Source: Primorskyibacter flagellatus (GTDB lineage: Bacteria; Pseudomonadota; Alphaproteobacteria; Rhodobacterales; Rhodobacteraceae). Taken from it: a DNA stretch of 64,000 nt. The notes under the pieces were generated by a model. It was given only the letters and a program-made list of their open reading frames with translations. It searched no databases and was not told where the DNA came from. The stretch lies in NCBI RefSeq assembly GCF_900176485.1, contig NZ_FWYD01000019.1, forward strand, positions 1 through 64,000. Direction: 5' to 3'. Position 1 is the stretch's first letter, and each line of letters opens with the position of its first letter. The position numbers and the translations under genes are program-made. Below are positions 1-64,000 of this stretch, piece after piece.

Positions 1-54
1 GTTGTCGAAGACCGGTTCCGGGGACGTGAAGAAGACGACTACGTGCACGAATAG
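1..54 (+). CDS. 3' end of an upstream gene, probably virD2 relaxase (partial)
   Basis: An open frame enters from the left edge and ends at the TAG at 52-54 with a charged tail (EEDDYVHE). Only 17 codons are visible, so no domain can be read. The gene lies 12 bp upstream of virD4 on the same strand. In many alphaproteobacterial plasmids the relaxase gene virD2 sits directly before virD4, so a relaxase C-terminus is the best guess, from position alone. Confidence 0.35.
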   Translation, partial: VVEDRFRGREEDDYVHE

Positions 55-66
55 GAGGAAGGTGTC

Positions 67-2076
67 ATGAAACGGCTGTTTATGGGATACATGCTGTTTT
101 CTCTTGTGGGCTTGTCTCTGGCCTACCTCATGGTGGGTGTCTATCTGGCCTGGGTGTTCGATCAGGACGTTGACCATCTCTTCTTCGTCCAGCATTTCTG
201 GTGGCTGCGCGCCAACTTCCCGGCCGCGGCCGATATGTCCTTCGTCATTCTGGGCGGCGGGGTCATCGCGGGGCTGGGGCTTGCGCTGGCAGTGGTGAGC
301 GAGTCTCTGTCAACCTTTGGCGTCACGCATTGGCAGAGCAAAGCGGAGCTGCGGAAAAACAAGATGCTGGAGACGCCGGGCAGTGGCTTCCTTCTGGCAA
401 AAACCGCAGGCAAGACCTCGAACGCGCCCTTCATCTGTTCCAAGCAATATCCGCATTGCATGATCGTCGCACCGACCGGCCGGGGGAAGGGCAGGGGGTT
501 CGTGATCCCCAATCTGCTGACCTTCAAAGGCTCGACCGTGACGCTCGACGTGAAGGGCGAGAATTTCGAAAAGACCGCCCGTCGCCGCGTGGCAATGGGC
601 GACAAGGTGTTCCGCTTTGCGCCGACAAACTTCAAGGTCAGGTCGCATCGCTACAACCCGCTCCTGCGGATCTACCAGATGCCCAACGAAGACCAGCGGA
701 TGTTCGAGCTGGACAAGATGGCGAACCTGTTTCTGCAAACCGAAAACCCCGCCAACCAAAGCCTGCTCAGGGGCGGGATCACCGCCTTCATCGCGGCCGG
801 AATGCTGGCCTTTCAGCGCGGCACGCCCACGATGGGAGAGATCTACCGGATCGTGAATGGCGGCGGGAATGAGTTTGGTCCGCAATATGCGCTCTACGCG
901 CTTGAAGCCAAACACAAGGCGGTGCAGCTCATCTGGACGTCGCTGAGCAAGATGAACGAAAAGACCCTGTCCAGTTTCATCTCCTTGCTCAACAATTCCG
1001 GCCTCGATCCGTGGAAGAACGCGCATTTCGACCGGATGACAAACACCAGCGATTTCGACTTCGATGCGCTGCGCAAGGAGCCGCATTCCATCTACCTGAC
1101 GATCAGAAGCCAGGACATAGAACCCCTGGCGGGCCTCATCCGTCTGTTCTTCTCGGATCTGATTGCCACGCTGGAGCATCACGAACCCGACCCGGAAACA
1201 GAGCCATGGCCGGTCATGATCATCATGGACGAGTTTCACAAGCTCGGGAAAATGCCGATCGTGGCCGATGGGATCACGACGCTGCGCTCCTATGGCGGGC
1301 GGCTGGCGATCATCACGCAGACCATTCCAAAGCTCGACGAAATCTATGGCCGCAACGAACGGCTCAGCCTTGAGGGCGGGGCAGGGATCAAGTCCTACAT
1401 GACGCCCTCGGAGGAGTTGACCATCGAGAACCTGTCAGACGCTTGCGGAATGACAACGAAGCGGCGGGTGCAGAAATCCCGGCAGGTGGGCTTTTTCGAG
1501 CGCACGACCATGACCGAGCGGACAGAAGAAGTCCCCTTGCTGACCCAGGACGACGCGCGGCGGATGGACAAGGATGATGTTGTGCTGGTCATCGACGGTG
1601 ACATGCCGGTGAAATCCAAGGCCATTGTCTATTACGACGACCCGTATCTCAACAAGCTCTACAAGGACCAGTCCGGACCCTATCCCGAGCGCGATGCCAC
1701 CGCCGACCGCCTCGACGATCTGGAAGCTGGCCGACAGGCTTACAGGGTTGAGAAGCCCGCCGAAGAAGCGGCCCCGGGCACCGACCAGCAGCGCGCAAAC
1801 CTGGACAAATATCTGCAGCTGTTGAAGGAAGCGGCAGTGGCGGCGGAAAAGCAGGTCGAGAATCTGAGGGACGTTATTCAGGCCGGTGAGAAGGTAGAGC
1901 CGCAACCTGTGAGCCAGACCAGAGCCGCCCTGAAGCCAAAGGTCCAACCCGGCCAGTTTCAGTTTGCGTTGCCGAACTTGGAACCACAAAATGTCGCGTC
2001 TGACGAAGCAGACCCAGACAACGACGTGGACCAAGAAACAGACCCGGGCGACGACCCTCAGGGGAAATCTGTGTGA
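67..2076 (+). CDS. virD4: VirD4 type IV coupling protein (TraG/VirD4 ATPase)
   Basis: Inner-membrane ATPase that links the relaxosome to the VirB channel and drives DNA transfer. The 669-residue product starts with two membrane segments (about 5-31 and 57-79), then a cytosolic motor. Walker A is PTGRGKGRG at about 136-144 and Walker B is IIMDE ending at D388/E389. The last 130 residues form an acidic, Pro/Gln-rich tail, typical of a substrate-docking or disordered end. The start is set by a strong AGGAGG at 54-59 before the ATG at 67. The length is normal for the family. Its partner virB operon lies about 8 kb away on the other strand; the restriction block sits between them, which suggests insertion into the transfer region. 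Confidence 0.95.
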   Translation: MKRLFMGYMLFSLVGLSLAYLMVGVYLAWVFDQDVDHLFFVQHFWWLRANFPAAADMSFVILGGGVIAGLGLALAVVSESLSTFGVTHWQSKAELRKNKMLETPGSGFLLAKTAGKTSNAPFICSKQYPHCMIVAPTGRGKGRGFVIPNLLTFKGSTVTLDVKGENFEKTARRRVAMGDKVFRFAPTNFKVRSHRYNPLLRIYQMPNEDQRMFELDKMANLFLQTENPANQSLLRGGITAFIAAGMLAFQRGTPTMGEIYRIVNGGGNEFGPQYALYALEAKHKAVQLIWTSLSKMNEKTLSSFISLLNNSGLDPWKNAHFDRMTNTSDFDFDALRKEPHSIYLTIRSQDIEPLAGLIRLFFSDLIATLEHHEPDPETEPWPVMIIMDEFHKLGKMPIVADGITTLRSYGGRLAIITQTIPKLDEIYGRNERLSLEGGAGIKSYMTPSEELTIENLSDACGMTTKRRVQKSRQVGFFERTTMTERTEEVPLLTQDDARRMDKDDVVLVIDGDMPVKSKAIVYYDDPYLNKLYKDQSGPYPERDATADRLDDLEAGRQAYRVEKPAEEAAPGTDQQRANLDKYLQLLKEAAVAAEKQVENLRDVIQAGEKVEPQPVSQTRAALKPKVQPGQFQFALPNLEPQNVASDEADPDNDVDQETDPGDDPQGKSV

Positions 2077-2184
2077 CACTCAGCCGTGCCAGACGCGGTG
2101 CAATCACCGCTTCAACAAGAAAATTCCCCTGCGCCAGCGCTTTCCTACGCCGCGATGAAGAACCGGTCACCGAGTGATCTCAAT

Positions 2185-2209
2185 ACCAGGGCGGGCTAAC
2201 TGCCCTGGT
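2185..2209. repeat. Short perfect inverted repeat after virD4
   Basis: ACCAGGGC at 2185-2192 and GCCCTGGT at 2202-2209 form an 8-bp stem with a 9-nt loop in the 250-bp gap between virD4 and the restriction block. There is no U-tract, so it is not a classical intrinsic terminator. It could be a weak terminator, an mRNA-end hairpin or a protein site. I see nothing else in 2077-2325. Confidence 0.4.
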
Positions 2210-2325
2210 GCGCAGCCAGGGAGTTGCTTCACGCTGAACTCGACGAGCTCAACCAAGCCAAGCTTGCCGCTTCTTCTCCTTTCAACTATTTTCAACCCAT
2301 ATCCCTCATAGAGGACATTTTCGAA

Positions 2326-2514
2326 ATGCCCAACGAAGACATTTTGACCGTGAAAGAGCTCGCTGAGTATCTCAAGATCGCTGAGAAAACGGCATATCGG
2401 TTCGCATCTGAGGGCAAGGTTCCCGGGTTCAAGGTGGGAAGCGCATGGCGATTTCGCAAAAGCGGGATCGACCGCTGGATTACCGAGCAGGAACAAAAAC
2501 GAGAAGGGGAGTAA
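2326..2514 (+). CDS. Small excisionase-type helix-turn-helix protein upstream of hsdM
   Basis: A 62-residue protein made almost entirely of one MerR/excisionase-like winged HTH ([20 protein letters not shown], then [13 protein letters not shown]). This is the pattern of the excisionase-family DNA-binding domain. I chose the ATG at 2326 because the domain starts directly after it; the frame stays open 102 bp further upstream, but that stretch adds no recognisable sequence. It lies 2 bp before hsdM and is surely co-transcribed. Such proteins often head type I restriction operons and probably regulate them. True excisionase function is unlikely because no integrase is nearby. Confidence 0.75.
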
Positions 2515-2516
2515 AA

Positions 2517-4061
2517 ATGACGGGGCAACAACAGGCAGAAGCATTGCGCCGCGAAATCTGGAGCATCGCAAACCGTGTACGTGGTGCCGTCGACGGCTGG
2601 GACTTCAAGCAGTTTGTCCTGGGCGCGTTGTTCTATCGTTTCATCAGCGAGAACTTCACCAACTACATCGAAGGTGGCGACGACAGCATTAACTATGCGG
2701 ACATGTCCGACGCAGACATCCCAGATGAAGCCAAAGTCGATGCAGTCAAAACCAAGGGCTACTTCATATATCCCAGCCAACTATTTCAAAACGTGGTGAA
2801 AACCGCGAGCAAGAACGACAGTTTAAACACTGACCTTGCCGAGATCTTTTCGGCGATCGAGGCGTCGGCGAGTGGCTACCCGTCCGAGCAAGACATCAAT
2901 GGCCTCTTTGCCGATTTCGACACCACCAGCAACCGGCTGGGCAGCACGGTCAAGCAGAAGAACGAAAGACTGGCTGAGGTCCTCAAGGGCGTGGCTGGCT
3001 TGCCGTTGAAGTTCGATGACAACGAAGGCGACCTGTTCGGCGATGCCTATGAATTCCTGATCTCAAACTACGCGGCCAACGCGGGCAAATCCGGCGGTGA
3101 ATTCTTTACGCCGACCCATGTGTCCAAACTCATCGCCAAACTGGCCATGCACAAGCAGACCAGCGTCAACAAGATCTACGATCCGGCCGCAGGGTCTGGG
3201 TCGCTGCTTTTGCAGGCCAAGGAAGAGTTTGAGAAACATATCATCGAAGACGGCTTCTTCGGGCAGGAAATCAACTATACCACCTACAACCTCGCCCGCA
3301 TGAACATGTTCCTGCACAACATCAACTACGACAAGTTCAACATCCAGTATGGCAACACGCTGGAGGACCCGCACTTCCAGGATGACAAGCCGTTTGACGC
3401 CATCGTGTCGAACCCGCCCTATTCGGTGAAATGGAAGGGTGCGGATGACCCGACACTGATCAACGATGACCGCTTTGCGCCCGCAGGGGTTCTGGCCCCG
3501 AAGTCGAAGGCCGATTTTGCCTTTGTTCTTCATGCGCTGCACTACCTGTCGGCCAAGGGGCGCGCCGCGATCGTTTGCTTTCCCGGAATTTTCTATCGTG
3601 GCGGGGCAGAGCAGAAGATCCGCAAGTATCTGGTCGACAACAACTTCGTTGAAACGGTGATCGCCCTCGCGCCAAATCTATTCTTCGGCACGACCATCGC
3701 GGTGAACATTCTTGTGCTGGCAAAGAACAAGACCGACACAGCCGTTCAGTTCATCGATGCCACGGGGGAAGAGTTCTTCCGCAAAGGCACGAACAACAAC
3801 TTCATGGAGGACCGGCACATCGCCGAGATCATGAAGATGTTTGATAGCAAAGAGAACGTGCCTCATGTGGCTGAAACCGTCCCCTACGATACGATTGTCG
3901 AGAAAGACTATAACCTGTCGGTCAGTGCCCATGTTGAACCCAAGGACAACCGCGAAGTTGTCAATATCGAGGAGTTGAACGCGAAGCTGGTGACCACTGT
4001 CGCCAAAATCGACCAGCTTCGCGCAGAAATTGACGCCATCGTCGCGGAGATCGAGGCATGA
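2517..4061 (+). CDS. hsdM: Type I restriction-modification methyltransferase subunit HsdM (type IC-like)
   Basis: N6-adenine methyltransferase subunit of a type I enzyme, acting with HsdS (M2S) and HsdR. Of 514 residues, about 1-150 are the HsdM N-terminal helical domain. The catalytic domain carries motif I DPAAGSG (222-228, AdoMet binding) and motif IV NPPY (299-302, catalytic). The length matches the roughly 520 residues of EcoR124I HsdM. I start at the ATG at 2517, after GAAGGGGAG; an in-frame ATG 72 bp upstream lies inside the HTH gene and would add unrelated sequence. The stop overlaps the hsdS start (ATGA). Base composition is less GC-rich than the virB genes, consistent with separate acquisition. 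Confidence 0.96.
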
Positions 4062-5293
4062 GCGATCGGGGCTTTCTGGAAAAGCTGCTGAATGGGGCCT
4101 CGGTGGCGTGGAAGCCATTGGGCGATATCGCACAGTATTCCAAGACGCGGATCAGTTCCAAGGACCTCGACAAGACAAACTATGTGGGCGTGGATAACCT
4201 TCTGCAGAACCGAGCTGGAAGGGTGGACTCAAACTATGTGCCCACTTCTGGTAATCTGACTGAGTTTCGAGCGGGTGACATTCTTATCGGAAATATTCGC
4301 CCCTACCTTAGGAAGATCTGGCTTGCCGACCGGACAGGCGGAACCAACGGTGACGTTTTGGTCATCCATCCAACGGACGACGTTGTGAACCCGCGCTATC
4401 TGTATCAGGTCCTCACAGATGAAAAGTTCTTTGAGTACAATATTCAGCACTCCAAAGGGGCAAAGATGCCTCGCGGCAGCAAGCCACAGATTATTCAATA
4501 TCCGGTGCCCATCCCATGCCCAGAAGACCCGAAAAAGTCACGTGAGATACAAGCTGAGATCGTTCGAATTTTGGAAAGTTTTACCGAGCTGACAGCCGAG
4601 CTGACAGCCGAGCTGACAGCCGAGCTTAGCGCCCGCAAGCAACAATACAACCACTACCGAGACGAACTTCTAAGCCATCCTTCTGGAAACATGGCCTGGA
4701 AGCCGCTGGGCTGGGTTGGAGAAGTGCGCATGTGTAAGCGGGTGATGAAGAACCAAACATCGGCCGACGGAGATATCCCTTTCTTCAAAATCGGCACTTT
4801 TGGCAAAGAACCAAATGCTTTCATCTCCAGAGAGCTGTTCGAGGAGTTCAAAGGAAAATACAGTTACCCAAAGGTGGGCGAAGTTCTGATTTCCGCTAGT
4901 GGGACGATCGGCCGGTCCGTGGTCTTCGATGGGGAAGAAGCCTATTTCCAAGATAGCAACATCGTTTGGCTCGAAAATGATGAAAGCAAGGTTCTGAACA
5001 AGTACCTGTTTTACTTCTACCAGATTGCAAAATGGCACGTGTCCGACGGCGGTGTGATCAAGCGGTTATACAATGACAACATCAAGAAGACCTTGATCGC
5101 TGTGCCTTATCCAGACGACCCCGAAAAGTCCCTTGAGGAGCAAGCGCGCATCGTTGCTATCCTGGACAAATTCGACACGTTGACCACCTCGCTCAGCGAA
5201 GGCCTGCCGCGTGAAATCAAGTTGCGCCAGCAGCAGTATGAATACTACCGCGACCTGCTCTTGAGCTTTCCCAAACCCGAGGAGGCCGCGTAG
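4058..5293 (+). CDS. hsdS: Type I restriction-modification specificity subunit HsdS with TAEL spacer repeats
   Basis: DNA-recognition subunit. The 411 residues hold two target-recognition domains (about 15-170 and 205-345). Each is followed by a conserved helical spacer ending in a similar motif ([11 protein letters not shown] and [11 protein letters not shown]), the usual pseudo-symmetric plan. The central spacer contains [20 protein letters not shown], three TAEL units. In EcoR124I versus EcoR124II, two versus three such units change the nonspecific spacer of the target site by one base, so this protein belongs to the type IC group. It overlaps hsdM by 4 bp, and its stop abuts the next start. 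The target sequence cannot be deduced from here. Confidence 0.95.
4586..4621 (+). repeat. 12-bp tandem repeat in hsdS encoding TAEL units
   Basis: Three perfect copies of GAGCTGACAGCC (4586-4597, 4598-4609, 4610-4621), followed by a fourth partial GAGCTT. They encode the TAEL spacer. The copies are identical at the DNA level, so slippage or unequal crossover could add or remove 4 residues and alter the restriction specificity, as described for EcoR124. Confidence 0.9.
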
Positions 5294-6472
5294 ATGAGCC
5301 AGACCCTCGAGGAGATCGCACAACAGCTGCATGCAGCCGATAAGAAGGTGCAGTTGATCTATGCCTTCAACGGCACCGGAAAGACCCGACTGTCTCGCGT
5401 AATGAAGAACGAGATCGCCCCGAAGAATCCGGAGGATGATGAACCCGCCCCGGCAAGGCGAAAGTTCCTATACTACAGCGCTTTCACCGAGGATTTGTTC
5501 GTCTGGGACAATGATACCGAAGGCGACGAAGACCGAAAAATCCGCATTCAGCCAAACACGTTTGTCGATTGGATCTTGAGGGATAGAGGGCAAGAGTTAA
5601 ACATCATCAACAACTTTCAGCACTACACTAGCCGCAGTATCACGCCATCCTTCCCCCCTGAAACGGTTGTCAGAGAAATTGAGGGAAGACGAACCAACGT
5701 TTTGACCTTCCCCGAAATTCGGTTTGCGTACACTGGTGGAGACAACATCGAGAACAACGTCAAAATCTCCAAGGGGGAGGAAAACAACCTTATCTGGAGC
5801 GTTTTCTATACATTGTTGCAGGAGGTTATTGCGCTCAGAAAAGAGCATGATCCCTCTCAACGTGATGACAACGAATATGATGATCTAGAGTATGTGTTCA
5901 TTGATGATCCAGTGAGTTCGCTGGACGAAAATCACTTGATCGAACTGGCGATTGACTTGGCGGGCTTGATCTCGTCCAGCCGATTTGAGAATGGCGAAGG
6001 TGTTAGGTACATTGTCACCACCCACAACCCACTGTTCTTTAACGTATTGTGTAAGGAGCTGAGTGGAGCGGCGCGCTACCTCTTGAAGCGCAACGTGGCT
6101 GGTCAATTCCTTCTTGAGCCGAAGAACGGGGCGGCCAATAAGAGCTTTTCTTACCATCATCATCTGATCAGTATTCTTCGAGATGCCATCGATCAGGACG
6201 TTGTCCAGAAGTACCACTTCAATCTGTTACGAAATCTCTATGAGAAGACCGCGAATTTTCTGGGTTACGAGCATTGGACAAAACTTCTTTCAACCGCGCC
6301 GGAAGGTCGAGCTGATTACCTCAAGAAGCTGACAAACCACTATAGTCACCGCGAGCTTGCCTTCGAAGAAGTCGCAGACCCGACGGAGAAGCAAAAGGAA
6401 GACGTGGCGGTCTTGCTGGACAATTTGATTAACAATTACGGCTATTGGAAACAGGGCGAACAAAATGGTTGA
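5294..6472 (+). CDS. prrC: PrrC-family anticodon nuclease embedded in the hsd operon
   Basis: Predicted tRNA anticodon nuclease held silent by the neighbouring type I enzyme and released when phage inactivates it; E. coli PrrC cuts tRNA-Lys. The 392 residues are close to the 396 of E. coli PrrC. The N-terminal ABC-like NTPase has Walker A FNGTGKT (25-31), a signature-like SKGE (159-162) and Walker [12 protein letters not shown] (D204/D205). The C-terminal domain keeps the catalytic arrangement of PrrC: R313, E317 (R-x3-E) and H349, 32 residues after the Glu. This is the same spacing as R320/E324/H356 in E. coli. Gene order hsdM-hsdS-prrC-hsdR equals prrA-B-C-D. The start abuts the hsdS stop, and the 3' end overlaps hsdR by 8 bp. 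Confidence 0.85.
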
Positions 6473-9400
6473 GCAGACAAAAACCATCGCGGAAACGAAG
6501 AATTTCATCGTCCTCGACAAGTACACCAAGGAGTGGGACGCCGCCGATCGCTACCAGAGCGAAGACGATTTGGAACGCGAGCTGGTGCAGGATCTGGTCA
6601 ATCAAGGCTATGAATTTCTGCCCTCCCTTACCACCCCAGATGCCATGATGACCAACGTCCGGTCGCAGCTGGAGCGGCTGAACAACGTCACGTTTTCGGG
6701 CGATGAATGGAAGCGTTTTGTCGAGACATACCTCGACAAGCCGAGCGACAACATCGTCGACAAAACCCGCAAGATTCACGACGACTACATCCACGATTTT
6801 GTCTTCGACGACGGGCGTATCCAGAACATCTACCTCTTCGACAAGAAGAACATGGCCCGCAACAAGTTGCAGGTGATTAAGCAGTTCGAGCAGGTCGGCA
6901 CGCACGCCAATCGTTATGACGTGACGATCCTGGTCAACGGGTTACCATTGGTGCAGATCGAGCTGAAGAAGCGCGGCGTGGCGATCCGGGAGGCCTTCAA
7001 TCAGATTCACCGATACAGCAAGGAAAGCTTCAACAGCGACAATTCCCTGTTCAAGTTTCTGCAGCTCTTCGTGATTTCAAACGGCACCGACACCCGGTAT
7101 TTCGCCAACACGACCAAGCGTAACAAGAACAGCTTCGACTTCACCATGAACTGGGCGAAGTCCGACAATGAGCTGATCAAAGATCTCAAGGATTTCACCG
7201 CAACTTTCCTTCAGAAGCGTACGCTGCTGAACGTTCTGTTGCAGTATTCTGTTTTCGATGTCAGCGACACTTTGCTGATCATGCGGCCTTACCAGATTGC
7301 AGCGACTGAACGCATCCTTTGGAAGATCAAAAGCTCATATGAAGCCAAAAACTGGAGGAAGCCTGAGGGCGGTGGTTTCATCTGGCACACCACGGGTTCC
7401 GGCAAAACGTTGACGAGTTTCAAGGCGGCACGGTTGGCAACCGAGCTGGATTTCATCGACAAAGTCTTCTTCGTCGTGGACCGTAAGGACCTCGACTACC
7501 AGACCATGAAGGAATACCAGAGGTTTTCCCCTGACAGTGTCAACGGTTCCGACAGCACGGCCGGGTTGAAGCGCAACTTAGGCAAGGACGATAACAAAAT
7601 CATCGTCACGACGATCCAAAAGCTGAACAACCTGATGAAGTCAGAGGGTGACCTGCCGGTATATGACCAGCAGGTGGTCTTCATTTTCGATGAGTGTCAT
7701 CGCAGCCAGTTTGGCGAGGCGCAGAAGAATCTGAAGAAGAAGTTCAAACGGTTTTACCAGTTTGGCTTTACCGGAACGCCGATCTTTCCTGAGAATGCGC
7801 TAGGGGCTGAAACGACCGCGGGGGTGTTTGGGCGCGAGCTGCATTCTTATGTGATCACCGATGCTATTCGCGACGAAAAGGTTCTGAAGTTCAAGGTCGA
7901 CTACAATGATGTGCGTCCCCGGTTCAAAGCCATCGAGACTGAGCAAGACGAAAAGAAGCTCAGCGCGGCTGAAAACAAGCAAGCGCTACTTCATCCAGAA
8001 CGTATTCGGGAAGTCTCTCAGTATATTCTGAACAACTTCCGTCAAAAAACCCACCGGATGCAAGCGGGTAGCAGTGGGTTCAATGCCATGTTTGCTGTCA
8101 GCAGTGTGGATGCCGCGAAGCTCTACTATGAAACCTTGAACGATCTGCAGGCGGGCAGTGAAAAGCCGCTGAAGATCGCCACGATCTTCTCGTTTGCGGC
8201 CAACGAACAGCAAGATGCGATCGGTGACATTCAAGACGAGAGCTTCGATGTGTCAGCGATGAATAGCAGCGCCAAGGAGTTCCTGAGTGCCGCAGTCAAA
8301 GATTACAATTCCTTTTTCAAAACGAACTTTGGTGTCGATAGCAGTGGCTTTCAAAACTACTACCGCGATCTTGCCAGCCAGGTTCGCTCGAAAGAAATCG
8401 ACTTACTGATTGTCGTCGGCATGTTCCTTACAGGCTTTGACGCGCCAACGCTAAACACCTTGTTTGTCGACAAAAACCTTCGCTTCCATGGCTTGATGCA
8501 GGCGTTTTCCAGAACCAACCGGATTTACGATGCGACCAAGACCTTCGGCAATATCGTGGCGTTCAGGGACCTTGAGCAAGCGACCGTTGATGCGATCACG
8601 CTGTTCGGTGACAAGAACACAAAGAACGTCGTGCTTGAGAAGAGCTACGACGAGTACATGAATGGTTTCGTTGATCAGGAAACCGGCGCGGCGCGACGCG
8701 GGTTCATTGATGTTGTGAAGGAGTTGACCGAGCGCTTTCCAAAGCCAGACGAGATTGTCAAAGAAGTAGATAAAAAGGAGTTTGCGAAGCTCTTTGGTGA
8801 GTATCTGAGAGTTGAGAATGTGCTCAGAAATTACGACGAGTTTTCAGCATTGAAAGCCTACCAGGGCCTAGATTTAGCAGATGCCGCTGCCGTTGAGGAG
8901 TTCAAGCAAAAGCACTATTTGCGCGACGAGGATCTACGCGACCTAGAGGCAATAGAACTGCCTTCAGACCGAGCAGTTCAAGACTATAGATCAACATACA
9001 ACGACATTCGCGATTGGCTGCGCCGGGAAAAGTCTTCGGCAGAGCAAGAACAAAGCAACATCGAGTGGGATGATGTCGTTTTCGAAGTGGACCTTCTGAA
9101 ATCACAGGAGATTAACCTCGACTACATCCTCGAGCTCATCTTTGAGAAAAACAAAAAAGTGAAGAGCAAAGGGGATCTGATTGAGGATGCTCGCCGCGTC
9201 ATTCGCGGTAGCCTTGGAAATCGAGCCAAAGAGAGCCTGATTGTGGACTTTATCAACCAGACTGATCTTGATCAGATTGATGATAAGGCAGGCGTGATCG
9301 ATGCATTTTTCTCTTTTGCTCAGGCAGAGCAGCGCAAAGAGGTAGAAGAGCTTATCAGATCGGAAGATCTAAATTCTGATGCAGCAAGGCGCTATATTTC

Positions 9401-9566
9401 TGCTTCCATAAAACGCGAATTTGCAAGTGAAAACGGTGCTGACCTAAATGCCATACTCCCCAAAATGAGCCCGCTAAATTCGCAGTTTCGGACCAAGAAG
9501 GCGATGGTCTTCGAGAAGATTGCAGCTTTTGTCGAAAAATTCAAAGGTGTTGGCGGGCAGGTCTAG
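6465..9566 (+). CDS. hsdR: Type I restriction endonuclease/translocase subunit HsdR
   Basis: Motor and nuclease subunit that translocates DNA and cuts far from the site. The 1033 residues compare with 1038 in EcoR124I. The N-terminal PD-(D/E)xK nuclease shows D152, E166 and K168 (VQIELKK), one residue off the D151/E165/K167 of EcoR124I. The SF2 helicase motor follows, with Walker A TTGSGKT (309-315), DECH (409-412) and FTGTP. Later helicase motifs include [19 protein letters not shown], and the C-terminal region is helical. The start overlaps the end of prrC. No frameshift or missing catalytic residue is seen, so the system should be active. Confidence 0.96.
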
Positions 9567-9628
9567 CCAAGACGTTGGGGTGCTCTACGATAGCTGTTTT
9601 GCTTCTGCTTGTTGCCAGTCATGGTAGG

Positions 9629-9976
9629 TCACCGCACCAGCTCTGCCGCGATCAATCCGACGATGCTGGCATAGGCCATTGTGCCATCGGGTTGCTCGAC
9701 CCTGGACAGCGACTTGGCGACGTCCTCGGGACGCAGGCCGTGTTGGAGCAACAGAGAAATCATGACGCAGGCGTCCTGGATTTGAAACTCGAGCTGCGAG
9801 CCTGATTTGAACCCTGCCGAGTAGAAGACCTCGCGGGGCCTTTCGGGCTCATCGGGATCGTAGCCGATGGACAGGTGGATGGTATGGCCTTCGGGCGTGG
9901 TGATTTTCCGGGTTTCGGCCAGGCGGCGTGTCGGCAGATCATGGCGCGGATCGGGGGTCTTTTTATAGCGCGGCAT
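9629..9976 (-). CDS. TSCPD-domain protein (ribonucleotide-reductase C-terminal-like)
   Basis: A 115-residue protein whose second half (SGSQLEFQIQDACVMISLLLQHG, then PEDVAKSLSRV) resembles the TSCPD domain found at the C-terminus of B12-dependent ribonucleotide reductases and in short free-standing proteins. The reductase catalytic domain is absent. A GAGGAGG ribosome site precedes the ATG at 9976. It is the last gene on the minus strand after the virB operon, about 100 bp beyond the previous stop, and converges with hsdR. Its role is unknown. The family call is from memory of the motif. Confidence 0.7.
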   Translation of the reverse strand: MPRYKKTPDPRHDLPTRRLAETRKITTPEGHTIHLSIGYDPDEPERPREVFYSAGFKSGSQLEFQIQDACVMISLLLQHGLRPEDVAKSLSRVEQPDGTMAYASIVGLIAAELVR

Positions 9977-10074
9977 CGGTGCCTCCTCGGGTCTGGTTAC
10001 GGCCGGGATAGGGCAGGCGCCTCGTCTGGCGGTCAGCCCAAAGGACGCTCCGCCATGTGTCTGACCACGACAGC

Positions 10075-10218
10075 TTAGAACATCGCGGCCTTGATGACGT
10101 TGAAGGCGTACACGGCAAAGACGAAAATGGTTACGACAGGGATCGCGGCGACAAACAGTTTCATTGTCGCATCGGCCCTCTCTGCCTCTTGGCGTTCGTA
10201 TTCTTCATACCAGTCCAT
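10075..10218 (-). CDS. Very small single-span membrane protein at the end of the virB operon
   Basis: A 47-residue protein: a charged N-terminus (MDWYEEYERQEAERADATM), then one strongly hydrophobic segment (about 21-43) and a short basic end. The ATG at 10218 has AAAGGA 7 nt upstream; another ATG at 10224 is too close to that site. It begins 3 bp after the virB6 stop, so translation is probably coupled. It resembles tiny T4SS-associated inner-membrane proteins only in topology, and I cannot name a family. Confidence 0.65.
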   Translation of the reverse strand: MDWYEEYERQEAERADATMKLFVAAIPVVTIFVFAVYAFNVIKAAMF

Positions 10219-10220
10219 CG

Positions 10221-11240
10221 TCATTTCCTTTGCGCAAATCTGCTTGCGATCGTGTTGATCCTGGCCGCGTGGGCCGCCATGGCGGCCTTGCTTTGCTGTG
10301 CGGTCTGGACGGGGTTCACGACCGTCTGTTTTACCGTCTGGGCCCCACCTGCAATCCCACGGAAAGTTTGGCGTTGAGCGTACCCGCCGACCTTTTCGAT
10401 CGCCTGCTCCTTTACGTAGAAATTCCCGGTAATTGCGGCCACCAAAATGGGTGTCACAGTCAGCAACAACGTACACAGCAAAATCGCCATGATGACCGGC
10501 ACCAGCTCCCCCAGCGAGGATATGCCAGTGGGATCTCCCAGCGACGATATCGCAGATTTGATCAGCCCGATGATCGTTGCAAAAACCCCGGAGATCACGA
10601 CAGGGAACAGGGCGAAGGTGAACATCGCCGACAGCCAACGCTCAAAATGTGACTTGGTGAAGTCGAACATCGACAAGAGGATCATCATGGGCGCGATGCC
10701 GATGAGGACCGTCAAGGCGACACGGGACGCGATCAGAAGCGCCGTCGCCACGGCTGAGAACAGACCCATGAGAAACAGGAAGAGAGCGTTGAACACGGGA
10801 CCGCCAACAACCCCCAGGTTTCTGGCCGCATTCCCTGAAAACTCTCCGAGAGACTCGGTCAGGATATCGAACTCAGCTGCAAAACTGCCATATCCGACTG
10901 ATGAATTTCCAGCTACTTGCGCTGGCGACGCGCCATTGACGGTAGCGATCAGGGCGCCGCCAACGGTTTCGAGGAATGTAAAAACCGTGTTGGCAACGGA
11001 ATTGAACTGCGTCCAGTCTTGGAAGAAGAGGGCGATCAGGATCAGCTTGACGCACATGCGAATGGCGTCCGACCAGAGGACAGGCTGGACCTGCATTGCG
11101 GCGTTCATGACCACTAGGAGTGCCAGAAAGGTTGCCATCAACTGCCCGAACAGACCAAGGGCGGCGGAGACTGCGCCGAACTGGCTTTGCCCCACCGCAT
11201 TCAGAAAGCTGACCACCGCGTCATAATAGGTTTCAACCAT
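10221..11240 (-). CDS. virB6: VirB6 polytopic inner-membrane T4SS channel protein
   Basis: Inner-membrane core component thought to form part of the DNA path through the membrane. The 339 residues include an N-terminal part without a signal peptide and at least five hydrophobic spans, notably VALTVLIGIAPMMILLSMFDF and VPVIMAILLCTLLLTVTPILV. The family's central periplasmic loop lies between about residues 85 and 145. A good Shine-Dalgarno (CAGGAG) precedes the ATG at 11240. It sits after virB11 and a secreted Cys protein, so the order differs from the Agrobacterium operon, where virB6 precedes virB7. Confidence 0.9.
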   Translation of the reverse strand: MVETYYDAVVSFLNAVGQSQFGAVSAALGLFGQLMATFLALLVVMNAAMQVQPVLWSDAIRMCVKLILIALFFQDWTQFNSVANTVFTFLETVGGALIATVNGASPAQVAGNSSVGYGSFAAEFDILTESLGEFSGNAARNLGVVGGPVFNALFLFLMGLFSAVATALLIASRVALTVLIGIAPMMILLSMFDFTKSHFERWLSAMFTFALFPVVISGVFATIIGLIKSAISSLGDPTGISSLGELVPVIMAILLCTLLLTVTPILVAAITGNFYVKEQAIEKVGGYAQRQTFRGIAGGAQTVKQTVVNPVQTAQQSKAAMAAHAARINTIASRFAQRK

Positions 11241-11246
11241 CGCCCA

Positions 11247-11678
11247 TCACTCCTGCGATCTGAGGTGAATGCATTTTAGGTGCAAAGCAGGGGTGAAGAC
11301 GTCTGCCGCCCGGCGCCGATACTCGGAGACCATCGCCATCCCGTCCGAATAGGATGTAACCGGCTCCGTGATTTCCAGGAACTCTTCCCTGATGGGCTCA
11401 TACGATGGGAAGAGATCATCGCAGGTACAGACCTCGACCGCTGCGATTTTCTTGGCTCTCTCCATGTTGTAAAGCGCCATGCCAATCTGCTCTTTCCAAT
11501 ATTCATCGCGTTGTTGCACCGCCAGCCATCCTGGCCGGTGCTCTTGGGACTTGCAGAACTTGCGCTGCGCCGGATCGACGTACTCCGCACGCAGCTTGTC
11601 CAGCTCCGCCTGTGTCATGTCCGCAGCCTGCGCGGTGCCGCCAAGGCCGATGAAGAGTGCCAGAAGGACCTGTTTCAT
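11247..11678 (-). CDS. Secreted cysteine-containing T4SS-operon protein of unknown function
   Basis: A 143-residue protein with a cleavable signal peptide (MKQVLLALFIGLGGTAQA) and a mature part containing four Cys (KFCKSQ, VCTCDD, LKCIH), which suggests disulfides in the periplasm. The start overlaps the virB11 stop by 4 bp, and the stop lies 6 bp before virB6, so it is part of the operon. I recognise no family. The position suggests an accessory periplasmic component or a VirB6-associated factor. Confidence 0.75.
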   Translation of the reverse strand: MKQVLLALFIGLGGTAQAADMTQAELDKLRAEYVDPAQRKFCKSQEHRPGWLAVQQRDEYWKEQIGMALYNMERAKKIAAVEVCTCDDLFPSYEPIREEFLEITEPVTSYSDGMAMVSEYRRRAADVFTPALHLKCIHLRSQE

Positions 11679-12649
11679 TCGCTGATCTCCTGTCCAGGCA
11701 AGAAAAACTCTATGATACCGCGTTGCCCTGCAACTTTAGCGGTATGAACGATAACATCAATCGACTGCCCGATGTATGACACCATCTCCGAATAGGTCAT
11801 GCCGGGGGTGGCTTCGAGCGCGGCTTGCGCCAGGCGCGAGACCGCCAGCCGCGCCGTATCGGCGTGCAGCGTGGTGATCGAGCCGCCATGCCCGGTATTG
11901 ATCGCCTTGAGGAAGGTATAGGCGTCCCGGTTGCGCACTTCGCTCAGGATGATCCGGTCGGGCCGCAGTCTGAGACAGGCTTGCAGCAGCTTTTCAGAAC
12001 TGCGGTAGGCATCGTTTTCCAGCGAGACCAGCATGAGTTTGTTGGGCTGTTGTGGCAGCAGGTCCGGGGCGTCCTCGATGGTGATGATGCGTTCGGCATC
12101 CGAGATCATGGCCTGAAGGTGCCGCGCCACCATTGTCTTGCCCGAAGACGTGCCGCCCGACACGATCAGGTTCAGCTTGTGCTCAACACAGAACCGCAGG
12201 GCCGCATCCAGAGAATTGGCCTGGGCCAGCTCTTTCATCTCGCGGTTTCTCTCGGCGCGCTGCGCATCGGAGCTGATGGGCTTGCCATGCAGAAACCTGG
12301 GCTTGATGATCTCTGCCTGCGGGCTGAAAAAGCGCAGCGCCACGGCATAGCCGCTCTCCAACGCGGGTGCTGCCACCACCTGCGCCCGTATCCGCCATTG
12401 CTCGAAATCAAACGAGACCGAAAAGACGGGTTTCTGTTCGGAAAACCGAATGCTGGCCTCATTGGCAATCTGCGTCACAAGGTGCTTCAGGTCCGCAGGC
12501 GTCATCCCAAGCCCCTCGGCCCGCGCCATATGGACGTCGCCGCGCCGCTCGACCCAGACACCGAGATCCTGGTTGATGACAATCTCGACCAGATCGTCGG
12601 TCAGAAGGGGGCGCAGGCAGGACATGGCCTGTGAGAGATAGCTGCTCAT
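11675..12649 (-). CDS. virB11: VirB11 hexameric traffic ATPase
   Basis: Cytoplasmic ATPase that powers pilus assembly and substrate switching. Of 324 residues, the N-terminal domain is followed by the RecA-like domain with Walker A GGTSSGKT (165-172), an Asp box (IITIEDAPDL), Walker B-like RPDRIILSEVR and the His box (NTGHGGSITTLHAD). All hallmark motifs are intact. The start overlaps virB10 by 4 bp (ATGA). Confidence 0.96.
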   Translation of the reverse strand: MSSYLSQAMSCLRPLLTDDLVEIVINQDLGVWVERRGDVHMARAEGLGMTPADLKHLVTQIANEASIRFSEQKPVFSVSFDFEQWRIRAQVVAAPALESGYAVALRFFSPQAEIIKPRFLHGKPISSDAQRAERNREMKELAQANSLDAALRFCVEHKLNLIVSGGTSSGKTMVARHLQAMISDAERIITIEDAPDLLPQQPNKLMLVSLENDAYRSSEKLLQACLRLRPDRIILSEVRNRDAYTFLKAINTGHGGSITTLHADTARLAVSRLAQAALEATPGMTYSEMVSYIGQSIDVIVHTAKVAGQRGIIEFFLPGQEISE

Positions 12650-14091
12650 GGGAGTTGCAGATCCCTGTCAAGAAAGACGGACACCTGCGATCCCTGATGA
12701 ATGTAGACGGTCGGCGGGATGGTCAGATAGTCCTCGATTGCGCTTTCACTGTTGCTGGCGAGATCGTCCGAGACCTGTTCCAGCATGTCGCTGGTCGTCT
12801 CATCGCCCGTCTGCGCGGCCACGGCGCCCGGGATCGCACCGATGAGCGAGATCGCGGCGGCCGATCCGAAGCGGGTCATGAAATGTTTGTCGACATGGCC
12901 GGTCGATCCCGACCGCCCCAGGGCGTCCGCGCCATAAGACGCAATCTGCGCCGAGCGGCCTTCCGGGGTGACGATGCGGGTCCAGACGATCAGCACACGG
13001 CTTTGGTTCAGGCTGAGTGTGGAGCGGTAGTCACCGAAGATCTTCGAGCCTCTGGGCACCAGGATGTTCGACCCGTCAAAGCTGTGAACGTCTTCCGAGA
13101 CCACGGCGCGGACCACGCCCGGCAGGCTGCTGTCGATCGCGGTTTCCAGCGCCGCCTGAATGATGGTGCCCTGAATGATCGTAATATCGGGGCGGGCAAT
13201 GCGCTGAGAGGTCGAGACGGGAACGGCCTTGATCTGCCTTTGCACAAACGCTTCGTCGGCCGAGAGTTCATATTCATTGCCGTTGTCGGACCCCGCTTCG
13301 GCCCCCTGTCCGGAAAACGCGATCATTCCGGAATTGATTCGCCGCAGGCGCTGTTCTTCCGCCAAAGCGCGGGCCGCTTCGAGCTGTTCCCTGCGCTCCT
13401 TTTCGCGCTGAAGCCGCAGCAGCTCGTCGGGATCTGTGGCCGGGGCAGGGGGGGCGGAATTTGCGCGGTTCAACTCTGCAGTCAGCTCGTCAATGCGCAG
13501 CTGCGCCCGTTGGCGTTCCAACTCCAGTTTTTGCTGCATGTCTGACTGGAATTGCAACTCGCGACGTTCCGCCTCTGTGGCGGCATTGCGCAGGTCTTCG
13601 AGCAGTTTCGCCTCGCGGTCCTGCGCGTCCTTCTGTGCAGTCTCATAAACTTCGCGCAGACTGCCCAGATCCGCTTCCATCGCGCTGCGCAGCGCCTCGA
13701 TCTCTGCCTCTCTTTCCTGCTGGCTTTGCGCCAGCTTCGCCGCTTGTTCGGCGTTCAGCGTCTCGATCTGCGCCTGCAAGGATTTGAGCAGTTCATCGGA
13801 CCTGTTGTCGGGCTGGACAGGCGCAGGAACGGGCTGCGCGACCGGGACGACAACATTGCCAAACCCCGCATCATCATCGGGAAACTCGTCCACGCTTCCC
13901 ACCGGGATTGTCGTCTCCCGCGTCTCATCGGGCAGCAATGTCGAGATGTAGAAGCCGCCGCCGACCAGCGCCGCCGCGGCTGCCGAGGCCAGCACCAGCT
14001 TGCCCGTCTTGCCGCGATTGCGCGCCTTGTTGGCCTGCCCGCCAATGGCGTTCAGTCTTTCGCGGAGGTTTTCATCTTGTTCACCCGCCAT
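12646..14091 (-). CDS. virB10: VirB10 envelope-spanning core-complex protein
   Basis: Links the inner-membrane energy state to the outer-membrane channel. The 481 residues comprise a short cytosolic N-terminus, one membrane span (about 31-52), and a Pro-rich linker (VPVAQPVPAPVQP). A long Glu/Gln/Arg-rich coiled coil follows (about 95-215), then the conserved beta-barrel domain (TIIQGTIIQAALETAI, VLVPRGSKIFGDYR, VLIVWTRIVTPEG). The length is typical, with a longer than usual coiled coil. It overlaps virB9 by 11 bp and virB11 by 4 bp. Confidence 0.95.
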   Translation of the reverse strand: MAGEQDENLRERLNAIGGQANKARNRGKTGKLVLASAAAAALVGGGFYISTLLPDETRETTIPVGSVDEFPDDDAGFGNVVVPVAQPVPAPVQPDNRSDELLKSLQAQIETLNAEQAAKLAQSQQEREAEIEALRSAMEADLGSLREVYETAQKDAQDREAKLLEDLRNAATEAERRELQFQSDMQQKLELERQRAQLRIDELTAELNRANSAPPAPATDPDELLRLQREKERREQLEAARALAEEQRLRRINSGMIAFSGQGAEAGSDNGNEYELSADEAFVQRQIKAVPVSTSQRIARPDITIIQGTIIQAALETAIDSSLPGVVRAVVSEDVHSFDGSNILVPRGSKIFGDYRSTLSLNQSRVLIVWTRIVTPEGRSAQIASYGADALGRSGSTGHVDKHFMTRFGSAAAISLIGAIPGAVAAQTGDETTSDMLEQVSDDLASNSESAIEDYLTIPPTVYIHQGSQVSVFLDRDLQLP

Positions 14092-14764
14092 TGGTCATCT
14101 CCACAATGCAAACTTCCTGTTCACCCAGGCGCAGCGCCCATTGCCGGGACGTGCCGGACACGCGCATCACATGGCCCTGCAAACGCACCGAATTGACGGA
14201 TCGCTCGGTATTGCCCGTGACTTTGAAGATTGCCGGGATCGGGGCGGAGGGGGAGAACCTGAAATACGTGTAGGTGCCGTTGTCCCACACCGTCATGGGC
14301 GTGATCTCGGTGCGCGCCGACACGCCGTAGCTGTCATTCCAGCGCCCGGCTCTCACGCGGCGCGAGGCGTCCTGCTGGCGACGGGGATAGTCGAAGCGCA
14401 GCACGTAGAAAGGCGCGCGGCCTTCGGCGAGGTGGAAATAGTAGCTGCGCTGATTGGTATAGACCGTCAGGTTGGTTTGCTCGCCTCGCGCGGTTGGCTT
14501 GATTGCAAAGACGCGGCCCCCGGGGATGCCTTCGAATTTGAAACTGTCCGTGTCGCCCGCGACGATCGACACGATCTGTTCGCCGGGCTCGAACTCTACG
14601 GTCGTGGCGCGGGTCAGGCTCACGATGATATTGAAGACCTGCCCATCCACGTAGCGGGCCATCCTGACACGCCGGTCGAGACTGCTGGCGCGCGGCGTCG
14701 ATTCAGCGAGGGCGGTATCCGCGAAGACAAGGATTGCAAGAAGAGCTGTTGCGAAGCGGAGCAT
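14081..14764 (-). CDS. virB9: VirB9 outer-membrane core-complex protein
   Basis: Periplasmic/outer-membrane partner of VirB7 and VirB10. The 227 residues have a signal peptide (LRFATALLAILVFADTALA) and the VirB9/TrbG pattern: an N-terminal domain with DGQVFNIIVSL and a C-terminal beta-sandwich with WDNGTYTYFRF and PAIF. The ATG at 14764 is preferred over an upstream in-frame codon at 14830 because it directly begins the signal peptide and forms a TGATG overlap with the virB8 stop. Confidence 0.93.
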   Translation of the reverse strand: MLRFATALLAILVFADTALAESTPRASSLDRRVRMARYVDGQVFNIIVSLTRATTVEFEPGEQIVSIVAGDTDSFKFEGIPGGRVFAIKPTARGEQTNLTVYTNQRSYYFHLAEGRAPFYVLRFDYPRRQQDASRRVRAGRWNDSYGVSARTEITPMTVWDNGTYTYFRFSPSAPIPAIFKVTGNTERSVNSVRLQGHVMRVSGTSRQWALRLGEQEVCIVEMTNGG

Positions 14765-15414
14765 CAGAAATCCCTCTTGTCTGCGGTGACGGTGTAGTCG
14801 GTCACGGTGAAGCCGAACGGGTTGTCCCAAAGATCTTCGAGCGACTTTTCCTGTTCTGGCCGGAACGCATATCCAAGAACGACCGTGAACGCGCCTTCGG
14901 ACATGCCGCTTTGATTGATGAGGCGTTTGACCAGGCGGACCTGCGCGCGATCATTGGTGATCTGGCTGATCGAGAGGATGTTCACCTCGATCTCTGCGCG
15001 ATCCCCGTATCTGGCGGGGATGTAGCTCTCGCCCCGGCTGTCCCAGGATCTGTTCAGGCTTGCCAGCGCGCGGTTTGAGGACTGTTTCAACGCCCTGTTG
15101 ATCCGCACGTCATTGTCGATCTGGTTGTAGGTCTCGCGGTCCTTTACATAGCGATAAATCGCGGCTTCAACGACCGCGCGTTTTTCGGTGAGCGTGACGG
15201 CTTTGACCGAGGCGTTGGGGATTGCCACGCCGGTTGCCGGATCATAGGGCACCAGAACCGGAGGGCTTGGTTGATGGTAAAGCGTCACAGCCCCGGCGAC
15301 GGCCATCGAGCAGGCCGCCATGAGCGCCATGCTGGCGGCCGCGATTTTCCACTGCCGCTCCCGGCGCAGAGCGCCAAAGATCACCTCGTCTTCTACCGTT
15401 TCGTGACTATCCAT
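14764..15414 (-). CDS. virB8: VirB8 inner-membrane scaffold protein
   Basis: A 216-residue bitopic assembly factor of the T4SS: a cytosolic N-terminus (MDSHETVEDEVIFGALRRER), one membrane span (about 23-46) and an NTF2-like periplasmic domain (VPYDPATG, then VVEAAIYRYVKDRETYNQ). The ATG at 15414 is chosen; an earlier in-frame ATG at 15468 falls inside virB5 and adds no family sequence. The stop overlaps the virB9 start by one base. Confidence 0.93.
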   Translation of the reverse strand: MDSHETVEDEVIFGALRRERQWKIAAASMALMAACSMAVAGAVTLYHQPSPPVLVPYDPATGVAIPNASVKAVTLTEKRAVVEAAIYRYVKDRETYNQIDNDVRINRALKQSSNRALASLNRSWDSRGESYIPARYGDRAEIEVNILSISQITNDRAQVRLVKRLINQSGMSEGAFTVVLGYAFRPEQEKSLEDLWDNPFGFTVTDYTVTADKRDF

Positions 15415-15427
15415 AACAAACGCTGCC

Positions 15428-16222
15428 TCACTTCTTGGGGATCGAGATGGTGGGGACCGTGAAATCACTCATGAAGCCCTGCACATCGGCCAGCGTGGCG
15501 GCGTCTGCCACGCCCGCCACGCCAACATTCATGGTCTGGACGGATTCCAGTTGCATCAGCGCGGCCAGCGCGATTGCCATCTCGGCGGTGACGCGGGTGT
15601 TGTGATCGACGCTGTCTTTCAGGTCGGTCATGTTGGACGTGTCGTCCACGAGGGCGCGCACGCGCTCGACAATCTGTCCGGCCTCTGCGTGGGCCACTTG
15701 CGCAGCCGCCGACGTGACCGCGCCCGAGGCTGTGACTTGCGCGTTGCGCTGCGCAATCGGATTGGTCGATGTGGACAGGGCTTCCACTTCGCTCGCCGAG
15801 GTGCCCGCGCGGGTATAGGCGTCCTCAACATCCGCTTTCACGGCGTCGCGGATGGTTGAGGCGACGCCGGTGAAGTCGCCCGATTGCACCGATTGAATGA
15901 CGTCCAGAAACGAGGTGTCGAAATCCGTCTCGATCACACCGTCAAGCCCGTCGCCCATGACGAGATTCATCAGCGAGGTCGGATCTTGCAGCGCCGCCTG
16001 GATTTCTTGCAGCCTGTCATACTGGTCTTGCAGAACCTGAAGCTGGTTTTGCAATTCGGCCAGCTGGTCATTCTGGATGCCGAAATCCTGCAACATCTGG
16101 TCCAGTTGCGCGATCTCCTTGAGGATCGACTGGCTGTCAAAGGTCGGCACGCCCTGAGCAGAGACAGGCGAGGCCAGGATTGAGATGGAAACCGCAGCGG
16201 CAATCTTGATCTTTGGCAACAT
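15428..16222 (-). CDS. virB5: VirB5-type minor pilin / pilus-tip protein
   Basis: A 264-residue secreted protein with a signal peptide ending at about SPVSA. The following QGVPTFD motif and long Gln-rich alpha-helical region (QLDQMLQDFGIQNDQLAELQ) are typical of VirB5, which caps the T-pilus and contacts recipients. It ends in FTVPTISIPKK. It sits between the related lytic transglycosylase and virB8. Confidence 0.88.
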   Translation of the reverse strand: MLPKIKIAAAVSISILASPVSAQGVPTFDSQSILKEIAQLDQMLQDFGIQNDQLAELQNQLQVLQDQYDRLQEIQAALQDPTSLMNLVMGDGLDGVIETDFDTSFLDVIQSVQSGDFTGVASTIRDAVKADVEDAYTRAGTSASEVEALSTSTNPIAQRNAQVTASGAVTSAAAQVAHAEAGQIVERVRALVDDTSNMTDLKDSVDHNTRVTAEMAIALAALMQLESVQTMNVGVAGVADAATLADVQGFMSDFTVPTISIPKK

Positions 16223-16223
16223 T

Positions 16224-17387
16224 CTAACCTCCTGATGGGATGGTCGTGGATGGGATGGAAATGCGGGCCGGGGTCATATCGGCCATGAACGCTTCCGCGA
16301 GACGTTGCTCGGCCATGCGCGCCTGTTGATCGGCAGAGAGCGGGATCGTCCTGGCGGCGCGCAGCTTGAGCAGGGCAGAGCCGATCAGCGTCGCTTCGGC
16401 CTTCATCATGGTGTTGAGGTCATAGGCGTCTTTGGGGTCGCTGGTGCCGCTGATCTGGGTGATCAGGGCGCGGATACGCAGCAGCGCCTCGCGCGCTGTG
16501 GCGATCTGATACTGGCCGTAATAGATCGAGCTGTTGCCGACATAGGAATACTCGGCCAGAGCGTAATAAGCCGGGTCGATCGTGCCCAAGGCATCCGCGC
16601 CACCGACCTTCGCCAGATACTCGTTATAGAACCGGGGAATGCGGGCCACATAGCCTTGCGTCTCGGCGTAGGGAGGAACGCCGCCATATTTGGTGACGGC
16701 ACCCGGGCCTGCATTATAGGCCGCAAGGGCATGGATGATGTTGCCCCCGAAGTTTTGCAACTGTTCGGCCAGGTAGCGCGCCCCGCCGGTGACTTGCAGA
16801 TAGGGGTCTTCATAATACCCAGGGTAGACGCCGAGATATTGCGCCGTTGACGGGATGATCTGCGTGAGGCCAAAGGCGGCCGCAGGCGATCGCGCCCCGA
16901 TCTGAAACGCGCTTTCCTGTTTGATGAGGGCTTGCAGCAGACACCGCCACTGGACGCGCGACAGGCCAGCGGCCCCCACGCCTGCCAGATGGTAGGTGTC
17001 TGCCGCCCCCCTTATGATGATTTGCTCGATGGTTTCTCTTGCGTCACCGAAAAGGTGACGTCCTGCGGGGTTTGCGACCGGCCCGTAGACGTCCTCCAGC
17101 GGGGCTGCGCCGTTTGTGCTGTCGCCCACCATGAACGTGCCGTCATAGCTGGACACGCCCTCAAAAGCGGCCAGGATCTCATCTATCGTCTGAAGTTGCT
17201 GTTCCTCGTATTGGCGAATGCGGTCGCGACCGACCAGCTTGTTTTCCTGAAGCGCAATATCCTCAACGCGGCTCGTCAGCTTCGACGCTTCCAGCTGCAC
17301 CGCCCGCGTGTCCATGACCGGCACGCCCTGCGCCTGCGTTTGCAGGGCCAGGGCCGAACAGACAACAATGAGGGCGTTGCGCATCAT
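16224..17387 (-). CDS. Lytic transglycosylase with VirB5-like flanks (SLT-VirB5 chimera)
   Basis: A 387-residue secreted protein. After the signal peptide (MMRNALIVVCSALALQTQA) comes QGVPVMDTRAVQLEASKL, closely resembling the start of the adjacent mature VirB5. Residues about 140-260 are a soluble-lytic-transglycosylase domain with catalytic E158 (KQESAF), GLTQ (173-176) and AAYNAGPGAV (222-231). The C-terminal 120 residues are helical and end in ARISIPSTTIPSGG, again like the VirB5 tail. It should cut peptidoglycan for channel passage. A separate virB1 with its own SLT domain lies at the operon start, so the system has two. The stop is 1 bp before virB5. Confidence 0.85.
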   Translation of the reverse strand: MMRNALIVVCSALALQTQAQGVPVMDTRAVQLEASKLTSRVEDIALQENKLVGRDRIRQYEEQQLQTIDEILAAFEGVSSYDGTFMVGDSTNGAAPLEDVYGPVANPAGRHLFGDARETIEQIIIRGAADTYHLAGVGAAGLSRVQWRCLLQALIKQESAFQIGARSPAAAFGLTQIIPSTAQYLGVYPGYYEDPYLQVTGGARYLAEQLQNFGGNIIHALAAYNAGPGAVTKYGGVPPYAETQGYVARIPRFYNEYLAKVGGADALGTIDPAYYALAEYSYVGNSSIYYGQYQIATAREALLRIRALITQISGTSDPKDAYDLNTMMKAEATLIGSALLKLRAARTIPLSADQQARMAEQRLAEAFMADMTPARISIPSTTIPSGG

Positions 17388-17393
17388 GGCCGG

Positions 17394-17732
17394 TCATCCC
17401 CCGCCAGCTTTGATTGTGCCGTCCGACTTGAGGACGCGCGACAGCGCCTCCGTCAGTTTCAGCGCGCCATCTTCCCCCAATTCGATCAGGGCCGTATCCT
17501 GCGCGGCAGGCTGACCCGCCCCGAAGGACGCGGAAGACCCGCAGATCTGGGGAGCCGTGCCGCTACTCACAAATTTGAAGGTGGGTTGTTCGGGCGGCAG
17601 GCGTTCGAAGTCGCAATTCCCGGTCAGCGTCCCGTCTTTGGTGAAGCACTTGCAGCGCGCTTCTTGCGGGGGACCGACACAGGCGGACACCAGGAGCAAC
17701 CCTGCGGTCAGAAAAACGGCTTTCATCTTCAT
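17394..17732 (-). CDS. Lipoprotein in the virB operon (VirB7 position)
   Basis: A 112-residue lipoprotein with a clear lipobox (LLVSAC, lipidated C18), followed by a second cysteine cluster (RCKCF, GNCDF, QICG). The ATG at 17732 overlaps the virB4 stop (ATGA), which fixes the start. In Agrobacterium VirB7 is a short lipoprotein that pairs with VirB9. This one is longer and placed after virB4, so it may be the functional equivalent, but homology is not evident. Confidence 0.7.
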   Translation of the reverse strand: MKMKAVFLTAGLLLVSACVGPPQEARCKCFTKDGTLTGNCDFERLPPEQPTFKFVSSGTAPQICGSSASFGAGQPAAQDTALIELGEDGALKLTEALSRVLKSDGTIKAGGG

Positions 17733-20098
17733 AGGGCTTTCTCCCAAAATCTTGGATGTTCCCGGTAATCCTCGCCAACAACGTCCTGGCCGGCCCGACC
17801 GCCGCCAAGCACGTGCAGCAGGTTTCCAAGGGACGAGAGGTCTATGTCGCAGAGGGTCGAGGTGATCTGATCCCTGACGAGGCAGGATCTGGTCAGCGAC
17901 TTGTTCATGCAGAAGGAGAGCTCTTTGTCGGTCAGCCGCAGATCGGCGAAATCCTCGGCATTGGCCTGCGGGTTCGGCAGCAGAACCTGCGTGGAAAAGC
18001 TGGAGAAAATATCCGAGCCGACCTTGCTGTCTGACAATTGCCTTGGGTTTTGCGCCATCATGACGACGACGCAGTTTTGCTTTCTGAGACTGACCAGCCA
18101 GCCTTTGATGCGTGCGGCAAAATAGGGGTTGTCCACGGCCTTCCAGGCTTCATCAATCAGAACGACCGTCCGGCGTCCGTCGCGCAGCTGGCGTTCGACG
18201 CGGCGGAAGATGTAGCTCAGCACCGCCATGCGTTCGCGTTCGCTATCGGCATCCATGATTTGCGTCAGATCGAAGCCGACAATATCGCCCTGCAGGGAAA
18301 AGCTGTCCGGACGGCCAGACCCGAAGACCCAGCCATACCGCCCGCCGTGCTGCCATTCCTGCACCAGCATCGACAGCGCCCCGTCGTCGTCGGTCATGTT
18401 GAACTGCTTGGCAAAGTCGGTCCAGTTTCGCAAGCCTGCAGGCGCGTCCGCATTGGCCTGGCACACTTCAATGATCCGCCGGTTCTGAGTAGGGGTCATG
18501 GTGCCGTTCGGATTGATGATCCGCGACAGCCAGTCGGCCAGCCATCCCACGCCCTCTTCGTCCACCTCGACCGAGAGCGGATTGAGCCCGGTTGGCTCGC
18601 CTGCAAGGATTGTCGAGTAAGACCCGCGAAGGCCGCGCGTGGCCATTTCCAGACCGCGCCGGTAATCGAAGACGAAAATCCGCGCGTCCACACGGGCCAG
18701 CTGCGCCATGAGAAACCCGGCCAGAAGCGATTTGCCGGTGCCTGTCTTGCCGATGATGATCGAGTGGCCTGCCGTTGGAGCGCCGCTTGGTGAGCCGTTC
18801 TCATGGAAGTTGAACTGGCGCAGAGATCCATCGACGGTGGGGAAGAGGGCGACGGGTGAGGCCCATGGAACGTCGCCCGCGCCCGCGCCAAGGTTGGAGC
18901 GGTGCAGCGAGCAAAAGTCGGCCATGTTGGTGTTGGTCGTGACGGCCGTGCGCGCCCGCATCCAGCCATTGCCCGGCCATTGCGAGAAGTAATGCGCCTT
19001 GAGCAGCCAGCTGTCGCGGATCAGCTTGACGCCCGCGCCTGCCGCAACCCCGTCCATCAGGGACAGGGTTTCCTTTAGTTTCTGCAAGCTTGGAGAGATC
19101 AGTGAAACTGTTGCGTGATGTTCGCCAAGCCCTTGTGAGCCGGTCAGAACATCCTCTTCCAGCCGTGCGGCCTGTTCGGCCAGCGAGACCCGCGCGTCAT
19201 CTGTCGATCGCATGATCTTGCGTTGCCGCGATACAAGGTCGGCCGCCTTGTTCCTGGAAAGAGGCGAAAAACTCTGCGAAATGACATAATCGCAGGGCAG
19301 CGCGAACTCATCGAACATCGTCACCCAGGTTTCCGGGCTGTAATCCTTGATCGCGCGCAGATCGCCGTAGCGCGTGCCGTGGACGCCATCGAAGAGCTTG
19401 AAGTGATCGGCTTCAAACGTCACCCGCTCGTTGAAGACCACATCGGCCAGCACCGAGAGGTTCCGGGGGTGACGGATGGGCGTCTCGACGCCGGTCTGGA
19501 TCGAGTTCAGAAACCCCAGCAGCTCGCCGGATTGTTCGCTGAGAACCCGTGTTGACATATCGCCAAGGGCTGCGCGGAAGAAGCGTATGATTTCTGAGAC
19601 TTGCTCGATGGACCTCGCGTCTTTTGCCCGCGTGTCCGACGTGTTCTTTCTCGACAGTCCTCCCACCGCTGCGCGAATGCTGGACGCTGTGGGGTGCTTC
19701 ATCACCGATATGGTCAGGCTGCGGTCGCGCAGGCCGCGCGCAGTGAGGTGGCCCCGCCAGCGCCGGTCGATCTCTTCGGCCATGCCGCCGCTCATGATGG
19801 GCGCCACAAGATCATTCGCCGCCAGGGCTCGGCTGATCTTGTGGACATAGATGGCAAACCCGGCGGGGATCTGACCCAACACCGCCGCGATGGCATCGCG
19901 CACCACTTCAAGCTCGTTTGTCCTGGTCGTCAGGGAGTCCAGCCCTTCGACGCGCAGGCATTGCAGGATGCCGTTGTCGCGCAGCCGGATTGTGGTGTCG
20001 TCTATCAGCGATACATAAGGCAGGTGCATCATGCCCGCAGGCACCAGCTTGTCACTTGCCACGAAGCTGAGCAGGGAGGGCGAGAGATTAAGGGCCAT
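17729..20098 (-). CDS. virB4: VirB4 (CagE/TrbE) T4SS ATPase
   Basis: The largest T4SS ATPase, needed for pilus biogenesis and transfer. The 789 residues have an N-terminal CagE-type domain and a C-terminal RecA-like motor with Walker A GKTGTGKS (450-457) and Walker B VVLIDEAWK (D649/E650). The motif MMAQNPRQLSDS follows in the sensor region. The length is normal. It overlaps virB3 by 11 bp. Confidence 0.96.
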   Translation of the reverse strand: MALNLSPSLLSFVASDKLVPAGMMHLPYVSLIDDTTIRLRDNGILQCLRVEGLDSLTTRTNELEVVRDAIAAVLGQIPAGFAIYVHKISRALAANDLVAPIMSGGMAEEIDRRWRGHLTARGLRDRSLTISVMKHPTASSIRAAVGGLSRKNTSDTRAKDARSIEQVSEIIRFFRAALGDMSTRVLSEQSGELLGFLNSIQTGVETPIRHPRNLSVLADVVFNERVTFEADHFKLFDGVHGTRYGDLRAIKDYSPETWVTMFDEFALPCDYVISQSFSPLSRNKAADLVSRQRKIMRSTDDARVSLAEQAARLEEDVLTGSQGLGEHHATVSLISPSLQKLKETLSLMDGVAAGAGVKLIRDSWLLKAHYFSQWPGNGWMRARTAVTTNTNMADFCSLHRSNLGAGAGDVPWASPVALFPTVDGSLRQFNFHENGSPSGAPTAGHSIIIGKTGTGKSLLAGFLMAQLARVDARIFVFDYRRGLEMATRGLRGSYSTILAGEPTGLNPLSVEVDEEGVGWLADWLSRIINPNGTMTPTQNRRIIEVCQANADAPAGLRNWTDFAKQFNMTDDDGALSMLVQEWQHGGRYGWVFGSGRPDSFSLQGDIVGFDLTQIMDADSERERMAVLSYIFRRVERQLRDGRRTVVLIDEAWKAVDNPYFAARIKGWLVSLRKQNCVVVMMAQNPRQLSDSKVGSDIFSSFSTQVLLPNPQANAEDFADLRLTDKELSFCMNKSLTRSCLVRDQITSTLCDIDLSSLGNLLHVLGGGRAGQDVVGEDYREHPRFWEKAL

Positions 20099-20372
20099 AG
20101 CTGTCGCCTCCGAAGATCCGTTTGCTTTGCGTGGGCGGCACAGCCGCCGTGCCTTTCAGGAAGGCTTCAATCGCCTTGTCGTCCTGTTCAGAGGCGATGC
20201 GCAGGCCGATATACCAAAGGGCACACCAGCCAAGCGTCCAAAGGCTCGAAAGCCAGATGAGGGGAAGGACGCAAACCACGAGCAACAAGATGCCGTAGCC
20301 ATAGGGCAGGCCAAGCAGCCGGGGCGATTTGGTCAGCGCAAGGTAGAGCGTGTTGCGTCCTTCCGATCTCAT
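20088..20372 (-). CDS. virB3: VirB3 inner-membrane T4SS protein
   Basis: A 94-residue protein with a short N-terminus (LYLALTKSPRLLGLPYGYG) and two closely spaced hydrophobic segments (about 25-58). The VirB3 family is a small membrane partner of VirB4. It overlaps virB4 and follows the pilin gene, the conserved order 2-3-4. Confidence 0.9.
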   Translation of the reverse strand: MRSEGRNTLYLALTKSPRLLGLPYGYGILLLVVCVLPLIWLSSLWTLGWCALWYIGLRIASEQDDKAIEAFLKGTAAVPPTQSKRIFGGDSYGP

Positions 20373-20405
20373 CTGAAAGCTCCGTTCATTTCCAAAGGTG
20401 CCCGT

Positions 20406-20723
20406 TTACGGGGTGGCGGTTGCGGACACGGTTGTTCCGAGCCAGATCGAGTCGACGATTGTGGGGATGCCGCCGATCAGGACGATGATGACCAGAATGC
20501 CAATGACGCGCCCCCAATCGAGGACGTTGACCGCCCCGGCGATCAGCGCGCCCACCGCCACGATGGTCATGAACAGACGACCCGTCAGGCCCGTCAGCGC
20601 GTTGATCACGGACACGAAGAAATTGTTCAGCCCCGATGTATCGATGGCCTGCGCATAGGCAGGGGCCGCCACCAGACAGGCCAGAAGGCACAAGCTGGCA
20701 AGTTTGATCTTGTTTTGTTCCAT
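20406..20723 (-). CDS. virB2: VirB2 major pilin
   Basis: A 105-residue pre-pilin: signal peptide (LCLLACLVAAPAYA), then a mature part with two hydrophobic helices (about 48-68 and 72-92) joined by a short polar turn with an Arg (VLDWGRVIG). This is the TrbC/VirB2 pattern. It lies between virB1 and virB3 with short gaps. Confidence 0.9.
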   Translation of the reverse strand: MEQNKIKLASLCLLACLVAAPAYAQAIDTSGLNNFFVSVINALTGLTGRLFMTIVAVGALIAGAVNVLDWGRVIGILVIIVLIGGIPTIVDSIWLGTTVSATATP

Positions 20724-20741
20724 ATGGTTTTCCTCTCGGTT

Positions 20742-21368
20742 TTAGCTGCGAAGTCTGGACCAGACGCCCAGAACCTTTCGGACGTGGCCTTGGGTTTCGC
20801 GAAAGGGCGGGATGCCGCCATGTCGCGACACCGCATCCGGCCCGGCGTTATAGGCCGCGAGCGCCAGTGCTGGTGTTCCGAATTTGTTGAGCATCGACAG
20901 AAGATACCGCGCGGACCCATCAAGGTTCTGTTCAGGGTCACGCGGGTTCACGCCGAGATCCCGTGCCGTCGCAGGCATCAGCTGGCCCAGGCCGATCGCA
21001 CCCACATGGGAGCGCGCGCTTATCTTGTAGGCGGACTCGATCTCGATATTGGCTTGGAACAGGTGAAGCCAGTCGAGGCCGCTTATTCCGGCCGCGCGAA
21101 GCGCCGGGTGCGACGCATACCGTTGCCCGACACGCCGGATCATTTCTACGACTTCGGGCTTGGCGTGCGCGCGGGCTGGCATTGGCGCAGGGGCTGCCAG
21201 CGATGCGGTCTGTTCGTCGCGCTGAGGCTCATCCGGGGCGGTGAAAGCCACCAGGTTGCGGGGCTTGGAACCACCGGTATTGAAGTTGATAACGAAGGGT
21301 TCAGCCGCCGCCGAAGAGGCCGCAAACAGACCTCCGATAATAAACATTATGGTGATACGGGGAGTCAT
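20742..21368 (-). CDS. virB1: VirB1 lytic transglycosylase
   Basis: A 208-residue periplasmic muramidase that opens the cell wall for the channel. It has a signal peptide (about 1-22), an Ala/Pro-rich linker, then an SLT domain with catalytic E111 (NIEIESAYK), GLGQLMPATA and LALAAYNAGPDAV. It is the first classical gene of the operon. The second SLT protein encoded at 16224-17387 is larger and differently built. Confidence 0.92.
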   Translation of the reverse strand: MTPRITIMFIIGGLFAASSAAAEPFVINFNTGGSKPRNLVAFTAPDEPQRDEQTASLAAPAPMPARAHAKPEVVEMIRRVGQRYASHPALRAAGISGLDWLHLFQANIEIESAYKISARSHVGAIGLGQLMPATARDLGVNPRDPEQNLDGSARYLLSMLNKFGTPALALAAYNAGPDAVSRHGGIPPFRETQGHVRKVLGVWSRLRS

Positions 21369-21425
21369 AGAGCGCCGCCGATCTCGCCACGGCAGGTGTC
21401 AGCCAGCGCAAATTTAGCGAGCAGA

Positions 21426-21758
21426 TCAGCGAGAGTCTTCGAGGGCCTCGTCAGGAAGCGATTGAACAGACCGTCCACCGGCAACGAATGGAACATCCAT
21501 GTGGGTGAAGCCAAGGTCGTGCATGAAGGATGATAAACCGTTGATTGTTCGGAATGTCCTGACCTTGAATTCGTCGACCGTAGCGCCCCATCGAGGGGTC
21601 GTGCACAGTATCTTTTCATAGGTGCGGTCGCGATTAACCAGGCGAACGACCCATTCGCCATACCAAACTGACGCCTTCCGATATGCCTCTTCCCGGCAAA
21701 CGATTTCAGCTTGGTAGCCTTTCGGCAACAACTCGCGGAACATTGATTCTGAGGCCAC
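21426..21758 (-). CDS. Hypothetical protein heading the virB operon
   Basis: A 110-residue soluble protein with protein-like composition (ELLPKGYQAEIVCREEAYRK, WYGEWVVRLVNRDRTYEKIL) and no signal peptide or membrane span. The start is a GTG at 21758 after a weak AAAGAG; an ATG at 21743 is the alternative but has no ribosome site. It ends 57 bp before virB1, so it may be the first gene of the operon. No family is recognised. Confidence 0.6.
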   Translation of the reverse strand: MASESMFRELLPKGYQAEIVCREEAYRKASVWYGEWVVRLVNRDRTYEKILCTTPRWGATVDEFKVRTFRTINGLSSFMHDLGFTHMDVPFVAGGRSVQSLPDEALEDSR

Positions 21759-22108
21759 ATTCGGCGTCTCTTTTTGCAGGTCCCTATCCAGCCTCTAGTC
21801 CTCCAAGCAGCAGGACTGAGGCACCCTTCACGGGCACCTCATTCCTATGACATTATACTATCACCACGCAACCCTATATTGTCATCGCGGCAATTCTTTT
21901 TTCGATCGACCAACTGATACGACCGCCTTGCTTGAAAATAAAGCAAAGTTGCCCTGTCGAGGGGCGCTAATATGTGTCGAGTATTCATCATCCGGGCTAT
22001 AGCGGTGCGGCTCTGCAACGTCCGTTTCACTTCGCGCCAGACGTTGCAGAGCCGCACAACAGCACCTTGTCAATTTTTCAATGGACCCGAACTGACCGCA
22101 CTGAGTGG
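21759..22108. other. Upstream region of the virB operon, no gene seen
   Basis: About 350 bp without a supportable gene, less GC-rich than its flanks. It should contain the promoter of the leftward virB operon. It also contains the long inverted repeat listed separately. Short frames here lack ribosome sites and family motifs. Confidence 0.5.
22005..22057. repeat. Perfect 18-bp inverted repeat with 17-bp spacer
   Basis: GTGCGGCTCTGCAACGTC at 22005-22022 is repeated in inverted orientation at 22040-22057 with no mismatch. It lies upstream of the virB operon and downstream of the small gene at 22109-22309. With no U-run directly after either arm, it is as likely to be a protein-binding or recombination site as a terminator. 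Confidence 0.8.
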
Positions 22109-22309
22109 TCACTCGTAGACGAAATTCTCACACCTCTCGCCCTTCCACATCACAGATAGGTGGCCTGTGTTCCACCGATACAGCCAACCGACAACTTGCC
22201 GGGTGTTTGCATCCAGGACGCGCTTGATGGGCGTTGCATGCACCCTTTGACCTCTCAGTGCGGTCAGATCGTTTTCAGCGAACGCGTCACTGCTGAGCTG
22301 TTTTCCCAT
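22109..22309 (-). CDS. Small hypothetical protein
   Basis: A 66-residue basic-aromatic protein (VVGWLYRWNTGHLSVMWKG). The ATG at 22309 is preceded by GGAGGGCAGAAA, a near-ideal ribosome site, which makes this a real gene rather than chance. No membrane span and no recognised family. It is transcribed away from the gene at 22570. Confidence 0.6.
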   Translation of the reverse strand: MGKQLSSDAFAENDLTALRGQRVHATPIKRVLDANTRQVVGWLYRWNTGHLSVMWKGERCENFVYE

Positions 22310-22420
22310 TTTCTGCCCTCCAAGGACGTTGATGCGCGGATTTCCGCCAAACGTTGTGTTTTGCAGTATGATGCACGTAAGGGTTGATCCGCTTTAGAAA
22401 CTAAGGTCACGTAATGATAC

Positions 22421-22555
22421 GAAACAGAACGAAACAGAACGAAATCTAACCCCGCAGAACATTGTTTTTGCTAGAAAAAAATTTTCCGGGGAGGTTGTAA
22501 TCGAACAGACAAAATCGCGGAATTAAGTGAATCCAAACGAAACAGAACGAAACGG
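22421..22555. repeat. GAAACAGAAC direct repeats upstream of the membrane-protein gene
   Basis: The decamer GAAACAGAAC occurs exactly at 22421-22430, 22431-22440 and 22539-22548. Degenerate units flank these (GAAATCTAAC at 22441-22450, GAAACGG from 22549). Between the two clusters the sequence is AT-rich and contains TTTTTGCTAGAAAAAAATTTT. The layout suggests operator sites for the gene starting at 22570, or possibly iterons. Confidence 0.65.
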
Positions 22556-22569
22556 AGGGTGATAAGCCT

Positions 22570-24162
22570 TTGGTAATTAATGGTAAGTTTTTCATCCCCC
22601 CAGATGGCGAGGACAGAGACTTCAAGGCACTATTCAAGCAAGCTGCATCCGGTGGCGTGGGTCGGCCTGTTGATGAGAACGGTTTCCCTCTTGGCCCGTG
22701 GACAGCCGAACTACTCGCCGAGGCAATCTCCCGAATTGAAGCTAACCGCGCAGGCATCGAGCTACGCACTGTGCAGCTTTGGTTTCAGGACAACGTGAAA
22801 GGCATCAGTACGTCCAATATTCGTTGGCTGGCCCGAATATTCGGATGCGGAGATCCGGAAAAGACTAGTCGATGGCAGGCGGCGTTGAGTGCTTCTCAGG
22901 CCAAACTGGTCGCCGATAGGCGGAAACGAAGCAAAATTCGGCACGCTGTACAGACCAGCGACATCACGGACCGCCCGTCTCCACCATGCGATCTGAGCGC
23001 GCCCGAAAAATCAACAAGAAACACTGTCGCAAATCTGTCGGAATCCATGTTCCTGGGAGGCAACCCATTCAGTGCGATTGTGCTGCTGTGGGGTGGTCAG
23101 GCCTTTCTGATTTTTGCGAGCTATATCGTTGGAACGCACATCGTTACGTACAATCCGGTCGAAGGTGTTTCCAAGCAAGTGGGTCTCTTCTGGTCCCCAA
23201 ACTGGATTTTGGACAGGCTGATCTGGTTGCCGATCATGATCATTTTGGTATCGGCTCTGATACAGGACTGGCGCGGGGAATGGCGCTCGTCACTATTGCC
23301 TCAACAAGATCGCTCGGGTTCAAAGATCGCGTGGGAGCGCAAGCTCCAAGCACATTCGACAGCCTTCTGGGCCGTTTTACTCGTCAGCCTGATAATCGTG
23401 TTTCTGGTTCAATGGTATGGGGCGTACTTGCGGCCATTACTACAGGATGACGTGGGGGACCGCGTCGTCGACTGGATTCTTGTTGCGATCGAGCGGCCGG
23501 ATGTTATCTCTTTTTCAGAAGCCGTATATCTCTCCGCCTTTGCCAACCTTACCTCCGGTGTCGCCTACTGGTTCCTGTTTGCTGGGCTGTTGCTGATATA
23601 CGTTCTCGCGTGCGACTTCGGTGAGATTTGCCGAGAGCAGGTTGGCTCTGACAATGACGAGGCTGTGCGTCATGCGTCTGTTATTGGAGCGAAAATAGCG
23701 AGAGGCCTCCACGACTACACCGTGTTGGCCGTTTTGATTGCCACTCAGATCAAACTGGTCGCGGTTTATCTCATGACCGACGCCAGCAACATCGTTTCTT
23801 GGCTGCTTGAAGATACATACGCCGCGCTCGGCTTGGGAACGAGCGACTGGGGCTGGTTCGACAAAACTCCGTCGGCCTCCATCACGAGCTTCTTTGTCTT
23901 GTTCATTCCATGCTTCGTGTACGTTATCTGCGCCTTACGAATTCGCGGTGCGCTACATCTGCTCGGCTCTCATGCATCCACGGTCCACACAAGAATTCCC
24001 TGGTGGAAGTACAATGCGGTGATCGTCATGATGGCGGTAAATTTTGGGTTTCTGGGCCAGTTTACCGGTTTTTCGATTCTGCTTTGGGCCAGTATCCTTC
24101 TGGTATTCTTGAGCGTTTTTCATCGTGGTTCTGATCATTTGGGCCAGGAAGGAGCACCCTGA
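22570..24162 (+). CDS. Polytopic membrane protein with N-terminal HTH-like region (RcgA-like)
   Basis: A 530-residue protein. Residues about 45-105 (IELRTVQLWFQDNVKGIS, NIRWLARIFGCGD) read like a helix-turn-helix DNA- or protein-binding module. The rest has roughly eight hydrophobic spans, from about residue 166 to 520, with no transporter motif I can name. It resembles, from memory, proteins annotated RcgA, a putative transporter linked to conjugation in rhizobia; I could not verify this. The start is a TTG at 22570, 10 nt after GGAGGG. The next gene begins 2 bp after its stop, so the two form an operon. Direct repeats upstream may control it. Confidence 0.6.
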   Translation: MVINGKFFIPPDGEDRDFKALFKQAASGGVGRPVDENGFPLGPWTAELLAEAISRIEANRAGIELRTVQLWFQDNVKGISTSNIRWLARIFGCGDPEKTSRWQAALSASQAKLVADRRKRSKIRHAVQTSDITDRPSPPCDLSAPEKSTRNTVANLSESMFLGGNPFSAIVLLWGGQAFLIFASYIVGTHIVTYNPVEGVSKQVGLFWSPNWILDRLIWLPIMIILVSALIQDWRGEWRSSLLPQQDRSGSKIAWERKLQAHSTAFWAVLLVSLIIVFLVQWYGAYLRPLLQDDVGDRVVDWILVAIERPDVISFSEAVYLSAFANLTSGVAYWFLFAGLLLIYVLACDFGEICREQVGSDNDEAVRHASVIGAKIARGLHDYTVLAVLIATQIKLVAVYLMTDASNIVSWLLEDTYAALGLGTSDWGWFDKTPSASITSFFVLFIPCFVYVICALRIRGALHLLGSHASTVHTRIPWWKYNAVIVMMAVNFGFLGQFTGFSILLWASILLVFLSVFHRGSDHLGQEGAP

Positions 24163-24164
24163 AG

Positions 24165-25118
24165 ATGACGATGTTGAAGGCAGCTCCTTTCTTTCCCGAG
24201 ATAGCGGAAGGTCCGGGTAATGGTGCGTCCTATTGGGTTGAAACTGCAGACGGCTTCCGCCTGAGGGTTGGATCATGGAGGGTGCCGGGTCCGGAGAAGG
24301 GTACGATACTTCTGTTTCCCGGACGCACCGAGTATATTGAAATGCATGGTCGCACAGCGAAAGCGTTCGCGAATTTCGGTTTCTCGACAATCATAATCGA
24401 TTGGCGGGGGCACGGTCTCTCTGATCGCGTCATTGCTGACCCCAACACCCTCCATGTGGACCGCTTTTCTGACTATCAGCTAGATGTTGCTGCAATGATC
24501 GCAACAGCGTCAGAACTGGAAATGCCAAAACCTTGGTTCTTGCTTGGGAACTCCATGGGTGGATGTATTGGTTTGAGGGCGTTGCTCAACGGCATGCCTG
24601 TATCAGCATGCGCATTTACGGCACCTATGTGGGGTCTCAAGATGTCAAAAGTTCAGCGTCTGATCGCACGGCCGGTTTCATGGGCGGCTCAGGCGTTCGG
24701 AAGAGGAGAAAGCTACATACCTGGGCATAATGGGGAAAACTATGCTCTGAGCAATCCATTCGAAGGCAACAGGATCACCAACGACCCGGATCAGTACGGC
24801 TACTGGGTCCGCCAAGCTCGTTTGCAACCATGTCTGCAAACGGCTGGTTCAAGTATGCGGTGGCTTCATCAAAGTCTATCGGAGTGCGGTCGCCTTACCA
24901 AAGCTCGCTCGCCAAATGTCCCGTGCGTGGCTTTCTGTGGAGATCACGATGGGCTTGTCGATATCAATGCTATTCGAGATCGCTTAAATGATTGGCCCGA
25001 CGGACGCTTCGAGATGATTTCCGGCGCCAAGCATGCGCTGTTGCTGGAGACACCAAGGGTTCGTCAGCGAATTATTTCTGAAATTGCGGCTCATTTTGAA
25101 GGGTTTGGGGATGGTTAG
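24165..25118 (+). CDS. Alpha/beta hydrolase, monoacylglycerol-lipase / lysophospholipase type
   Basis: A 317-residue cytosolic serine hydrolase. The nucleophile elbow is GNSMGG (S130), an oxyanion-type FPGRTEY occurs near residue 51, and IIIDWRGHG follows (77-84). The acid is in CGDHDGLVD and the catalytic His is in SGAKHALLLE. This is the Hydrolase_4 (PldB-like) layout, acting on lipid or ester substrates. It is coupled to the membrane protein gene upstream (2-bp gap), which suggests a joint role at the membrane, but the substrate is unknown. Confidence 0.85.
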   Translation: MTMLKAAPFFPEIAEGPGNGASYWVETADGFRLRVGSWRVPGPEKGTILLFPGRTEYIEMHGRTAKAFANFGFSTIIIDWRGHGLSDRVIADPNTLHVDRFSDYQLDVAAMIATASELEMPKPWFLLGNSMGGCIGLRALLNGMPVSACAFTAPMWGLKMSKVQRLIARPVSWAAQAFGRGESYIPGHNGENYALSNPFEGNRITNDPDQYGYWVRQARLQPCLQTAGSSMRWLHQSLSECGRLTKARSPNVPCVAFCGDHDGLVDINAIRDRLNDWPDGRFEMISGAKHALLLETPRVRQRIISEIAAHFEGFGDG

Positions 25119-25309
25119 GGCAAAGGCGCCCGCTGGGCACGTGTTGCTGACCGAACGGGCGCGTTCTTCGGTGCCCCTGAACCGAAGACTGATCGAGCCG
25201 AGTGCCAGTCTTGTCATGAACAGAACTGCGATTGAAAAGTAGCCCGAACAGGACAGTGGGACATGGGCGGTTTCAAGGAGGCTCGCATGAAAGATGGTCG
25301 AGACAGGGA

Positions 25310-25480
25310 TCAGCTTTTGGTGTCGACAAAAACCTGTCAAAACCTTAGCGGGTTTCGCCAAGGGTTTGTGTCACAAAGATTTCCAACAACTCTCGACGAT
25401 TGACAAGCCGGGACAAAATCGACCGTTTTTGGCGCATAGGTTCTGTCAGGGGGTTTGTGTCCGGCGAGCGGGACAGACCT
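25310..25480. repeat. Recombination-site-like repeat, copy A
   Basis: A noncoding stretch with many TGTC/GACA half-sites (TGTCGACA near 25320, TGTGTCACA near 25364, GGGACA near 25410, TCTGTCA near 25441, TGTCC...GGGACA ending near 25474). From 25421 on, CCGTTTTTGGCG and GGTTTGTGTCCGG match copies B and C further right, with several differences. It could be a decayed res site of a Tn3-type or serine-recombinase element. The rest of 25119-25525 shows no gene. Confidence 0.5.
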
Positions 25481-25525
25481 TGCGTTGACCGCTATTGCAA
25501 ACGACAGAACAGTTCAGCCAGCGGG

Positions 25526-25858
25526 CTACTTCGCGGGAAGCGTGGATACGAAGGTTCGACCGCGCCTGATCCACCGATGTAGTGCCTCATCGGTGCCGAT
25601 GCCGGGAGGATCGACAAGCACGAAACCACGCGGTCTTCGCCCGCCGGTCATCTCCATGGGGCGAACATGCTCTTCCGCCAAGGCCGTATCATAACCATCC
25701 CGCCCCACTCGGACCATGAGCGCATTGCCGGTCACTCCGCAGCACATATGATCGCCGATCATGAAGCACAGCGCCCCCATCATCTTCTGCTCGCGCAGCT
25801 CGCCCGCGTCTGACAAAGCGTTCCGGACACGGGCAGCAAGGGCTTCATCATAGGCCAT
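25526..25858 (-). CDS. TfoX/Sxy N-terminal-domain protein
   Basis: A 110-residue protein with the pattern of the TfoX N-terminal domain: REQKMMGALCFMIGDHMCCGV, then LMVRVG and EMTGGRRPRGFVLV. These short stand-alone forms are common in alphaproteobacteria and have no proven competence role. The ATG at 25858 (MAYDEAL) is chosen; the longer frame to 25942 overlaps the upstream gene. It is 8 bp downstream of the SRPBCC gene and co-transcribed. Confidence 0.8.
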   Translation of the reverse strand: MAYDEALAARVRNALSDAGELREQKMMGALCFMIGDHMCCGVTGNALMVRVGRDGYDTALAEEHVRPMEMTGGRRPRGFVLVDPPGIGTDEALHRWIRRGRTFVSTLPAK

Positions 25859-25866
25859 GCGCAGCT

Positions 25867-26355
25867 TCAACGTTTCTCGGCTGCGATGATTTCTTGAAGC
25901 CGCATCAGGCTGGTTTCCCAACCGGCGCGGGTTTTCTCGCATACTTCAGCGTTTGGCAGTCCGCTATGCCGTAGCGTTAGTTGCACACCGTCTGATCGCG
26001 GCTCCAGCTCGTAGGTCAGCATCGCGGGTTCAAAGGGAGCGCCGACAGCCTTCCAGGTCTGCACGAGCCTGTTTGGCTCTTCGAAGACCACGAACTCTCC
26101 TTCAAGCTGGTAAGGTTGACCTCCACCGACGCCTGCGGCAGCCCAACGGCCGCCTTCCCGGACATCGCCGCTCCATTCCTGAGTGTTGAATACGCCCGGT
26201 CGGACCCACCAGTTGCAGATCTCCTTGGTTGTGAGCGCTCGGAACAGGCGCTCAGGCGAGGTTTCGAAAACTCCAGAAGCTTCGATTTCGCCTGTCTTCG
26301 GGTCTGTTGTAGCCCTCACCTCATCTTGAGCGTCGGGTGCATCGGCATCTGCCAT
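25867..26355 (-). CDS. SRPBCC / AHSA1-domain protein
   Basis: A 162-residue protein with the activator-of-Hsp90-like START fold (GVFETSPERLFRALTTKEIC, NWWVRPGVF, GGRWAAAG, LTYELEPRSDGVQLTLRHSGL). The family binds small hydrophobic ligands and is often paired with a small regulator. AAGGAG lies 7 nt before the ATG at 26355, so the two ATGs further upstream are not used. It is divergent from the HxlR gene across a 59-bp gap with a candidate operator. Confidence 0.85.
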   Translation of the reverse strand: MADADAPDAQDEVRATTDPKTGEIEASGVFETSPERLFRALTTKEICNWWVRPGVFNTQEWSGDVREGGRWAAAGVGGGQPYQLEGEFVVFEEPNRLVQTWKAVGAPFEPAMLTYELEPRSDGVQLTLRHSGLPNAEVCEKTRAGWETSLMRLQEIIAAEKR

Positions 26356-26386
26356 GTTCATTCTCCTTTTCGACATTGATTGCAGA

Positions 26387-26401
26387 CTACAAGTGGTAGT
26401 A
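26387..26401. promoter_or_regulatory. Candidate HxlR operator
   Basis: Inverted repeat ACTAC-N5-GTAGT at 26387-26401 in the short divergent gap between the SRPBCC and HxlR genes. HxlR-type regulators such as YodB and HypR bind similar ACTA/TAGT dyads, so autoregulation and control of the divergent pair is likely. This is inferred from sequence and position. Confidence 0.55.
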
Positions 26402-26414
26402 CGGTTTCGTAAAT

Positions 26415-26858
26415 ATGGACAAAAAGGATAGTATGGGATTTCCTATGGCGCTTGATAGCGACACCCATAAGGGGCCAAGCGTGTCCCTTCTGACCGGTCT
26501 CGACATGACCCACATCTCGCTCTGCCCGGCCATCGCGTTCAACAAGATCGTGGGAGGGCGCTACAAGCTACACATCCTGTGCGTCCTCCATCGTGGGCCG
26601 CAGCGGTTCGGCGAGATCGGACGCTCATTGGTCAAGGGCGGCTTGGGCAAACCAGTGACACCGCGCATTCTGAGCCGAGAATTGAAGGACATGACTGAGC
26701 TGGGCCTGATCGACCGGCGGGAGTATCCGGTTGTGCCGAAGAAGGTCGAATACTCTCTCGCACCGAGGGGCAAGGCTCTGCTTCCAATCCTAGCGGAAAT
26801 CGTCCGATGGGGAGCGACCGGCGTCCATGAAGAGATTCTGGAGATTCCGAAACAGTGA
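26415..26858 (+). CDS. HxlR-family winged-helix transcription regulator
   Basis: A 147-residue protein with the HxlR core: a conserved Cys (SLCPAIAF), GGRYKLHILCVLHRGPQRFGEI, then VTPRILSRELKDMTELGLIDR and the wing VEYSLAPRGKALLPIL. In this family the N-terminal Cys may sense electrophiles or oxidation. It probably controls the divergent SRPBCC-TfoX pair through the dyad at 26387-26401. Confidence 0.88.
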   Translation: MDKKDSMGFPMALDSDTHKGPSVSLLTGLDMTHISLCPAIAFNKIVGGRYKLHILCVLHRGPQRFGEIGRSLVKGGLGKPVTPRILSRELKDMTELGLIDRREYPVVPKKVEYSLAPRGKALLPILAEIVRWGATGVHEEILEIPKQ

Positions 26859-26898
26859 CACTACACGACAGGCGTACTCCTTGCCACTAGCCTCGTTT

Positions 26899-27013
26899 CT
26901 GACCTTCGCCGCGCCGCAAGATGTGCCAAAACTCAACCGTTTCTGTCACCGGCGGAAAGGACCGTTTTTGGCGTGCAGGTTCTGTCACTGGGTTTGTGTC
27001 CGGTGTGCGGGAC
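26899..27013. repeat. Recombination-site-like repeat, copy B (longest)
   Basis: The segment contains both blocks found separately elsewhere. The left block is GCCAAAACTCAACC-TTTCTGTCA-CGGC, shared with 41086-41152 and 43181-43263. The right block is ACCGTTTTTGGCGTGCAGG through GGTTTGTGTCCGGTGTGCGGGAC, shared with 42510-42563 and, less well, 25421-25474. No gene is seen in 26859-27269 apart from this repeat. Confidence 0.75.
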
Positions 27014-27269
27014 TTTGCAGCCGTTGCCCTTCCGGGTGTTTGCTGACGCAGCATCCGCTCGCAGGTGCGGCACACTCATCGCTGCCTGGCAGCCGATGTC
27101 GCCAATCCGGTCATTCAATGCCAGTCTGAGGCGCGATATTTGAACCGCCCTTTCGCTGCAACCACGACGGGCTAACGTGGAGCGGATGGGGTGGATGGCG
27201 TCTGCTCCCAATCGCCGCGCATTGCGGCAAACTGTGGATGTCATCTTCTGAAAGGAAAGGAGCCCCACC

Positions 27270-27425
27270 ATGCAAGTCACGACAGTAGAATTAGATCTGG
27301 GCAAGGACGTTTTTCAGGTTCACGGCATTGCGTCCGACGGCACTGTTGTCTTCAATCGTTCGATCCGGCGCAGACAATTACTCAAGTTCTTCGAAGCGCT
27401 GCCAAGTTGTTTGATCGGCAACCAT
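27270..27425 (+). pseudogene. Truncated IS110/IS1111-type transposase, N-terminus only
   Basis: The first about 50 codons (VTTVELDLGKDVFQVHG, then RRRQLLKFFEALPSCLIG) match the N-terminus of IS110-family transposases, including the first catalytic Asp (LDLGKDVF). After CLIG the frame continues into sequence unlike the family and runs antisense to the ABC permease gene. It is a remnant that marks the left junction of the catabolic island. Confidence 0.7.
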
Positions 27426-27487
27426 TGCCTTCGAGGCACTTCTTTGAATCCGTCAGGCAAATTGAAACATAATGTTTTCAAAAGGTT

Positions 27488-27513
27488 CTGCCCGCCATCG
27501 CGTTGGCGGGCAG
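27488..27513 (-). terminator. Intrinsic terminator of the BMP-type ABC operon
   Basis: CTGCCCGCCA and TGGCGGGCAG form a perfect 10-bp stem with a 6-nt loop, followed on the minus strand by AACCTTTTG. It lies 12 bp after the last permease stop at 27525. Confidence 0.8.
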
Positions 27514-27524
27514 TAGAGCGTTCC

Positions 27525-28445
27525 TTACCCCTTTGGACGAAACGGCTGAGCCAGCGACACCGGGAAGTCCAGTGCCATAGCCTGCCGGTTCCGGGAGATC
27601 AGAACGAGGACGGCGATAGTGGCCAGATATGGCAGCGCGGACAGAAGCTCCGAAGGAACCTTCAATCCGATTGCCTGCCCCTGCAGCTGCAGGATTGTCA
27701 TACCGCCGAACAGCCAAGCCCCCAAGATCACCCGTTTGGGACGCCAGGCGGCGAAAACCACCAGCGCCAGAGCAATCCAGCCGCGGCCTGCGGTCATGTT
27801 TTCCACCCAAAGCGGCGTATACACAAGCGACAGGTAGGCGCCGCCGAGCCCGGCCATGGCACCTCCGAACATCACAGCAAGGTAGCGGATCTTGATGACT
27901 TCGAAGCCGATGGCATGTGCGGAATCCGGGCTTTCGCCGATGGCGCGCAAAGCCAGCCCGGCTTTCGTTCGGTAGAGGAACCAGCTGACGGCGCCGAACA
28001 TCACGAAGGAGAAATAGACTAGCGGGTCGTATTGGAAGAACATCGCCCCGATCACCGGAATATCGGAAAGCCCGGGTAAGTGAATCGGCTGGATGGCATC
28101 CACCGGTGTGCTGCCGAAGCCGCGGCCGATGAAGGCGGAAACCCCGGTGCCGAAAATCGCCAGCGCCAGACCCGCCGCGTATTGGTTGGTCATAAACGTA
28201 AGCGCCAGCACGCCGAACAGGAGCGAGGCGGCGGCGCCGGCCAGGACCGCGGCAGCAAGCGCCACGATCATCGGCAGGCCCGCAAAATGCGCCCACACCC
28301 CGAAAGCGGCGCCGACCAGCATCATGCCTTCGATACCGAGGTTCAGGACACCCGATTTCTCGACCACCAGCTCGCCAAGCGCGGCGAAGATGAGTGGGGT
28401 TGCCGCGATGATCGTCGCGGCGAACATGGAAATGAACAGATCCAT
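27525..28445 (-). CDS. BMP-type (nucleoside/purine) ABC transporter permease 2
   Basis: A 306-residue inner-membrane permease of the branched-chain-amino-acid-like (BPD_transp_2) family as used with BMP binding proteins. It has eight or more hydrophobic spans and the diagnostic ALGELVVEKSGVLNLGIEGMM near the N-terminus and LRAIGESPDSAHAIG in the cytoplasmic loop. It corresponds to NupQ/YufQ-type subunits. The start overlaps permease 1's stop by one base. It is the last gene of the operon, followed by a terminator. Confidence 0.92.
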   Translation of the reverse strand: MDLFISMFAATIIAATPLIFAALGELVVEKSGVLNLGIEGMMLVGAAFGVWAHFAGLPMIVALAAAVLAGAAASLLFGVLALTFMTNQYAAGLALAIFGTGVSAFIGRGFGSTPVDAIQPIHLPGLSDIPVIGAMFFQYDPLVYFSFVMFGAVSWFLYRTKAGLALRAIGESPDSAHAIGFEVIKIRYLAVMFGGAMAGLGGAYLSLVYTPLWVENMTAGRGWIALALVVFAAWRPKRVILGAWLFGGMTILQLQGQAIGLKVPSELLSALPYLATIAVLVLISRNRQAMALDFPVSLAQPFRPKG

Positions 28446-29515
28446 CAGTGGGCCCTCACAGCGGTTTTGCGGATGCGGAAATTGATCAGGAAGTTGCTGG
28501 CCAGCAGGAAGAACAGCAGCATCCCCTGGAAGATCAGCGCGATCGAGGACGGCAGGCCCAGCGACATCTGCACCGTTTCACCACCCAGGTAGAGCAGCGA
28601 CAGCAACAGCCCGCCCAGCACGATGCCAAAGGCGTTCAGGCGACCGATGAAGGCCACGATGATGGCGGCAAAGCCGTAGCCGGGCGAAATTTGCGGCGAA
28701 AGCTGCCCCAGCGGGCCTGCGGCTTCCATCATTCCTGCTAGTCCGGCTGCGGCACCCGAGGCCAGCAGGCCGATCCAGATCGAGGCCGAGGCGTTGAAGC
28801 CGGCAAACTTGGCCGCCGCGGGGGCCACGCCCCCCACCGACATCTTGTAGCCCATGAAGCTGCGCTCGGTGAACAGCCAGGTGACGGCGACAACGATTCC
28901 GGTGAAGAAGATTGAGGTGTTCAGCCGGTAGGAATAGTCGAAGACCTCAAACATGCCGTTGTAGGGCAACAGTGCGGTCTGCGGGAAATTGAAGCCTTCC
29001 GGATCGCGCCAGGGGCCGTGAACCAGATAGGACAGGACCAGCGCGGCGACATAGGTGAGCATCAGCGTCACCAGGATCTCGTTGGTGTTCATGCGATCCT
29101 TGAGGAAGGCCGGTATGGCGGCCCATGCGATACCGGCCAGCATGCCTGCAATGACCATCGAAGGCAGCAGCAGCGGGCTTTCCTGCCAGGGCGCGAACAG
29201 GCCGACGCCGGTGGCGGCGACCGCCCCCATGATCAGCTGCCCCTCCGCGCCGATGTTCCAGACATTCGCGCGGAAACCGATGGCAAGCCCGCAGGCGATC
29301 AGGATCAGCGGAGAAGCTTTCAGCAGCCACTCGGATATCCCGTTCATCGTGGTAAGCGGCTCGATGAAGAAGGTGTAGAGCGTCACGAATGGATTGTAGC
29401 CCAGTGACAGGAAGAACAGGGAGCTGATGACAACGGTCAGCCCGGTTGCGATCAACGGGGCGGCAATAGCCATCTCGCGCGAGGGTTCGGCGCGGGCTTC
29501 GATCTTAAACAGCAT
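28445..29515 (-). CDS. BMP-type (nucleoside/purine) ABC transporter permease 1
   Basis: A 356-residue permease of the same family (NupP/YufP-type), with LIACGLAIGFRANVWNIGAEGQ, AAIPAFLKDRMNTNEIL and KFAGFNASASIWIGLL. The ATG at 29515 is preferred (GGAAAG 9 nt upstream) over the one at 29539; both lie inside the end of the ATPase gene, so translation is coupled. It forms the heterodimeric channel with permease 2. Confidence 0.92.
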   Translation of the reverse strand: MLFKIEARAEPSREMAIAAPLIATGLTVVISSLFFLSLGYNPFVTLYTFFIEPLTTMNGISEWLLKASPLILIACGLAIGFRANVWNIGAEGQLIMGAVAATGVGLFAPWQESPLLLPSMVIAGMLAGIAWAAIPAFLKDRMNTNEILVTLMLTYVAALVLSYLVHGPWRDPEGFNFPQTALLPYNGMFEVFDYSYRLNTSIFFTGIVVAVTWLFTERSFMGYKMSVGGVAPAAAKFAGFNASASIWIGLLASGAAAGLAGMMEAAGPLGQLSPQISPGYGFAAIIVAFIGRLNAFGIVLGGLLLSLLYLGGETVQMSLGLPSSIALIFQGMLLFFLLASNFLINFRIRKTAVRAH

Positions 29516-31052
29516 ATCTGACACTTTCCGTTTGCACATCGGGCGCAGCGGGTTTGCTGCCGGTGCCTGTCATGAGAAGGCCGACTTCTTCAACGTTGGT
29601 ATCGGCGCGGTTAAGCGACGGCGTCAGCTCGCCATTGCATATGACGTAGAGCCGGTCGCAGATCTCGAACAGCTCCTCCAGCTCTTCGGAGATCACAATA
29701 ACTGCCTGGCCGGAGCGGCTGAGGTCGATCAGTGTCTGCCGCACATAGGCGGCGGCGCCAACATCCACGCCCCATGTAGGCTGCGAGACAAGCAGCACCT
29801 TGGGGGAAAGCTCGATTTCCCGGCCCATGATGAACTTCTGCAGGTTGCCGCCGGACAGGCCGTGCGCCTTGGCGCTGGGGCCGCTGGCCTTGACGTTGTA
29901 TTTTTCGATCACGTCGGCGGCGAAGTCCCGTGCCTTCCGTCGGTTGGCCATCCCGTGTTTGACCATGCCCAGCCGGTGGGCGGTCAGCAGCGCATTTTCC
30001 GACAGCTCATAGGGCGGCACAGCGCCGCGGCCAAGCCGTTCTTCCGGCACGAAACCCAGGCCCAGATCGCGGCGGCGACCGGCATTGAGGTGGCCGATCG
30101 GACGCCCTTCAAGGACGATGTCTTCGGCAGCGCTGGTGATCTTCTCGCCGCTGATGGCGGCGGCCAGTTCGCCCTGGCCATTGCCCGAGACGCCGGCGAT
30201 TCCGACGATCTCGCCGCCAAAGACCTCAAGACTCACCGCTTTCAGCGATGTGCCGGTAACCGTTTCCGGTGCCAAGTTCAGGTTGTTCACCGACAAGAGC
30301 GGCATGTGGCTGAGTTCCGATGGCTCCACCATCATTTCCGGCAGGTCCTTGCCCACCATCATGCGGGCCAGCTCGGCAGAGGTCGCCTGACGCGGGTCGG
30401 TCTCGCCGGTGACTTTGCCTCCGCGCAGCACGGTGGCGCTGTGGCAAAGCTCGCGCACCTCGTCCAGCTTGTGGCTGATGTAGAGAATGCTGCAGCCTTC
30501 GTCAGAGAGCTGGCGCAGCGTCTCAAACAGCTTCCGCACCGCCTGCGGGGTGAGAACCGAAGTCGGCTCATCCAGGATCAGCAGCTTGGGCTGGCGCAGC
30601 AGGCAGCGGACAATCTCCACCCTCTGCCGTTCCCCGACCGACAGCGAAAGCACCAGGCGGTCAGGATCAATTGGCAGCCCGTAGCGTTCCGAGACTTCGC
30701 GGATCCGGAGAGCAAGTCCCTTTAGGTCCATCTTGCCGGGCATCGACAGGGCGATGTTTTCAACCACCGTGATTGATTCAAACAGGGCGAAATGCTGGTA
30801 GACCATTTCGATTCCCAGTTCCCGCGAAACCGCGGGGCCATGCTCGGGCACAGCCTTGCCGTCACAGTAGATTTGCCCTGCATCCGCCGGGGTAGCCCCG
30901 TAGATGATTTTCATGAGCGTGCTTTTCCCGGCACCGTTTTCGCCCAGCACGGCGTGAATTTCGCCGGGGAGAACGGACAGCGAGATGTCATCATTGGCAA
31001 GCACACCAGGGTATGACTTGCTGATGCCACGGAGTTCCAATCGTGGTGTCAT
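29505..31052 (-). CDS. BMP-type (nucleoside/purine) ABC transporter duplicated ATPase
   Basis: A 515-residue protein with two ABC ATPase halves in tandem, as in sugar and nucleoside importers. The first half has Walker A GENGAGKST, signature LSVGERQR and Walker B LLILDEPTS. The second has degenerate GVSGNGQGE, signature LSGGNLQK and VLLVSQPTWG, where Walker B lost its usual Asp-Glu pair. Degeneration of the second site is normal in this family. It follows the binding-protein gene after an 85-bp gap with a hairpin. Confidence 0.93.
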   Translation of the reverse strand: MTPRLELRGISKSYPGVLANDDISLSVLPGEIHAVLGENGAGKSTLMKIIYGATPADAGQIYCDGKAVPEHGPAVSRELGIEMVYQHFALFESITVVENIALSMPGKMDLKGLALRIREVSERYGLPIDPDRLVLSLSVGERQRVEIVRCLLRQPKLLILDEPTSVLTPQAVRKLFETLRQLSDEGCSILYISHKLDEVRELCHSATVLRGGKVTGETDPRQATSAELARMMVGKDLPEMMVEPSELSHMPLLSVNNLNLAPETVTGTSLKAVSLEVFGGEIVGIAGVSGNGQGELAAAISGEKITSAAEDIVLEGRPIGHLNAGRRRDLGLGFVPEERLGRGAVPPYELSENALLTAHRLGMVKHGMANRRKARDFAADVIEKYNVKASGPSAKAHGLSGGNLQKFIMGREIELSPKVLLVSQPTWGVDVGAAAYVRQTLIDLSRSGQAVIVISEELEELFEICDRLYVICNGELTPSLNRADTNVEEVGLLMTGTGSKPAAPDVQTESVRYAV

Positions 31053-31079
31053 TGCGCGTTTTACCTTTGTTCCGGTGGG

Positions 31080-31108
31080 TTGCCCGCCAGGCAGAGTGCG
31101 GCAGGCAA
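31080..31108 (-). other. Intercistronic hairpin between binding protein and ATPase genes
   Basis: TTGCCCGCC (31080-31088) pairs with GGCAGGCAA (31100-31108), 8 of 9 positions plus one G-U pair in the minus-strand RNA. No U-tract follows. Such hairpins often protect the binding-protein mRNA so that it is made in excess over the ATPase and permeases; this role is inferred. Confidence 0.45.
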
Positions 31109-31137
31109 TCCTTCCTTTTGGGGGTATCGGGAAGCGG

Positions 31138-32232
31138 TCAGCCCAGCCTGCCGATCATCCCCTCGACAAACCAGTTGATGCCACGGATGCCGGCCACCGG
31201 CAGGACTTGCCCCGCCTCTACCCGCATTGCTCCGCCTTGATCCCTCAGTTCGCCTGCAAAGGGGTGCAGCCCCCCGGAAGCGATTTCGGCGCGCGCGTTC
31301 TCTGCAGCTTCAATGGCTTCTGCCGGGAGGTCGGCGTTGTAGGGTGACATTTGCACCACGTCGTCTGCCAGGCCCAGCCAGCGCTCGGTTGAGTTCCAAG
31401 TGCCGTTGGCTACATCCTTGGCCGCCTGCACATAGACTGGCGCCCAATTCAGTGTGAAGGCTGTCAGGTGCTTGCCGTGGCCGAATGCGGCCATGTCGCT
31501 CGCATAGCCGACGGACCAGGCGCCGCTTTCCCCGGCCACCTGAACACCGGTGGCGGTATCCGTCATCGAACAAATCACATCGCACCCCTGCGCAATCAGC
31601 GTCTTGGCAGCTTCCTTTTCCTTGCCGGGGTCGAACCAGGAGTTCAGGAAGATGACGTTGCAGGTGATGTCCGGGTTGACGCTTTGAGCGCCGCGCAGCA
31701 GCGCGTTGGCCGGGCCGACGATATCCGGGATCGGGAAACCGCCGATAAAGCCGATCTTCGCTGATTTGCTGACGTGACCAGCGGCGACGCCTGCAACGTA
31801 AGTGCCCTCAAAATACTTGGCTTCAAACGTGCCCAGGTTCTTGAGGTGCTTGATGCCCGAGCAGTGTTCAAAGACTGTCTCGGGGAAGCGGGGAGCCACC
31901 TTTTGCATCGGCGTGCCATGCGAAAAGCTGGTGCCGAAAATCAGATCGTTGCCCGAACCCGCAAGTTCACGGAACACCCGTTCCGCATCCTGCGGCCGGA
32001 AAATATTGTCGATGACGGTGATCTCAACATTTTCACCGAACTCGGCCTTGATCGCCTCTACCCCTAGGCTGTGCTGCTTGGTCCACCCGATGTCAGATAC
32101 AGGTGAGACGTAGACGGCCCCAACTTTCAGCGTTTCGCTCGCCCGGCTGATTGCCGGCAGCCCGGCCAGGCCGGCGGCGAGGCCAGCTGACGCTCCATAC
32201 TTCAGAATGTCTCTTCTTGTTGCGCGTTTCAT
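31138..32232 (-). CDS. BMP-family periplasmic substrate-binding protein, Tat-exported
   Basis: A 364-residue solute-binding protein of the BMP/Med family, which in characterised members binds nucleosides, purines or riboflavin-like compounds. The N-terminus has a twin-arginine signal (TRRDILK) with a hydrophobic region ending near ISRASE, unlike the lipoprotein signals of Gram-positive members. The core includes VGAVYVSPVSDIGWTKQHSLG, NDLIFGTSFSH and GFPIPDIVGPANALLRGA. It is the first transport gene after the GntR gene. Confidence 0.93.
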   Translation of the reverse strand: MKRATRRDILKYGASAGLAAGLAGLPAISRASETLKVGAVYVSPVSDIGWTKQHSLGVEAIKAEFGENVEITVIDNIFRPQDAERVFRELAGSGNDLIFGTSFSHGTPMQKVAPRFPETVFEHCSGIKHLKNLGTFEAKYFEGTYVAGVAAGHVSKSAKIGFIGGFPIPDIVGPANALLRGAQSVNPDITCNVIFLNSWFDPGKEKEAAKTLIAQGCDVICSMTDTATGVQVAGESGAWSVGYASDMAAFGHGKHLTAFTLNWAPVYVQAAKDVANGTWNSTERWLGLADDVVQMSPYNADLPAEAIEAAENARAEIASGGLHPFAGELRDQGGAMRVEAGQVLPVAGIRGINWFVEGMIGRLG

Positions 32233-32334
32233 CGTTTTCTCCCTGTTGAGGTTGATGACTTAAATTTCGCAAGCGGCCTTTCTGTTGTGAGACGTTCCAG
32301 TTTTGGTTTTTCGTTTGTTGGAGCCGTCTCAGGC

Positions 32335-33021
32335 CTATGCTTCTTGGGACACGTAGCGGGAGAGTGCCTCCCGTGTGTCGATTTCCGGCTGGGGCTCATC
32401 ATCCATGAGATACCCCTTGACCACGTTATGATGGTGGACTGCGATCAGCTCCTGGGCTTCGGCGATCTTGCCTTGCTCCAGCAGGTCAATCAGCACCCCG
32501 TGGTCGTGCAGCAAGCCGCAATAGTCGAAGCGGGAACTGACCAGTGAGCGCAGCAGGGCAGTCCGGCGGATAAGCTGAGCATGCATCTGCTGTATGACTG
32601 TGTTGCGCGACAAACGGACCAGAACTTCATGAAACCCTGATCCCAGCTGATCGGACAACTGGTCGTTTTTTTCCTCGACCGCTTTATGCTGCAGTTCCAC
32701 GTGGTGGCGCAGTTCAGCCCAGCCCTGCGCACCCAGCCTGCCGGAAAGCTGAGCTGCGACGCCCTGCTCAAGTATGGTGAGCGCATCGTATATCTCTACA
32801 GCCTCTCTGTAGGTTGGCTTGGACACGAACGCTCCGCGATTGCGCTCCATTGTGACCAGCCCGTCTTCGCTGAGGCGGATCAGCGCTTGCCGCACGACGG
32901 CGCGGCTGACGCTGAAAATGTCCGCCAATGTCTGCTCGCTCAGCTTGCAGCCGGGCAGCAGTTGTTTGTGAATGATTGCCCGAGTGACAATCTTGGATAT
33001 CTCATCTGAACGGTTCCCCAT
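32335..33021 (-). CDS. GntR/FCD-family transcription regulator
   Basis: A 228-residue FadR-subfamily regulator: N-terminal winged helix (ISKIVTRAIIHKQLLPGCKL, TLADIFSVSRAVVRQALIRL, GLVTMERNRGAFV) and a C-terminal helical FCD effector domain with a plausible metal site (FHEVLVRLS, LLHDHGVLIDLL, HHHNVVKGYL). The ATG at 33021 (MGNRSDE) is used; upstream in-frame codons lack family sequence. It lies between the leftward transporter operon and the rightward oxygenase operon and probably represses both until the substrate or an intermediate is bound. Confidence 0.92.
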   Translation of the reverse strand: MGNRSDEISKIVTRAIIHKQLLPGCKLSEQTLADIFSVSRAVVRQALIRLSEDGLVTMERNRGAFVSKPTYREAVEIYDALTILEQGVAAQLSGRLGAQGWAELRHHVELQHKAVEEKNDQLSDQLGSGFHEVLVRLSRNTVIQQMHAQLIRRTALLRSLVSSRFDYCGLLHDHGVLIDLLEQGKIAEAQELIAVHHHNVVKGYLMDDEPQPEIDTREALSRYVSQEA

Positions 33022-33069
33022 GGCGATGGCACGACCTTCCTGATCATATCTCTGTTGGCAAAAGCCTGT

Positions 33070-33160
33070 GTGTCGACACGTCCAGCGCCGCCTGCGCTGG
33101 ACATACATTGATTTATAATCTTTTCATGATTGAAAGACTATCAGGATATTATTGAAAGTC
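33070..33160. promoter_or_regulatory. Divergent promoter region with candidate GntR operators
   Basis: Two direct copies of ATTGAAAG(A/T)C lie at 33129-33138 and 33151-33160, exactly 22 bp apart (two helical turns). A perfect palindrome GTGTCGACAC lies at 33070-33079 near the regulator start. They sit in the 228-bp AT-rich gap between the GntR gene and the first oxygenase gene. The pair of in-phase sites is a good candidate for cooperative regulator binding. Confidence 0.6.
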
Positions 33161-33249
33161 TGTTCTGTTAAAATTGATATGCAATCTGCACCTTTTTGAC
33201 TACCGTTACTGGCAAGCCACCGCAAGACGAATAATCAGGGAGCTGCGTA

Positions 33250-34107
33250 ATGACATGCAACGACAGGATATTGATCGACGACTGGCACGTCGTTGCCGAT
33301 CTCGATCAGCTTCTGCAGGCCGGTTCCTGCAAGACATACCTATTGGGTGTTGAAGTTGCCGTTACCGCAGGTCGGGACGGTCAAGTGGCCGTAACGCTTG
33401 CTGACGGGAAGCAGCAACTGCCTTGTCAGATCAAATACGGGTTTGTGTGGACCAGCCTTGGATCTCCGGAACGAGAGACCATTCACATACCCGAAGCATT
33501 CGAAGACGACCGTTACATCATCAGCGGCGGCTCATTCCCAGTTAAAGTGTCGGGTTTGCGGGTGGTCGAGAATTTCCTGGACATGGGGCACTTTCCCTTT
33601 GTCCACAACGGCTGGTTGGGTGAAGAGCCGCATACCGAGGTTGCTCCCTATGAAGTGGAGCTGACTGAAGATAACGAGATCATCGCGACAGAGTGCTACT
33701 TTCATCAGCCGGTGGCATCCCCCACTGCCGAAGGCGGGATCGAGGTCGAGTACAAGTACAGGGTCTACCGCCCCTACATCGTGGCGCTCTACAAGACCAA
33801 CCCGCTTTACCCGGACCGCAAGGACTACATCGTCCTGTTCATCCAGCCAGTCGGGCCGGAGGAATGCGTGGTTCACAACATGCTCTGCTACATAAAGGAA
33901 GGCATGAAGGAACCCGATATCCGCTGGTTCATGCAGCTGATCTTTGCCCAGGACAAACCAATCCTGGAAAACCAGATTCCGCGGCGGCTGCCGCTGGACC
34001 CGCGCGCCGAAACACCGATCCGGGCAGACAAGGTTGCGATCCTGTACCGCCGTTGGCTGCGAGATCACTCTGTGAGTTATGGCGCCATCCCGGCAACCGA
34101 AGCATGA
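33250..34107 (+). CDS. Rieske-less oxygenase catalytic subunit 1 (NdmC-like N-demethylase)
   Basis: A 285-residue homologue of ring-hydroxylating oxygenase alpha subunits that keeps the mononuclear iron domain but has lost the Rieske cluster. The iron motif is complete: E107-x3-D111-x2-H114-x4-H119 (VENFLDMGHFPFVH), with a likely third ligand D235 (QDKPILENQ). The N-terminal part still reads like a Rieske domain shell (WHVVADLDQLL, YLLGVEVAV, IKYGFVWTSLGSP), but the CxH and CxxH segments are deleted. This is the architecture of NdmC, the caffeine N7-demethylase subunit, which takes electrons from the Rieske domain of NdmD. A good ribosome site (AGGGAG) precedes it. First gene of the operon. 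Confidence 0.85.
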   Translation: MTCNDRILIDDWHVVADLDQLLQAGSCKTYLLGVEVAVTAGRDGQVAVTLADGKQQLPCQIKYGFVWTSLGSPERETIHIPEAFEDDRYIISGGSFPVKVSGLRVVENFLDMGHFPFVHNGWLGEEPHTEVAPYEVELTEDNEIIATECYFHQPVASPTAEGGIEVEYKYRVYRPYIVALYKTNPLYPDRKDYIVLFIQPVGPEECVVHNMLCYIKEGMKEPDIRWFMQLIFAQDKPILENQIPRRLPLDPRAETPIRADKVAILYRRWLRDHSVSYGAIPATEA

Positions 34108-34121
34108 CAGGAGGAAAATCC

Positions 34122-35009
34122 GTGTCCAAACCGAAATGCGAAGACCAAGTGGCTTTGAACCTTTGGTACACGATTGCACCGATCGCGGAATTAGAAGAGC
34201 CGGGAGCACAGCAAACAATCCTGCTGGAGCAGCAGATCGCCTATGCGCGAAACGCTGCGGGAGAAGTGGTCGTCTGGGCACATGAAGGTGTGCCGGGCGG
34301 TGTTCCGGAGCAGAACACTTTGCCGGTACAGGAGCGCTACGGCTATGTCTGGACAACGCTGGGCTCGCCAAATAGCGATATATTCCCAATTCCAGAGTAT
34401 GCTGAAGCAGACCGCCGCAACATTCATGCTGCAACATTTGGCGTGAATGTTTCGGCTCCGCGGCTGGTCGAGAATTTCCTGGATATGGGACACTTTCCCT
34501 TTGTCCACACCGACATCCTCGGCGCAGAGCCGCATACCGAGGTGAAAGAGTATTTCGTCGAAGTATCGGAAGAGCGTGACGAAATCATCGCGTCGAACTG
34601 CAAGTTCTGGCAGCCGATGGCGGCTGCGGCCTCCAGCGGCGGTGCCGACGTGGACTACATCTACCGGGTGCCGCACCCGTTCTGCTCGGTGCTCTACAAA
34701 TCCAGCCCCTTGGATGAGAGCCGAAAAGACGTGATTGCGATCTTCATCCAGCCGTTCAACCAGGAACAGGTTAGGGTGCATATGCTTCTCTCTTTGCTGG
34801 ACGACGCCAACAACGACACGGATATCCGGCTGTTTCAGCAGACCATCTTTGGCCAGGATAAGCCAATCCTGGAAAACCAGTACCCCAAGCGCCTGCCGCT
34901 GGACCCAAGGGCAGAAACGCCCATTCGCGCGGATAAATCCGCAATCGCCTACCGCAGGTGGCTGTCCGGGAAAGGGATCACCTATGGCGTGATCCCCCCG
35001 GCTGCGTGA
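34122..35009 (+). CDS. Rieske-less oxygenase catalytic subunit 2 (NdmC-like N-demethylase)
   Basis: A 295-residue tandem paralogue of the preceding protein, with the same iron motif at E117, D121, H124, H129 and D246 (QDKPILENQ), and the same collapsed N-terminal Rieske shell (ERYGYVWTTLGSPN). The tail LPLDPRAETPIRADKSAI is nearly identical in both. A GTG start at 34122 follows CAGGAGG by 7 nt; an ATG at 34104 overlapping the previous stop lies before this ribosome site and is less likely. The two may form a heteromer or act on different N-methyl positions. Confidence 0.85.
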   Translation: MSKPKCEDQVALNLWYTIAPIAELEEPGAQQTILLEQQIAYARNAAGEVVVWAHEGVPGGVPEQNTLPVQERYGYVWTTLGSPNSDIFPIPEYAEADRRNIHAATFGVNVSAPRLVENFLDMGHFPFVHTDILGAEPHTEVKEYFVEVSEERDEIIASNCKFWQPMAAAASSGGADVDYIYRVPHPFCSVLYKSSPLDESRKDVIAIFIQPFNQEQVRVHMLLSLLDDANNDTDIRLFQQTIFGQDKPILENQYPKRLPLDPRAETPIRADKSAIAYRRWLSGKGITYGVIPPAA

Positions 35010-35036
35010 CCAAGAAAACCAACAGGGAAATCTAAA

Positions 35037-36761
35037 ATGATGTCCGACCTGCACAGCAACTGGTATCCGATCGCCTCAAGCTCGGATCTGCCGAAACGCC
35101 ATGTATACCAAGCGCAGCTTCTGGGGAGGGAATTCGCCGTCTGGCGCGCCGACGACGGCCACGTCAATGTCTGGGAGAACCGTTGTCTGCACCGCGGCGT
35201 GCGGCTTTCGATTGGTATTAACAACGGCACCGAGCTGAAGTGCCAGTACCACGGCTGGCGTTATGCCAACCGCACCGCCGGCTGCACTTACATTCCGGCG
35301 CACCCGGCGGATGCGCCGGCCCGCACCATCTGCAACAACACCTACCCGGCAATCGAATCCCACGGGCTGGTCTGGTCCGGCGAAGAAGCCTCTGGCGATC
35401 TGCTTTCGCTGGATGGCTTTGACAGCGCAACCGTGCTGCGGGCGGTGCCGGTCTTTGCGCCGATGAATATGGTTGCCGAAGCGCTGCTGGGCTACGGCTG
35501 GGACGACAGCTGCAAGGGCGCGGCCAACGATGACGGCTCGGTCACTGTGACCGCCGGCGACGGCACCGCCGTCCGCATCTTTGTGCAGCCGATGGACAGC
35601 AACCACTCGGTGATGCGCGGCCTGGTCAACCAGGCGCCTGCCGGTGCTGGGCGGGCCGAGCTGCTGCAGACCCATAGCTGGCTGATGCAGGAACTGCGTG
35701 ACCGTGTCGAGGTGCTGGCCGCCAAACAGGAGGCCCCTGCTCCATATGAGCCGGTCATAGCCAAGGTCTCCGAAGACCTGGTCGACATCCCGGCGCTCGG
35801 CACCGACGGACGCAAGGCCGAACTGCGGGTGCAACTGGTCAAGAAAGAAATGACCGCCGAGGGCATCGTCAGCCTGCGCCTGGAACCGATCAAGGGCCAG
35901 TTGCCGACCTTCCAGCCCGGCGCGCACATCGACGTGCATCTGCCCAACGGTCTGGTGCGGCAGTACTCGATCACCAACGGGCCGGGCGAGACCGATCACT
36001 ACACCATCGGCGTCAAGCGCGAAGGGGACGGCCGCGGCGGTTCGGCGGCGGTGCATGACAGCCTGCAGGAAGGCGATGTGCTGGCGATCTCCGCACCGCG
36101 CAACAACTTCCCGCTGCGCCGCGATGCCGAGCACACCGTGTTCATCGCCGGCGGCATTGGCGTTACCCCGATGATCGCCATGGCACGGGCGCTGAATGCC
36201 CAGGGCCTGAGCTTCGAATTCCACTACTTCGTGCAGTCGGACGACCACGTGGCCTTCAAACAGCAGATCGGCGAATTCGAACGCGCTCTGACCATTCATA
36301 AAGGTCTGAGCCCAGAGGCAACCGGTGCCAAACTGAAGGAGGTTCTAGCGGAGCCTGGTTTCGCCCGCCACGTCTATATCTGCGGCCCCGGCCCGATGCT
36401 GGAGGCGACCCGCGGGATCGCGGCAAGTCAGGGCTGGACGGATGAAGCCGTGCATTTCGAGTATTTTGCCAATACCGCCGAGGTGGATGACAGCACCGCA
36501 TTCGAGGTCGATCTTGCCCGCTCGGCGCTGACCTTGCAGGTGCCCGCAGGCAAGACAATTCTGGAGGTGCTGCGTGAACACGGCATCGACATGCCGAGCT
36601 CCTGCGAGCAGGGCGCCTGCGGCACCTGCCGTTGCGGCGTGATCGAGGGTGAAGTGATCCATCAGGATGTTTACCTGAGCAACGCTGAGAAAGCCGAAGG
36701 CAAATCCATCATGACCTGCGTGTCGCGCGCAGCGTCCGACCGTCTCATCCTGGATATCTGA
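35037..36761 (+). CDS. Rieske-FNR-ferredoxin reductase (NdmD-like)
   Basis: A 574-residue three-part electron carrier. Residues about 1-105 are a complete Rieske [2Fe-2S] domain (C50, H52, C69, H72). Residues about 270-480 are a flavin/NAD(P)H reductase module (RQYSI for FMN/FAD, IAGGIGVTPMI for the nucleotide). Residues about 490-574 are a plant-type ferredoxin with C523, C528, C531 and C561. Most Rieske oxygenase reductases lack the first domain. The extra N-terminal Rieske is the distinctive feature of NdmD, where it supplies the cluster missing in NdmC. It directly follows two catalytic subunits lacking that cluster, which fits exactly. Confidence 0.88.
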   Translation: MMSDLHSNWYPIASSSDLPKRHVYQAQLLGREFAVWRADDGHVNVWENRCLHRGVRLSIGINNGTELKCQYHGWRYANRTAGCTYIPAHPADAPARTICNNTYPAIESHGLVWSGEEASGDLLSLDGFDSATVLRAVPVFAPMNMVAEALLGYGWDDSCKGAANDDGSVTVTAGDGTAVRIFVQPMDSNHSVMRGLVNQAPAGAGRAELLQTHSWLMQELRDRVEVLAAKQEAPAPYEPVIAKVSEDLVDIPALGTDGRKAELRVQLVKKEMTAEGIVSLRLEPIKGQLPTFQPGAHIDVHLPNGLVRQYSITNGPGETDHYTIGVKREGDGRGGSAAVHDSLQEGDVLAISAPRNNFPLRRDAEHTVFIAGGIGVTPMIAMARALNAQGLSFEFHYFVQSDDHVAFKQQIGEFERALTIHKGLSPEATGAKLKEVLAEPGFARHVYICGPGPMLEATRGIAASQGWTDEAVHFEYFANTAEVDDSTAFEVDLARSALTLQVPAGKTILEVLREHGIDMPSSCEQGACGTCRCGVIEGEVIHQDVYLSNAEKAEGKSIMTCVSRAASDRLILDI

Positions 36762-36770
36762 GGTGCCAGC

Positions 36771-37439
36771 ATGCTGAAACTCTACGACTACGAACTCTCC
36801 GGCAATTGCTACAAGCTGCGCCTTCTGCTCTCATTCCTGGGGGTCGAGTACAAATCAGAGCTGATCGACTTCTATCCGGGCAACCAGCACAAATCCCCGG
36901 AATTCCGCCAGATTAACCCTCTCGGGCAACTGCCGGTCATCGACGACAACGGCCTTGTGCTGCGCGATGCCCAGGCGATCCTGGTCTACCTGGCCTCGAA
37001 ATATGACCCGTCGTGCAAATGGTACCCTCGGGACAATCCGGAGATGCTGGGGCAGATCTCGCAATGGCTGGCTTTTGCTGACGGGATCACCGGAACGGCC
37101 TCGGCAGCCCGCTTGCATGACGCGCTGTTCTACAACCACATCGACGTCGAGGCCGCGAGGGCTGGAGCACACCGGTTGTTCCGGGTGCTGGATGAACATC
37201 TCTTCTTTGCGGAAGAGGCGGGTCAGGACTGGATCTGCCCTGGCGACCACCCCACCATCGCTGACATTGCCTGCTTCCCTTACATCATGCTTTCCGAGGA
37301 AGGCGGCATTCCACGCATCGATTACCCGGCAATCCGCCGCTGGAGTGACCGTTTCAAGCGCATCCCGGGCTTTACCGTGATGTCGGGCGTCTTCCCTGCA
37401 GGGCCAGCCGCGAAAGACAGCTCAAAAGCAGTTGCCTGA
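36771..37439 (+). CDS. Glutathione S-transferase-like protein (NdmE-like position)
   Basis: A 222-residue GST fold: thioredoxin-like N-terminus (LYDYELSGNCYKLRLLLSFL, INPLGQLPVIDD, LRDAQAILVYLA) and an all-helical C-terminus (ADIACFPYIML, RRWSDRFKRIPGF). In the caffeine system the GST-like NdmE is required to hold NdmC and NdmD together and is thought to be structural. Its location 9 bp after the NdmD-like gene suggests the same. An alternative is a glutathione role with formaldehyde, since the next enzymes use S-hydroxymethyl-glutathione. A GAGG site lies just before the ATG. Confidence 0.85.
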   Translation: MLKLYDYELSGNCYKLRLLLSFLGVEYKSELIDFYPGNQHKSPEFRQINPLGQLPVIDDNGLVLRDAQAILVYLASKYDPSCKWYPRDNPEMLGQISQWLAFADGITGTASAARLHDALFYNHIDVEAARAGAHRLFRVLDEHLFFAEEAGQDWICPGDHPTIADIACFPYIMLSEEGGIPRIDYPAIRRWSDRFKRIPGFTVMSGVFPAGPAAKDSSKAVA

Positions 37440-37756
37440 GCGCTAACCCTCTCCCCTAGCCGGCCCATCCTGTCCGGCTATCCTGGGCGCCCGGTGATTG
37501 CTTGCTACCTCCCATCGGGCGCCCGCCTTTCCAAAGCGCATGGGCATAGAGGGCTTTTCTCTGGCAAACCTGAGTTTACCTCATTTGGCGCAATTCAAAC
37601 AATCCAACAGCCGGTGGTGGAACTAGCTCCCCGCCAGGAATCTCCAATTCCATCCAATGTGACAGGCCGGAAGACCTGAAAAAGCCTTGGCTTAAGGAGA
37701 GAACGTGCCCGTCCTCTTCAACACGGGCCTCACCAACCACTCACAGGGAGAAGAAA
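37440..37756. other. Gap inside the catabolic operon, probable second promoter
   Basis: 317 bp with no supportable gene. It has a small dyad AGCCGG/CCGGCT (37458-37463 and 37474-37479) and two copies of GGGCGCC flanking 20-odd bases. The length and AT-rich middle make a second promoter for the channel and formaldehyde genes likely. A 61-codon frame here lacks a ribosome site and is not called. Confidence 0.4.
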
Positions 37757-38530
37757 ATGAAATCAAGGAATGAGGGTCTGAAAGCGCTTTCGGTGGCGGC
37801 TTTTTCGGGGCTTGCCGGAGTTGCAATGCCGGCGGCTGCCGGCGCGGAGATACTGTTTTCAACTGGCGAAGTTCAGCTTCACTACGGAGACGGCTACCAC
37901 CTGGGGGCAAATGGATTCGACACAACCAGCCGAACGACACTGACCGTGGAGCAGTTCACGCTATTTAACTGGGGTGACCTGTTCTATTTTGTTGATCTTT
38001 TTCAAGACCATGAAGGAACAGGCCGCGAAGTTGATCATTACGCTGAGATTTACGCTCACCTGAATGGGGGCAACTTCGGCATCAACTTCAGGGAAGATGG
38101 CTTTGTCAAGGATGTCGGCCTTGATTTTGGGTTGTTCCATGGTACCGACTTTTTGGTTGCCGCTCCGGGGGTGCGAGCGGACTTCAATGTGCCGGGCTTC
38201 AATGTCTTCACATTCGGCCTCTACGCCTATGACAATCTCGTCGACCCGTTCAATCGAGACTTGGATATGACCTATCAGGCAACACTCGTTTGGAACGCAC
38301 CATTCACTCTGGGCAATGCAAACATGAGCTTTCGCGGCTTCACTGACTTCATTGGCGACCAAGGATCTGGTGTGGACGATCAAATTGTTGCTTCACCCCA
38401 GCTGGTTTGGGATGTGGGCCAGGAAGGTGGAGCATCCATTGGTCTGGAATACACCTACTTCCGCAACAAGTTCGGCGTCACCGGCGTAGATGATAACTCC
38501 ATCTCAGCGTTTGTTGCCCTGAAGTTCTAG
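37757..38530 (+). CDS. Tsx-like outer-membrane nucleoside channel
   Basis: A 257-residue beta-barrel precursor: signal peptide (about 1-30, ending AAAGA), then alternating amphipathic strands with many aromatic residues (GEVQLHYGDGYHLG, LTVEQFTLFNWGDLFYFVDL) and a C-terminal Phe (SAFVALKF), the usual barrel assembly signal. The pattern matches the Tsx/OmpK family of nucleoside-specific channels. With the BMP importer, it gives uptake across both membranes, pointing to a nucleoside or purine-like substrate. Confidence 0.8.
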   Translation: MKSRNEGLKALSVAAFSGLAGVAMPAAAGAEILFSTGEVQLHYGDGYHLGANGFDTTSRTTLTVEQFTLFNWGDLFYFVDLFQDHEGTGREVDHYAEIYAHLNGGNFGINFREDGFVKDVGLDFGLFHGTDFLVAAPGVRADFNVPGFNVFTFGLYAYDNLVDPFNRDLDMTYQATLVWNAPFTLGNANMSFRGFTDFIGDQGSGVDDQIVASPQLVWDVGQEGGASIGLEYTYFRNKFGVTGVDDNSISAFVALKF

Positions 38531-38602
38531 AACACAAAAAACTGCAAAAAAGCAGCCTGCAATGCTCATGCGGGCTGATCCCTTCACAACTGGAGAAAAC
38601 TG

Positions 38603-39718
<1,116 letters not shown>

Positions 39719-39721
39719 TCG

Positions 39722-40558
39722 ATGGAGCTGATCGAAAACACCACATGTTTCGGCGGCAAAAATGCAGTCTACAGGCATCGCTCAGATGCCTGTGGCTGCG
39801 ACATGACCTTTGGTATCTACCTGCCGCCGCAAGCGGAAACCACATCGGTTCCGGTCCTGTGGTATCTCTCCGGCCTGACCTGCACCCATGAAAACGCCAT
39901 GTCCAAGGCGGGATTGCAGCAATATGCCGCCAAACGCGGCTTGGCGCTGGTCTTTCCGGATACGTCGCCGCGCGGCGAAGACGTGGCCGATGACGAAGCC
40001 TATGATCTGGGGCAGGGTGCGGGCTTTTATGTAAACGCGACCCAAAGACCGTGGGCACCGCATTTCCGCATGTACGACTATGTTACCCGGGAGCTTTATG
40101 CGCTGGTGTGCGGCGCGTTTCCGGTCACTGAGAAGCAGGGGATCACAGGCCATTCCATGGGCGGTCATGGCGCGCTGACCCTGGCCATTCAAAACCCCGA
40201 GCAATTCCGCTCAGTTTCGGCCTTTGCTCCGATTACCAACCCCACCAAGTCGGATTGGGGGCGCAAGCAATTGGCGGCATACATCGGCACGGATGAAACC
40301 ATGTGGCGGGACTATGACGCCAGCCGACTGCTTCGCAGCAAAGGCTGGCAGCAGGATATCCTCGTTGACCAGGGCGGCGAGGATCAGTTTCTCGATCTGC
40401 TGCGCCCGCAGGAACTTGTGGAAGCTGCGAAAGACGTTTCAGTGCCGCTCTCCTACAGGGCGCATAGCGGCTACAATCACAGCTATTACTTTGTCGCCAG
40501 CTTTGCCGAAGAGCACGTTAACTGGCATGCAGACAGGCTACGAGGGCCTGCTGCGTGA
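39722..40558 (+). CDS. fghA: S-formylglutathione hydrolase
   Basis: Hydrolyses S-formylglutathione to formate and glutathione, completing formaldehyde disposal. The 278-residue esterase-D type protein has SGLTCTHENAM (oxyanion region), GHSMGGHG with nucleophile S145, an Asp in the QGGEDQFL region and the catalytic His in SGYNHSYYF. It starts 3 bp after the dehydrogenase stop. No formate dehydrogenase is present in this window. Confidence 0.95.
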   Translation: MELIENTTCFGGKNAVYRHRSDACGCDMTFGIYLPPQAETTSVPVLWYLSGLTCTHENAMSKAGLQQYAAKRGLALVFPDTSPRGEDVADDEAYDLGQGAGFYVNATQRPWAPHFRMYDYVTRELYALVCGAFPVTEKQGITGHSMGGHGALTLAIQNPEQFRSVSAFAPITNPTKSDWGRKQLAAYIGTDETMWRDYDASRLLRSKGWQQDILVDQGGEDQFLDLLRPQELVEAAKDVSVPLSYRAHSGYNHSYYFVASFAEEHVNWHADRLRGPAA

Positions 40559-40686
40559 GTTGACACCGCCTGAAGCCTTCCGCGTCCACGCATCAGGCTG
40601 CTGGTTCAAAACGCCAGGGCAATTCTTCCGCGTTTCAGTGCTGCAGCGGACATGATAACCGGCCCATCGCTTCCAGAGCGCCGTCC

Positions 40687-40923
40687 TCAGAAGGCGCGTG
40701 GCTCGCTGTCTGATGGTGGGCGAACCGGCTGGCGTATAAGGTGAATGGCAGGAAGGAGCCGGTCTTTCTCGCACGATCTCGCTGCTGCCGCAAAATACTG
40801 CAACTGCTCGCTCGTCACACCCAGCTCCCTGGCCACGCCGGTTTGTGTGGCACCAGGCTTATAAAGCCGACCAACAGCTGCGGCTTTGAATTCATCTGTG
40901 AACGTTCGTCTCGATTGTCCCAT
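40687..40923 (-). pseudogene. Truncated IS3-family OrfA
   Basis: The first about 42 residues (RRTFTDEFKAAAVGRLYKPG, ELGVTSEQLQ) are the HTH start of an IS3/IS911-type OrfA; the remaining sequence is unrelated and no OrfB follows. Beyond its start, a terminal-repeat-like sequence (GGACAGGGGTACTTTACCCCGGTGTCC, near 40943-40970) is seen. It marks the right edge of the catabolic island. Confidence 0.7.
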
Positions 40924-41085
40924 TCCATGCTCCTTTCTTGGACAGGGGTACTTTACCCCGGTGTCCGGGAACCGGAACGAAGTTCATGGCTGCATTCTCC
41001 TCGGCCATGCAGCGAGAGAAATTCGGCAGTGCAGCGGATCGGCGCGCTGCGAGCGCGCGCAGCATGAAAACCAGATTCACAGTAT

Positions 41086-41152
41086 GGGCTCACTCCAGAC
41101 CTTCTCCGCAGCGCAGGATGCGCCAAAACTCAACCCTTTCTGTCATCGGCAA
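41086..41152. repeat. Dispersed repeat, left half (copy D), cut by IS110
   Basis: 67 bp identical to the first part of copy E at 43181-43247 (from GGGCTCACTCCAGACC to CATCGGCAA). It stops exactly where the IS110 element begins. The right half resumes at 42510 (copy C), so D and C are one repeat split by insertion. Confidence 0.8.
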
Positions 41153-41246
41153 TAACGACATGGTGTGATTGCGGCGGTCGCTCTCCGGAGGCGAACGAGG
41201 TCCGGTATGTTGGCCTCATGGAAAAAAGCCGTGAGGAGAACGACCT

Positions 41247-42287
41247 ATGGAACACTATGCCGGTTTGGACGTGTCGCTGAAAGAGATTTCGATCTGTGTC
41301 GTGGATGAGGATGGAGCGATCGTAGCGCGCGGGGCCTGTCCTGCCGACCCCGAAGGCGTCGCAGGCTGGTTTCGCAACCGCGATCTCGAACCTCGACGCA
41401 TCGCACATGAGAGCGGCATGCTCTCGATCTGGTTGCAGCGAGGGATGGCTCGGCTGGGGTTGCCGGCAACCTGCATCGATGCGCGCAAGGCGCACAAAAG
41501 CCTCTCGGCGCGACTGAACAAGTCAGACGCTGCGGACGCGGAAGGACTGGCGCAGCTCGCACGGACCGGCTGGTTCACTCCGGTGCACATCCGAAGCGAA
41601 GACGCCGATCGACTGCGCTGTCTGGTCGGAGCGCGGGAACGGTTGATCCGACTGCGAAAAGACCTCGAAGGGCACATCCGCGGCGTCCTGAAGACCTTCG
41701 GCATCCGCATGACCGGCATCGGCCAGGGGCGGCAGAGGCAGGCGTTCCGGGATCAGCTCGCGGCAGCTGGGGAGAGTGATACGGTTCTGCGCGCAATTTC
41801 TGATGGGTTTATCGCCGCACATGCAACGCTGTGCCAAGCAGCAGATGACTTGGACAAAGTCGTGAAAGGGAGGGCCGAAGCCCATCCTGTCGCGCGCCGC
41901 CTGATGACGATCCCCGGCGTCGGCCCGGTCAACGCGCTAAGCTTCATCGCCCTGATCGATGACCCTAACCGTTTTAGCCGAGCATCCGATGTCGGTGCTT
42001 TCCTCGGGCTCACGCCGAAACGCCATCAATCCGGTGAAATCGACTGGTCCGGGCGCGTGTCGAAATGCGGTGATGGCGCCATGCGCGGTCTGCTGTTCGA
42101 GGCCGCTTCCTGCCTGATCCGCCAGGTCAAACGCTTCTCGCCGCTCAAGAGTTGGTCTGTCCGACTGGCCGGACGGCGCGGATTCCGCAAGGCGGCGGTC
42201 GCCACCGCGCGCAAGATCGCCGTGCTGATGCTGACGCTGTGGAAGAACGAAACCGACTATCAATGGACAAAGGAGGCCACTGCCTGA
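41247..42287 (+). CDS. IS110-family transposase (DEDD/serine recombinase)
   Basis: A 346-residue intact transposase. The N-terminal RuvC-like DEDD domain has D8 (GLDVSLKE), E55 (AHESG), D94 and D97 (NKSDAADAEG). The C-terminal Transposase_20 domain has IPGVGPVNALSFIALI and FLGLTPKRHQSGEIDWSGRVSKCGD, which includes the conserved Ser region. IS110 enzymes recombine DNA guided by a bridge RNA transcribed from a noncoding end of the element. GAGGAG precedes the ATG. Confidence 0.95.
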   Translation: MEHYAGLDVSLKEISICVVDEDGAIVARGACPADPEGVAGWFRNRDLEPRRIAHESGMLSIWLQRGMARLGLPATCIDARKAHKSLSARLNKSDAADAEGLAQLARTGWFTPVHIRSEDADRLRCLVGARERLIRLRKDLEGHIRGVLKTFGIRMTGIGQGRQRQAFRDQLAAAGESDTVLRAISDGFIAAHATLCQAADDLDKVVKGRAEAHPVARRLMTIPGVGPVNALSFIALIDDPNRFSRASDVGAFLGLTPKRHQSGEIDWSGRVSKCGDGAMRGLLFEAASCLIRQVKRFSPLKSWSVRLAGRRGFRKAAVATARKIAVLMLTLWKNETDYQWTKEATA

Positions 42288-42293
42288 TCTGAG

Positions 42294-42332
42294 TTCCCGC
42301 CCCGAAGGCGGGAAGCGAAGTCCCGACGGGAC
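42294..42332 (+). ncRNA. Candidate bridge-RNA hairpins in IS110 3' noncoding end
   Basis: Just after the transposase stop are two GC-rich hairpins: TTCCCGCC/GGCGGGAA (42294-42301 and 42307-42314) and GTCCC/GGGAC (42320-42324 and 42328-42332). The 222-bp noncoding 3' end is long enough for a bridge RNA as found in the IS1111 subgroup. No transcript evidence is available, and the guide loops were not resolved. Confidence 0.4.
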
Positions 42333-42509
42333 GGAGGTTGATCGATCTCGTAAAAACGGTTGGGATGCAGGCTCGCCTGCTCACCCCGCAAACGACATTG
42401 GAGACGATCCACCACCGAACACCATCATGAGGCGCATCCGCGACCTCGGAGAGAACCATGACCCCGGACGGACAAACCGCTCACCCGCTTGACAAGGCCG
42501 CAATCAGAG

Positions 42510-42563
42510 AACCGTTTTTGGCGTGCAGGTTCTGTCACTGGGTTTGTGTCCGGTGTGCGGGAC
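42510..42563. repeat. Dispersed repeat, right half (copy C)
   Basis: About 54 bp, from ACCGTTTTTGGCGTGCAGG to GTCCGGTGTGCGGGAC, essentially identical to the right block of copy B (26961-27013). It contains TGTCA and TGTCC...GGGACA half-sites. Confidence 0.8.
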
Positions 42564-42646
42564 AGAGATGGCTTTCGCTGCGGTTGCGCAGATGTCCGGT
42601 TTAGGTCAATCAAGCAGGGATAGCTTTTTGAACCACAGGAGCGACT

Positions 42647-43126
42647 GTGAAGACCGTCATCCTCGAACACGAATACGCCTCACCGGCGAAGGAGGTCTGG
42701 GCGGTGGCAACGGACCTCGATGCACTCAAGGACATCATGGATGGGGTTGTCAGCTTCGAAGGGTTGCCGAGCGGTCGCGTATACCAAGGCCAGAAAATTA
42801 CCGTGCAGGTGTCGCTTTTCGGGAAGTTACCGCCTCAGCCGTATTTCATGGAAGTCCTGGAATGCGACGACGAAGCAATGATTTTGCGGTCGTCTGAAAA
42901 GGGCGCAGGCGTCAAATCGTGGCGTCACACTCTGACCGTGGAACCACAGCAGTCAGGGTCCAGGCTGCGCGACGTCATTGAAATCGACGCGGGCTGGATG
43001 TCATGGGCCTTCGCCCTCTGGGCACGGTTTCTGTATCGCAAGCGGCATGAACCGCGCGTTCAAATTCTTGCGGACATGCGGACGAAACGGTCTGAGACTG
43101 AGTTGTCCGATTCAGAATCGCCGTGA
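42647..43126 (+). CDS. SRPBCC-family protein
   Basis: A 159-residue START/polyketide-cyclase-like fold (EYASPAKEVWAVATDLDALKDIM, then YFMEVLECDDEAMILRSSE, RLRDVIEIDAGWMSWAF). Start is GTG at 42647 with CAGGAG 6 nt upstream. It is a lone gene between two repeat copies (C and E), reminiscent of the other SRPBCC gene lying between copies A and B. Ligand and role are unknown. Confidence 0.8.
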   Translation: MKTVILEHEYASPAKEVWAVATDLDALKDIMDGVVSFEGLPSGRVYQGQKITVQVSLFGKLPPQPYFMEVLECDDEAMILRSSEKGAGVKSWRHTLTVEPQQSGSRLRDVIEIDAGWMSWAFALWARFLYRKRHEPRVQILADMRTKRSETELSDSESP

Positions 43127-43180
43127 AGTGAACCAAGATGGACTGCGCCCCTTCGCGCTATGTGCAGTGAACTGCAAAAA

Positions 43181-43263
43181 GGGCTCACTCCAGACCTTCT
43201 CCGCAGCGCAGGATGCGCCAAAACTCAACCCTTTCTGTCATCGGCAAAAACCACCGTTTTTGT
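43181..43263. repeat. Dispersed repeat, copy E (uninterrupted)
   Basis: Begins identically to copy D for 67 bp, then continues AAACCACCGTTTTTG without the insertion seen at D/C, and diverges after 43264. It provides the empty-site comparison for the IS110 insertion. Confidence 0.8.
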
Positions 43264-43348
43264 CTATCCCGTCAACTGCGGTAACACCCACGCAGCCTCA
43301 CGCCTGTTCCAGTAGACAAGCTCCACAACTGAGAGGCTGTGTGAGAAG

Positions 43349-43756
43349 TCAACGCGGTGCGATCCGGCGGACCATCTGGGCGCATGCGGCAATCGTGATG
43401 AGCGTCTCGGACGTCTGTACCCGATATTCGTAATCCTTTGACAGTCGACGGTGCCGGCCAAGCCAGGCGAAACTGCGTTCAACGATCCAGTTAAGTCCGG
43501 CGATCTTAAACGCTTGCTCCTTGCGTTTGACGATCGTCAGCTTCCATCCGTTTCGATCCTTCAGGTCTTGTGACAGCCCTTTGCTCTCGTAGCCAGCGTC
43601 TGCGATCACAGTATGGACTGTCGGCCATAGCGGGGATAACCCGCCAGCCAGGAAACGGGCTGCCCGACGATCCGACATGCCCGCAGGCTCGACGCGGCAG
43701 GCAATAAGAAAGCCCTGTGTATCAACGAGCATCTGTCGCTTTCGCCCCTTGACCAT
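43349..43756 (-). CDS. IS5-family transposase OrfB (made by -1 frameshift)
   Basis: C-terminal half of the DDE transposase: VKGRKRQMLVDTQGFL, VIADAGYESKG with the second Asp, and WIVERSFAWLGRHRRLSKDYE with the catalytic Glu. Reading in this frame upstream of its first ATG gives KGGVRGFDGHKMVKGRK, which is the conserved sequence joining the two halves. The product is therefore an OrfA-OrfB fusion by -1 slippage near 43781-43792. Confidence 0.88.
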   Translation of the reverse strand: MVKGRKRQMLVDTQGFLIACRVEPAGMSDRRAARFLAGGLSPLWPTVHTVIADAGYESKGLSQDLKDRNGWKLTIVKRKEQAFKIAGLNWIVERSFAWLGRHRRLSKDYEYRVQTSETLITIAACAQMVRRIAPR

Positions 43757-44130
43757 CTTATGCCCATCAAAGCCACGAACGCCCCCTTTTCTGTCGTCTT
43801 CACCGATTGACTGTCCATGATGACAACTGTGGGATCAGGGCGCCGGCCCGATTTTTTCCGGGCGGCACGGTAGAGCGCCCGATGCAAACGGCCCCATACA
43901 CCATCGATCCGCCACTGCCGGAAATATGACCAGACCGTACCCCAAGGCGGGAAATCGAGCGGAAGAAGACGCCACTGGCATCCTGTGCGCAGCAGATAAA
44001 GGATCCCATCGACCACGGCCCGCAAATCCGTTCGCCGAGGTCTGCCGCCAGGACGGGGAAGCGGCAGATGCGGCGCAATCAGCGCCCATTGTTCATCGGT
44101 AAGGTCTGTAGGATAGCCAACGCGCGCCAT
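43606..44130 (-). CDS. IS5-family transposase OrfA
   Basis: N-terminal part of the transposase: DUF4096-type DNA-binding region (DLTDEQWALIAPHLPLP, RTDLRAVVDGILYLLRTGCQW) and the first catalytic Asp in VVIMDSQSVKTTEKG. The ATG at 44130 follows GGGAGGGAGAT. After the A4G5 run (43781-43790 on the plus strand) the zero frame loses family similarity and the minus-one frame takes over. Confidence 0.9.
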   Translation of the reverse strand: MARVGYPTDLTDEQWALIAPHLPLPRPGGRPRRTDLRAVVDGILYLLRTGCQWRLLPLDFPPWGTVWSYFRQWRIDGVWGRLHRALYRAARKKSGRRPDPTVVIMDSQSVKTTEKGAFVALMGIRWSRGESDRCSLIHRAFLLPAASSLRACRIVGQPVSWLAGYPRYGRQSIL

Positions 44131-44289
44131 GATCTCCCTCCCATTTCTGGAGAAGAGCATACGCTTCGATGCCAAAATGGCCACTTCTCACACAGCCTCA
44201 TAGCTCACGCGGCTTGCAGTGTCATTTCGCCCCGTCCTGCAAAGGACCACAGTTCTTGCGTTGCCAAAGCGTTGGTTTTTGCGCTACAT

Positions 44290-44322
44290 AACTCTATAGA
44301 GTTAATATCGTTACTATAGAGT
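44290..44322. promoter_or_regulatory. Palindromic operator-like repeats upstream of the TrbM-like gene
   Basis: A 14-bp perfect palindrome AACTCTATAGAGTT (44290-44303) and a second ACTATAGAGT copy (44313-44322) are spaced by 20 bp, in an AT-rich stretch just before the gene at 44342. Likely binding sites for a plasmid regulator overlapping the promoter. Confidence 0.55.
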
Positions 44323-44341
44323 CATGTGACGAGGGAAAACT

Positions 44342-45043
44342 ATGCTGACCTTTTTAAGATCGACTGCGCTCACCGCAGCCATCTCAGTCTCCGCTACGAT
44401 TGCCGCCCCTGCGCCAGCCGAAGCATATCCCATTGACTGCGCGATCCTGCTTTGCCTCGCCGGTGGCTGGCCCAGCTCGCCCGAATGCTCTGCGGCCCGC
44501 GCCACATTCATCCGCCGGATCACGCCCTTTCCGATCGAGCCTCCGCTGCAAATCTGGCGTTGTCCGATGGGCGCGTCGTTCGAGGTAGATCCCTCCACCC
44601 TCACAGCCGACCGCATCTACGAAATTCTCATGGACGAAAGCGTGCCGCAGCAATCCTTTCCTGCGCCCGCGCCAGAGGGCTTCACGTTGAAACCTCAACC
44701 CGCCGTCTACCGCGAGACGGACAACCTGCCGTTTTCGGACAGCACCATGGTTCATCCCGTTCAATCTGCCGACATTGACGTGTCCGGCCCCGCGTTCGAT
44801 TTCATCCGCTCGATCCGGGTGAGCCAGGTACGCGTCAGAGAGTGGGGCGAGGAATGCCACTCCTACAAAGACATACGCATCGGGACCTATGACAGCCAAG
44901 GCCGGTTTTCGTGGCGCGATTCCGAAGTAGTTCCGGCCGCATTTGAGGGCCGCGACCGTCGCTGCCCCCGAAACCTGCGGGGCGTCCTGGTCGAATGGCG
45001 CGATTATCAGGGCAATTATGACAAGGAGCAGGTCAACTACTAG
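44342..45043 (+). CDS. Secreted TrbM-like conjugation-associated protein
   Basis: A 233-residue protein with a signal peptide (about 1-28, ending APAEA). It then has the Cys-rich motif DCAILLCLAGG...ECSAARATFIRRITPF...WRCP. The CxxxLCLAGG...EC layout resembles TrbM, a periplasmic factor in several conjugation systems. The C-terminal half (IRVSQVRVREWGEECHSYKD) has two further Cys and is not recognised. The link to TrbM is from motif memory only. Confidence 0.6.
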   Translation: MLTFLRSTALTAAISVSATIAAPAPAEAYPIDCAILLCLAGGWPSSPECSAARATFIRRITPFPIEPPLQIWRCPMGASFEVDPSTLTADRIYEILMDESVPQQSFPAPAPEGFTLKPQPAVYRETDNLPFSDSTMVHPVQSADIDVSGPAFDFIRSIRVSQVRVREWGEECHSYKDIRIGTYDSQGRFSWRDSEVVPAAFEGRDRRCPRNLRGVLVEWRDYQGNYDKEQVNY

Positions 45044-45163
45044 CCCTTGTGCGCAGGTTTTGGCCGACAACTATAATTGCGACACGCATCAACAAGCTGT
45101 ATGAAAGTTTCTAACCGATAATCCAGAATCAAAAAGATCGGAGCAGTCAGCACAGAACAAATG

Positions 45164-45202
45164 AAAACCCCCGCGAGGCGGAAACCTGCGGGGGGGGGTT
45201 TT
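45164..45202. terminator. Strong bidirectional terminator hairpin
   Basis: AAAACCCCCGC (45164-45174) and GCGGGGGGGG...TTTT (45188-45202) form a GC stem flanked by A and T runs, so it can end transcription in either direction. It follows the TrbM-like gene by about 120 bp. The rest of 45044-45355 shows only a small TCGCTT/AAGCGA hairpin just before the next gene. Confidence 0.75.
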
Positions 45203-45355
45203 AAGAGCCGAGGGATTGCCGTCCCGGGATCGACCATAACTTCTCAGGTCTTGTTCTAACCTCTCCCTACATGACGAGCAAGAAAAAACCGCACCTGTGC
45301 GAACAAGAAAAATTTGCCCGTCACCGTCTCGCTTTAACAAGCGAGGACAAGACCA

Positions 45356-46252
45356 GTGACCACATCAACCATCCCCCATAGCGGGGATTTCATGCGCCTT
45401 TTCGCGCGCACCCCCATGACAGGGGCGGCGCTGCGCATCGCCAATACCCTGGCCGGCTACATCAGCTATGACGGAGTGTTTCGCGGCGCGCCGAAAGGCT
45501 TTGCCGCCTTCACCATGAAAGAATTGCAGGCCATGACGGATCTCAGTGACCGCGCGGTCCGGCACGCCCTGGACGAGCTGACGCGCCTTTTCGGCCTGAC
45601 CATCCAACGTCGGCATCACGCCCGCCATCTGTTCGCCTTCACCAAGGTCTATGACCCCGAGGATAACGCGTCAGAAGCCGCGGAATCCGTGGCCTCGGAA
45701 CAGGCCGAGATTCCTGCGGAAAAACGAGTAACCGGAACCACAGTTCCGCCTTCTCCTTATAGTAGAACAAAAAGTAATAATCATACGCCTTCGACAATTC
45801 AGATTTCAGAAGGGGCTGGGTCGGTTTACCAGACGCCGTTCGCAACCGTGATCGAGACGGCGAAGAAAGGCACAGAAGCCGAAAGCATGGACACGCAGTT
45901 CTTGTGGGCCGGTTTCCACATGCTCAACACCCGGAACCGCCATGCTTACGCGCCGCTGTCTTGGCTGATCGCCTTTGTCCGCAAGGCGAAACCGAAGTTT
46001 CAGGCGGCAGAGAAACCGCAACGAAAAGCGGAGGCCCCTGCCCCGGCCTGTCCCGATCCGCTGATCCTCATGGCGCAGCCCGCGCCCCACGCCAACAAGG
46101 ATTTCCACGAGCACAACCTGCGAAAAGCGATCGGGAATGACGCCTATGACCGGCGCGTTTCTGAGATCCGGAAGACCTACGGCGCAAGCGTTTTTGCGGC
46201 GAAACGGGCCGTCCACGGACAGGCGGTCAAAGACGGGACAATCAACCCGTGA
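45356..46252 (+). CDS. Plasmid winged-helix protein, possible replication-associated factor
   Basis: A 298-residue protein. Residues about 20-105 look like a winged helix (ALRIANTLAGYISYDG, FTMKELQAMTDLSDRAVRHALDELTRLFGLTIQRR). A low-complexity linker with ACC and Ser/Thr stretches follows, then a second domain (MDTQFLWAGFHMLNTRNRHAYAPL) and a basic C-terminus. The GTG at 45356 is the start, with GAGGAC upstream. The domain layout is similar to some plasmid replication or helix-turn-helix proteins, but no initiator motif is certain. Confidence 0.55.
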   Translation: MTTSTIPHSGDFMRLFARTPMTGAALRIANTLAGYISYDGVFRGAPKGFAAFTMKELQAMTDLSDRAVRHALDELTRLFGLTIQRRHHARHLFAFTKVYDPEDNASEAAESVASEQAEIPAEKRVTGTTVPPSPYSRTKSNNHTPSTIQISEGAGSVYQTPFATVIETAKKGTEAESMDTQFLWAGFHMLNTRNRHAYAPLSWLIAFVRKAKPKFQAAEKPQRKAEAPAPACPDPLILMAQPAPHANKDFHEHNLRKAIGNDAYDRRVSEIRKTYGASVFAAKRAVHGQAVKDGTINP

Positions 46253-46536
46253 AGGCTTTTCCCGTCATCGTCGCGGCGATCGCCGCCTTCGGCCCAGGCG
46301 CCGCCACCGCCGAATGGTGCAATCCGCCGATAGCACCGGAGCTGACCACGCCGGAGCTGGCGCAGGAATACCGCGAAGAGTTCAAAGACGAGTTCAATCA
46401 GTATTTTCGCGATGCTTCCCGATACACCGCCTGCCTCGATGCCGAACGAACGCGCATCTTCGAGGAAATGCAGATCACCGCACAGAGATACGAACGCTTC
46501 TTGGGCGATAGCAGAAATTGGACCACTGACCAGTGA
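46249..46536 (+). CDS. Small secreted protein of unknown function
   Basis: A 95-residue protein with a signal peptide (MKAFPVIVAAIAAFGPGAATA) and a helical acidic mature part with two Cys (EWCNPP, TACLDAE). GTG start overlaps the previous stop by 4 bp, so it is translationally coupled to the winged-helix gene. It may be exported by Sec and function in the periplasm; no family recognised. Confidence 0.65.
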   Translation: MKAFPVIVAAIAAFGPGAATAEWCNPPIAPELTTPELAQEYREEFKDEFNQYFRDASRYTACLDAERTRIFEEMQITAQRYERFLGDSRNWTTDQ

Positions 46537-46557
46537 GCCCGGCGTGCCATAAAGCGT

Positions 46558-46806
46558 CTATCTGGGAGTTTGGAATGGTATTGATCCGCTCGGCAAACCT
46601 TTACCCTTCCCCGTGGGCGCGACGGCCAGCTCACCTCTGATTTCTGTGTGCACCAGATAGCAAAATCTGTCCCAAGTCACATCCGATCCGCACTGCCGAT
46701 GAACCAACCGCATTGCTTCCAGTTTAAAGGGATCACGAAACAAGTCACCGCCGACCAGATCTGACAGGTCGCGCCATTGATCGAGTGAGATAACATTGTC
46801 TTTCAT
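46558..46806 (-). CDS. Small hypothetical protein, second of an overlapping pair
   Basis: 82 residues, protein-like (MKDNVISLDQWRDLSDLVGG, HRQCGSDVTWDRFCYLVHTE), no signal or membrane span. The start overlaps the stop of the upstream gene by 4 bp. Small overlapping gene pairs on plasmids are sometimes toxin-antitoxin modules, but no toxin motif is visible here. Confidence 0.6.
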   Translation of the reverse strand: MKDNVISLDQWRDLSDLVGGDLFRDPFKLEAMRLVHRQCGSDVTWDRFCYLVHTEIRGELAVAPTGKGKGLPSGSIPFQTPR

Positions 46807-47072
46807 CTTCCCTCATCCTTGTTGAGCGTCTGAGTTTCTTTATATGCCGCTGCTGTCACGCGCAGAGCTTCGCGCAGATAACTGATTTTCCCTTCGTCCA
46901 ACCGGCGCCTGAGCGCGGTGATCGCGCCATCTATGTCGCCCTCCGCCTCCGCCAAGACGCTTTCGATGTGCTTGCCCGCGCTATCTGTCGTTTCAAAGTA
47001 ATCGCCGTAGGTTCCGGGCTTGAATACTGTCTCGTATTGCTCGCCGCGATGCTGAAAAGCCTTTGCTGTCAT
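46803..47072 (-). CDS. Small hypothetical protein, first of an overlapping pair
   Basis: 89 residues with a beta-rich start (GEQYETVFKPGTYGDYFETT) and a helical charged end (AITALRRRLDEGKISYLREALRV). Translationally coupled to the next gene (ATGA overlap). Function unknown. Confidence 0.6.
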   Translation of the reverse strand: MTAKAFQHRGEQYETVFKPGTYGDYFETTDSAGKHIESVLAEAEGDIDGAITALRRRLDEGKISYLREALRVTAAAYKETQTLNKDEGR

Positions 47073-47188
47073 TGATCTGCGCCTCTGCTGGATTTGAGTT
47101 CAGGCGGCGCGGGAAGGCGCGCGAACCTGCAAGGCTGATAATACAACATCCGATTGAGAATTGTACCAAAACATAGAGTTGGGCCGTG

Positions 47189-47868
47189 GCCCCTGCCATG
47201 ATCCTCGATCATGTCACCGCGCTCTAGGCTACAGCCGGCATTCGGCTTTCGCCCCGCACCCTTCAGCCCCATCCTCCCTGATCCAATAGCCCGCGCCCTG
47301 TCTCATCCGAGCCAGGGCGCGGGCTTTTTCTCATGGTCGGCTGCGGCCTTGTGAGCGGCCCTTTCGGGTGCCGGTCGCATGGGGCGGCGTCAGACCTTCC
47401 CACAAGTCGCCTCGCCATCCTTCGCTTTATGTTGGCGCGTCCAGCTCGTCGCCTGCAAGACCCTGCCCCGTCCCCTTGTCCGGGGCGGGCTGGAAAGCTC
47501 TGACGAATGCTGGATCGGAGATCCGCGCCAGCGCAGATCACATAAGCAGGGGGTTTCGTCGCACGCTCCGAACGCCCCTGCATCCTGGGCCGCGCGTTCC
47601 GCGCGTCCGTAAGGGGACCGCCGGTCCCCCACCGCAACCCTGAAAACCTGCACCCAAAGGGGTTTCCCCGACCTTCCTGCGCCTGCGGCTTCGTGCAGGC
47701 CGGGTGATCCCCCTCCCCTTTGGCTTTGATTTCAGAGTTGCAGCGGTTCCCCCCCTGCCCTCGCCGGGAGGCAGGCTTTCAGGAGAGGGGCGCGCTTCGC
47801 GCTTCCTCGCCAGAAACCCCGCCCCGATTTTCGGCAAAGACCGGAAACGTGGCACCACCACGAAGGAG
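47189..47868 (+). repeat. Long noncoding leader repeat, copy 1
   Basis: About 680 bp that repeat, with small differences and an extra roughly 160 bp at 47385-47545, the sequence at 53938-54457. Shared landmarks are the dyad ATGATCCTCGATCAT, CATCCTCCCTGATCCAATAGCCC, GACCGCCGGTCCCCCACCGCAACCCTGA and CGATTTTCGGCAAAGACC. Both copies end in an AAGGAG ribosome site right before a small gene. The frames running through it show no protein-like sequence, so it is likely noncoding DNA or a structured RNA leader. Confidence 0.8.
47288..47329 (+). terminator. Intrinsic terminator inside leader repeat copy 1
   Basis: AGCCCGCGCCCTG (47288-47300) and CAGGGCGCGGGCT (47313-47325) form a 13-bp perfect stem followed by TTTTTC. 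In copy 2 (54041 onward) the same stem is degraded by mismatches and the T-run is broken. Confidence 0.8.
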
Positions 47869-47875
47869 TTGCCCA

Positions 47876-48283
47876 ATGGGTTACACGACCGCCTATCATC
47901 ACGTGAGAACCGACGCCGAAGCGGCACGGTATGCGCTCAAGGAAGTTGAACGCGCTGGTATCAAGGTGCTGGCCTTCTCGACCGACAGGCATGTGATCGG
48001 GCATGGCTACGGCTTTGTCACCTATGCCGCTGTCGAGGTTGTCGAGAACGACCGCCGCGACGTGATCTGCATGACCGTATTGCAGCACCGCACCGACAGC
48101 GAAGTCGGCTGGAAATTCGTTGACGAAACGATGGGTCCGAACAACGAGCGTTGCCCCATTGCCATTCTCAACATGCTCACCCCGCCTCAGAACGACTATG
48201 CCGCGTCGTTTCGCAAGGCATCGCGCCTGTTCCACGAAGGCCGCGTGGAAAACGTCACTTTGCACACGGGAGAGGCAGCATGA
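47876..48283 (+). CDS. Conserved plasmid protein of unknown function (DUF6927-like)
   Basis: A 135-residue protein starting MGYTTAYHHVRTDAEAARYA, with ICMTVLQHRTDSEVGWKFVD and ETMGPNNERCPIAILNMLTP. The DETMGP...CP..IL..LTP pattern recalls a family annotated DUF6927, remembered but not verified. GAAGGAG at 47862-47868 sets the ATG at 47876; the longer upstream frame runs into the noncoding leader. First gene of a co-directional plasmid operon to 51364. Confidence 0.75.
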   Translation: MGYTTAYHHVRTDAEAARYALKEVERAGIKVLAFSTDRHVIGHGYGFVTYAAVEVVENDRRDVICMTVLQHRTDSEVGWKFVDETMGPNNERCPIAILNMLTPPQNDYAASFRKASRLFHEGRVENVTLHTGEAA

Positions 48284-48663
48284 CCGACGCTGTTGAACTG
48301 ACAGAGGCCGAGGCCGAAGCGCAGGTGATTGCCAAGCAGAACGATCAATTCCGCAAGACCTGGGGCGCTGACTTTACCATCCCCGGCAAGATCGTCGTGA
48401 CCCAAAGCGTGGCCTGCCTGTCCGCAGGCGCACAGGTTCAGATCATGCGGGCCGTGCAGGCATTCGACACCTTCACCGAGGACAATGACCCTTACGGCGA
48501 TCACAGCTTTGGCGCGTTTGAAATCGAATGCGCAGGCGAAACCGTCAAGCTGTTCTGGAAGATCGACCTCTACGACCGCGCTTACAAATACGGCAGCGAG
48601 GCCCCGGCGGATACCTCTGAAACCCGCCGCGTTCTGACCATTCTGCAACGCCACGAATACTAG
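48280..48663 (+). CDS. DUF3768-type protein
   Basis: A 127-residue protein: AKQNDQFRKTW, GKIVVTQSVACL, VQAFDTFTEDNDPYGDHSFGAFEIE, KLFWKIDLYDRAYKYGSEAPAD. This matches the DUF3768 family common on alphaproteobacterial plasmids, of unknown function. The start overlaps the previous gene by 4 bp. An in-frame upstream extension lies inside that gene and is not used. Confidence 0.8.
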   Translation: MTDAVELTEAEAEAQVIAKQNDQFRKTWGADFTIPGKIVVTQSVACLSAGAQVQIMRAVQAFDTFTEDNDPYGDHSFGAFEIECAGETVKLFWKIDLYDRAYKYGSEAPADTSETRRVLTILQRHEY

Positions 48664-48739
48664 CGCCGCACAAGCGGACCCGCCGCACCGGACAAGGTGC
48701 GGCACCCCACCCCTTCACCACAGACCAAGGAACAGACCC

Positions 48740-50563
48740 ATGACAGACCAAAGCAAAATCATTGCCGCCACCGACGAGCAAATCCCCTTTGCAGACCTCT
48801 ATCTGCACGACATGAACCCGCGCAGCATCGTGAGCGAGGACGCGATCGAAGCCCTTGCCGAGAACATCCGCCAGCTTGGCTTGATCCAGAACCCCGCAGG
48901 CTTGCGCGACGAGACAGGCAAGGTTGGCATCGTGGCAGGTGGCCGGCGGTTTCGCGCGCTTGCCTTGTTGCAGGACGATCCCCGGTTTCAGACCGTGACC
49001 GTCCGCATGGCCCCCGATTTTGATACCGCCGCGTTTTGGGCCACCAGCGAGAACGCGCAACGCGAAGCCCTGCACCCGGCAGATGAAATCCGCGACTTTG
49101 GCGCGATGGAGCGGCGCGGCGTCACCGTGCCCGCAATCGCCGTGGCCTACGGCGTGACCGAGCCGCATGTTTACCGCAGGCTCAAACTGGCAAGCCTTCC
49201 CGCGCCCGTGCTGGACGCGCTGAAAGCCGGAGACATCAGCCTCTCCAATGCCGCCGCCTTCACCATCAGCGAGGACGAGGCGAACACGCTGGCCGTGCTG
49301 GAACAGGTGCGCGGTCAGAACTACAGCGAACACCGCATCAAGGACATGCTCAAACCCAACGCCGTGCGGCAGACCGACCGCCGCGCTGTCTTTGTCGGGC
49401 TGGACGCTTACGAGGCCGCAGGCGGTCGCATGATCAGTGACCTGTTTGCCGAGCAGACCTTTCTGGACGATGTGGCCCTTCTGGACGAGTTGTTCGCGGC
49501 CAAGCTGGACGCCGAGGCCCAGGCCCTGACCGCCGTAGGCTGGAAATGGGCCGAGGCGTCGGACATTACCTATATCGGCTGGAACTTCATTGAAGATCGC
49601 AAGCTGGACCGCATCTATGCCGAGGAAGGCGACCTGACCGAAGCCGAGGCCGAACGGTATGACGAACTGGCCGAAATGATGGAGGCGGATGTTCTGGACG
49701 AGGCAGGCCAAGCCGAGTTTGCCGCTCTGGAAAACATTCTGGCAGGCGCGTTCAGCGACGAGCAGAAGGCCGTTTCCGGCGTTGTGATCCATGTCGATCA
49801 GAGCGGCAGCGTGCAGACCATCGAGGGGCTTATTACCCGCGAAGATAGGCCCGCCGCGATTGAGGCCGGATTTCTGAGAACATCGGCCCACAAGACCGAG
49901 GCCGCGCCGAAATCGCCTATCTCCGCCAAACTGGCCGACGATCTGTCCCGCATCGCCAAGGGCGCGCGGCAACACGCGGTTTTGCGTAATCCTGATCTGT
50001 TGCTCGACCTTCTGGCCTATCAGTTGAGCCACGATCTGCGTTGGAACAACCCGCTTGGCGTGTCGCTTACGGATGTTCCGAACTGGCCCACCACCGAGGC
50101 CGAAGGCTACGGCTTGGACGAAAGGCTGACCAGCAACCCGCCGCGCGATATGTGGCAGACCAAAGACCTTGCCGCGTCGTTCCGGGCTTTCCGCAAGAAG
50201 GGAGCCGAGCATGTGCGCGGCGAGTTGACCCGGTTCCTTGCCGCGCAATACCGGGGCGGCGACGAGAAGCTGGCCGCATTGGTGGACAAGGAAACCAAGC
50301 CGAGCATCCGCGAGGTCTGGACGCCCACCGCCGAGAACTTTTTCAAGCGCGTGGGTGGCCCCTATCTCAACGATCTGTGGTGCGATCTTCTGGACCTTGC
50401 CGAAGATCACCCCACCGCCACCACCTTTGCCAAGCTGAAAAAAGGCGAGAAGGCCGAGAAGCTGGAAAGCCTGTTTGGCGATGCGTCCATGCGCAGCGCC
50501 CTTGGCATCACCGACGAGCAGGCCGCGCGGATCGACGCTTGGTTGCCCGAAGGCATGGAATGA
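48740..50563 (+). CDS. Large ParB-like DNA-binding protein
   Basis: A 607-residue protein with a ParB/Spo0J N-terminal nuclease/CTPase-like domain (PFADLYLHDMNPR, ENIRQLGLIQNP, IVAGGRRFRALA at about 64-75, the ParB box variant GGRRFRA). An HTH region follows (VPAIAVAYGVTEPHVYRRLKLA). The remaining 400 residues form a long acidic C-terminal region, unlike the roughly 300-residue partition ParB. No ParA is adjacent, so a role in gene regulation or plasmid accessory functions is more likely than segregation. Related large proteins often accompany DUF3768 and DNA methyltransferases on plasmids. Confidence 0.85.
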   Translation: MTDQSKIIAATDEQIPFADLYLHDMNPRSIVSEDAIEALAENIRQLGLIQNPAGLRDETGKVGIVAGGRRFRALALLQDDPRFQTVTVRMAPDFDTAAFWATSENAQREALHPADEIRDFGAMERRGVTVPAIAVAYGVTEPHVYRRLKLASLPAPVLDALKAGDISLSNAAAFTISEDEANTLAVLEQVRGQNYSEHRIKDMLKPNAVRQTDRRAVFVGLDAYEAAGGRMISDLFAEQTFLDDVALLDELFAAKLDAEAQALTAVGWKWAEASDITYIGWNFIEDRKLDRIYAEEGDLTEAEAERYDELAEMMEADVLDEAGQAEFAALENILAGAFSDEQKAVSGVVIHVDQSGSVQTIEGLITREDRPAAIEAGFLRTSAHKTEAAPKSPISAKLADDLSRIAKGARQHAVLRNPDLLLDLLAYQLSHDLRWNNPLGVSLTDVPNWPTTEAEGYGLDERLTSNPPRDMWQTKDLAASFRAFRKKGAEHVRGELTRFLAAQYRGGDEKLAALVDKETKPSIREVWTPTAENFFKRVGGPYLNDLWCDLLDLAEDHPTATTFAKLKKGEKAEKLESLFGDASMRSALGITDEQAARIDAWLPEGME

Positions 50564-50615
50564 AATCGCAGGCGGGGCGTTCGCGCCCTGCCCCTACTTC
50601 GCAGGAGGTTGAGAC

Positions 50616-50936
50616 ATGGCATTCCAGAACGAGACAAACAAAGGCCGCGTGATCAAGATGGTCGACAGCTTGCACCTGATCCTGAAATCCGCACAGGCGA
50701 ACCGCGCCGAGGATCACGAGATTGTTGCGATGTTGCGCCCGCTGACAGGCGAGCTGGCCGGGCTTGGCCTTGCCGCCGATATGCCGGCCGCCGCGCCAGC
50801 ACCGGCGACCAGTGCTTTGACGGCTGGCGAACGCGCCGCCCTGCATCTGGCCGACCGAGCATCCTTGCGCGACCTCATCGCAGCTTTGATGGGGCGGCTC
50901 GATGCCCACGCCGCGCAGTTGGATGATGCGCCATGA
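50616..50936 (+). CDS. Small hypothetical plasmid protein
   Basis: 106 residues: helical N-terminus (MAFQNETNKGRVIKMVDSLHLILKSAQANRA), an Ala/Pro-rich linker (AAAPAPATSAL), and a helical C-terminus (LADRASLRDLIAALMGRLD). GGAGG lies before the ATG. It is coupled to the next gene by a 4-bp overlap. No family known to me. Confidence 0.7.
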   Translation: MAFQNETNKGRVIKMVDSLHLILKSAQANRAEDHEIVAMLRPLTGELAGLGLAADMPAAAPAPATSALTAGERAALHLADRASLRDLIAALMGRLDAHAAQLDDAP

Positions 50937-51364
50937 GACACAAACGCTGGCCCCGCCACCCGTTCACCGACACGTCCCGCAAGCGTGCCGCGCTGCGCCG
51001 AAAGCAGCGCCTTGAACGCGAGGCTCTGCCCCTTCTGGCTGACCTGGTGGCCGAGGCGCAACCGTCCGAGGATGATGTGATGCGCGCCCGTGCCGATCAA
51101 TGGACAACCCAAGAGGCCCGAGATCGCAGCCGCCGCGCCCGCAAATGGCTTGAAGCCCGCGCCCGCCTCGCCGCCCTGTCCGCAAACGAAAGGGCAGTGC
51201 TGCGCCGCGCATGGGATTGCGCGCCTTACCCCGCCGATCCGGTCTATCTTCTGGACTTTCTACACAGCTACAGCACCGGGCGGATCACGCTCGATGCCCT
51301 GCCTTTCGCTCTTGTGCCGACAGATCAGCATGGATGCCGCATCACGCTCGCGCCGTGCGTTTGA
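50933..51364 (+). CDS. Basic hypothetical plasmid protein
   Basis: 143 residues, strongly Arg/Ala-rich in the first 85 (KRAALRRKQRLEREALPLLADL, then RSRRARKWLEARARLAAL), with a C-terminal YLLDFLHSYSTGRITLDALP. Possibly nucleic-acid-binding by charge only. It is the last gene of the operon, followed by a terminator. Confidence 0.65.
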   Translation: MRHKRWPRHPFTDTSRKRAALRRKQRLEREALPLLADLVAEAQPSEDDVMRARADQWTTQEARDRSRRARKWLEARARLAALSANERAVLRRAWDCAPYPADPVYLLDFLHSYSTGRITLDALPFALVPTDQHGCRITLAPCV

Positions 51365-51452
51365 CGGAATTTTGGCCGGTCCAAACTGGTAAGACATGCG
51401 CTGGTCTGCTACTATGTGAATAACAGTTTTCTTTGTGGTGAAGAAAAACACT

Positions 51453-51478
51453 GGCCCCGCTTCGGCGGGGCTTCTTTT
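51453..51478 (+). terminator. Intrinsic terminator with TTCG loop
   Basis: GCCCCGC-TTCG-GCGGGGC (51453-51470), followed by TTCTTTTT. A textbook terminator about 90 bp after the 50933-51364 gene, ending the plasmid operon that starts at 47876. I see no gene in 51365-51592. Confidence 0.92.
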
Positions 51479-51592
51479 TGGCTGTTTCGATCTGAACGAG
51501 GATTCAGATTTGGCCGCTCGGCCCAGGGCCGCGCCCAGGTCCGCCCGGCCCCGCGCTATGCGCGCGGCAGCCGCTTTCGCGGCATGGGTCGA

Positions 51593-51976
51593 TCAACCAC
51601 ACCAGCTTTGTCTGCGCCCACCATTGTATCGCCTTGCGAGTCCTTCGCTGACCAAAATATCCGCCACGTCATTGCGGCCAACGTAGAGCCGCGCCAGCCC
51701 GCGGTTGTATTTGTCCCGTCCCGGCAAGATCACCAGATCGACATTTCGCACGCTCGCCATCAGTTGCCGCAATCGGTTCGTGGCCGCGCGGCCGAGCGCC
51801 AGCTCGTACTCGCATCGCGGCTTGTAGGTTTCCGGTGTATCGAAGCCGACCAGCCGGAATTTGTCGCCTTTGGCCCGTACCGTGTCGCCGTCCACCACGT
51901 AGATCGAGGACGAGGCGATCACTTCCGCCGTGGCGATGGCAGGCCAGAGCAGAGCAAGGATGAGTAGGAGCCGCAT
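51593..51976 (-). CDS. Secreted thermonuclease-like protein (SNase family)
   Basis: A 127-residue nuclease with a signal peptide (MRLLLILALLWPAIATA) and the staphylococcal-nuclease core: VVDGDT (27-32, with D29 and D31), FRLVGFDTPE (R41, D46, E49) and RDKYNRGLARLYV, which carries the second catalytic Arg. The catalytic set is complete. It should cut DNA or RNA in the periplasm or outside. The ATG at 51976 begins the signal peptide; a longer frame upstream is not supported. Confidence 0.88.
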   Translation of the reverse strand: MRLLLILALLWPAIATAEVIASSSIYVVDGDTVRAKGDKFRLVGFDTPETYKPRCEYELALGRAATNRLRQLMASVRNVDLVILPGRDKYNRGLARLYVGRNDVADILVSEGLARRYNGGRRQSWCG

Positions 51977-52039
51977 GGTTCTGCCTTTCATTCCGGTGGG
52001 AGGTGAGTGTCGCACCGCCCCTTCTTGATTGTCCAGCAA

Positions 52040-52374
52040 TAGCAGCCGTTTGGTTTACCCCGAGTTTATCACGCTCGATTCAATGCCGCCGGTTCCGGTC
52101 ATGGTGAACTCACAGAGACGCGAAACCCTGATGCGGTCTGTTCTTGGCCTTTGCCTGAAACGCGGCAGGAATGCAGATTGCATCCGGACATAGCTGACCC
52201 CCTTCGTTTCTCACTGATGCCTTATCGCGGATCGCGGCCAGGCCGTGCCCTCAGCTCACGCTTCGGCAAGCAGAAAGACGGCTTCCACCTTCGGCGGACC
52301 CTCCGCATTTCAGCTTGCGCCCTGCCCTGACACGATCCGCTCCTTTCAAGCCATCGAAACAAAGGAGATCGGCC
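52040..52374. other. Intergenic region, nothing supported
   Basis: About 335 bp between the nuclease gene and the next small gene. There is an AAGGAG for the gene at 52375, and no frame with both a ribosome site and protein-like composition. It likely holds the two divergent promoters. Confidence 0.4.
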
Positions 52375-52590
52375 ATGACCAACTTCATCCTCACCGTTCC
52401 CGTCAAATTCACCAAAGACGGCAAAGAGCAGACCACCTACCGCCGCGTCGGCGCAGTGTTCGAGAACACCAAGACCGCAACCGGCGAAACCTTCCTCTCG
52501 ATCAAGCTGGATTTCCCGGTGGCCGTGACCGAACTGGTTGCCTTCCAGTCCAAGCCGAAGGACGGCGAAGGCGGCGACGATCACCCCTAA
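52375..52590 (+). CDS. Small conserved plasmid protein
   Basis: 71 residues, beta-rich (MTNFILTVPVKFTKDGKEQT, YRRVGAVFENTKTATGETFL, SIKLDFPVAVTELVAF) and ending in an acidic tail. The GxxFxN...LSIKLD pattern is seen in short plasmid proteins of the DUF736 type, but the match is loose. ATG at 52375 with AAGGAG 7 nt upstream; the longer frame lacks a site. Confidence 0.7.
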   Translation: MTNFILTVPVKFTKDGKEQTTYRRVGAVFENTKTATGETFLSIKLDFPVAVTELVAFQSKPKDGEGGDDHP

Positions 52591-52623
52591 GCCCCTGCGG
52601 GCCTGGGGCGGCACAAGCCGCCC

Positions 52624-52905
52624 CTACTCATCCTTGCTCTGCCCCGGCATTTCCGCTTCCGCTCTGCCGGGAAGCGCCTCGACCACCACCCAGGCCATGC
52701 AGTCGCGTTGGCCGCATTTAGGGCAGGTCAAACTGCCCATTATCCAGCGCAGAAACTCATGCTCTGTATACCGCTGGCGCAGCCAAAAGCTGTGTAAATA
52801 CCACGGACCTGCCCCGCACATGCAGCTCACTCTGGCCGCGTGCGCAGCTCCGATGCTGCCCACGCGCAGAGTGTAGAGAGGGGCGAGGAAGGTTTCGCGG
52901 ATCAT
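52624..52905 (-). CDS. Small zinc-ribbon-like protein
   Basis: 93 residues with Cys pairs that could bind zinc: C28/C30 (SCMCGAGPWYLHSF) and C61/C64/C69 (TCPKCGQRDCMAW). Real by composition and conserved-looking Trp/Cys motifs. It is convergent with the 52375 gene. Function unknown. Confidence 0.6.
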   Translation of the reverse strand: MIRETFLAPLYTLRVGSIGAAHAARVSCMCGAGPWYLHSFWLRQRYTEHEFLRWIMGSLTCPKCGQRDCMAWVVVEALPGRAEAEMPGQSKDE

Positions 52906-53204
52906 CTGAGAACATTAGAAGAACATGCGGGGCGAAGGAAGGCTTTCAATGTGTACTTCGGCAAGAACATTGATCTGCAAAACAAGATGGCTGACGAGTC
53001 GTGGGCAAGGCTCCAGACTCAGGCGATCAAAATTGGCGGACACGAGGTCAACATGTCTCCCAGACCAACAATCACGTTCAGGCCGCCAGTCGAACACTGT
53101 GAGTCTAAACTGTCGAGTTGGTTGACCGCTGAGTAATAAAACCGCAGCGTGGCACAAATGCGTTCCGCTTTGGGAATGTCGGTTGAGAGCAATCCAATTA
53201 AACC
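52906..53204. other. Intergenic region with possible gene remnant
   Basis: A frame reading FNVYFGKNIDLQNKMADESW and TITFRPPVEHCESKLSSWL crosses 52950-53136. It looks partly protein-like but has no ribosome site, and its N-terminal part overlaps the zinc-ribbon gene antisense. It may be a decayed gene; I do not call it. Confidence 0.3.
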
Positions 53205-53891
53205 GTGAGGGCATTATTCGTGGATGACACCGAAAACTTGACTGTGGGGCTGACCTACGGGGACGCTATGCACGTCGATGACCTGCGTAAAGGTCAATAT
53301 TTCATGCCTTTGGCCGTGGAGAAGGACGTTTTGTTCCGCGTCGGACAGATCATGGCTAGTTGGGGATACTTCGAACAATTGATGGACAATTTTACCCACG
53401 AAATCGTTTCGCAAACGTCTTTTCCAGCTCCCAAAAAATGGAAAATGAAAAGCTTCAATGAACGCAGAAAATTGTCCGAAAAAGCTCTTTTGTTCTGTGC
53501 CACTAAGAAGGCTCCCGAAGTGTGTGGGCTTGTGAAAAAGGTGTCGCAAGATGCTATCGCTGCCTACGATGTACGTTGCCAGCTTGCTCACGGACTATAC
53601 CGACCAGGGTTGGAATATTGTACCGGCGATATGATTGGAAATAATGTTCCGTATGTAGTTGAACCGGCTCGAAAGGGGCGAGGAAAGTCAATGCTATTAG
53701 AAAAGGAAAGTCTCAAAAAAACTGCAATAGACATTTCGTACCTTACCGGCAACTTGCTGTTCGTTCTGGAACGCCTGGGAGGGAAAATAGACGGATTTGT
53801 TGTGAATATATCTGCCTCAGAATTGCTAGGTCATGGAGTGAAGGGACAGTTTTCTCCGCGACCAGTTTCAACCTTTTTTGACCCAAAATAG
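53205..53891 (+). CDS. Hypothetical protein, AT-rich singleton
   Basis: A 228-residue soluble protein (VEKDVLFRVGQIMASWGYFEQLMDN, DVRCQLAHGLYRPGLEY, LTGNLLFVLERLGGKIDGFV). The internal motif AYDVRCQLAHG resembles the R-x4-6-H of HEPN-like domains, and the neighbouring helices fit, but this is only suggestive. The GTG at 53205 is one start; ATG 53266 is another. Codon use is clearly less GC-rich than its neighbours, suggesting recent transfer. It directly precedes leader repeat copy 2. Confidence 0.6.
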   Translation: MRALFVDDTENLTVGLTYGDAMHVDDLRKGQYFMPLAVEKDVLFRVGQIMASWGYFEQLMDNFTHEIVSQTSFPAPKKWKMKSFNERRKLSEKALLFCATKKAPEVCGLVKKVSQDAIAAYDVRCQLAHGLYRPGLEYCTGDMIGNNVPYVVEPARKGRGKSMLLEKESLKKTAIDISYLTGNLLFVLERLGGKIDGFVVNISASELLGHGVKGQFSPRPVSTFFDPK

Positions 53892-53937
53892 TGTTTCGCT
53901 CGATGTGATGAGCGATTGCTTCGAGGATCAAAATGCT

Positions 53938-54457
53938 GCCCCTGCCATGATCCTCGATCATGTCACCGCGCCCTAGTCTGCGGCCAGCATGGCTGGCCTT
54001 CGACCCGCACCCTTCGGCCCCATCCTCCCTGATCCAATAGCCCGGGCCCTGTCTCATCCGAGCCAGGGCGCGCAGTTTGTCTCATGGTCGGCTGCGGGTT
54101 TGTGAGCGGCCCATTCGGGTGACGGTCGCATGGGGCGCGGGGGTTTCGTCGCAAGCTCCGAACGCCCCGATCCTTTGTGGCACGGGCTATGGCCCGTGCG
54201 TCTGGGGACCGCCGGTCCCCCACCGCAACCCTGAACACCTGCACCCAAAGGGGTTTCCCCGACCTTCCTGCGCCTGGGGCTTCGTGCAGGCCGGGTGATC
54301 CCCCTCCCCTTTGGGTTTGATTTCAGCATTGCGGCGGTTCCCCCCCTGCCCTCGCCGGTAGGCAGGCTTTCAGGAGAGGGGCGCGCACAGCGCTTCCTCG
54401 CCAGAAACCCCGCCCCGATTTTCGGCAAAGACCGAACCGGGCATCGCCACGAAGGAG
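53938..54457 (+). repeat. Long noncoding leader repeat, copy 2
   Basis: About 520 bp matching copy 1 at 47189-47868 over both its ends; the central roughly 160 bp of copy 1 is missing. Both copies lie just upstream of a small gene with an AAGGAG site, in the same orientation, about 6.7 kb apart. The spacing and orientation would allow recombination that deletes the genes between them. Confidence 0.8.
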
Positions 54458-54463
54458 ATCCGT

Positions 54464-54688
54464 ATGAGCGACGCGCATTTGCTCGAAACACTGGCCGAGA
54501 CCGAAGGCTACACCACCACCGACGCCCTGCTCGAAGACAGCGTTTTCGACAGCCTGTGCCCTGCCATCTGCACCAACCCAGGCTGTGGCTACACGAGCAA
54601 TCTTGAGCCTGACCAAGATCGCGGCTGGTGCGAAATCTGCTCCGAAAACAGCATGAAATCCGCCCTTATTCTGGCTGGCCTGATCTGA
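54464..54688 (+). CDS. Small Cys-rich (zinc-finger-like) protein
   Basis: 74 residues with five Cys: C32, C36, C41, C56 and C59 (LCPAICTNPGCGY...WCEICS), a plausible zinc finger, and an acidic N-terminus (LLETLAETEGYTTTDALLED). Follows leader repeat copy 2; ATG with AAGGAG. Co-directional with the following three genes. Confidence 0.75.
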   Translation: MSDAHLLETLAETEGYTTTDALLEDSVFDSLCPAICTNPGCGYTSNLEPDQDRGWCEICSENSMKSALILAGLI

Positions 54689-54731
54689 CGCCGCGCCGAT
54701 TATCCCCCCTATATTTTGCAGGACCGACACC

Positions 54732-55145
54732 ATGCGAGAAGAAATCACCGTCACCGCTCAACTGATCTACGATTGCCCGATGGACGCGGCTTTGACCGAG
54801 CAAAGCGACATGATCCACGCCGATCTGACGCGCCTGCTGGATGCAGACAGCACCACCGGCGTCGCCTGTTGCGGCGTCACGATCCAGCATATCGCGCCCG
54901 AGGCCGAGACCTACGGCACGACCGAAGCCCGCCAGCTGGCCGAACGCCAGAGTGACCGGATCAAGGACGCCTTGGCGGCCGTCTATGACGACACCGAAGA
55001 CGCGCGGTCTCTGCTGATTTATGCCCTGTGCGATCTGCGCCACTTTGCCGACCAGAACGGGCTTTCCTTTGGTCTGAACGACAAGGCAGCCCACCAGCTT
55101 TATCGCGCCGAACGCGACAGCAAAACCGGCGAGGTCGCGGCATGA
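54732..55145 (+). CDS. Hypothetical protein before the methyltransferase
   Basis: 137 residues, acidic, helical (REEITVTAQLIYDCPMDAAL, CDLRHFADQNGLSFGLNDKA). The stop overlaps the methyltransferase start by 4 bp, so translation is coupled. It may be an accessory of the methylase. No family recognised. Confidence 0.65.
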   Translation: MREEITVTAQLIYDCPMDAALTEQSDMIHADLTRLLDADSTTGVACCGVTIQHIAPEAETYGTTEARQLAERQSDRIKDALAAVYDDTEDARSLLIYALCDLRHFADQNGLSFGLNDKAAHQLYRAERDSKTGEVAA

Positions 55146-56518
55146 AACACGACAGCACCTTTGCCCAGATCGGCAACACTCCCGAGCAGGAGGCGCATTG
55201 CGCCCCTGCCCTGCGCCGCAGCCTGTCCGAGATCGTGGCGGAATATGACGCGAAGTCCGAAGCCATCCCGGCCGCGATCCAGACCTTCAACGCCGCTGAA
55301 ACGGCGATCAATGCCGCCGGCTGCATCGGCGGCACCTATGGCAGCGCCGTGTTTTCCACTGCCCCGAGCCTTTACGAGCGCGATGTGCGGATTGCCCTTC
55401 TGCGGTCGGCATGGAAACACGTCTATGAGGGGCTGAACATCGAGGCGGTCGCATCGGCCAAAGACCGCAAGCAGCTCGAATTGAAGCTGACAACGCCCCT
55501 GCCCTTCACGCTGGAAAACATCGCGGAAGTGTTTGGCGAGTATCTGCTCGATCCCAGGTTTCACGTTCTCAAAGGTCTGGCCGAATGTTTCTGCGATCTG
55601 GACCCGGCCTATAAAAGCCATTCCAGGGTGAAAATCGGCGTGGCTGGCCTGCCCAAGCGCATCATCATTCAATATGCGACGGGCTGGAACAGCTGGGGCC
55701 GCGAGCGCGTCAAAGACACGTTGAACGCCTTGCGCGTCTATCGCGGCGAAGCCCGCTACAGCTACCGCGCGTTTGAAGACGTGATGGACGAGGCCGAGAA
55801 GTATGGCGAAGCTGATTTTTGCGGCGGGATCATCCGCGTCTTCAAGAACGGCAACGCGCATCTGATCTTCGACAAGGCGGGGCTTTTGGACATCAACCGG
55901 GGGCTGGCCGAGTTTTATGGCGAGGTTTTGCCCGACGCCCCGACAGAGGCCGAGGCAAAACGCCCAAGCACCGAGGTTGCCCGCGACCTTCAGTTCTACC
56001 CCACCCCGCGCAAGGTCGCACAAACCGTGATCGACGCCCTGCACCTGTCCGGTGGCGAGAGCATTCTTGAACCGTCCTGCGGCGATGGTCGGATCATGGA
56101 CGTGCTGGCCGACTGGCATAATGATCCCGAAGATCACCGGTTCCGCAAACCCCTTGTCGTGACGGGCGTTGAGTATGACGCCGTCCGCGCCGCGCAGGCC
56201 CGCGCCAAGGGGCATCACGTGATGGTCGCAAACTTTCTCCAGGTCGCGCCGGAGCCATCGTTTGATGTGATCGTGATGAACCCGCCCTTCTATGGGCGGC
56301 ATTACAGGAAGCATCTGGACCATGCCGTGAAGTTTCTGAAACCCGGTGGCCGTCTGGTCTGCATTCTGCCCGCCAGCGCCCATTATGATCATGGCAACAC
56401 CATCGGAACATGGCGGGATCTGCCCGTTGGAAGTTTCGCGGAAAGCGGCACGAATGTTCCCACCGGTTATTGCCTCTACTGGAAGCCGAAACAGGCGGCG
56501 ACAAGCGCACCGGTTTAA
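55142..56518 (+). CDS. DUF4942-domain N6-adenine DNA methyltransferase
   Basis: A 458-residue protein. The N-terminal half (SLSEIVAEYDAKSEAIPAAI, WKHVYEGLNIEAVASAKDRK, VRVFKNGNAHL) resembles the DUF4942 region. The C-terminal half is a class-I methyltransferase with motif I ILEPSCGDGR and motif IV NPPF (380-383), the N6-adenine type. There is no restriction partner nearby, so it is an orphan that may protect or mark the plasmid. The ATG at 55142 overlaps the previous stop; the frame upstream lies in that gene. Confidence 0.85.
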   Translation: MKHDSTFAQIGNTPEQEAHCAPALRRSLSEIVAEYDAKSEAIPAAIQTFNAAETAINAAGCIGGTYGSAVFSTAPSLYERDVRIALLRSAWKHVYEGLNIEAVASAKDRKQLELKLTTPLPFTLENIAEVFGEYLLDPRFHVLKGLAECFCDLDPAYKSHSRVKIGVAGLPKRIIIQYATGWNSWGRERVKDTLNALRVYRGEARYSYRAFEDVMDEAEKYGEADFCGGIIRVFKNGNAHLIFDKAGLLDINRGLAEFYGEVLPDAPTEAEAKRPSTEVARDLQFYPTPRKVAQTVIDALHLSGGESILEPSCGDGRIMDVLADWHNDPEDHRFRKPLVVTGVEYDAVRAAQARAKGHHVMVANFLQVAPEPSFDVIVMNPPFYGRHYRKHLDHAVKFLKPGGRLVCILPASAHYDHGNTIGTWRDLPVGSFAESGTNVPTGYCLYWKPKQAATSAPV

Positions 56519-56614
56519 GGCGAAGAACCGCCTTAAACCCCCAAATTGCTTGGGTAAAACAGGCCCGCCATGTTAGAATCAACCATCGGTTATGCCACCA
56601 GAAAGGCCGCCCCC

Positions 56615-57124
56615 ATGTCCCTTGTTCCAACATCTGTCCGCGCGGTCTGGAAGTCGGCCGAGCTGCTGATTGCCTTCCACAAGAACAAAAACAAACAGCG
56701 CCGGGACACGCCCTATTTCTGGCGCCCAAAGGATGCCTTTGCGCGCCTGCTGACAAAGCCCGAAGATCAAGAAGCCGTTGTCGTCCTGCGCGGCGAGGGT
56801 GACACCGAAGATGTGCAGATCAAGATGCACTCGGACAAGATCGTGATCCGCCGCGACCGCGCCCTTGGCTGGTCCGGCGTCATTCTGGACGACGATCAGA
56901 TCCGCATCGTGGTCGACAATGTTCTGATCCGCGTCGATCCGGATGGCGGTGTTGTGGTCGAGAGGGACGCCGAAAAGACCCATCTCGAAGGCAGCGGCGA
57001 GATCTACCGGTTTACGCCCGACATGAAGATCAACGTCTCCGCCGATGGCAGCCGCCTGTCGCGCGAAACCGAAGACAGTCTCGACGGCTTCACACCAGAC
57101 GGAATGGTTTCGCGCCGCAAGTAA
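56615..57124 (+). CDS. Hypothetical plasmid protein with beta-rich repeats
   Basis: 169 residues (from MSLVPTSVRAVWKSAELL). The second part alternates short beta strands (VVVLRGEGDTEDVQIKMHSD, KIVIRRDRALGWSGVILDDD, IRIVVDNVLIRVDPDGGVVV), possibly a beta-solenoid or carbohydrate-binding-like fold. The alternative start at 56570 adds 15 residues and has no better site. Function unknown. Confidence 0.65.
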   Translation: MSLVPTSVRAVWKSAELLIAFHKNKNKQRRDTPYFWRPKDAFARLLTKPEDQEAVVVLRGEGDTEDVQIKMHSDKIVIRRDRALGWSGVILDDDQIRIVVDNVLIRVDPDGGVVVERDAEKTHLEGSGEIYRFTPDMKINVSADGSRLSRETEDSLDGFTPDGMVSRRK

Positions 57125-57142
57125 TCGAGAAGGAGACCCGCC

Positions 57143-57367
57143 GTGATCTGTCTTTACCGTCGCGCCATGACCTCGATCTACCTGCGGGCCTATCTTGCAG
57201 GCCACACCGGGCAGATCATGCCCCGCCGATTGCGCAAGGCTGTCGCCGGATCAGAGCTGCACCGCGCCTGGCTGGTCGGCTCTCTCGGGTTCTTCGAGCA
57301 GGACGGCGTGGCCTACGGCCCGGCGCGGCCGTACCGAGACACCGGCGTCACATACTCTGAATTGTAG
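57143..57367 (+). CDS. Small basic hypothetical protein
   Basis: 74 residues, GTG start after AAGGAG (at 57130), basic and aromatic (YRRAMTSIYLRAYLAGHTGQ, RRLRKAVAGSELHRAWLVG). Last gene of the plasmid-type operon. No family. Confidence 0.6.
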   Translation: MICLYRRAMTSIYLRAYLAGHTGQIMPRRLRKAVAGSELHRAWLVGSLGFFEQDGVAYGPARPYRDTGVTYSEL

Positions 57368-57757
57368 CAGGCTCGCCTTCGGCGATGCCACTACACTGCA
57401 ACAAGGTCGGCAGAGAGCCCAAGATACCGAATGCTGCACTTTGCTCCAATGCTCGCGAACCGCAGCAAGCCGACATTGGACGTGTTAAGTACGGCCCTGA
57501 GCGGACCTTACTTTCACTTGCATATGTCGCAGCGCAGCTTCTTAATGCGGACATCGCACGACAGGAAATCTTCAAGAAACCGATCTGGGCTTCAAAGACG
57601 TGGCGCCTATTGATCGTCCGTAGATGCAATCGTAGCAACGCCTACTGATCGCCAGTGCTTGGTCCGGCGGTTTCACATCGAGACTGGTACGGGGAACGGG
57701 CGGAAATCCTGGGCATGAGAACAACAGTAAATCGCAACTAGGAACCCAAGTGGTGGG
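57368..57757. other. Intergenic region, nothing supported
   Basis: About 390 bp with lower GC and no frame having both a ribosome site and convincing composition. It marks the change from plasmid backbone genes to the amino-acid-type gene cluster and may be a junction of insertion, though I see no repeats at the ends. Confidence 0.4.
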
Positions 57758-58465
57758 TCAGGCCTTGAATGTCGCTGCTTTCAGGAATCCTGCCATCCAC
57801 TTTACGCTGACCTCGGTGTCGTCCTGACCGGTCAGTGAATTGAGCCCTGCTTGGGCCGCGGCGCCCATGCGATCGGCACGGCTGTTTATGAGATCGGCAT
57901 TCAGTTCCGGCGTGAAGTCGGGATGTTGTTGAATGGCAAGGAAGTGAGTCCCAAGAGTAAAGCCGCTGTTTGGGCAGAATTCACTTGCCAGGAAAACTTC
58001 GGCATTGGCGGGCAGTTTTGTGACCTGATCCTGATGCATCGCATGCAAGTTGATGCCGCGCGACTTTTCAGCCCATTCTGTTTCGCGGACCACGTCGACA
58101 GGCATTAGCCCGACACCCCATCCCTTGTCCGATCTGGACACCCTGCCTCCGAGCGCATGTGCAACGGCCTGATGCCCATAGCAGACGCCAATTAAGGGTA
58201 TCTTCTTGACGTGCAGTTCGCGGATGAAAGCGAAGAGGCGATCCTGCCAATCCGATTCTTCAAAGACCGAATACTTTCCGCCAGTGATGAGGTAGGCGTC
58301 GAATGCTTCGGATGGCGGCAGCTCATCTGTGACGGCGCTGACCACCGTCCAGCTTGACTCCGGAAGGTGGGGAGCAAGCGCGGATTGGAACCGCTTTGGC
58401 GACGGCGGATGATTGGATTTGGTGTTCGGGTCATGGTGCCCGATGTGGAGAATGCAGATATTCAT
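57758..58465 (-). CDS. Class-I glutamine amidotransferase-like protein
   Basis: A 235-residue protein with the class-I GATase triad: nucleophile Cys in GVCYGHQAVA, His in QQHPDF, and a following Glu (TPELNADL). YLITGGKYSVFEESDW and RLFAFIREL match stand-alone GATase-like hydrolases acting on gamma-glutamyl compounds or of unknown substrate. The ATG at 58465 (MNICILHIG) is set by the family start; a longer upstream frame is not supported. Divergent from the amidohydrolase gene. Confidence 0.85.
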   Translation of the reverse strand: MNICILHIGHHDPNTKSNHPPSPKRFQSALAPHLPESSWTVVSAVTDELPPSEAFDAYLITGGKYSVFEESDWQDRLFAFIRELHVKKIPLIGVCYGHQAVAHALGGRVSRSDKGWGVGLMPVDVVRETEWAEKSRGINLHAMHQDQVTKLPANAEVFLASEFCPNSGFTLGTHFLAIQQHPDFTPELNADLINSRADRMGAAAQAGLNSLTGQDDTEVSVKWMAGFLKAATFKA

Positions 58466-58671
58466 TTTGGTATCCTCGAACATTTCGCCATCGGCATTAT
58501 CAGGCAGTTGAAGTCGTCGCCACGTCATTGCTGATCTTGATGGCCTCATAAGAAATTCCCATAATGAAAACTTATGCCTTTCGTGGATGAATCAATAAGG
58601 TTGGAAGTCCGAATCGCGCCGACTAGTCTGCCCAACATGGATTCATCGGACATCCCGACTGAATAATCATC

Positions 58672-59586
58672 ATGGACCGAGCCAAAATGGACAAAACTCC
58701 CATAAGTAAACCACCAGCAGCCGACGTTCTTTCGGTGACCGAGGGAACGTCTCCCCTGATGCTGTCGTTCCCACATTCGGGCGACGTATATCCGGACGAT
58801 TTCGGCTTCGATCCAAAGCTGAGCTACTCGCAAATCGACAACCCGAGCGACAAGTATGTGGACGAGCTTTTCGGCGCTTCAAATGAGTTGGGCCTGACCA
58901 CGATTAAGGCAAATTTTCCGCGCGCCTATGTCGACGTTAACCGGCATCAGCACGACATCGATGCCAATATGCTGGATAACCCAAAGGCCTGGCCAGGGCG
59001 GTTTCTGCCAAGCGGTTCGGTCGAGGTTGGAGCAACTTTGTTTTGGTCCAAGTCCTATGACACGCCAATATATAATCGGAAGCTCACCGTCGAGGAGGCG
59101 CACAACCGCCTGTCCAGTTACTTCATCCCGTATCACCAGACGATGACGCGTCTTGTCGAACGGCTCCGCGCGCAGCATGGCAAAGTCTATATTGTCGACT
59201 GCCACTCAATGACCCGGTTCGATCAGGAAATTCGCGGCGGAAAAGAGCGCCCCGAAATCGATATCGGAACACGCAACGGCGCCTCCTGTGACCCCGACAT
59301 TTCCGAAAAGATGGCCGAACTGTTTGCCGCGCGGGGCTATGACGTCGGCATGAACAAGCGCTTCATCGGCGGCGAGATCACTTTGCGATATGGCTGGCCC
59401 AAAATCGGCCAGCACATCCTGCAGGTCGAAGTGCGTCGGGATCTCTACATGAATGAGGAAACCCGCGCGCGGAACGAGAACTTCGCCAAGGTCCAGGCCG
59501 ACTGTGCCTGGGTTCTGAACCACTTCAAGACCTACATCGAACATCGACAGAACGCGGCAGCACCCGCGGTTCTGGAAACGACTTGA
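58672..59586 (+). CDS. N-formylglutamate amidohydrolase family protein
   Basis: A 304-residue deformylase-type hydrolase: LSFPHSGDVYPDDF, RAYVDVNRHQHDID, IVDCHSMTRFD (metal-binding region), DIGTRNGASCDP, and a C-terminal GGEITLRYGWPKIGQHILQVE. Members convert N-formyl-L-glutamate to formate and glutamate in histidine breakdown, or act on related amides. Starts at the ATG at 58672 (an alternative is 58687). It lies upstream of a dipeptide-type importer, so the substrate may be taken up by that transporter. Confidence 0.88.
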   Translation: MDRAKMDKTPISKPPAADVLSVTEGTSPLMLSFPHSGDVYPDDFGFDPKLSYSQIDNPSDKYVDELFGASNELGLTTIKANFPRAYVDVNRHQHDIDANMLDNPKAWPGRFLPSGSVEVGATLFWSKSYDTPIYNRKLTVEEAHNRLSSYFIPYHQTMTRLVERLRAQHGKVYIVDCHSMTRFDQEIRGGKERPEIDIGTRNGASCDPDISEKMAELFAARGYDVGMNKRFIGGEITLRYGWPKIGQHILQVEVRRDLYMNEETRARNENFAKVQADCAWVLNHFKTYIEHRQNAAAPAVLETT

Positions 59587-59600
59587 GAAGCGAGACTTCC

Positions 59601-61193
59601 ATGAAACGGACACTAACAATACTCGGCCTCGCGGCTGCGGTGGCATTGCCATCTGTTGCAAGCGCGGAAACACTGAGGATGGCGTTTTCTTCGGCACCGC
59701 AGTCGATTGATCCCTATCCTTTCGGGGGCACGCCGACGGCTTCGCTGAAAGAGCATGTTTTCGAGGCGCTGGTGGCAGCTGATGACAGCCCGCTGCTTGC
59801 CGAAAGTTGGGCCTGGACGAGCCCCACCAGCCTTGAAGTCAAGCTGCGCCAGGGCATCACGTTCCATGACGGCGGGGCGCTGACTGCGCGCGATGTGATC
59901 TATTCTGCGTGCCGCATGATGTATCTTATCGATGGCAAGCGGAACCTTCTGACCAGTTCCATGGGCCCGATTACCGACATTGTCGCGGTCGATGATCACA
60001 CGGTTCGGTTCGACATGAATGCGCCGTATCCGCTTTGGGTGCAGAAGATGAAGTTCCTGTCGATCCTGCCCGCGTCGGGCGGCGACGTTCCGGAAGGCCC
60101 CATTGCCTATGACGCCGAGGGCAACTGCGGCATCGCCTCGTATCCGAGCCGCGCCGATTTCGAGTCCGGCGACGCGGCGATCGGCACCGGGCCCTACAAA
60201 CTTGTCCGCTTCGACAAGTCGGGCGAGGCCGATCTGGAGAAAAACCCTGACTACTGGGGTGGGGCGCCCGAGTGGGACGAAGTGCAGATACGCACCATTG
60301 GAAACGCCGGCGCACGTCTTGCCGGACTGCTCGCAGGGGATTTTGACCTGATTGAAAACCCCACGACCGAGGATTTGCCGGGGCTCGAAGCAAACGACGA
60401 GCTGACCTATACCGCAATCCCGTCCTGGCGTTCGATCTTCTTGCTGCTTGATGTCAATCCGGAAGGCGCACCGGGTGTGTCTGCAGCCGACGGTTCGGCG
60501 CCGCTGGCCGACATTCGAGTTCGTCAGGCGATGTCGATGGCCATTAACCGCGATGCTATTGCCGAGCGGCTGTTCGGCGGCGAGGCGACGGTGGCCAACC
60601 AGTTTGCGCCCAGCTATCGCACCGGCGCTCCAGAATTGCCCGCGCTTGCCTACGATCCAGAGAAAGCCAAGGCGCTTCTGGAAGAGGCTGGTTATGCCGA
60701 CGGGTTCACGATCGACTTTTACGCCCCGTCGGATCGATATGCCAACGGTGCGCGCGTGGCCCAGGCGGTGACACAATACCTTTCGCGGGTCGGCATCACG
60801 GTGAATCTCAAGACCGAGCCGTGGTCCGTATTCGCCGGCAAACGTCGCGACAAGGAACTCGGGGTCTTCATGTACGGTTGGGGACATCCTCAGGGCGCCG
60901 CACAGATGATTTCGTTCGCCTTCGCCTCGCGCGACAACGATCTTGGCCTTGGTGCATCGAACTACTCTAATTACCAGAACGACGCATTCGACGCGGCCAT
61001 GAAAGCCTGGGCCGTCGAAACCGACGACGACAAGGCGAACGAGTTCGTCGGTCAGGCCATGCGCGTCGCCGTAGAGGACCTGCCGGGCATCCCGCTTTAC
61101 TACCAGCACACGATCTGGGCGCACCGCGCTGATCTGGTTGTGAACGGTCGCCAGGACGAGCGCACCAGCGCCACCACGGTTTCCCGCAAGTAA
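59601..61193 (+). CDS. ABC transporter substrate-binding protein (family 5, DppA/OppA type)
   Basis: A 530-residue periplasmic binding protein with a signal peptide (MKRTLTILGLAAAVALPSVASA) and the SBP_bac_5 pattern: LRMAFSSAPQSIDPYPFGG, LRQGITFHDGGALTARDVIY, GTGPYKLVRFDKSG, RVRQAMSMAINRDAIAERLF, YDPEKAKALLEEAGY. It binds peptides or similar solutes. The ATG at 59601 is chosen over 59583, which precedes the signal peptide by 6 residues and lacks support. Confidence 0.93.
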   Translation: MKRTLTILGLAAAVALPSVASAETLRMAFSSAPQSIDPYPFGGTPTASLKEHVFEALVAADDSPLLAESWAWTSPTSLEVKLRQGITFHDGGALTARDVIYSACRMMYLIDGKRNLLTSSMGPITDIVAVDDHTVRFDMNAPYPLWVQKMKFLSILPASGGDVPEGPIAYDAEGNCGIASYPSRADFESGDAAIGTGPYKLVRFDKSGEADLEKNPDYWGGAPEWDEVQIRTIGNAGARLAGLLAGDFDLIENPTTEDLPGLEANDELTYTAIPSWRSIFLLLDVNPEGAPGVSAADGSAPLADIRVRQAMSMAINRDAIAERLFGGEATVANQFAPSYRTGAPELPALAYDPEKAKALLEEAGYADGFTIDFYAPSDRYANGARVAQAVTQYLSRVGITVNLKTEPWSVFAGKRRDKELGVFMYGWGHPQGAAQMISFAFASRDNDLGLGASNYSNYQNDAFDAAMKAWAVETDDDKANEFVGQAMRVAVEDLPGIPLYYQHTIWAHRADLVVNGRQDERTSATTVSRK

Positions 61194-61203
61194 CAGGAAA
61201 CAG

Positions 61204-61232
61204 GCACCGGGACGGATCGACCGGCCCGGTGC
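61204..61232 (+). other. Hairpin between binding-protein and permease genes
   Basis: GCACCGGG (61204-61211) and CCCGGTGC (61225-61232) form an 8-bp GC stem with a 13-nt loop in the 67-bp gap. As usual in such operons, it probably lowers downstream expression relative to the binding protein. Confidence 0.6.
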
Positions 61233-61260
61233 AACTCTTCTTCAGCCAGAGGGGCTTCCC

Positions 61261-62226
61261 ATGTTGAATTTCATCACCAGAAGACTTGGCCAAAGCGCAG
61301 TTCTCGTGCTTGTCATGTCGGCCCTGGTCTTTGTCGGCATGTACGTGATTTCAGACCCCGTTGCGGTTCTGGCTGGCGAGGATTTTACCGAAGCGGACCG
61401 ACAAGCGCTTGCCGCCGAACTGGGCGTCGACCGACCGCTGATCGTGCAATACTTCAACTTCCTCGGGAATGTGATCCGCGGCGATTTCGGTTCGTCCTTT
61501 GTCTACAACCGTCCGGTGATGGACCTGATACTCGAAAAGCTGCCGGCGACACTCGAGGTCGCGTTTCTTGCGATGTTCATCGGGCTGGTCGTCGGCATTC
61601 CGCTTGGAGTTTACTCCGGCCTCAACCAGAAGAAGCCCGCAACCAAGACAATAAGCTTTGCGACGACCGTGGGCTACTCCATCCCCAATTTCTGGCAGGG
61701 CGTGCTTTTGATCATGCTGTTTGCGGTCTGGCTTCAGATACTGCCAGCATCGGGGCGCGGCGATACTGTTGAGGTCTTTGGCGTCGGTTGGTCGATGTTC
61801 AGCCTCAATGGGCTGAGCCATATGATCTTGCCCGCATTGAACCTGGCGATCTACACGATCTGCCTTCAGGCGCGGCTTGCCCGATCGGGCACCCAGGAGG
61901 TGATGTATCAGGATTTCATGACGTTCGCCCGCGCCAAAGGCATCAGTCGCGAGAGGATCGTGCGGCGCCATCTGGTTCGCAACATCCTGATCCCCATCGT
62001 GACCATCACGGGACTGCAGCTTGGCGGACTCATCGCCTTTGCGACGGTGACGGAAACCGTCTTCTCGTGGCCTGGCATCGGCAAGCTGCTACTGGACAGC
62101 ATCCACAATTCCGACCGCCCGGTCGTCGTGGCCTATCTGATCCTGATCACACTGATGTTCGTCACGATCAACTTCATCGTCGATGTCACCTACGCGCTGC
62201 TCGACCCGCGCATCCGCTATACGTGA
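61261..62226 (+). CDS. Dipeptide-type ABC transporter permease (DppB-like)
   Basis: A 321-residue permease with about six spans and the EAA-type loop (MTFARAKGISRERIVRRHLV), the conserved N-terminus (TRRLGQSAVLVLVMSALVFVG), and YDLIL-type periplasmic loops. First permease of the heterodimer. 12 bp before the second permease. Confidence 0.94.
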   Translation: MLNFITRRLGQSAVLVLVMSALVFVGMYVISDPVAVLAGEDFTEADRQALAAELGVDRPLIVQYFNFLGNVIRGDFGSSFVYNRPVMDLILEKLPATLEVAFLAMFIGLVVGIPLGVYSGLNQKKPATKTISFATTVGYSIPNFWQGVLLIMLFAVWLQILPASGRGDTVEVFGVGWSMFSLNGLSHMILPALNLAIYTICLQARLARSGTQEVMYQDFMTFARAKGISRERIVRRHLVRNILIPIVTITGLQLGGLIAFATVTETVFSWPGIGKLLLDSIHNSDRPVVVAYLILITLMFVTINFIVDVTYALLDPRIRYT

Positions 62227-62238
62227 GGGGGATCTAAC

Positions 62239-63174
62239 ATGCCTACCGATGTCACCACCGTCGAAGTCGACCCGGTCGCAGCAGCCGACAAGGCCGAACC
62301 AACCTTTGCTGAAAAGTTCTGGAAAGTGTTTCGCGGCCACCCCGCCGCCCTTGCCGGACTGATCGGGATCACTGTCTTCGTGCTTCTGGCAATCTTTGCC
62401 CCTCTGATTGCGCCTCAGGATCCTTACGATCAGACGCAGCTGGACATTCTTGATGGCCTTCTGCCGCCGGGATCGCAACTTTGGGACGGGACACCCAGCC
62501 TGCTTGGCACGGATGCGCTGGGTCGCGACATCCTTTCGGCAGTGCTTTATGGACTGCGCATTTCGCTTTTTGTCGCGCTTGTCGCGGTGATTGTGGGGTC
62601 GGCCATCGGGGTCTTCATGGGGCTTCTGGCCGCCATGAAGGGCGGGTGGGTTGAAACCGTGATCATGCGCACGGTCGATTTGAAAATGAGTTTCCCGGGT
62701 ATCCTGCTGGCCCTCATGGTGCTCGCGATCTTCGGGACCGGCATAGACAAGGTGATCATCGCATTGATCATCGGGGCCTGGGCCTCGGAAGCACGACTTG
62801 TACGTGCGGTGGCGCTTTCGGAATTGAAGAAGGAATACGTCGACGCCGCCCGTCTGGCTGGCCTTTCGGACTGGCGTATCATGGGGCGGTTCCTGTTCCC
62901 GAACTCAATCTCACCCGTCCTTGTGGTGCTGCCAATGTCGATCTCGGGCGCTATCGGTGCTGAAGCGACACTGTCATTCCTCGGCGTCGGTGTTCCGATC
63001 ACCGAGCCTTCGCTTGGGCTGCTGATTGCCAATGGGAACGACTACATCCTGTCAGGCAAGTGGTGGATCAGCATTTTCCCCGGTCTTGTGCTGGTTGCCA
63101 TGGTGCTTTGCATCAATGTCGTGGCGGACCGGCTGCGTGACCACGCCAACCCCTATCTGCGCGGAAAGGACTAA
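62239..63174 (+). CDS. Dipeptide-type ABC transporter permease (DppC-like)
   Basis: A 311-residue permease with a cytosolic N-terminus (EPTFAEKFWKVFRGHPAALAG) and EAA loop (YVDAARLAGLSDWRIMGRFLF), plus GTDALGRDILSAVLYGLRIS typical of DppC/OppC. Pairs with the DppB-like protein. The ATPase gene starts 3 bp after the stop. Confidence 0.94.
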   Translation: MPTDVTTVEVDPVAAADKAEPTFAEKFWKVFRGHPAALAGLIGITVFVLLAIFAPLIAPQDPYDQTQLDILDGLLPPGSQLWDGTPSLLGTDALGRDILSAVLYGLRISLFVALVAVIVGSAIGVFMGLLAAMKGGWVETVIMRTVDLKMSFPGILLALMVLAIFGTGIDKVIIALIIGAWASEARLVRAVALSELKKEYVDAARLAGLSDWRIMGRFLFPNSISPVLVVLPMSISGAIGAEATLSFLGVGVPITEPSLGLLIANGNDYILSGKWWISIFPGLVLVAMVLCINVVADRLRDHANPYLRGKD

Positions 63175-63177
63175 GCC

Positions 63178-64000
63178 ATGACCGAGCAACTGATCCAGGT
63201 CGACGACTTGACCATCGCCTATCCCATGGCCGACGGCGAAGTGTTCCGCGCCATCGACAAGTTTTCGATGCGTGTCAACCGCGGGCAAATCGTTGGTGTC
63301 GTCGGCGAAAGCGGGGCAGGGAAGTCCACCATTGGCAAGGCAACGTTGGGACTGTTGGACGAAAACGCGGTGATCGATACTGGCGGCGTCTCGCTGGACA
63401 ATGTGATGGTCACCAAGCTGGAGGAACACGCCTTCGCCAACATTCGTGGCAACAGGGTCGGGTATATCTACCAGAACCCGATGACAGCGCTGAACCCGGT
63501 TCTGACCATTGGCGAGCAGATCATCGAGGCGATCGAGGCCAACACCGACAAACGTGGATCGGCGGCGCGCGCCTATGCCATCGAACTTCTGAGGCAGGCG
63601 GAGGTCCCACAACCCGAGGACCGGCTGTCGAAATACCCACACCAGCTATCTGGCGGGTTATGCCAGCGCATCGTCTTTGCCATCGCGATCAGCGCTAAAC
63701 CCGATCTGATCATTGCCGACGAGCCCACGACGGCTTTGGACGTTACCGTTCAGAAGGCGGTGTTGGACACGCTGGTGAAACTGACGCGCCAGGAAAACAT
63801 CGCGATCATCCTGATTACCCACGACATGGGTGTCGTGGCAGAGATGTGTGACTATGTCTATGTTCTGCGCCACGGCAAGCTGGTGGAAGAGGGGCCCACT
63901 GCCCAGGTTCTGAAAGAGCCGACCCAACCTTACAGCCGCGAATTGATGGCTGCCATTCCGCGCATTGATCACAAAGTTGACCGCTTTGCCGTGCCGGGCG
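63178..64000 (+). CDS. Dipeptide-type ABC transporter ATPase (DppD-like), cut by the window edge
   Basis: Open to the right edge with no stop, 274 codons visible. Walker [11 protein letters not shown]-loop [10 protein letters not shown], signature LSGGLCQR, Walker [13 protein letters not shown] and the His switch HDMGVV are all present. The signature differs from the usual LSGGMRQR, which is probably a tolerated variant. Its C-terminal peptide-transporter region ([14 protein letters not shown]) is also seen. A second ATPase (DppF-like) may follow outside. Confidence 0.92.

Follow-up and report, generated by a model that had tools for sequence, protein, structure and literature searches.

Genes A and B lie in tandem in a 64,000-nucleotide stretch of Primorskyibacter flagellatus DNA (hereafter the window) and encode proteins with the Rieske-oxygenase fold and an intact mononuclear iron site whose own Rieske cluster is gone. 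The reading that we favor, with a probability of roughly 0.7, is that they are the two catalytic subunits of a single split Rieske oxygenase of the NdmCDE type, in which the Rieske cluster would reside on the product of the next gene, D, electrons would cross a subunit boundary, and the reaction would be N-demethylation of a purine, with A and B differing in substrate or methyl position. A and B would lack a cluster of their own because D appears to supply one to both. The evidence comprises the deletion and the kept iron site in A and B, the Rieske domain and the alpha subunit–like N-terminal half of D, the order and conservation of the operon, and a phylogeny in which the Rieske-less proteins form one branch with an old split between A and B. 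The genes concerned, and the two N-terminal domains of D, have the following window coordinates:

27525..28445, minus strand, ABC permease
28445..29539, minus strand, ABC permease
29505..31052, minus strand, ABC transporter ATPase, so annotated at the corresponding place of locus L014
31138..32232, minus strand, BMP/PnrA-like solute-binding protein; closest solved sequence AtzT (6pi5), E 2.6e-96
32335..33108, minus strand, divergent GntR/FCD regulator, found in the same place in L014 and L053
33250..34107, plus strand, gene A, Rieske-less catalytic subunit (NdmC-like, A lineage), 285 aa, ATG start
34122..35009, plus strand, gene B, Rieske-less catalytic subunit (B lineage), 295 aa, GTG start behind AGGAGG
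35037..36761, plus strand, gene D, NdmD-like Rieske-reductase, 574 aa, with Rieske domain, degenerate catalytic domain, flavin/NAD reductase, and plant-type ferredoxin
35037..35387, plus strand, D residues 1-117, intact Rieske domain (PF00355, E 1e-19; ligands C50, H52, C69, H72)
35388..35747, plus strand, D residues 118-237, degenerate oxygenase catalytic domain without iron-site motif (hhalign E 8e-6)
36771..37439, plus strand, gene E, NdmE-like protein with a GST fold; 58% identity to the GST encoded in the P. putida ndm-type cluster L017
37757..38530, plus strand, outer-membrane protein (DUF5020), a possible channel of uncertain operon membership; 22%, E 3e-14 to the OmpK beside the P. putida ndmC-type cluster L015
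38603..39718, plus strand, frmA, S-(hydroxymethyl)glutathione dehydrogenase (formaldehyde), TIGR02818 above cut-off
39722..40558, plus strand, fghA, S-formylglutathione hydrolase, TIGR02821 above cut-off

The A and B proteins are 51% identical to each other. VanA_C was the sole Pfam match of either (E 1.6e-18 for A and 1.2e-19 for B), the Rieske domain being absent from the matches, and the pattern CxH-x(8-40)-CxxH was not matched in either protein. A sequence-only reading of this DNA had assigned a full iron site to both, and all of its residue numbers were confirmed: E107/D111/H114/H119/D235 in A and E117/D121/H124/H129/D246 in B. We take D111 of A to correspond to the bridging Asp of Rieske oxygenases. 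An earlier report treats that Asp as the bridge between the Rieske cluster and the iron (PMC5033481). Measured against a canonical alpha subunit, A and B possess the iron triad and the bridging Asp and lack the same-chain CxH...CxxH cluster. The same reading had the Rieske segments deleted from both proteins with the surrounding shell kept, and alignment with full-length Rieske oxygenases reveals just such a missing block: CPHRG...C.YHGW...VPA.P.F.PP is absent from A and B, and the flanking strands are kept. The missing stretch is about 40-50 residues long and spans all four Rieske ligands. The distance separating two shared motifs is 46-49 residues less in A, and 39-42 less in B, than in eight Rieske-bearing relatives; 10 were tried, of which L123 and L125 were not caught by the pattern. 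Ligands elsewhere in the two proteins and frameshifts were both looked for and neither was found; clean frames, separate starts, and conservation across loci exclude frameshifted or broken Rieske genes. For gene B, there is an alternative in-frame ATG at 34104, upstream of the GTG and overlapping the stop of A.

For the predicted structure of A (pLDDT 89.9 overall, but falling to 57-66 near the iron histidines, at residues 111-130), superposition covered 273 residues with SxtT (Z 30.7, rmsd 2.3) and 262 residues with NdmA (6icn; Z 24.6). Conservation among homologs follows the same pattern, with all five iron-site residues present in 125 of 125 Rieske-less homologs and the Rieske pattern in none of the 125. 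These 125 rows were obtained from 136 ORFs without a Rieske motif by leaving out L001, L002, and L013 (copies, six ORFs), L020 (three ORFs with broken frames), and the low-scoring fragments L093 and L087.

The cluster has disappeared from A and B, as had been claimed, but not from the system, since an intact Rieske domain, overlooked earlier, is encoded by the adjacent gene D. Its CxH..CxxH motif is present in all 84 D-type N termini that remained after four of 88 matches, which lacked the N terminus, were set aside. The reductase half of D (FMN/NAD/ferredoxin, residues 262-574) matches phthalate dioxygenase reductase (2pia; E 2.2e-67), a protein without the N-terminal Rieske/alpha-like half. 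Compared with the solved ferredoxin domain of NdmD, D gave an E of 1.3e-17, and nearly all of D aligns, at 36%, with the NdmD-type protein encoded in L017, the P. putida cluster of ndm type.

About 120 residues separate the Rieske domain of D from its reductase, and as a profile they match the one for the Rieske-less family's catalytic half (E 8e-6). The score was 40.95; the best of 60 column shuffles reached 18.95, and the reversed profile 11.66. Residues 1-250 of D matched the whole NdmC-type profile with an E of 1.6e-14. When a predicted structure of residues 1-256 (pLDDT 90.8) was compared with solved ones, 227 residues superposed on an entire alpha subunit, that of GxtA (Z 20.8, rmsd 2.9), and only about 100 residues on Rieske ferredoxins (Z 15.5-16.0). 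The aligner that gave these values, the second of two, placed the D N terminus on alpha subunits with an rmsd of 2.6-3.0; in Foldseek whole alpha subunits ranked first, yet the fit was loose (TM about 0.67-0.70, rmsd 5.5-11). On the shuffle scores and the structural match to whole alpha subunits, we reject the possibility that residues 118-237 are a mere linker. The iron-site motif was matched in only one of the 84 D-type N termini, that of L070, where it is a stray match (ELVVDALH).

SxtT and SxtDIOX are the closest Rieske-oxygenase sequences among solved structures both for A and B and for the N terminus of D, a common likeness that is consistent with, and no proof of, their descent from a shared ancestor. 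The N terminus of D on the one side and A and B on the other resemble a single architecture that has degenerated in reciprocal ways, and the oxygenase seems to have been rebuilt from complementary degenerate copies. The leftover catalytic half of D is probably functional, likely as the ring position of the Rieske donor. We put forward tentatively, at somewhat less than an even chance, a ring of complementary degenerate alpha copies in which D keeps the Rieske cluster and A and B keep the iron, the leftover domain of D occupying the ring position that presents the cluster; D would then be a shared, exchangeable donor for A, B, or a third paralog, and in some bacteria the donor would be separate from the reductase. 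The general design would be one in which Rieske and iron halves are carried by different subunits and a single donor serves one, two, or three catalysts. If true, it would explain why NdmC needs NdmD and would predict the build of the unsolved NdmCDE complex, it would offer swappable catalytic subunits for N-demethylation, and it would bear on methylated-purine catabolism in rhizobia and related alphaproteobacteria.

Pseudomonas putida CBB5 carries out N7-demethylation of caffeine with the split Rieske oxygenase NdmCDE (PMC4408171, PMC10380055), whose complex contains three each of NdmC, NdmD, and NdmE (PMC10380055). The operon is like that system in having a Rieske-less catalyst, a Rieske domain on the reductase, a GST-like partner, and formaldehyde genes nearby (PMC4408171, PMC10380055, PMC13237722), frmA and fghA standing next to it as formaldehyde genes do in the P. 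putida ndm clusters. Four marks of the NdmCDE type are found here: a Rieske-less catalyst, a Rieske-flavin/NAD-ferredoxin reductase, an adjacent GST-like gene, and placement in the NdmC-side clade. It is unlike NdmCDE in encoding two catalytic subunits rather than one and in having a BMP-type ABC transporter in place of a purine permease. Loci L015-L017, picked by gene layout, served as stand-ins for NdmC, NdmD, and NdmE of CBB5; the identity of A and B to the NdmC-type proteins of these P. putida plasmid clusters is no more than about 43-45%, and the substrate therefore need not be a xanthine. Like NdmA and NdmB, the N1- and N3-methylxanthine demethylases, A and B are two paralogous catalysts of the same fold with one NdmD-type reductase, but NdmA and NdmB each hold their own Rieske cluster. 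No ndmA or ndmB was found beside the operon, and the only other match to A in its own genome is distant and lies on another contig. SxtT and SxtDIOX (GxtA), which besides their sequence likeness are the top full-length folds for A and for the D N terminus, differ in being ordinary alpha3 enzymes of a different pathway with Rieske cluster and iron site in one chain.

The kind of system is already known from NdmCDE; the degenerate alpha-subunit half of D is possibly new. The 2013 NdmCDE study reportedly detected homologous clusters in 18 further organisms, the others being for the most part Sinorhizobium and Mesorhizobium (PMC4408171), and that survey may already show the tandem pair. Our search of the literature, which mostly covered papers outside subscription, came upon no account of catalytic subunits in tandem or in threes, of the degenerate alpha half of D, or of a Rieske protein encoded separately. 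Searches for a 7-methylguanine demethylase and for Rieske-less or tandem wording returned nothing bearing on the locus, and a search by presumed Sinorhizobium meliloti locus tags led to no paper that could be tied to it.

One genome per species was scanned for 84,980 species, giving at least 585 matched stretches, of which at least 573 encode a relative. The Rieske state was scored in 79 distinct loci that are the best of these at least 573 by similarity to A, and for that reason proportions among the 79 are not unbiased frequencies. Rieske-less catalytic subunits had been described as rare; with 79 such loci inspected among the best matches, they are not very rare. One Rieske-less subunit is encoded in 49 of the 79 best loci and two or more in 30, of which four have three. 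The tandem pair had been put down as undescribed, and we too found no literature that names it, but it is not unique, given those 30 loci. A D-type Rieske protein, fused or separate, is encoded in the stretch of 74 of the 79 best loci, a reductase in 72, a GST in 72, a BMP protein in 48, frmA in 14, and guaD in nine. The gene order ABC-BMP-GntR-A-B-D-E also occurs on pSymA of S. meliloti ml47. Among the loci without D, the stretches of L077 and L094 are cut off by a contig end soon past the match; L078 and L091 each hold an orphan third paralog, and their strains have the full set elsewhere (L032 and L030, respectively); and in L069 (Acidimicrobiia), which encodes a Rieske-less subunit, the roughly 10 kb to each side contain no D-type gene, for no apparent reason.

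Seven loci (L018, L019, L074, L087, L147, L149, and L150) encode a separate Rieske protein of 215-358 aa with no reductase attached, and no D-type reductase was found in their stretches. These proteins have 145-275 residues after the cluster, and in the three that were run against Pfam, those of L018, L019, and L087, the Rieske domain was the sole match. In L089, a Rieske piece is followed by a ferredoxin domain, a flavin/NAD domain not being found, and L090 reads alike. Natural B-D fusions in L029, L042, and L063 were rejected, the long frames being out-of-frame extensions of the D frame with the Rieske-less gene present separately.

When genomes were drawn evenly from the phylum, 23 of 398 matched at E<=1e-30; eight of the 23 gave Rieske-bearing proteins, and 15, the P. 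flagellatus genome included, are the remainder by subtraction. A viral collection contributed two loci, L102 and L103, both Rieske-bearing; in these contigs a BMP gene lies beside the relative. Selenocysteine in the Rieske-bearing relatives L120-L125, which have one in-frame TGA, was also rejected, the TGA being an ordinary stop just past the conserved C terminus.

A carefully built tree of 71 rows separates 54 Rieske-less rows from 17 Rieske-bearing oxygenases on a branch supported at 100/100, so that a single loss of the Rieske domain suffices; this agrees with the sequence-only reading, which had dated the loss before the split of A from B. In a quick tree of 141 rows, all 125 Rieske-less rows again fell on one branch (support 98). 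The careful tree contains an A clade of 14 rows (100/100) and a B clade of 15 rows with one further row inside (98/93); A joins NdmC-type rows and Rhizobium separate-Rieske rows at 99/93, and B groups with others. A and B are therefore old paralogs, and a recent tandem duplication giving rise to the pair is rejected on this tree. In the quick tree, the A clade has 34 rows with support of 100, and the wider grouping of A with NdmC-type rows was not recovered. The third Rieske-less paralog, which in L037, L038, L044, and L070 lies upstream of a BMP-type ABC cassette, forms a clade together with the orphans L078 and L091 (support 100 in the quick tree, 100/100 for a subset in the careful tree).

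Of the alternatives, one in which A and B form an obligate heteromer, such as rings that mix the two together with D and E, so that both are needed for one reaction, survives best, and we consider it unlikely. It would fit the tight spacing of the tandem pair in its 30 loci and the finding that 32 of 34 A-lineage rows in the large tree adjoin a second Rieske-less gene, and a precedent exists in NdmA3NdmB3, described as an alpha3-alpha'3 hexamer (PMC12445004, PMC10380055). It is opposed by the 49 of 79 best loci with a single Rieske-less subunit, 44 of which have D in the stretch, and by the third paralog in four pair loci. Two loci bear on it individually: in L053 the operon recurs with B, D, and E, its proteins 80-93% identical, but lacks A, and L074 has a lone A-lineage subunit with a separate Rieske protein and a GST. 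The L053 operon suggests that B does not need A, and the second Rieske-less gene beside 32 of the 34 A-lineage rows suggests that A may depend on B; only L074 and L004/L146, the latter on a 21 kb contig in which no D was seen, lack such a neighbor. We prefer two specificities to an obligate or stabilizing heteromer.

In the favored split oxygenase with two specificities, an N-methylated purine would be imported by the adjacent BMP-type ABC transporter and then oxidatively N-demethylated. A and B would be two catalysts fed by the one Rieske-reductase: NADH would give electrons to D, whose flavin and plant-type ferredoxin would relay them to its N-terminal Rieske cluster, and that cluster would pass them over the subunit boundary to the mononuclear iron in A or B; the product of gene E would be a structural GST-like subunit. 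The two catalysts most probably have different substrates or attack different methyl positions. The released formaldehyde would be cleared by FrmA and FghA; because a second frmA, 90% identical to that at 38603..39718, lies elsewhere in the genome, the operon's frmA and fghA may be dedicated to it. The demethylated purine would proceed through guanine deaminase and xanthine dehydrogenase encoded elsewhere in the genome. No second D was found in the P. flagellatus genome, where two further matches consist of the reductase half only.

From the genomic surroundings we infer a purine substrate, with N-methylated xanthines or guanines as the leading candidates. The operon itself contains no guanine deaminase or xanthine dehydrogenase (XDH), and its genome encodes two guanine deaminases and two xdhB subunits of xanthine dehydrogenase above cut-offs. 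Guanine deaminase lies beside nine of the 79 best loci, in eight cases with a score over the curated threshold and in the ninth as a gene truncated at the edge of its contig, and it accompanies B-like single subunits, from which methylguanine may be guessed as the substrate of B. XDH-type genes are annotated in L014 and L021, and similar genes are found in L047, L049, and L073. The BMP protein is of the PnrA type, and among solved sequences it comes closest to AtzT and to a basic membrane lipoprotein, which we take to be from Brucella. Both of these presumably bind purine-like ligands. Neighbors of the Rieske-bearing relatives were looked at for L119, L121, and L123 among L119-L126: the relatives in L119 and L123 have a BMP gene on one side and an adenosine-deaminase-family gene on the other, and that in L121 has an adjacent BMP gene, surroundings that make a methyladenine route a candidate.

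That the system instead demethylates or hydroxylates some other N- or O-methyl compound, with the purine context incidental, we judge improbable. Such a substrate would suit the action of SxtT and SxtDIOX on saxitoxin-type alkaloids, the breadth of the VanA_C family, and the naming of the binding protein's closest solved relative as an atrazine-binding protein. The guanine deaminase and XDH-type genes just described, the BMP/PnrA-like protein beside 48 of the 79 best loci, and the position of L119 and L123 between BMP and adenosine-deaminase-family genes all point to purines, as does the one characterized relative, which acts on 7-methylxanthine (PMC4408171, PMC10380055). Direct electron supply to A and B from the ferredoxin/flavin domain of D, or catalysis without any Rieske cluster, would accord with the missing cluster of A and B and the plant-type ferredoxin on D but is scarcely credible, given a bridging Asp kept in 125 of 125 Rieske-less homologs, a Rieske motif kept in 84 of 84 D-type N termini, and separate Rieske proteins that persist without an attached reductase in the seven loci listed above.

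Directly downstream of fghA, an IS110-family transposase occupies window positions 41247-42287. Genes of conjugative transfer and of ParB type (coupling protein, TrbL/VirB6, secretion ATPase, TrbI, VirB8, VirB4/TrbE type, ParB-type) are found at 67-2076, 10221-20098, and 48740-50563, suggesting that the operon resides on a mobile plasmid or integrative element. Positions 2445-9566 encode a Type I restriction-modification system (hsdM, hsdS, and hsdR), with a PrrC-type anticodon-nuclease-like gene at 5294-6472 between hsdS and hsdR (PADLOC PrrC, E 3e-128).
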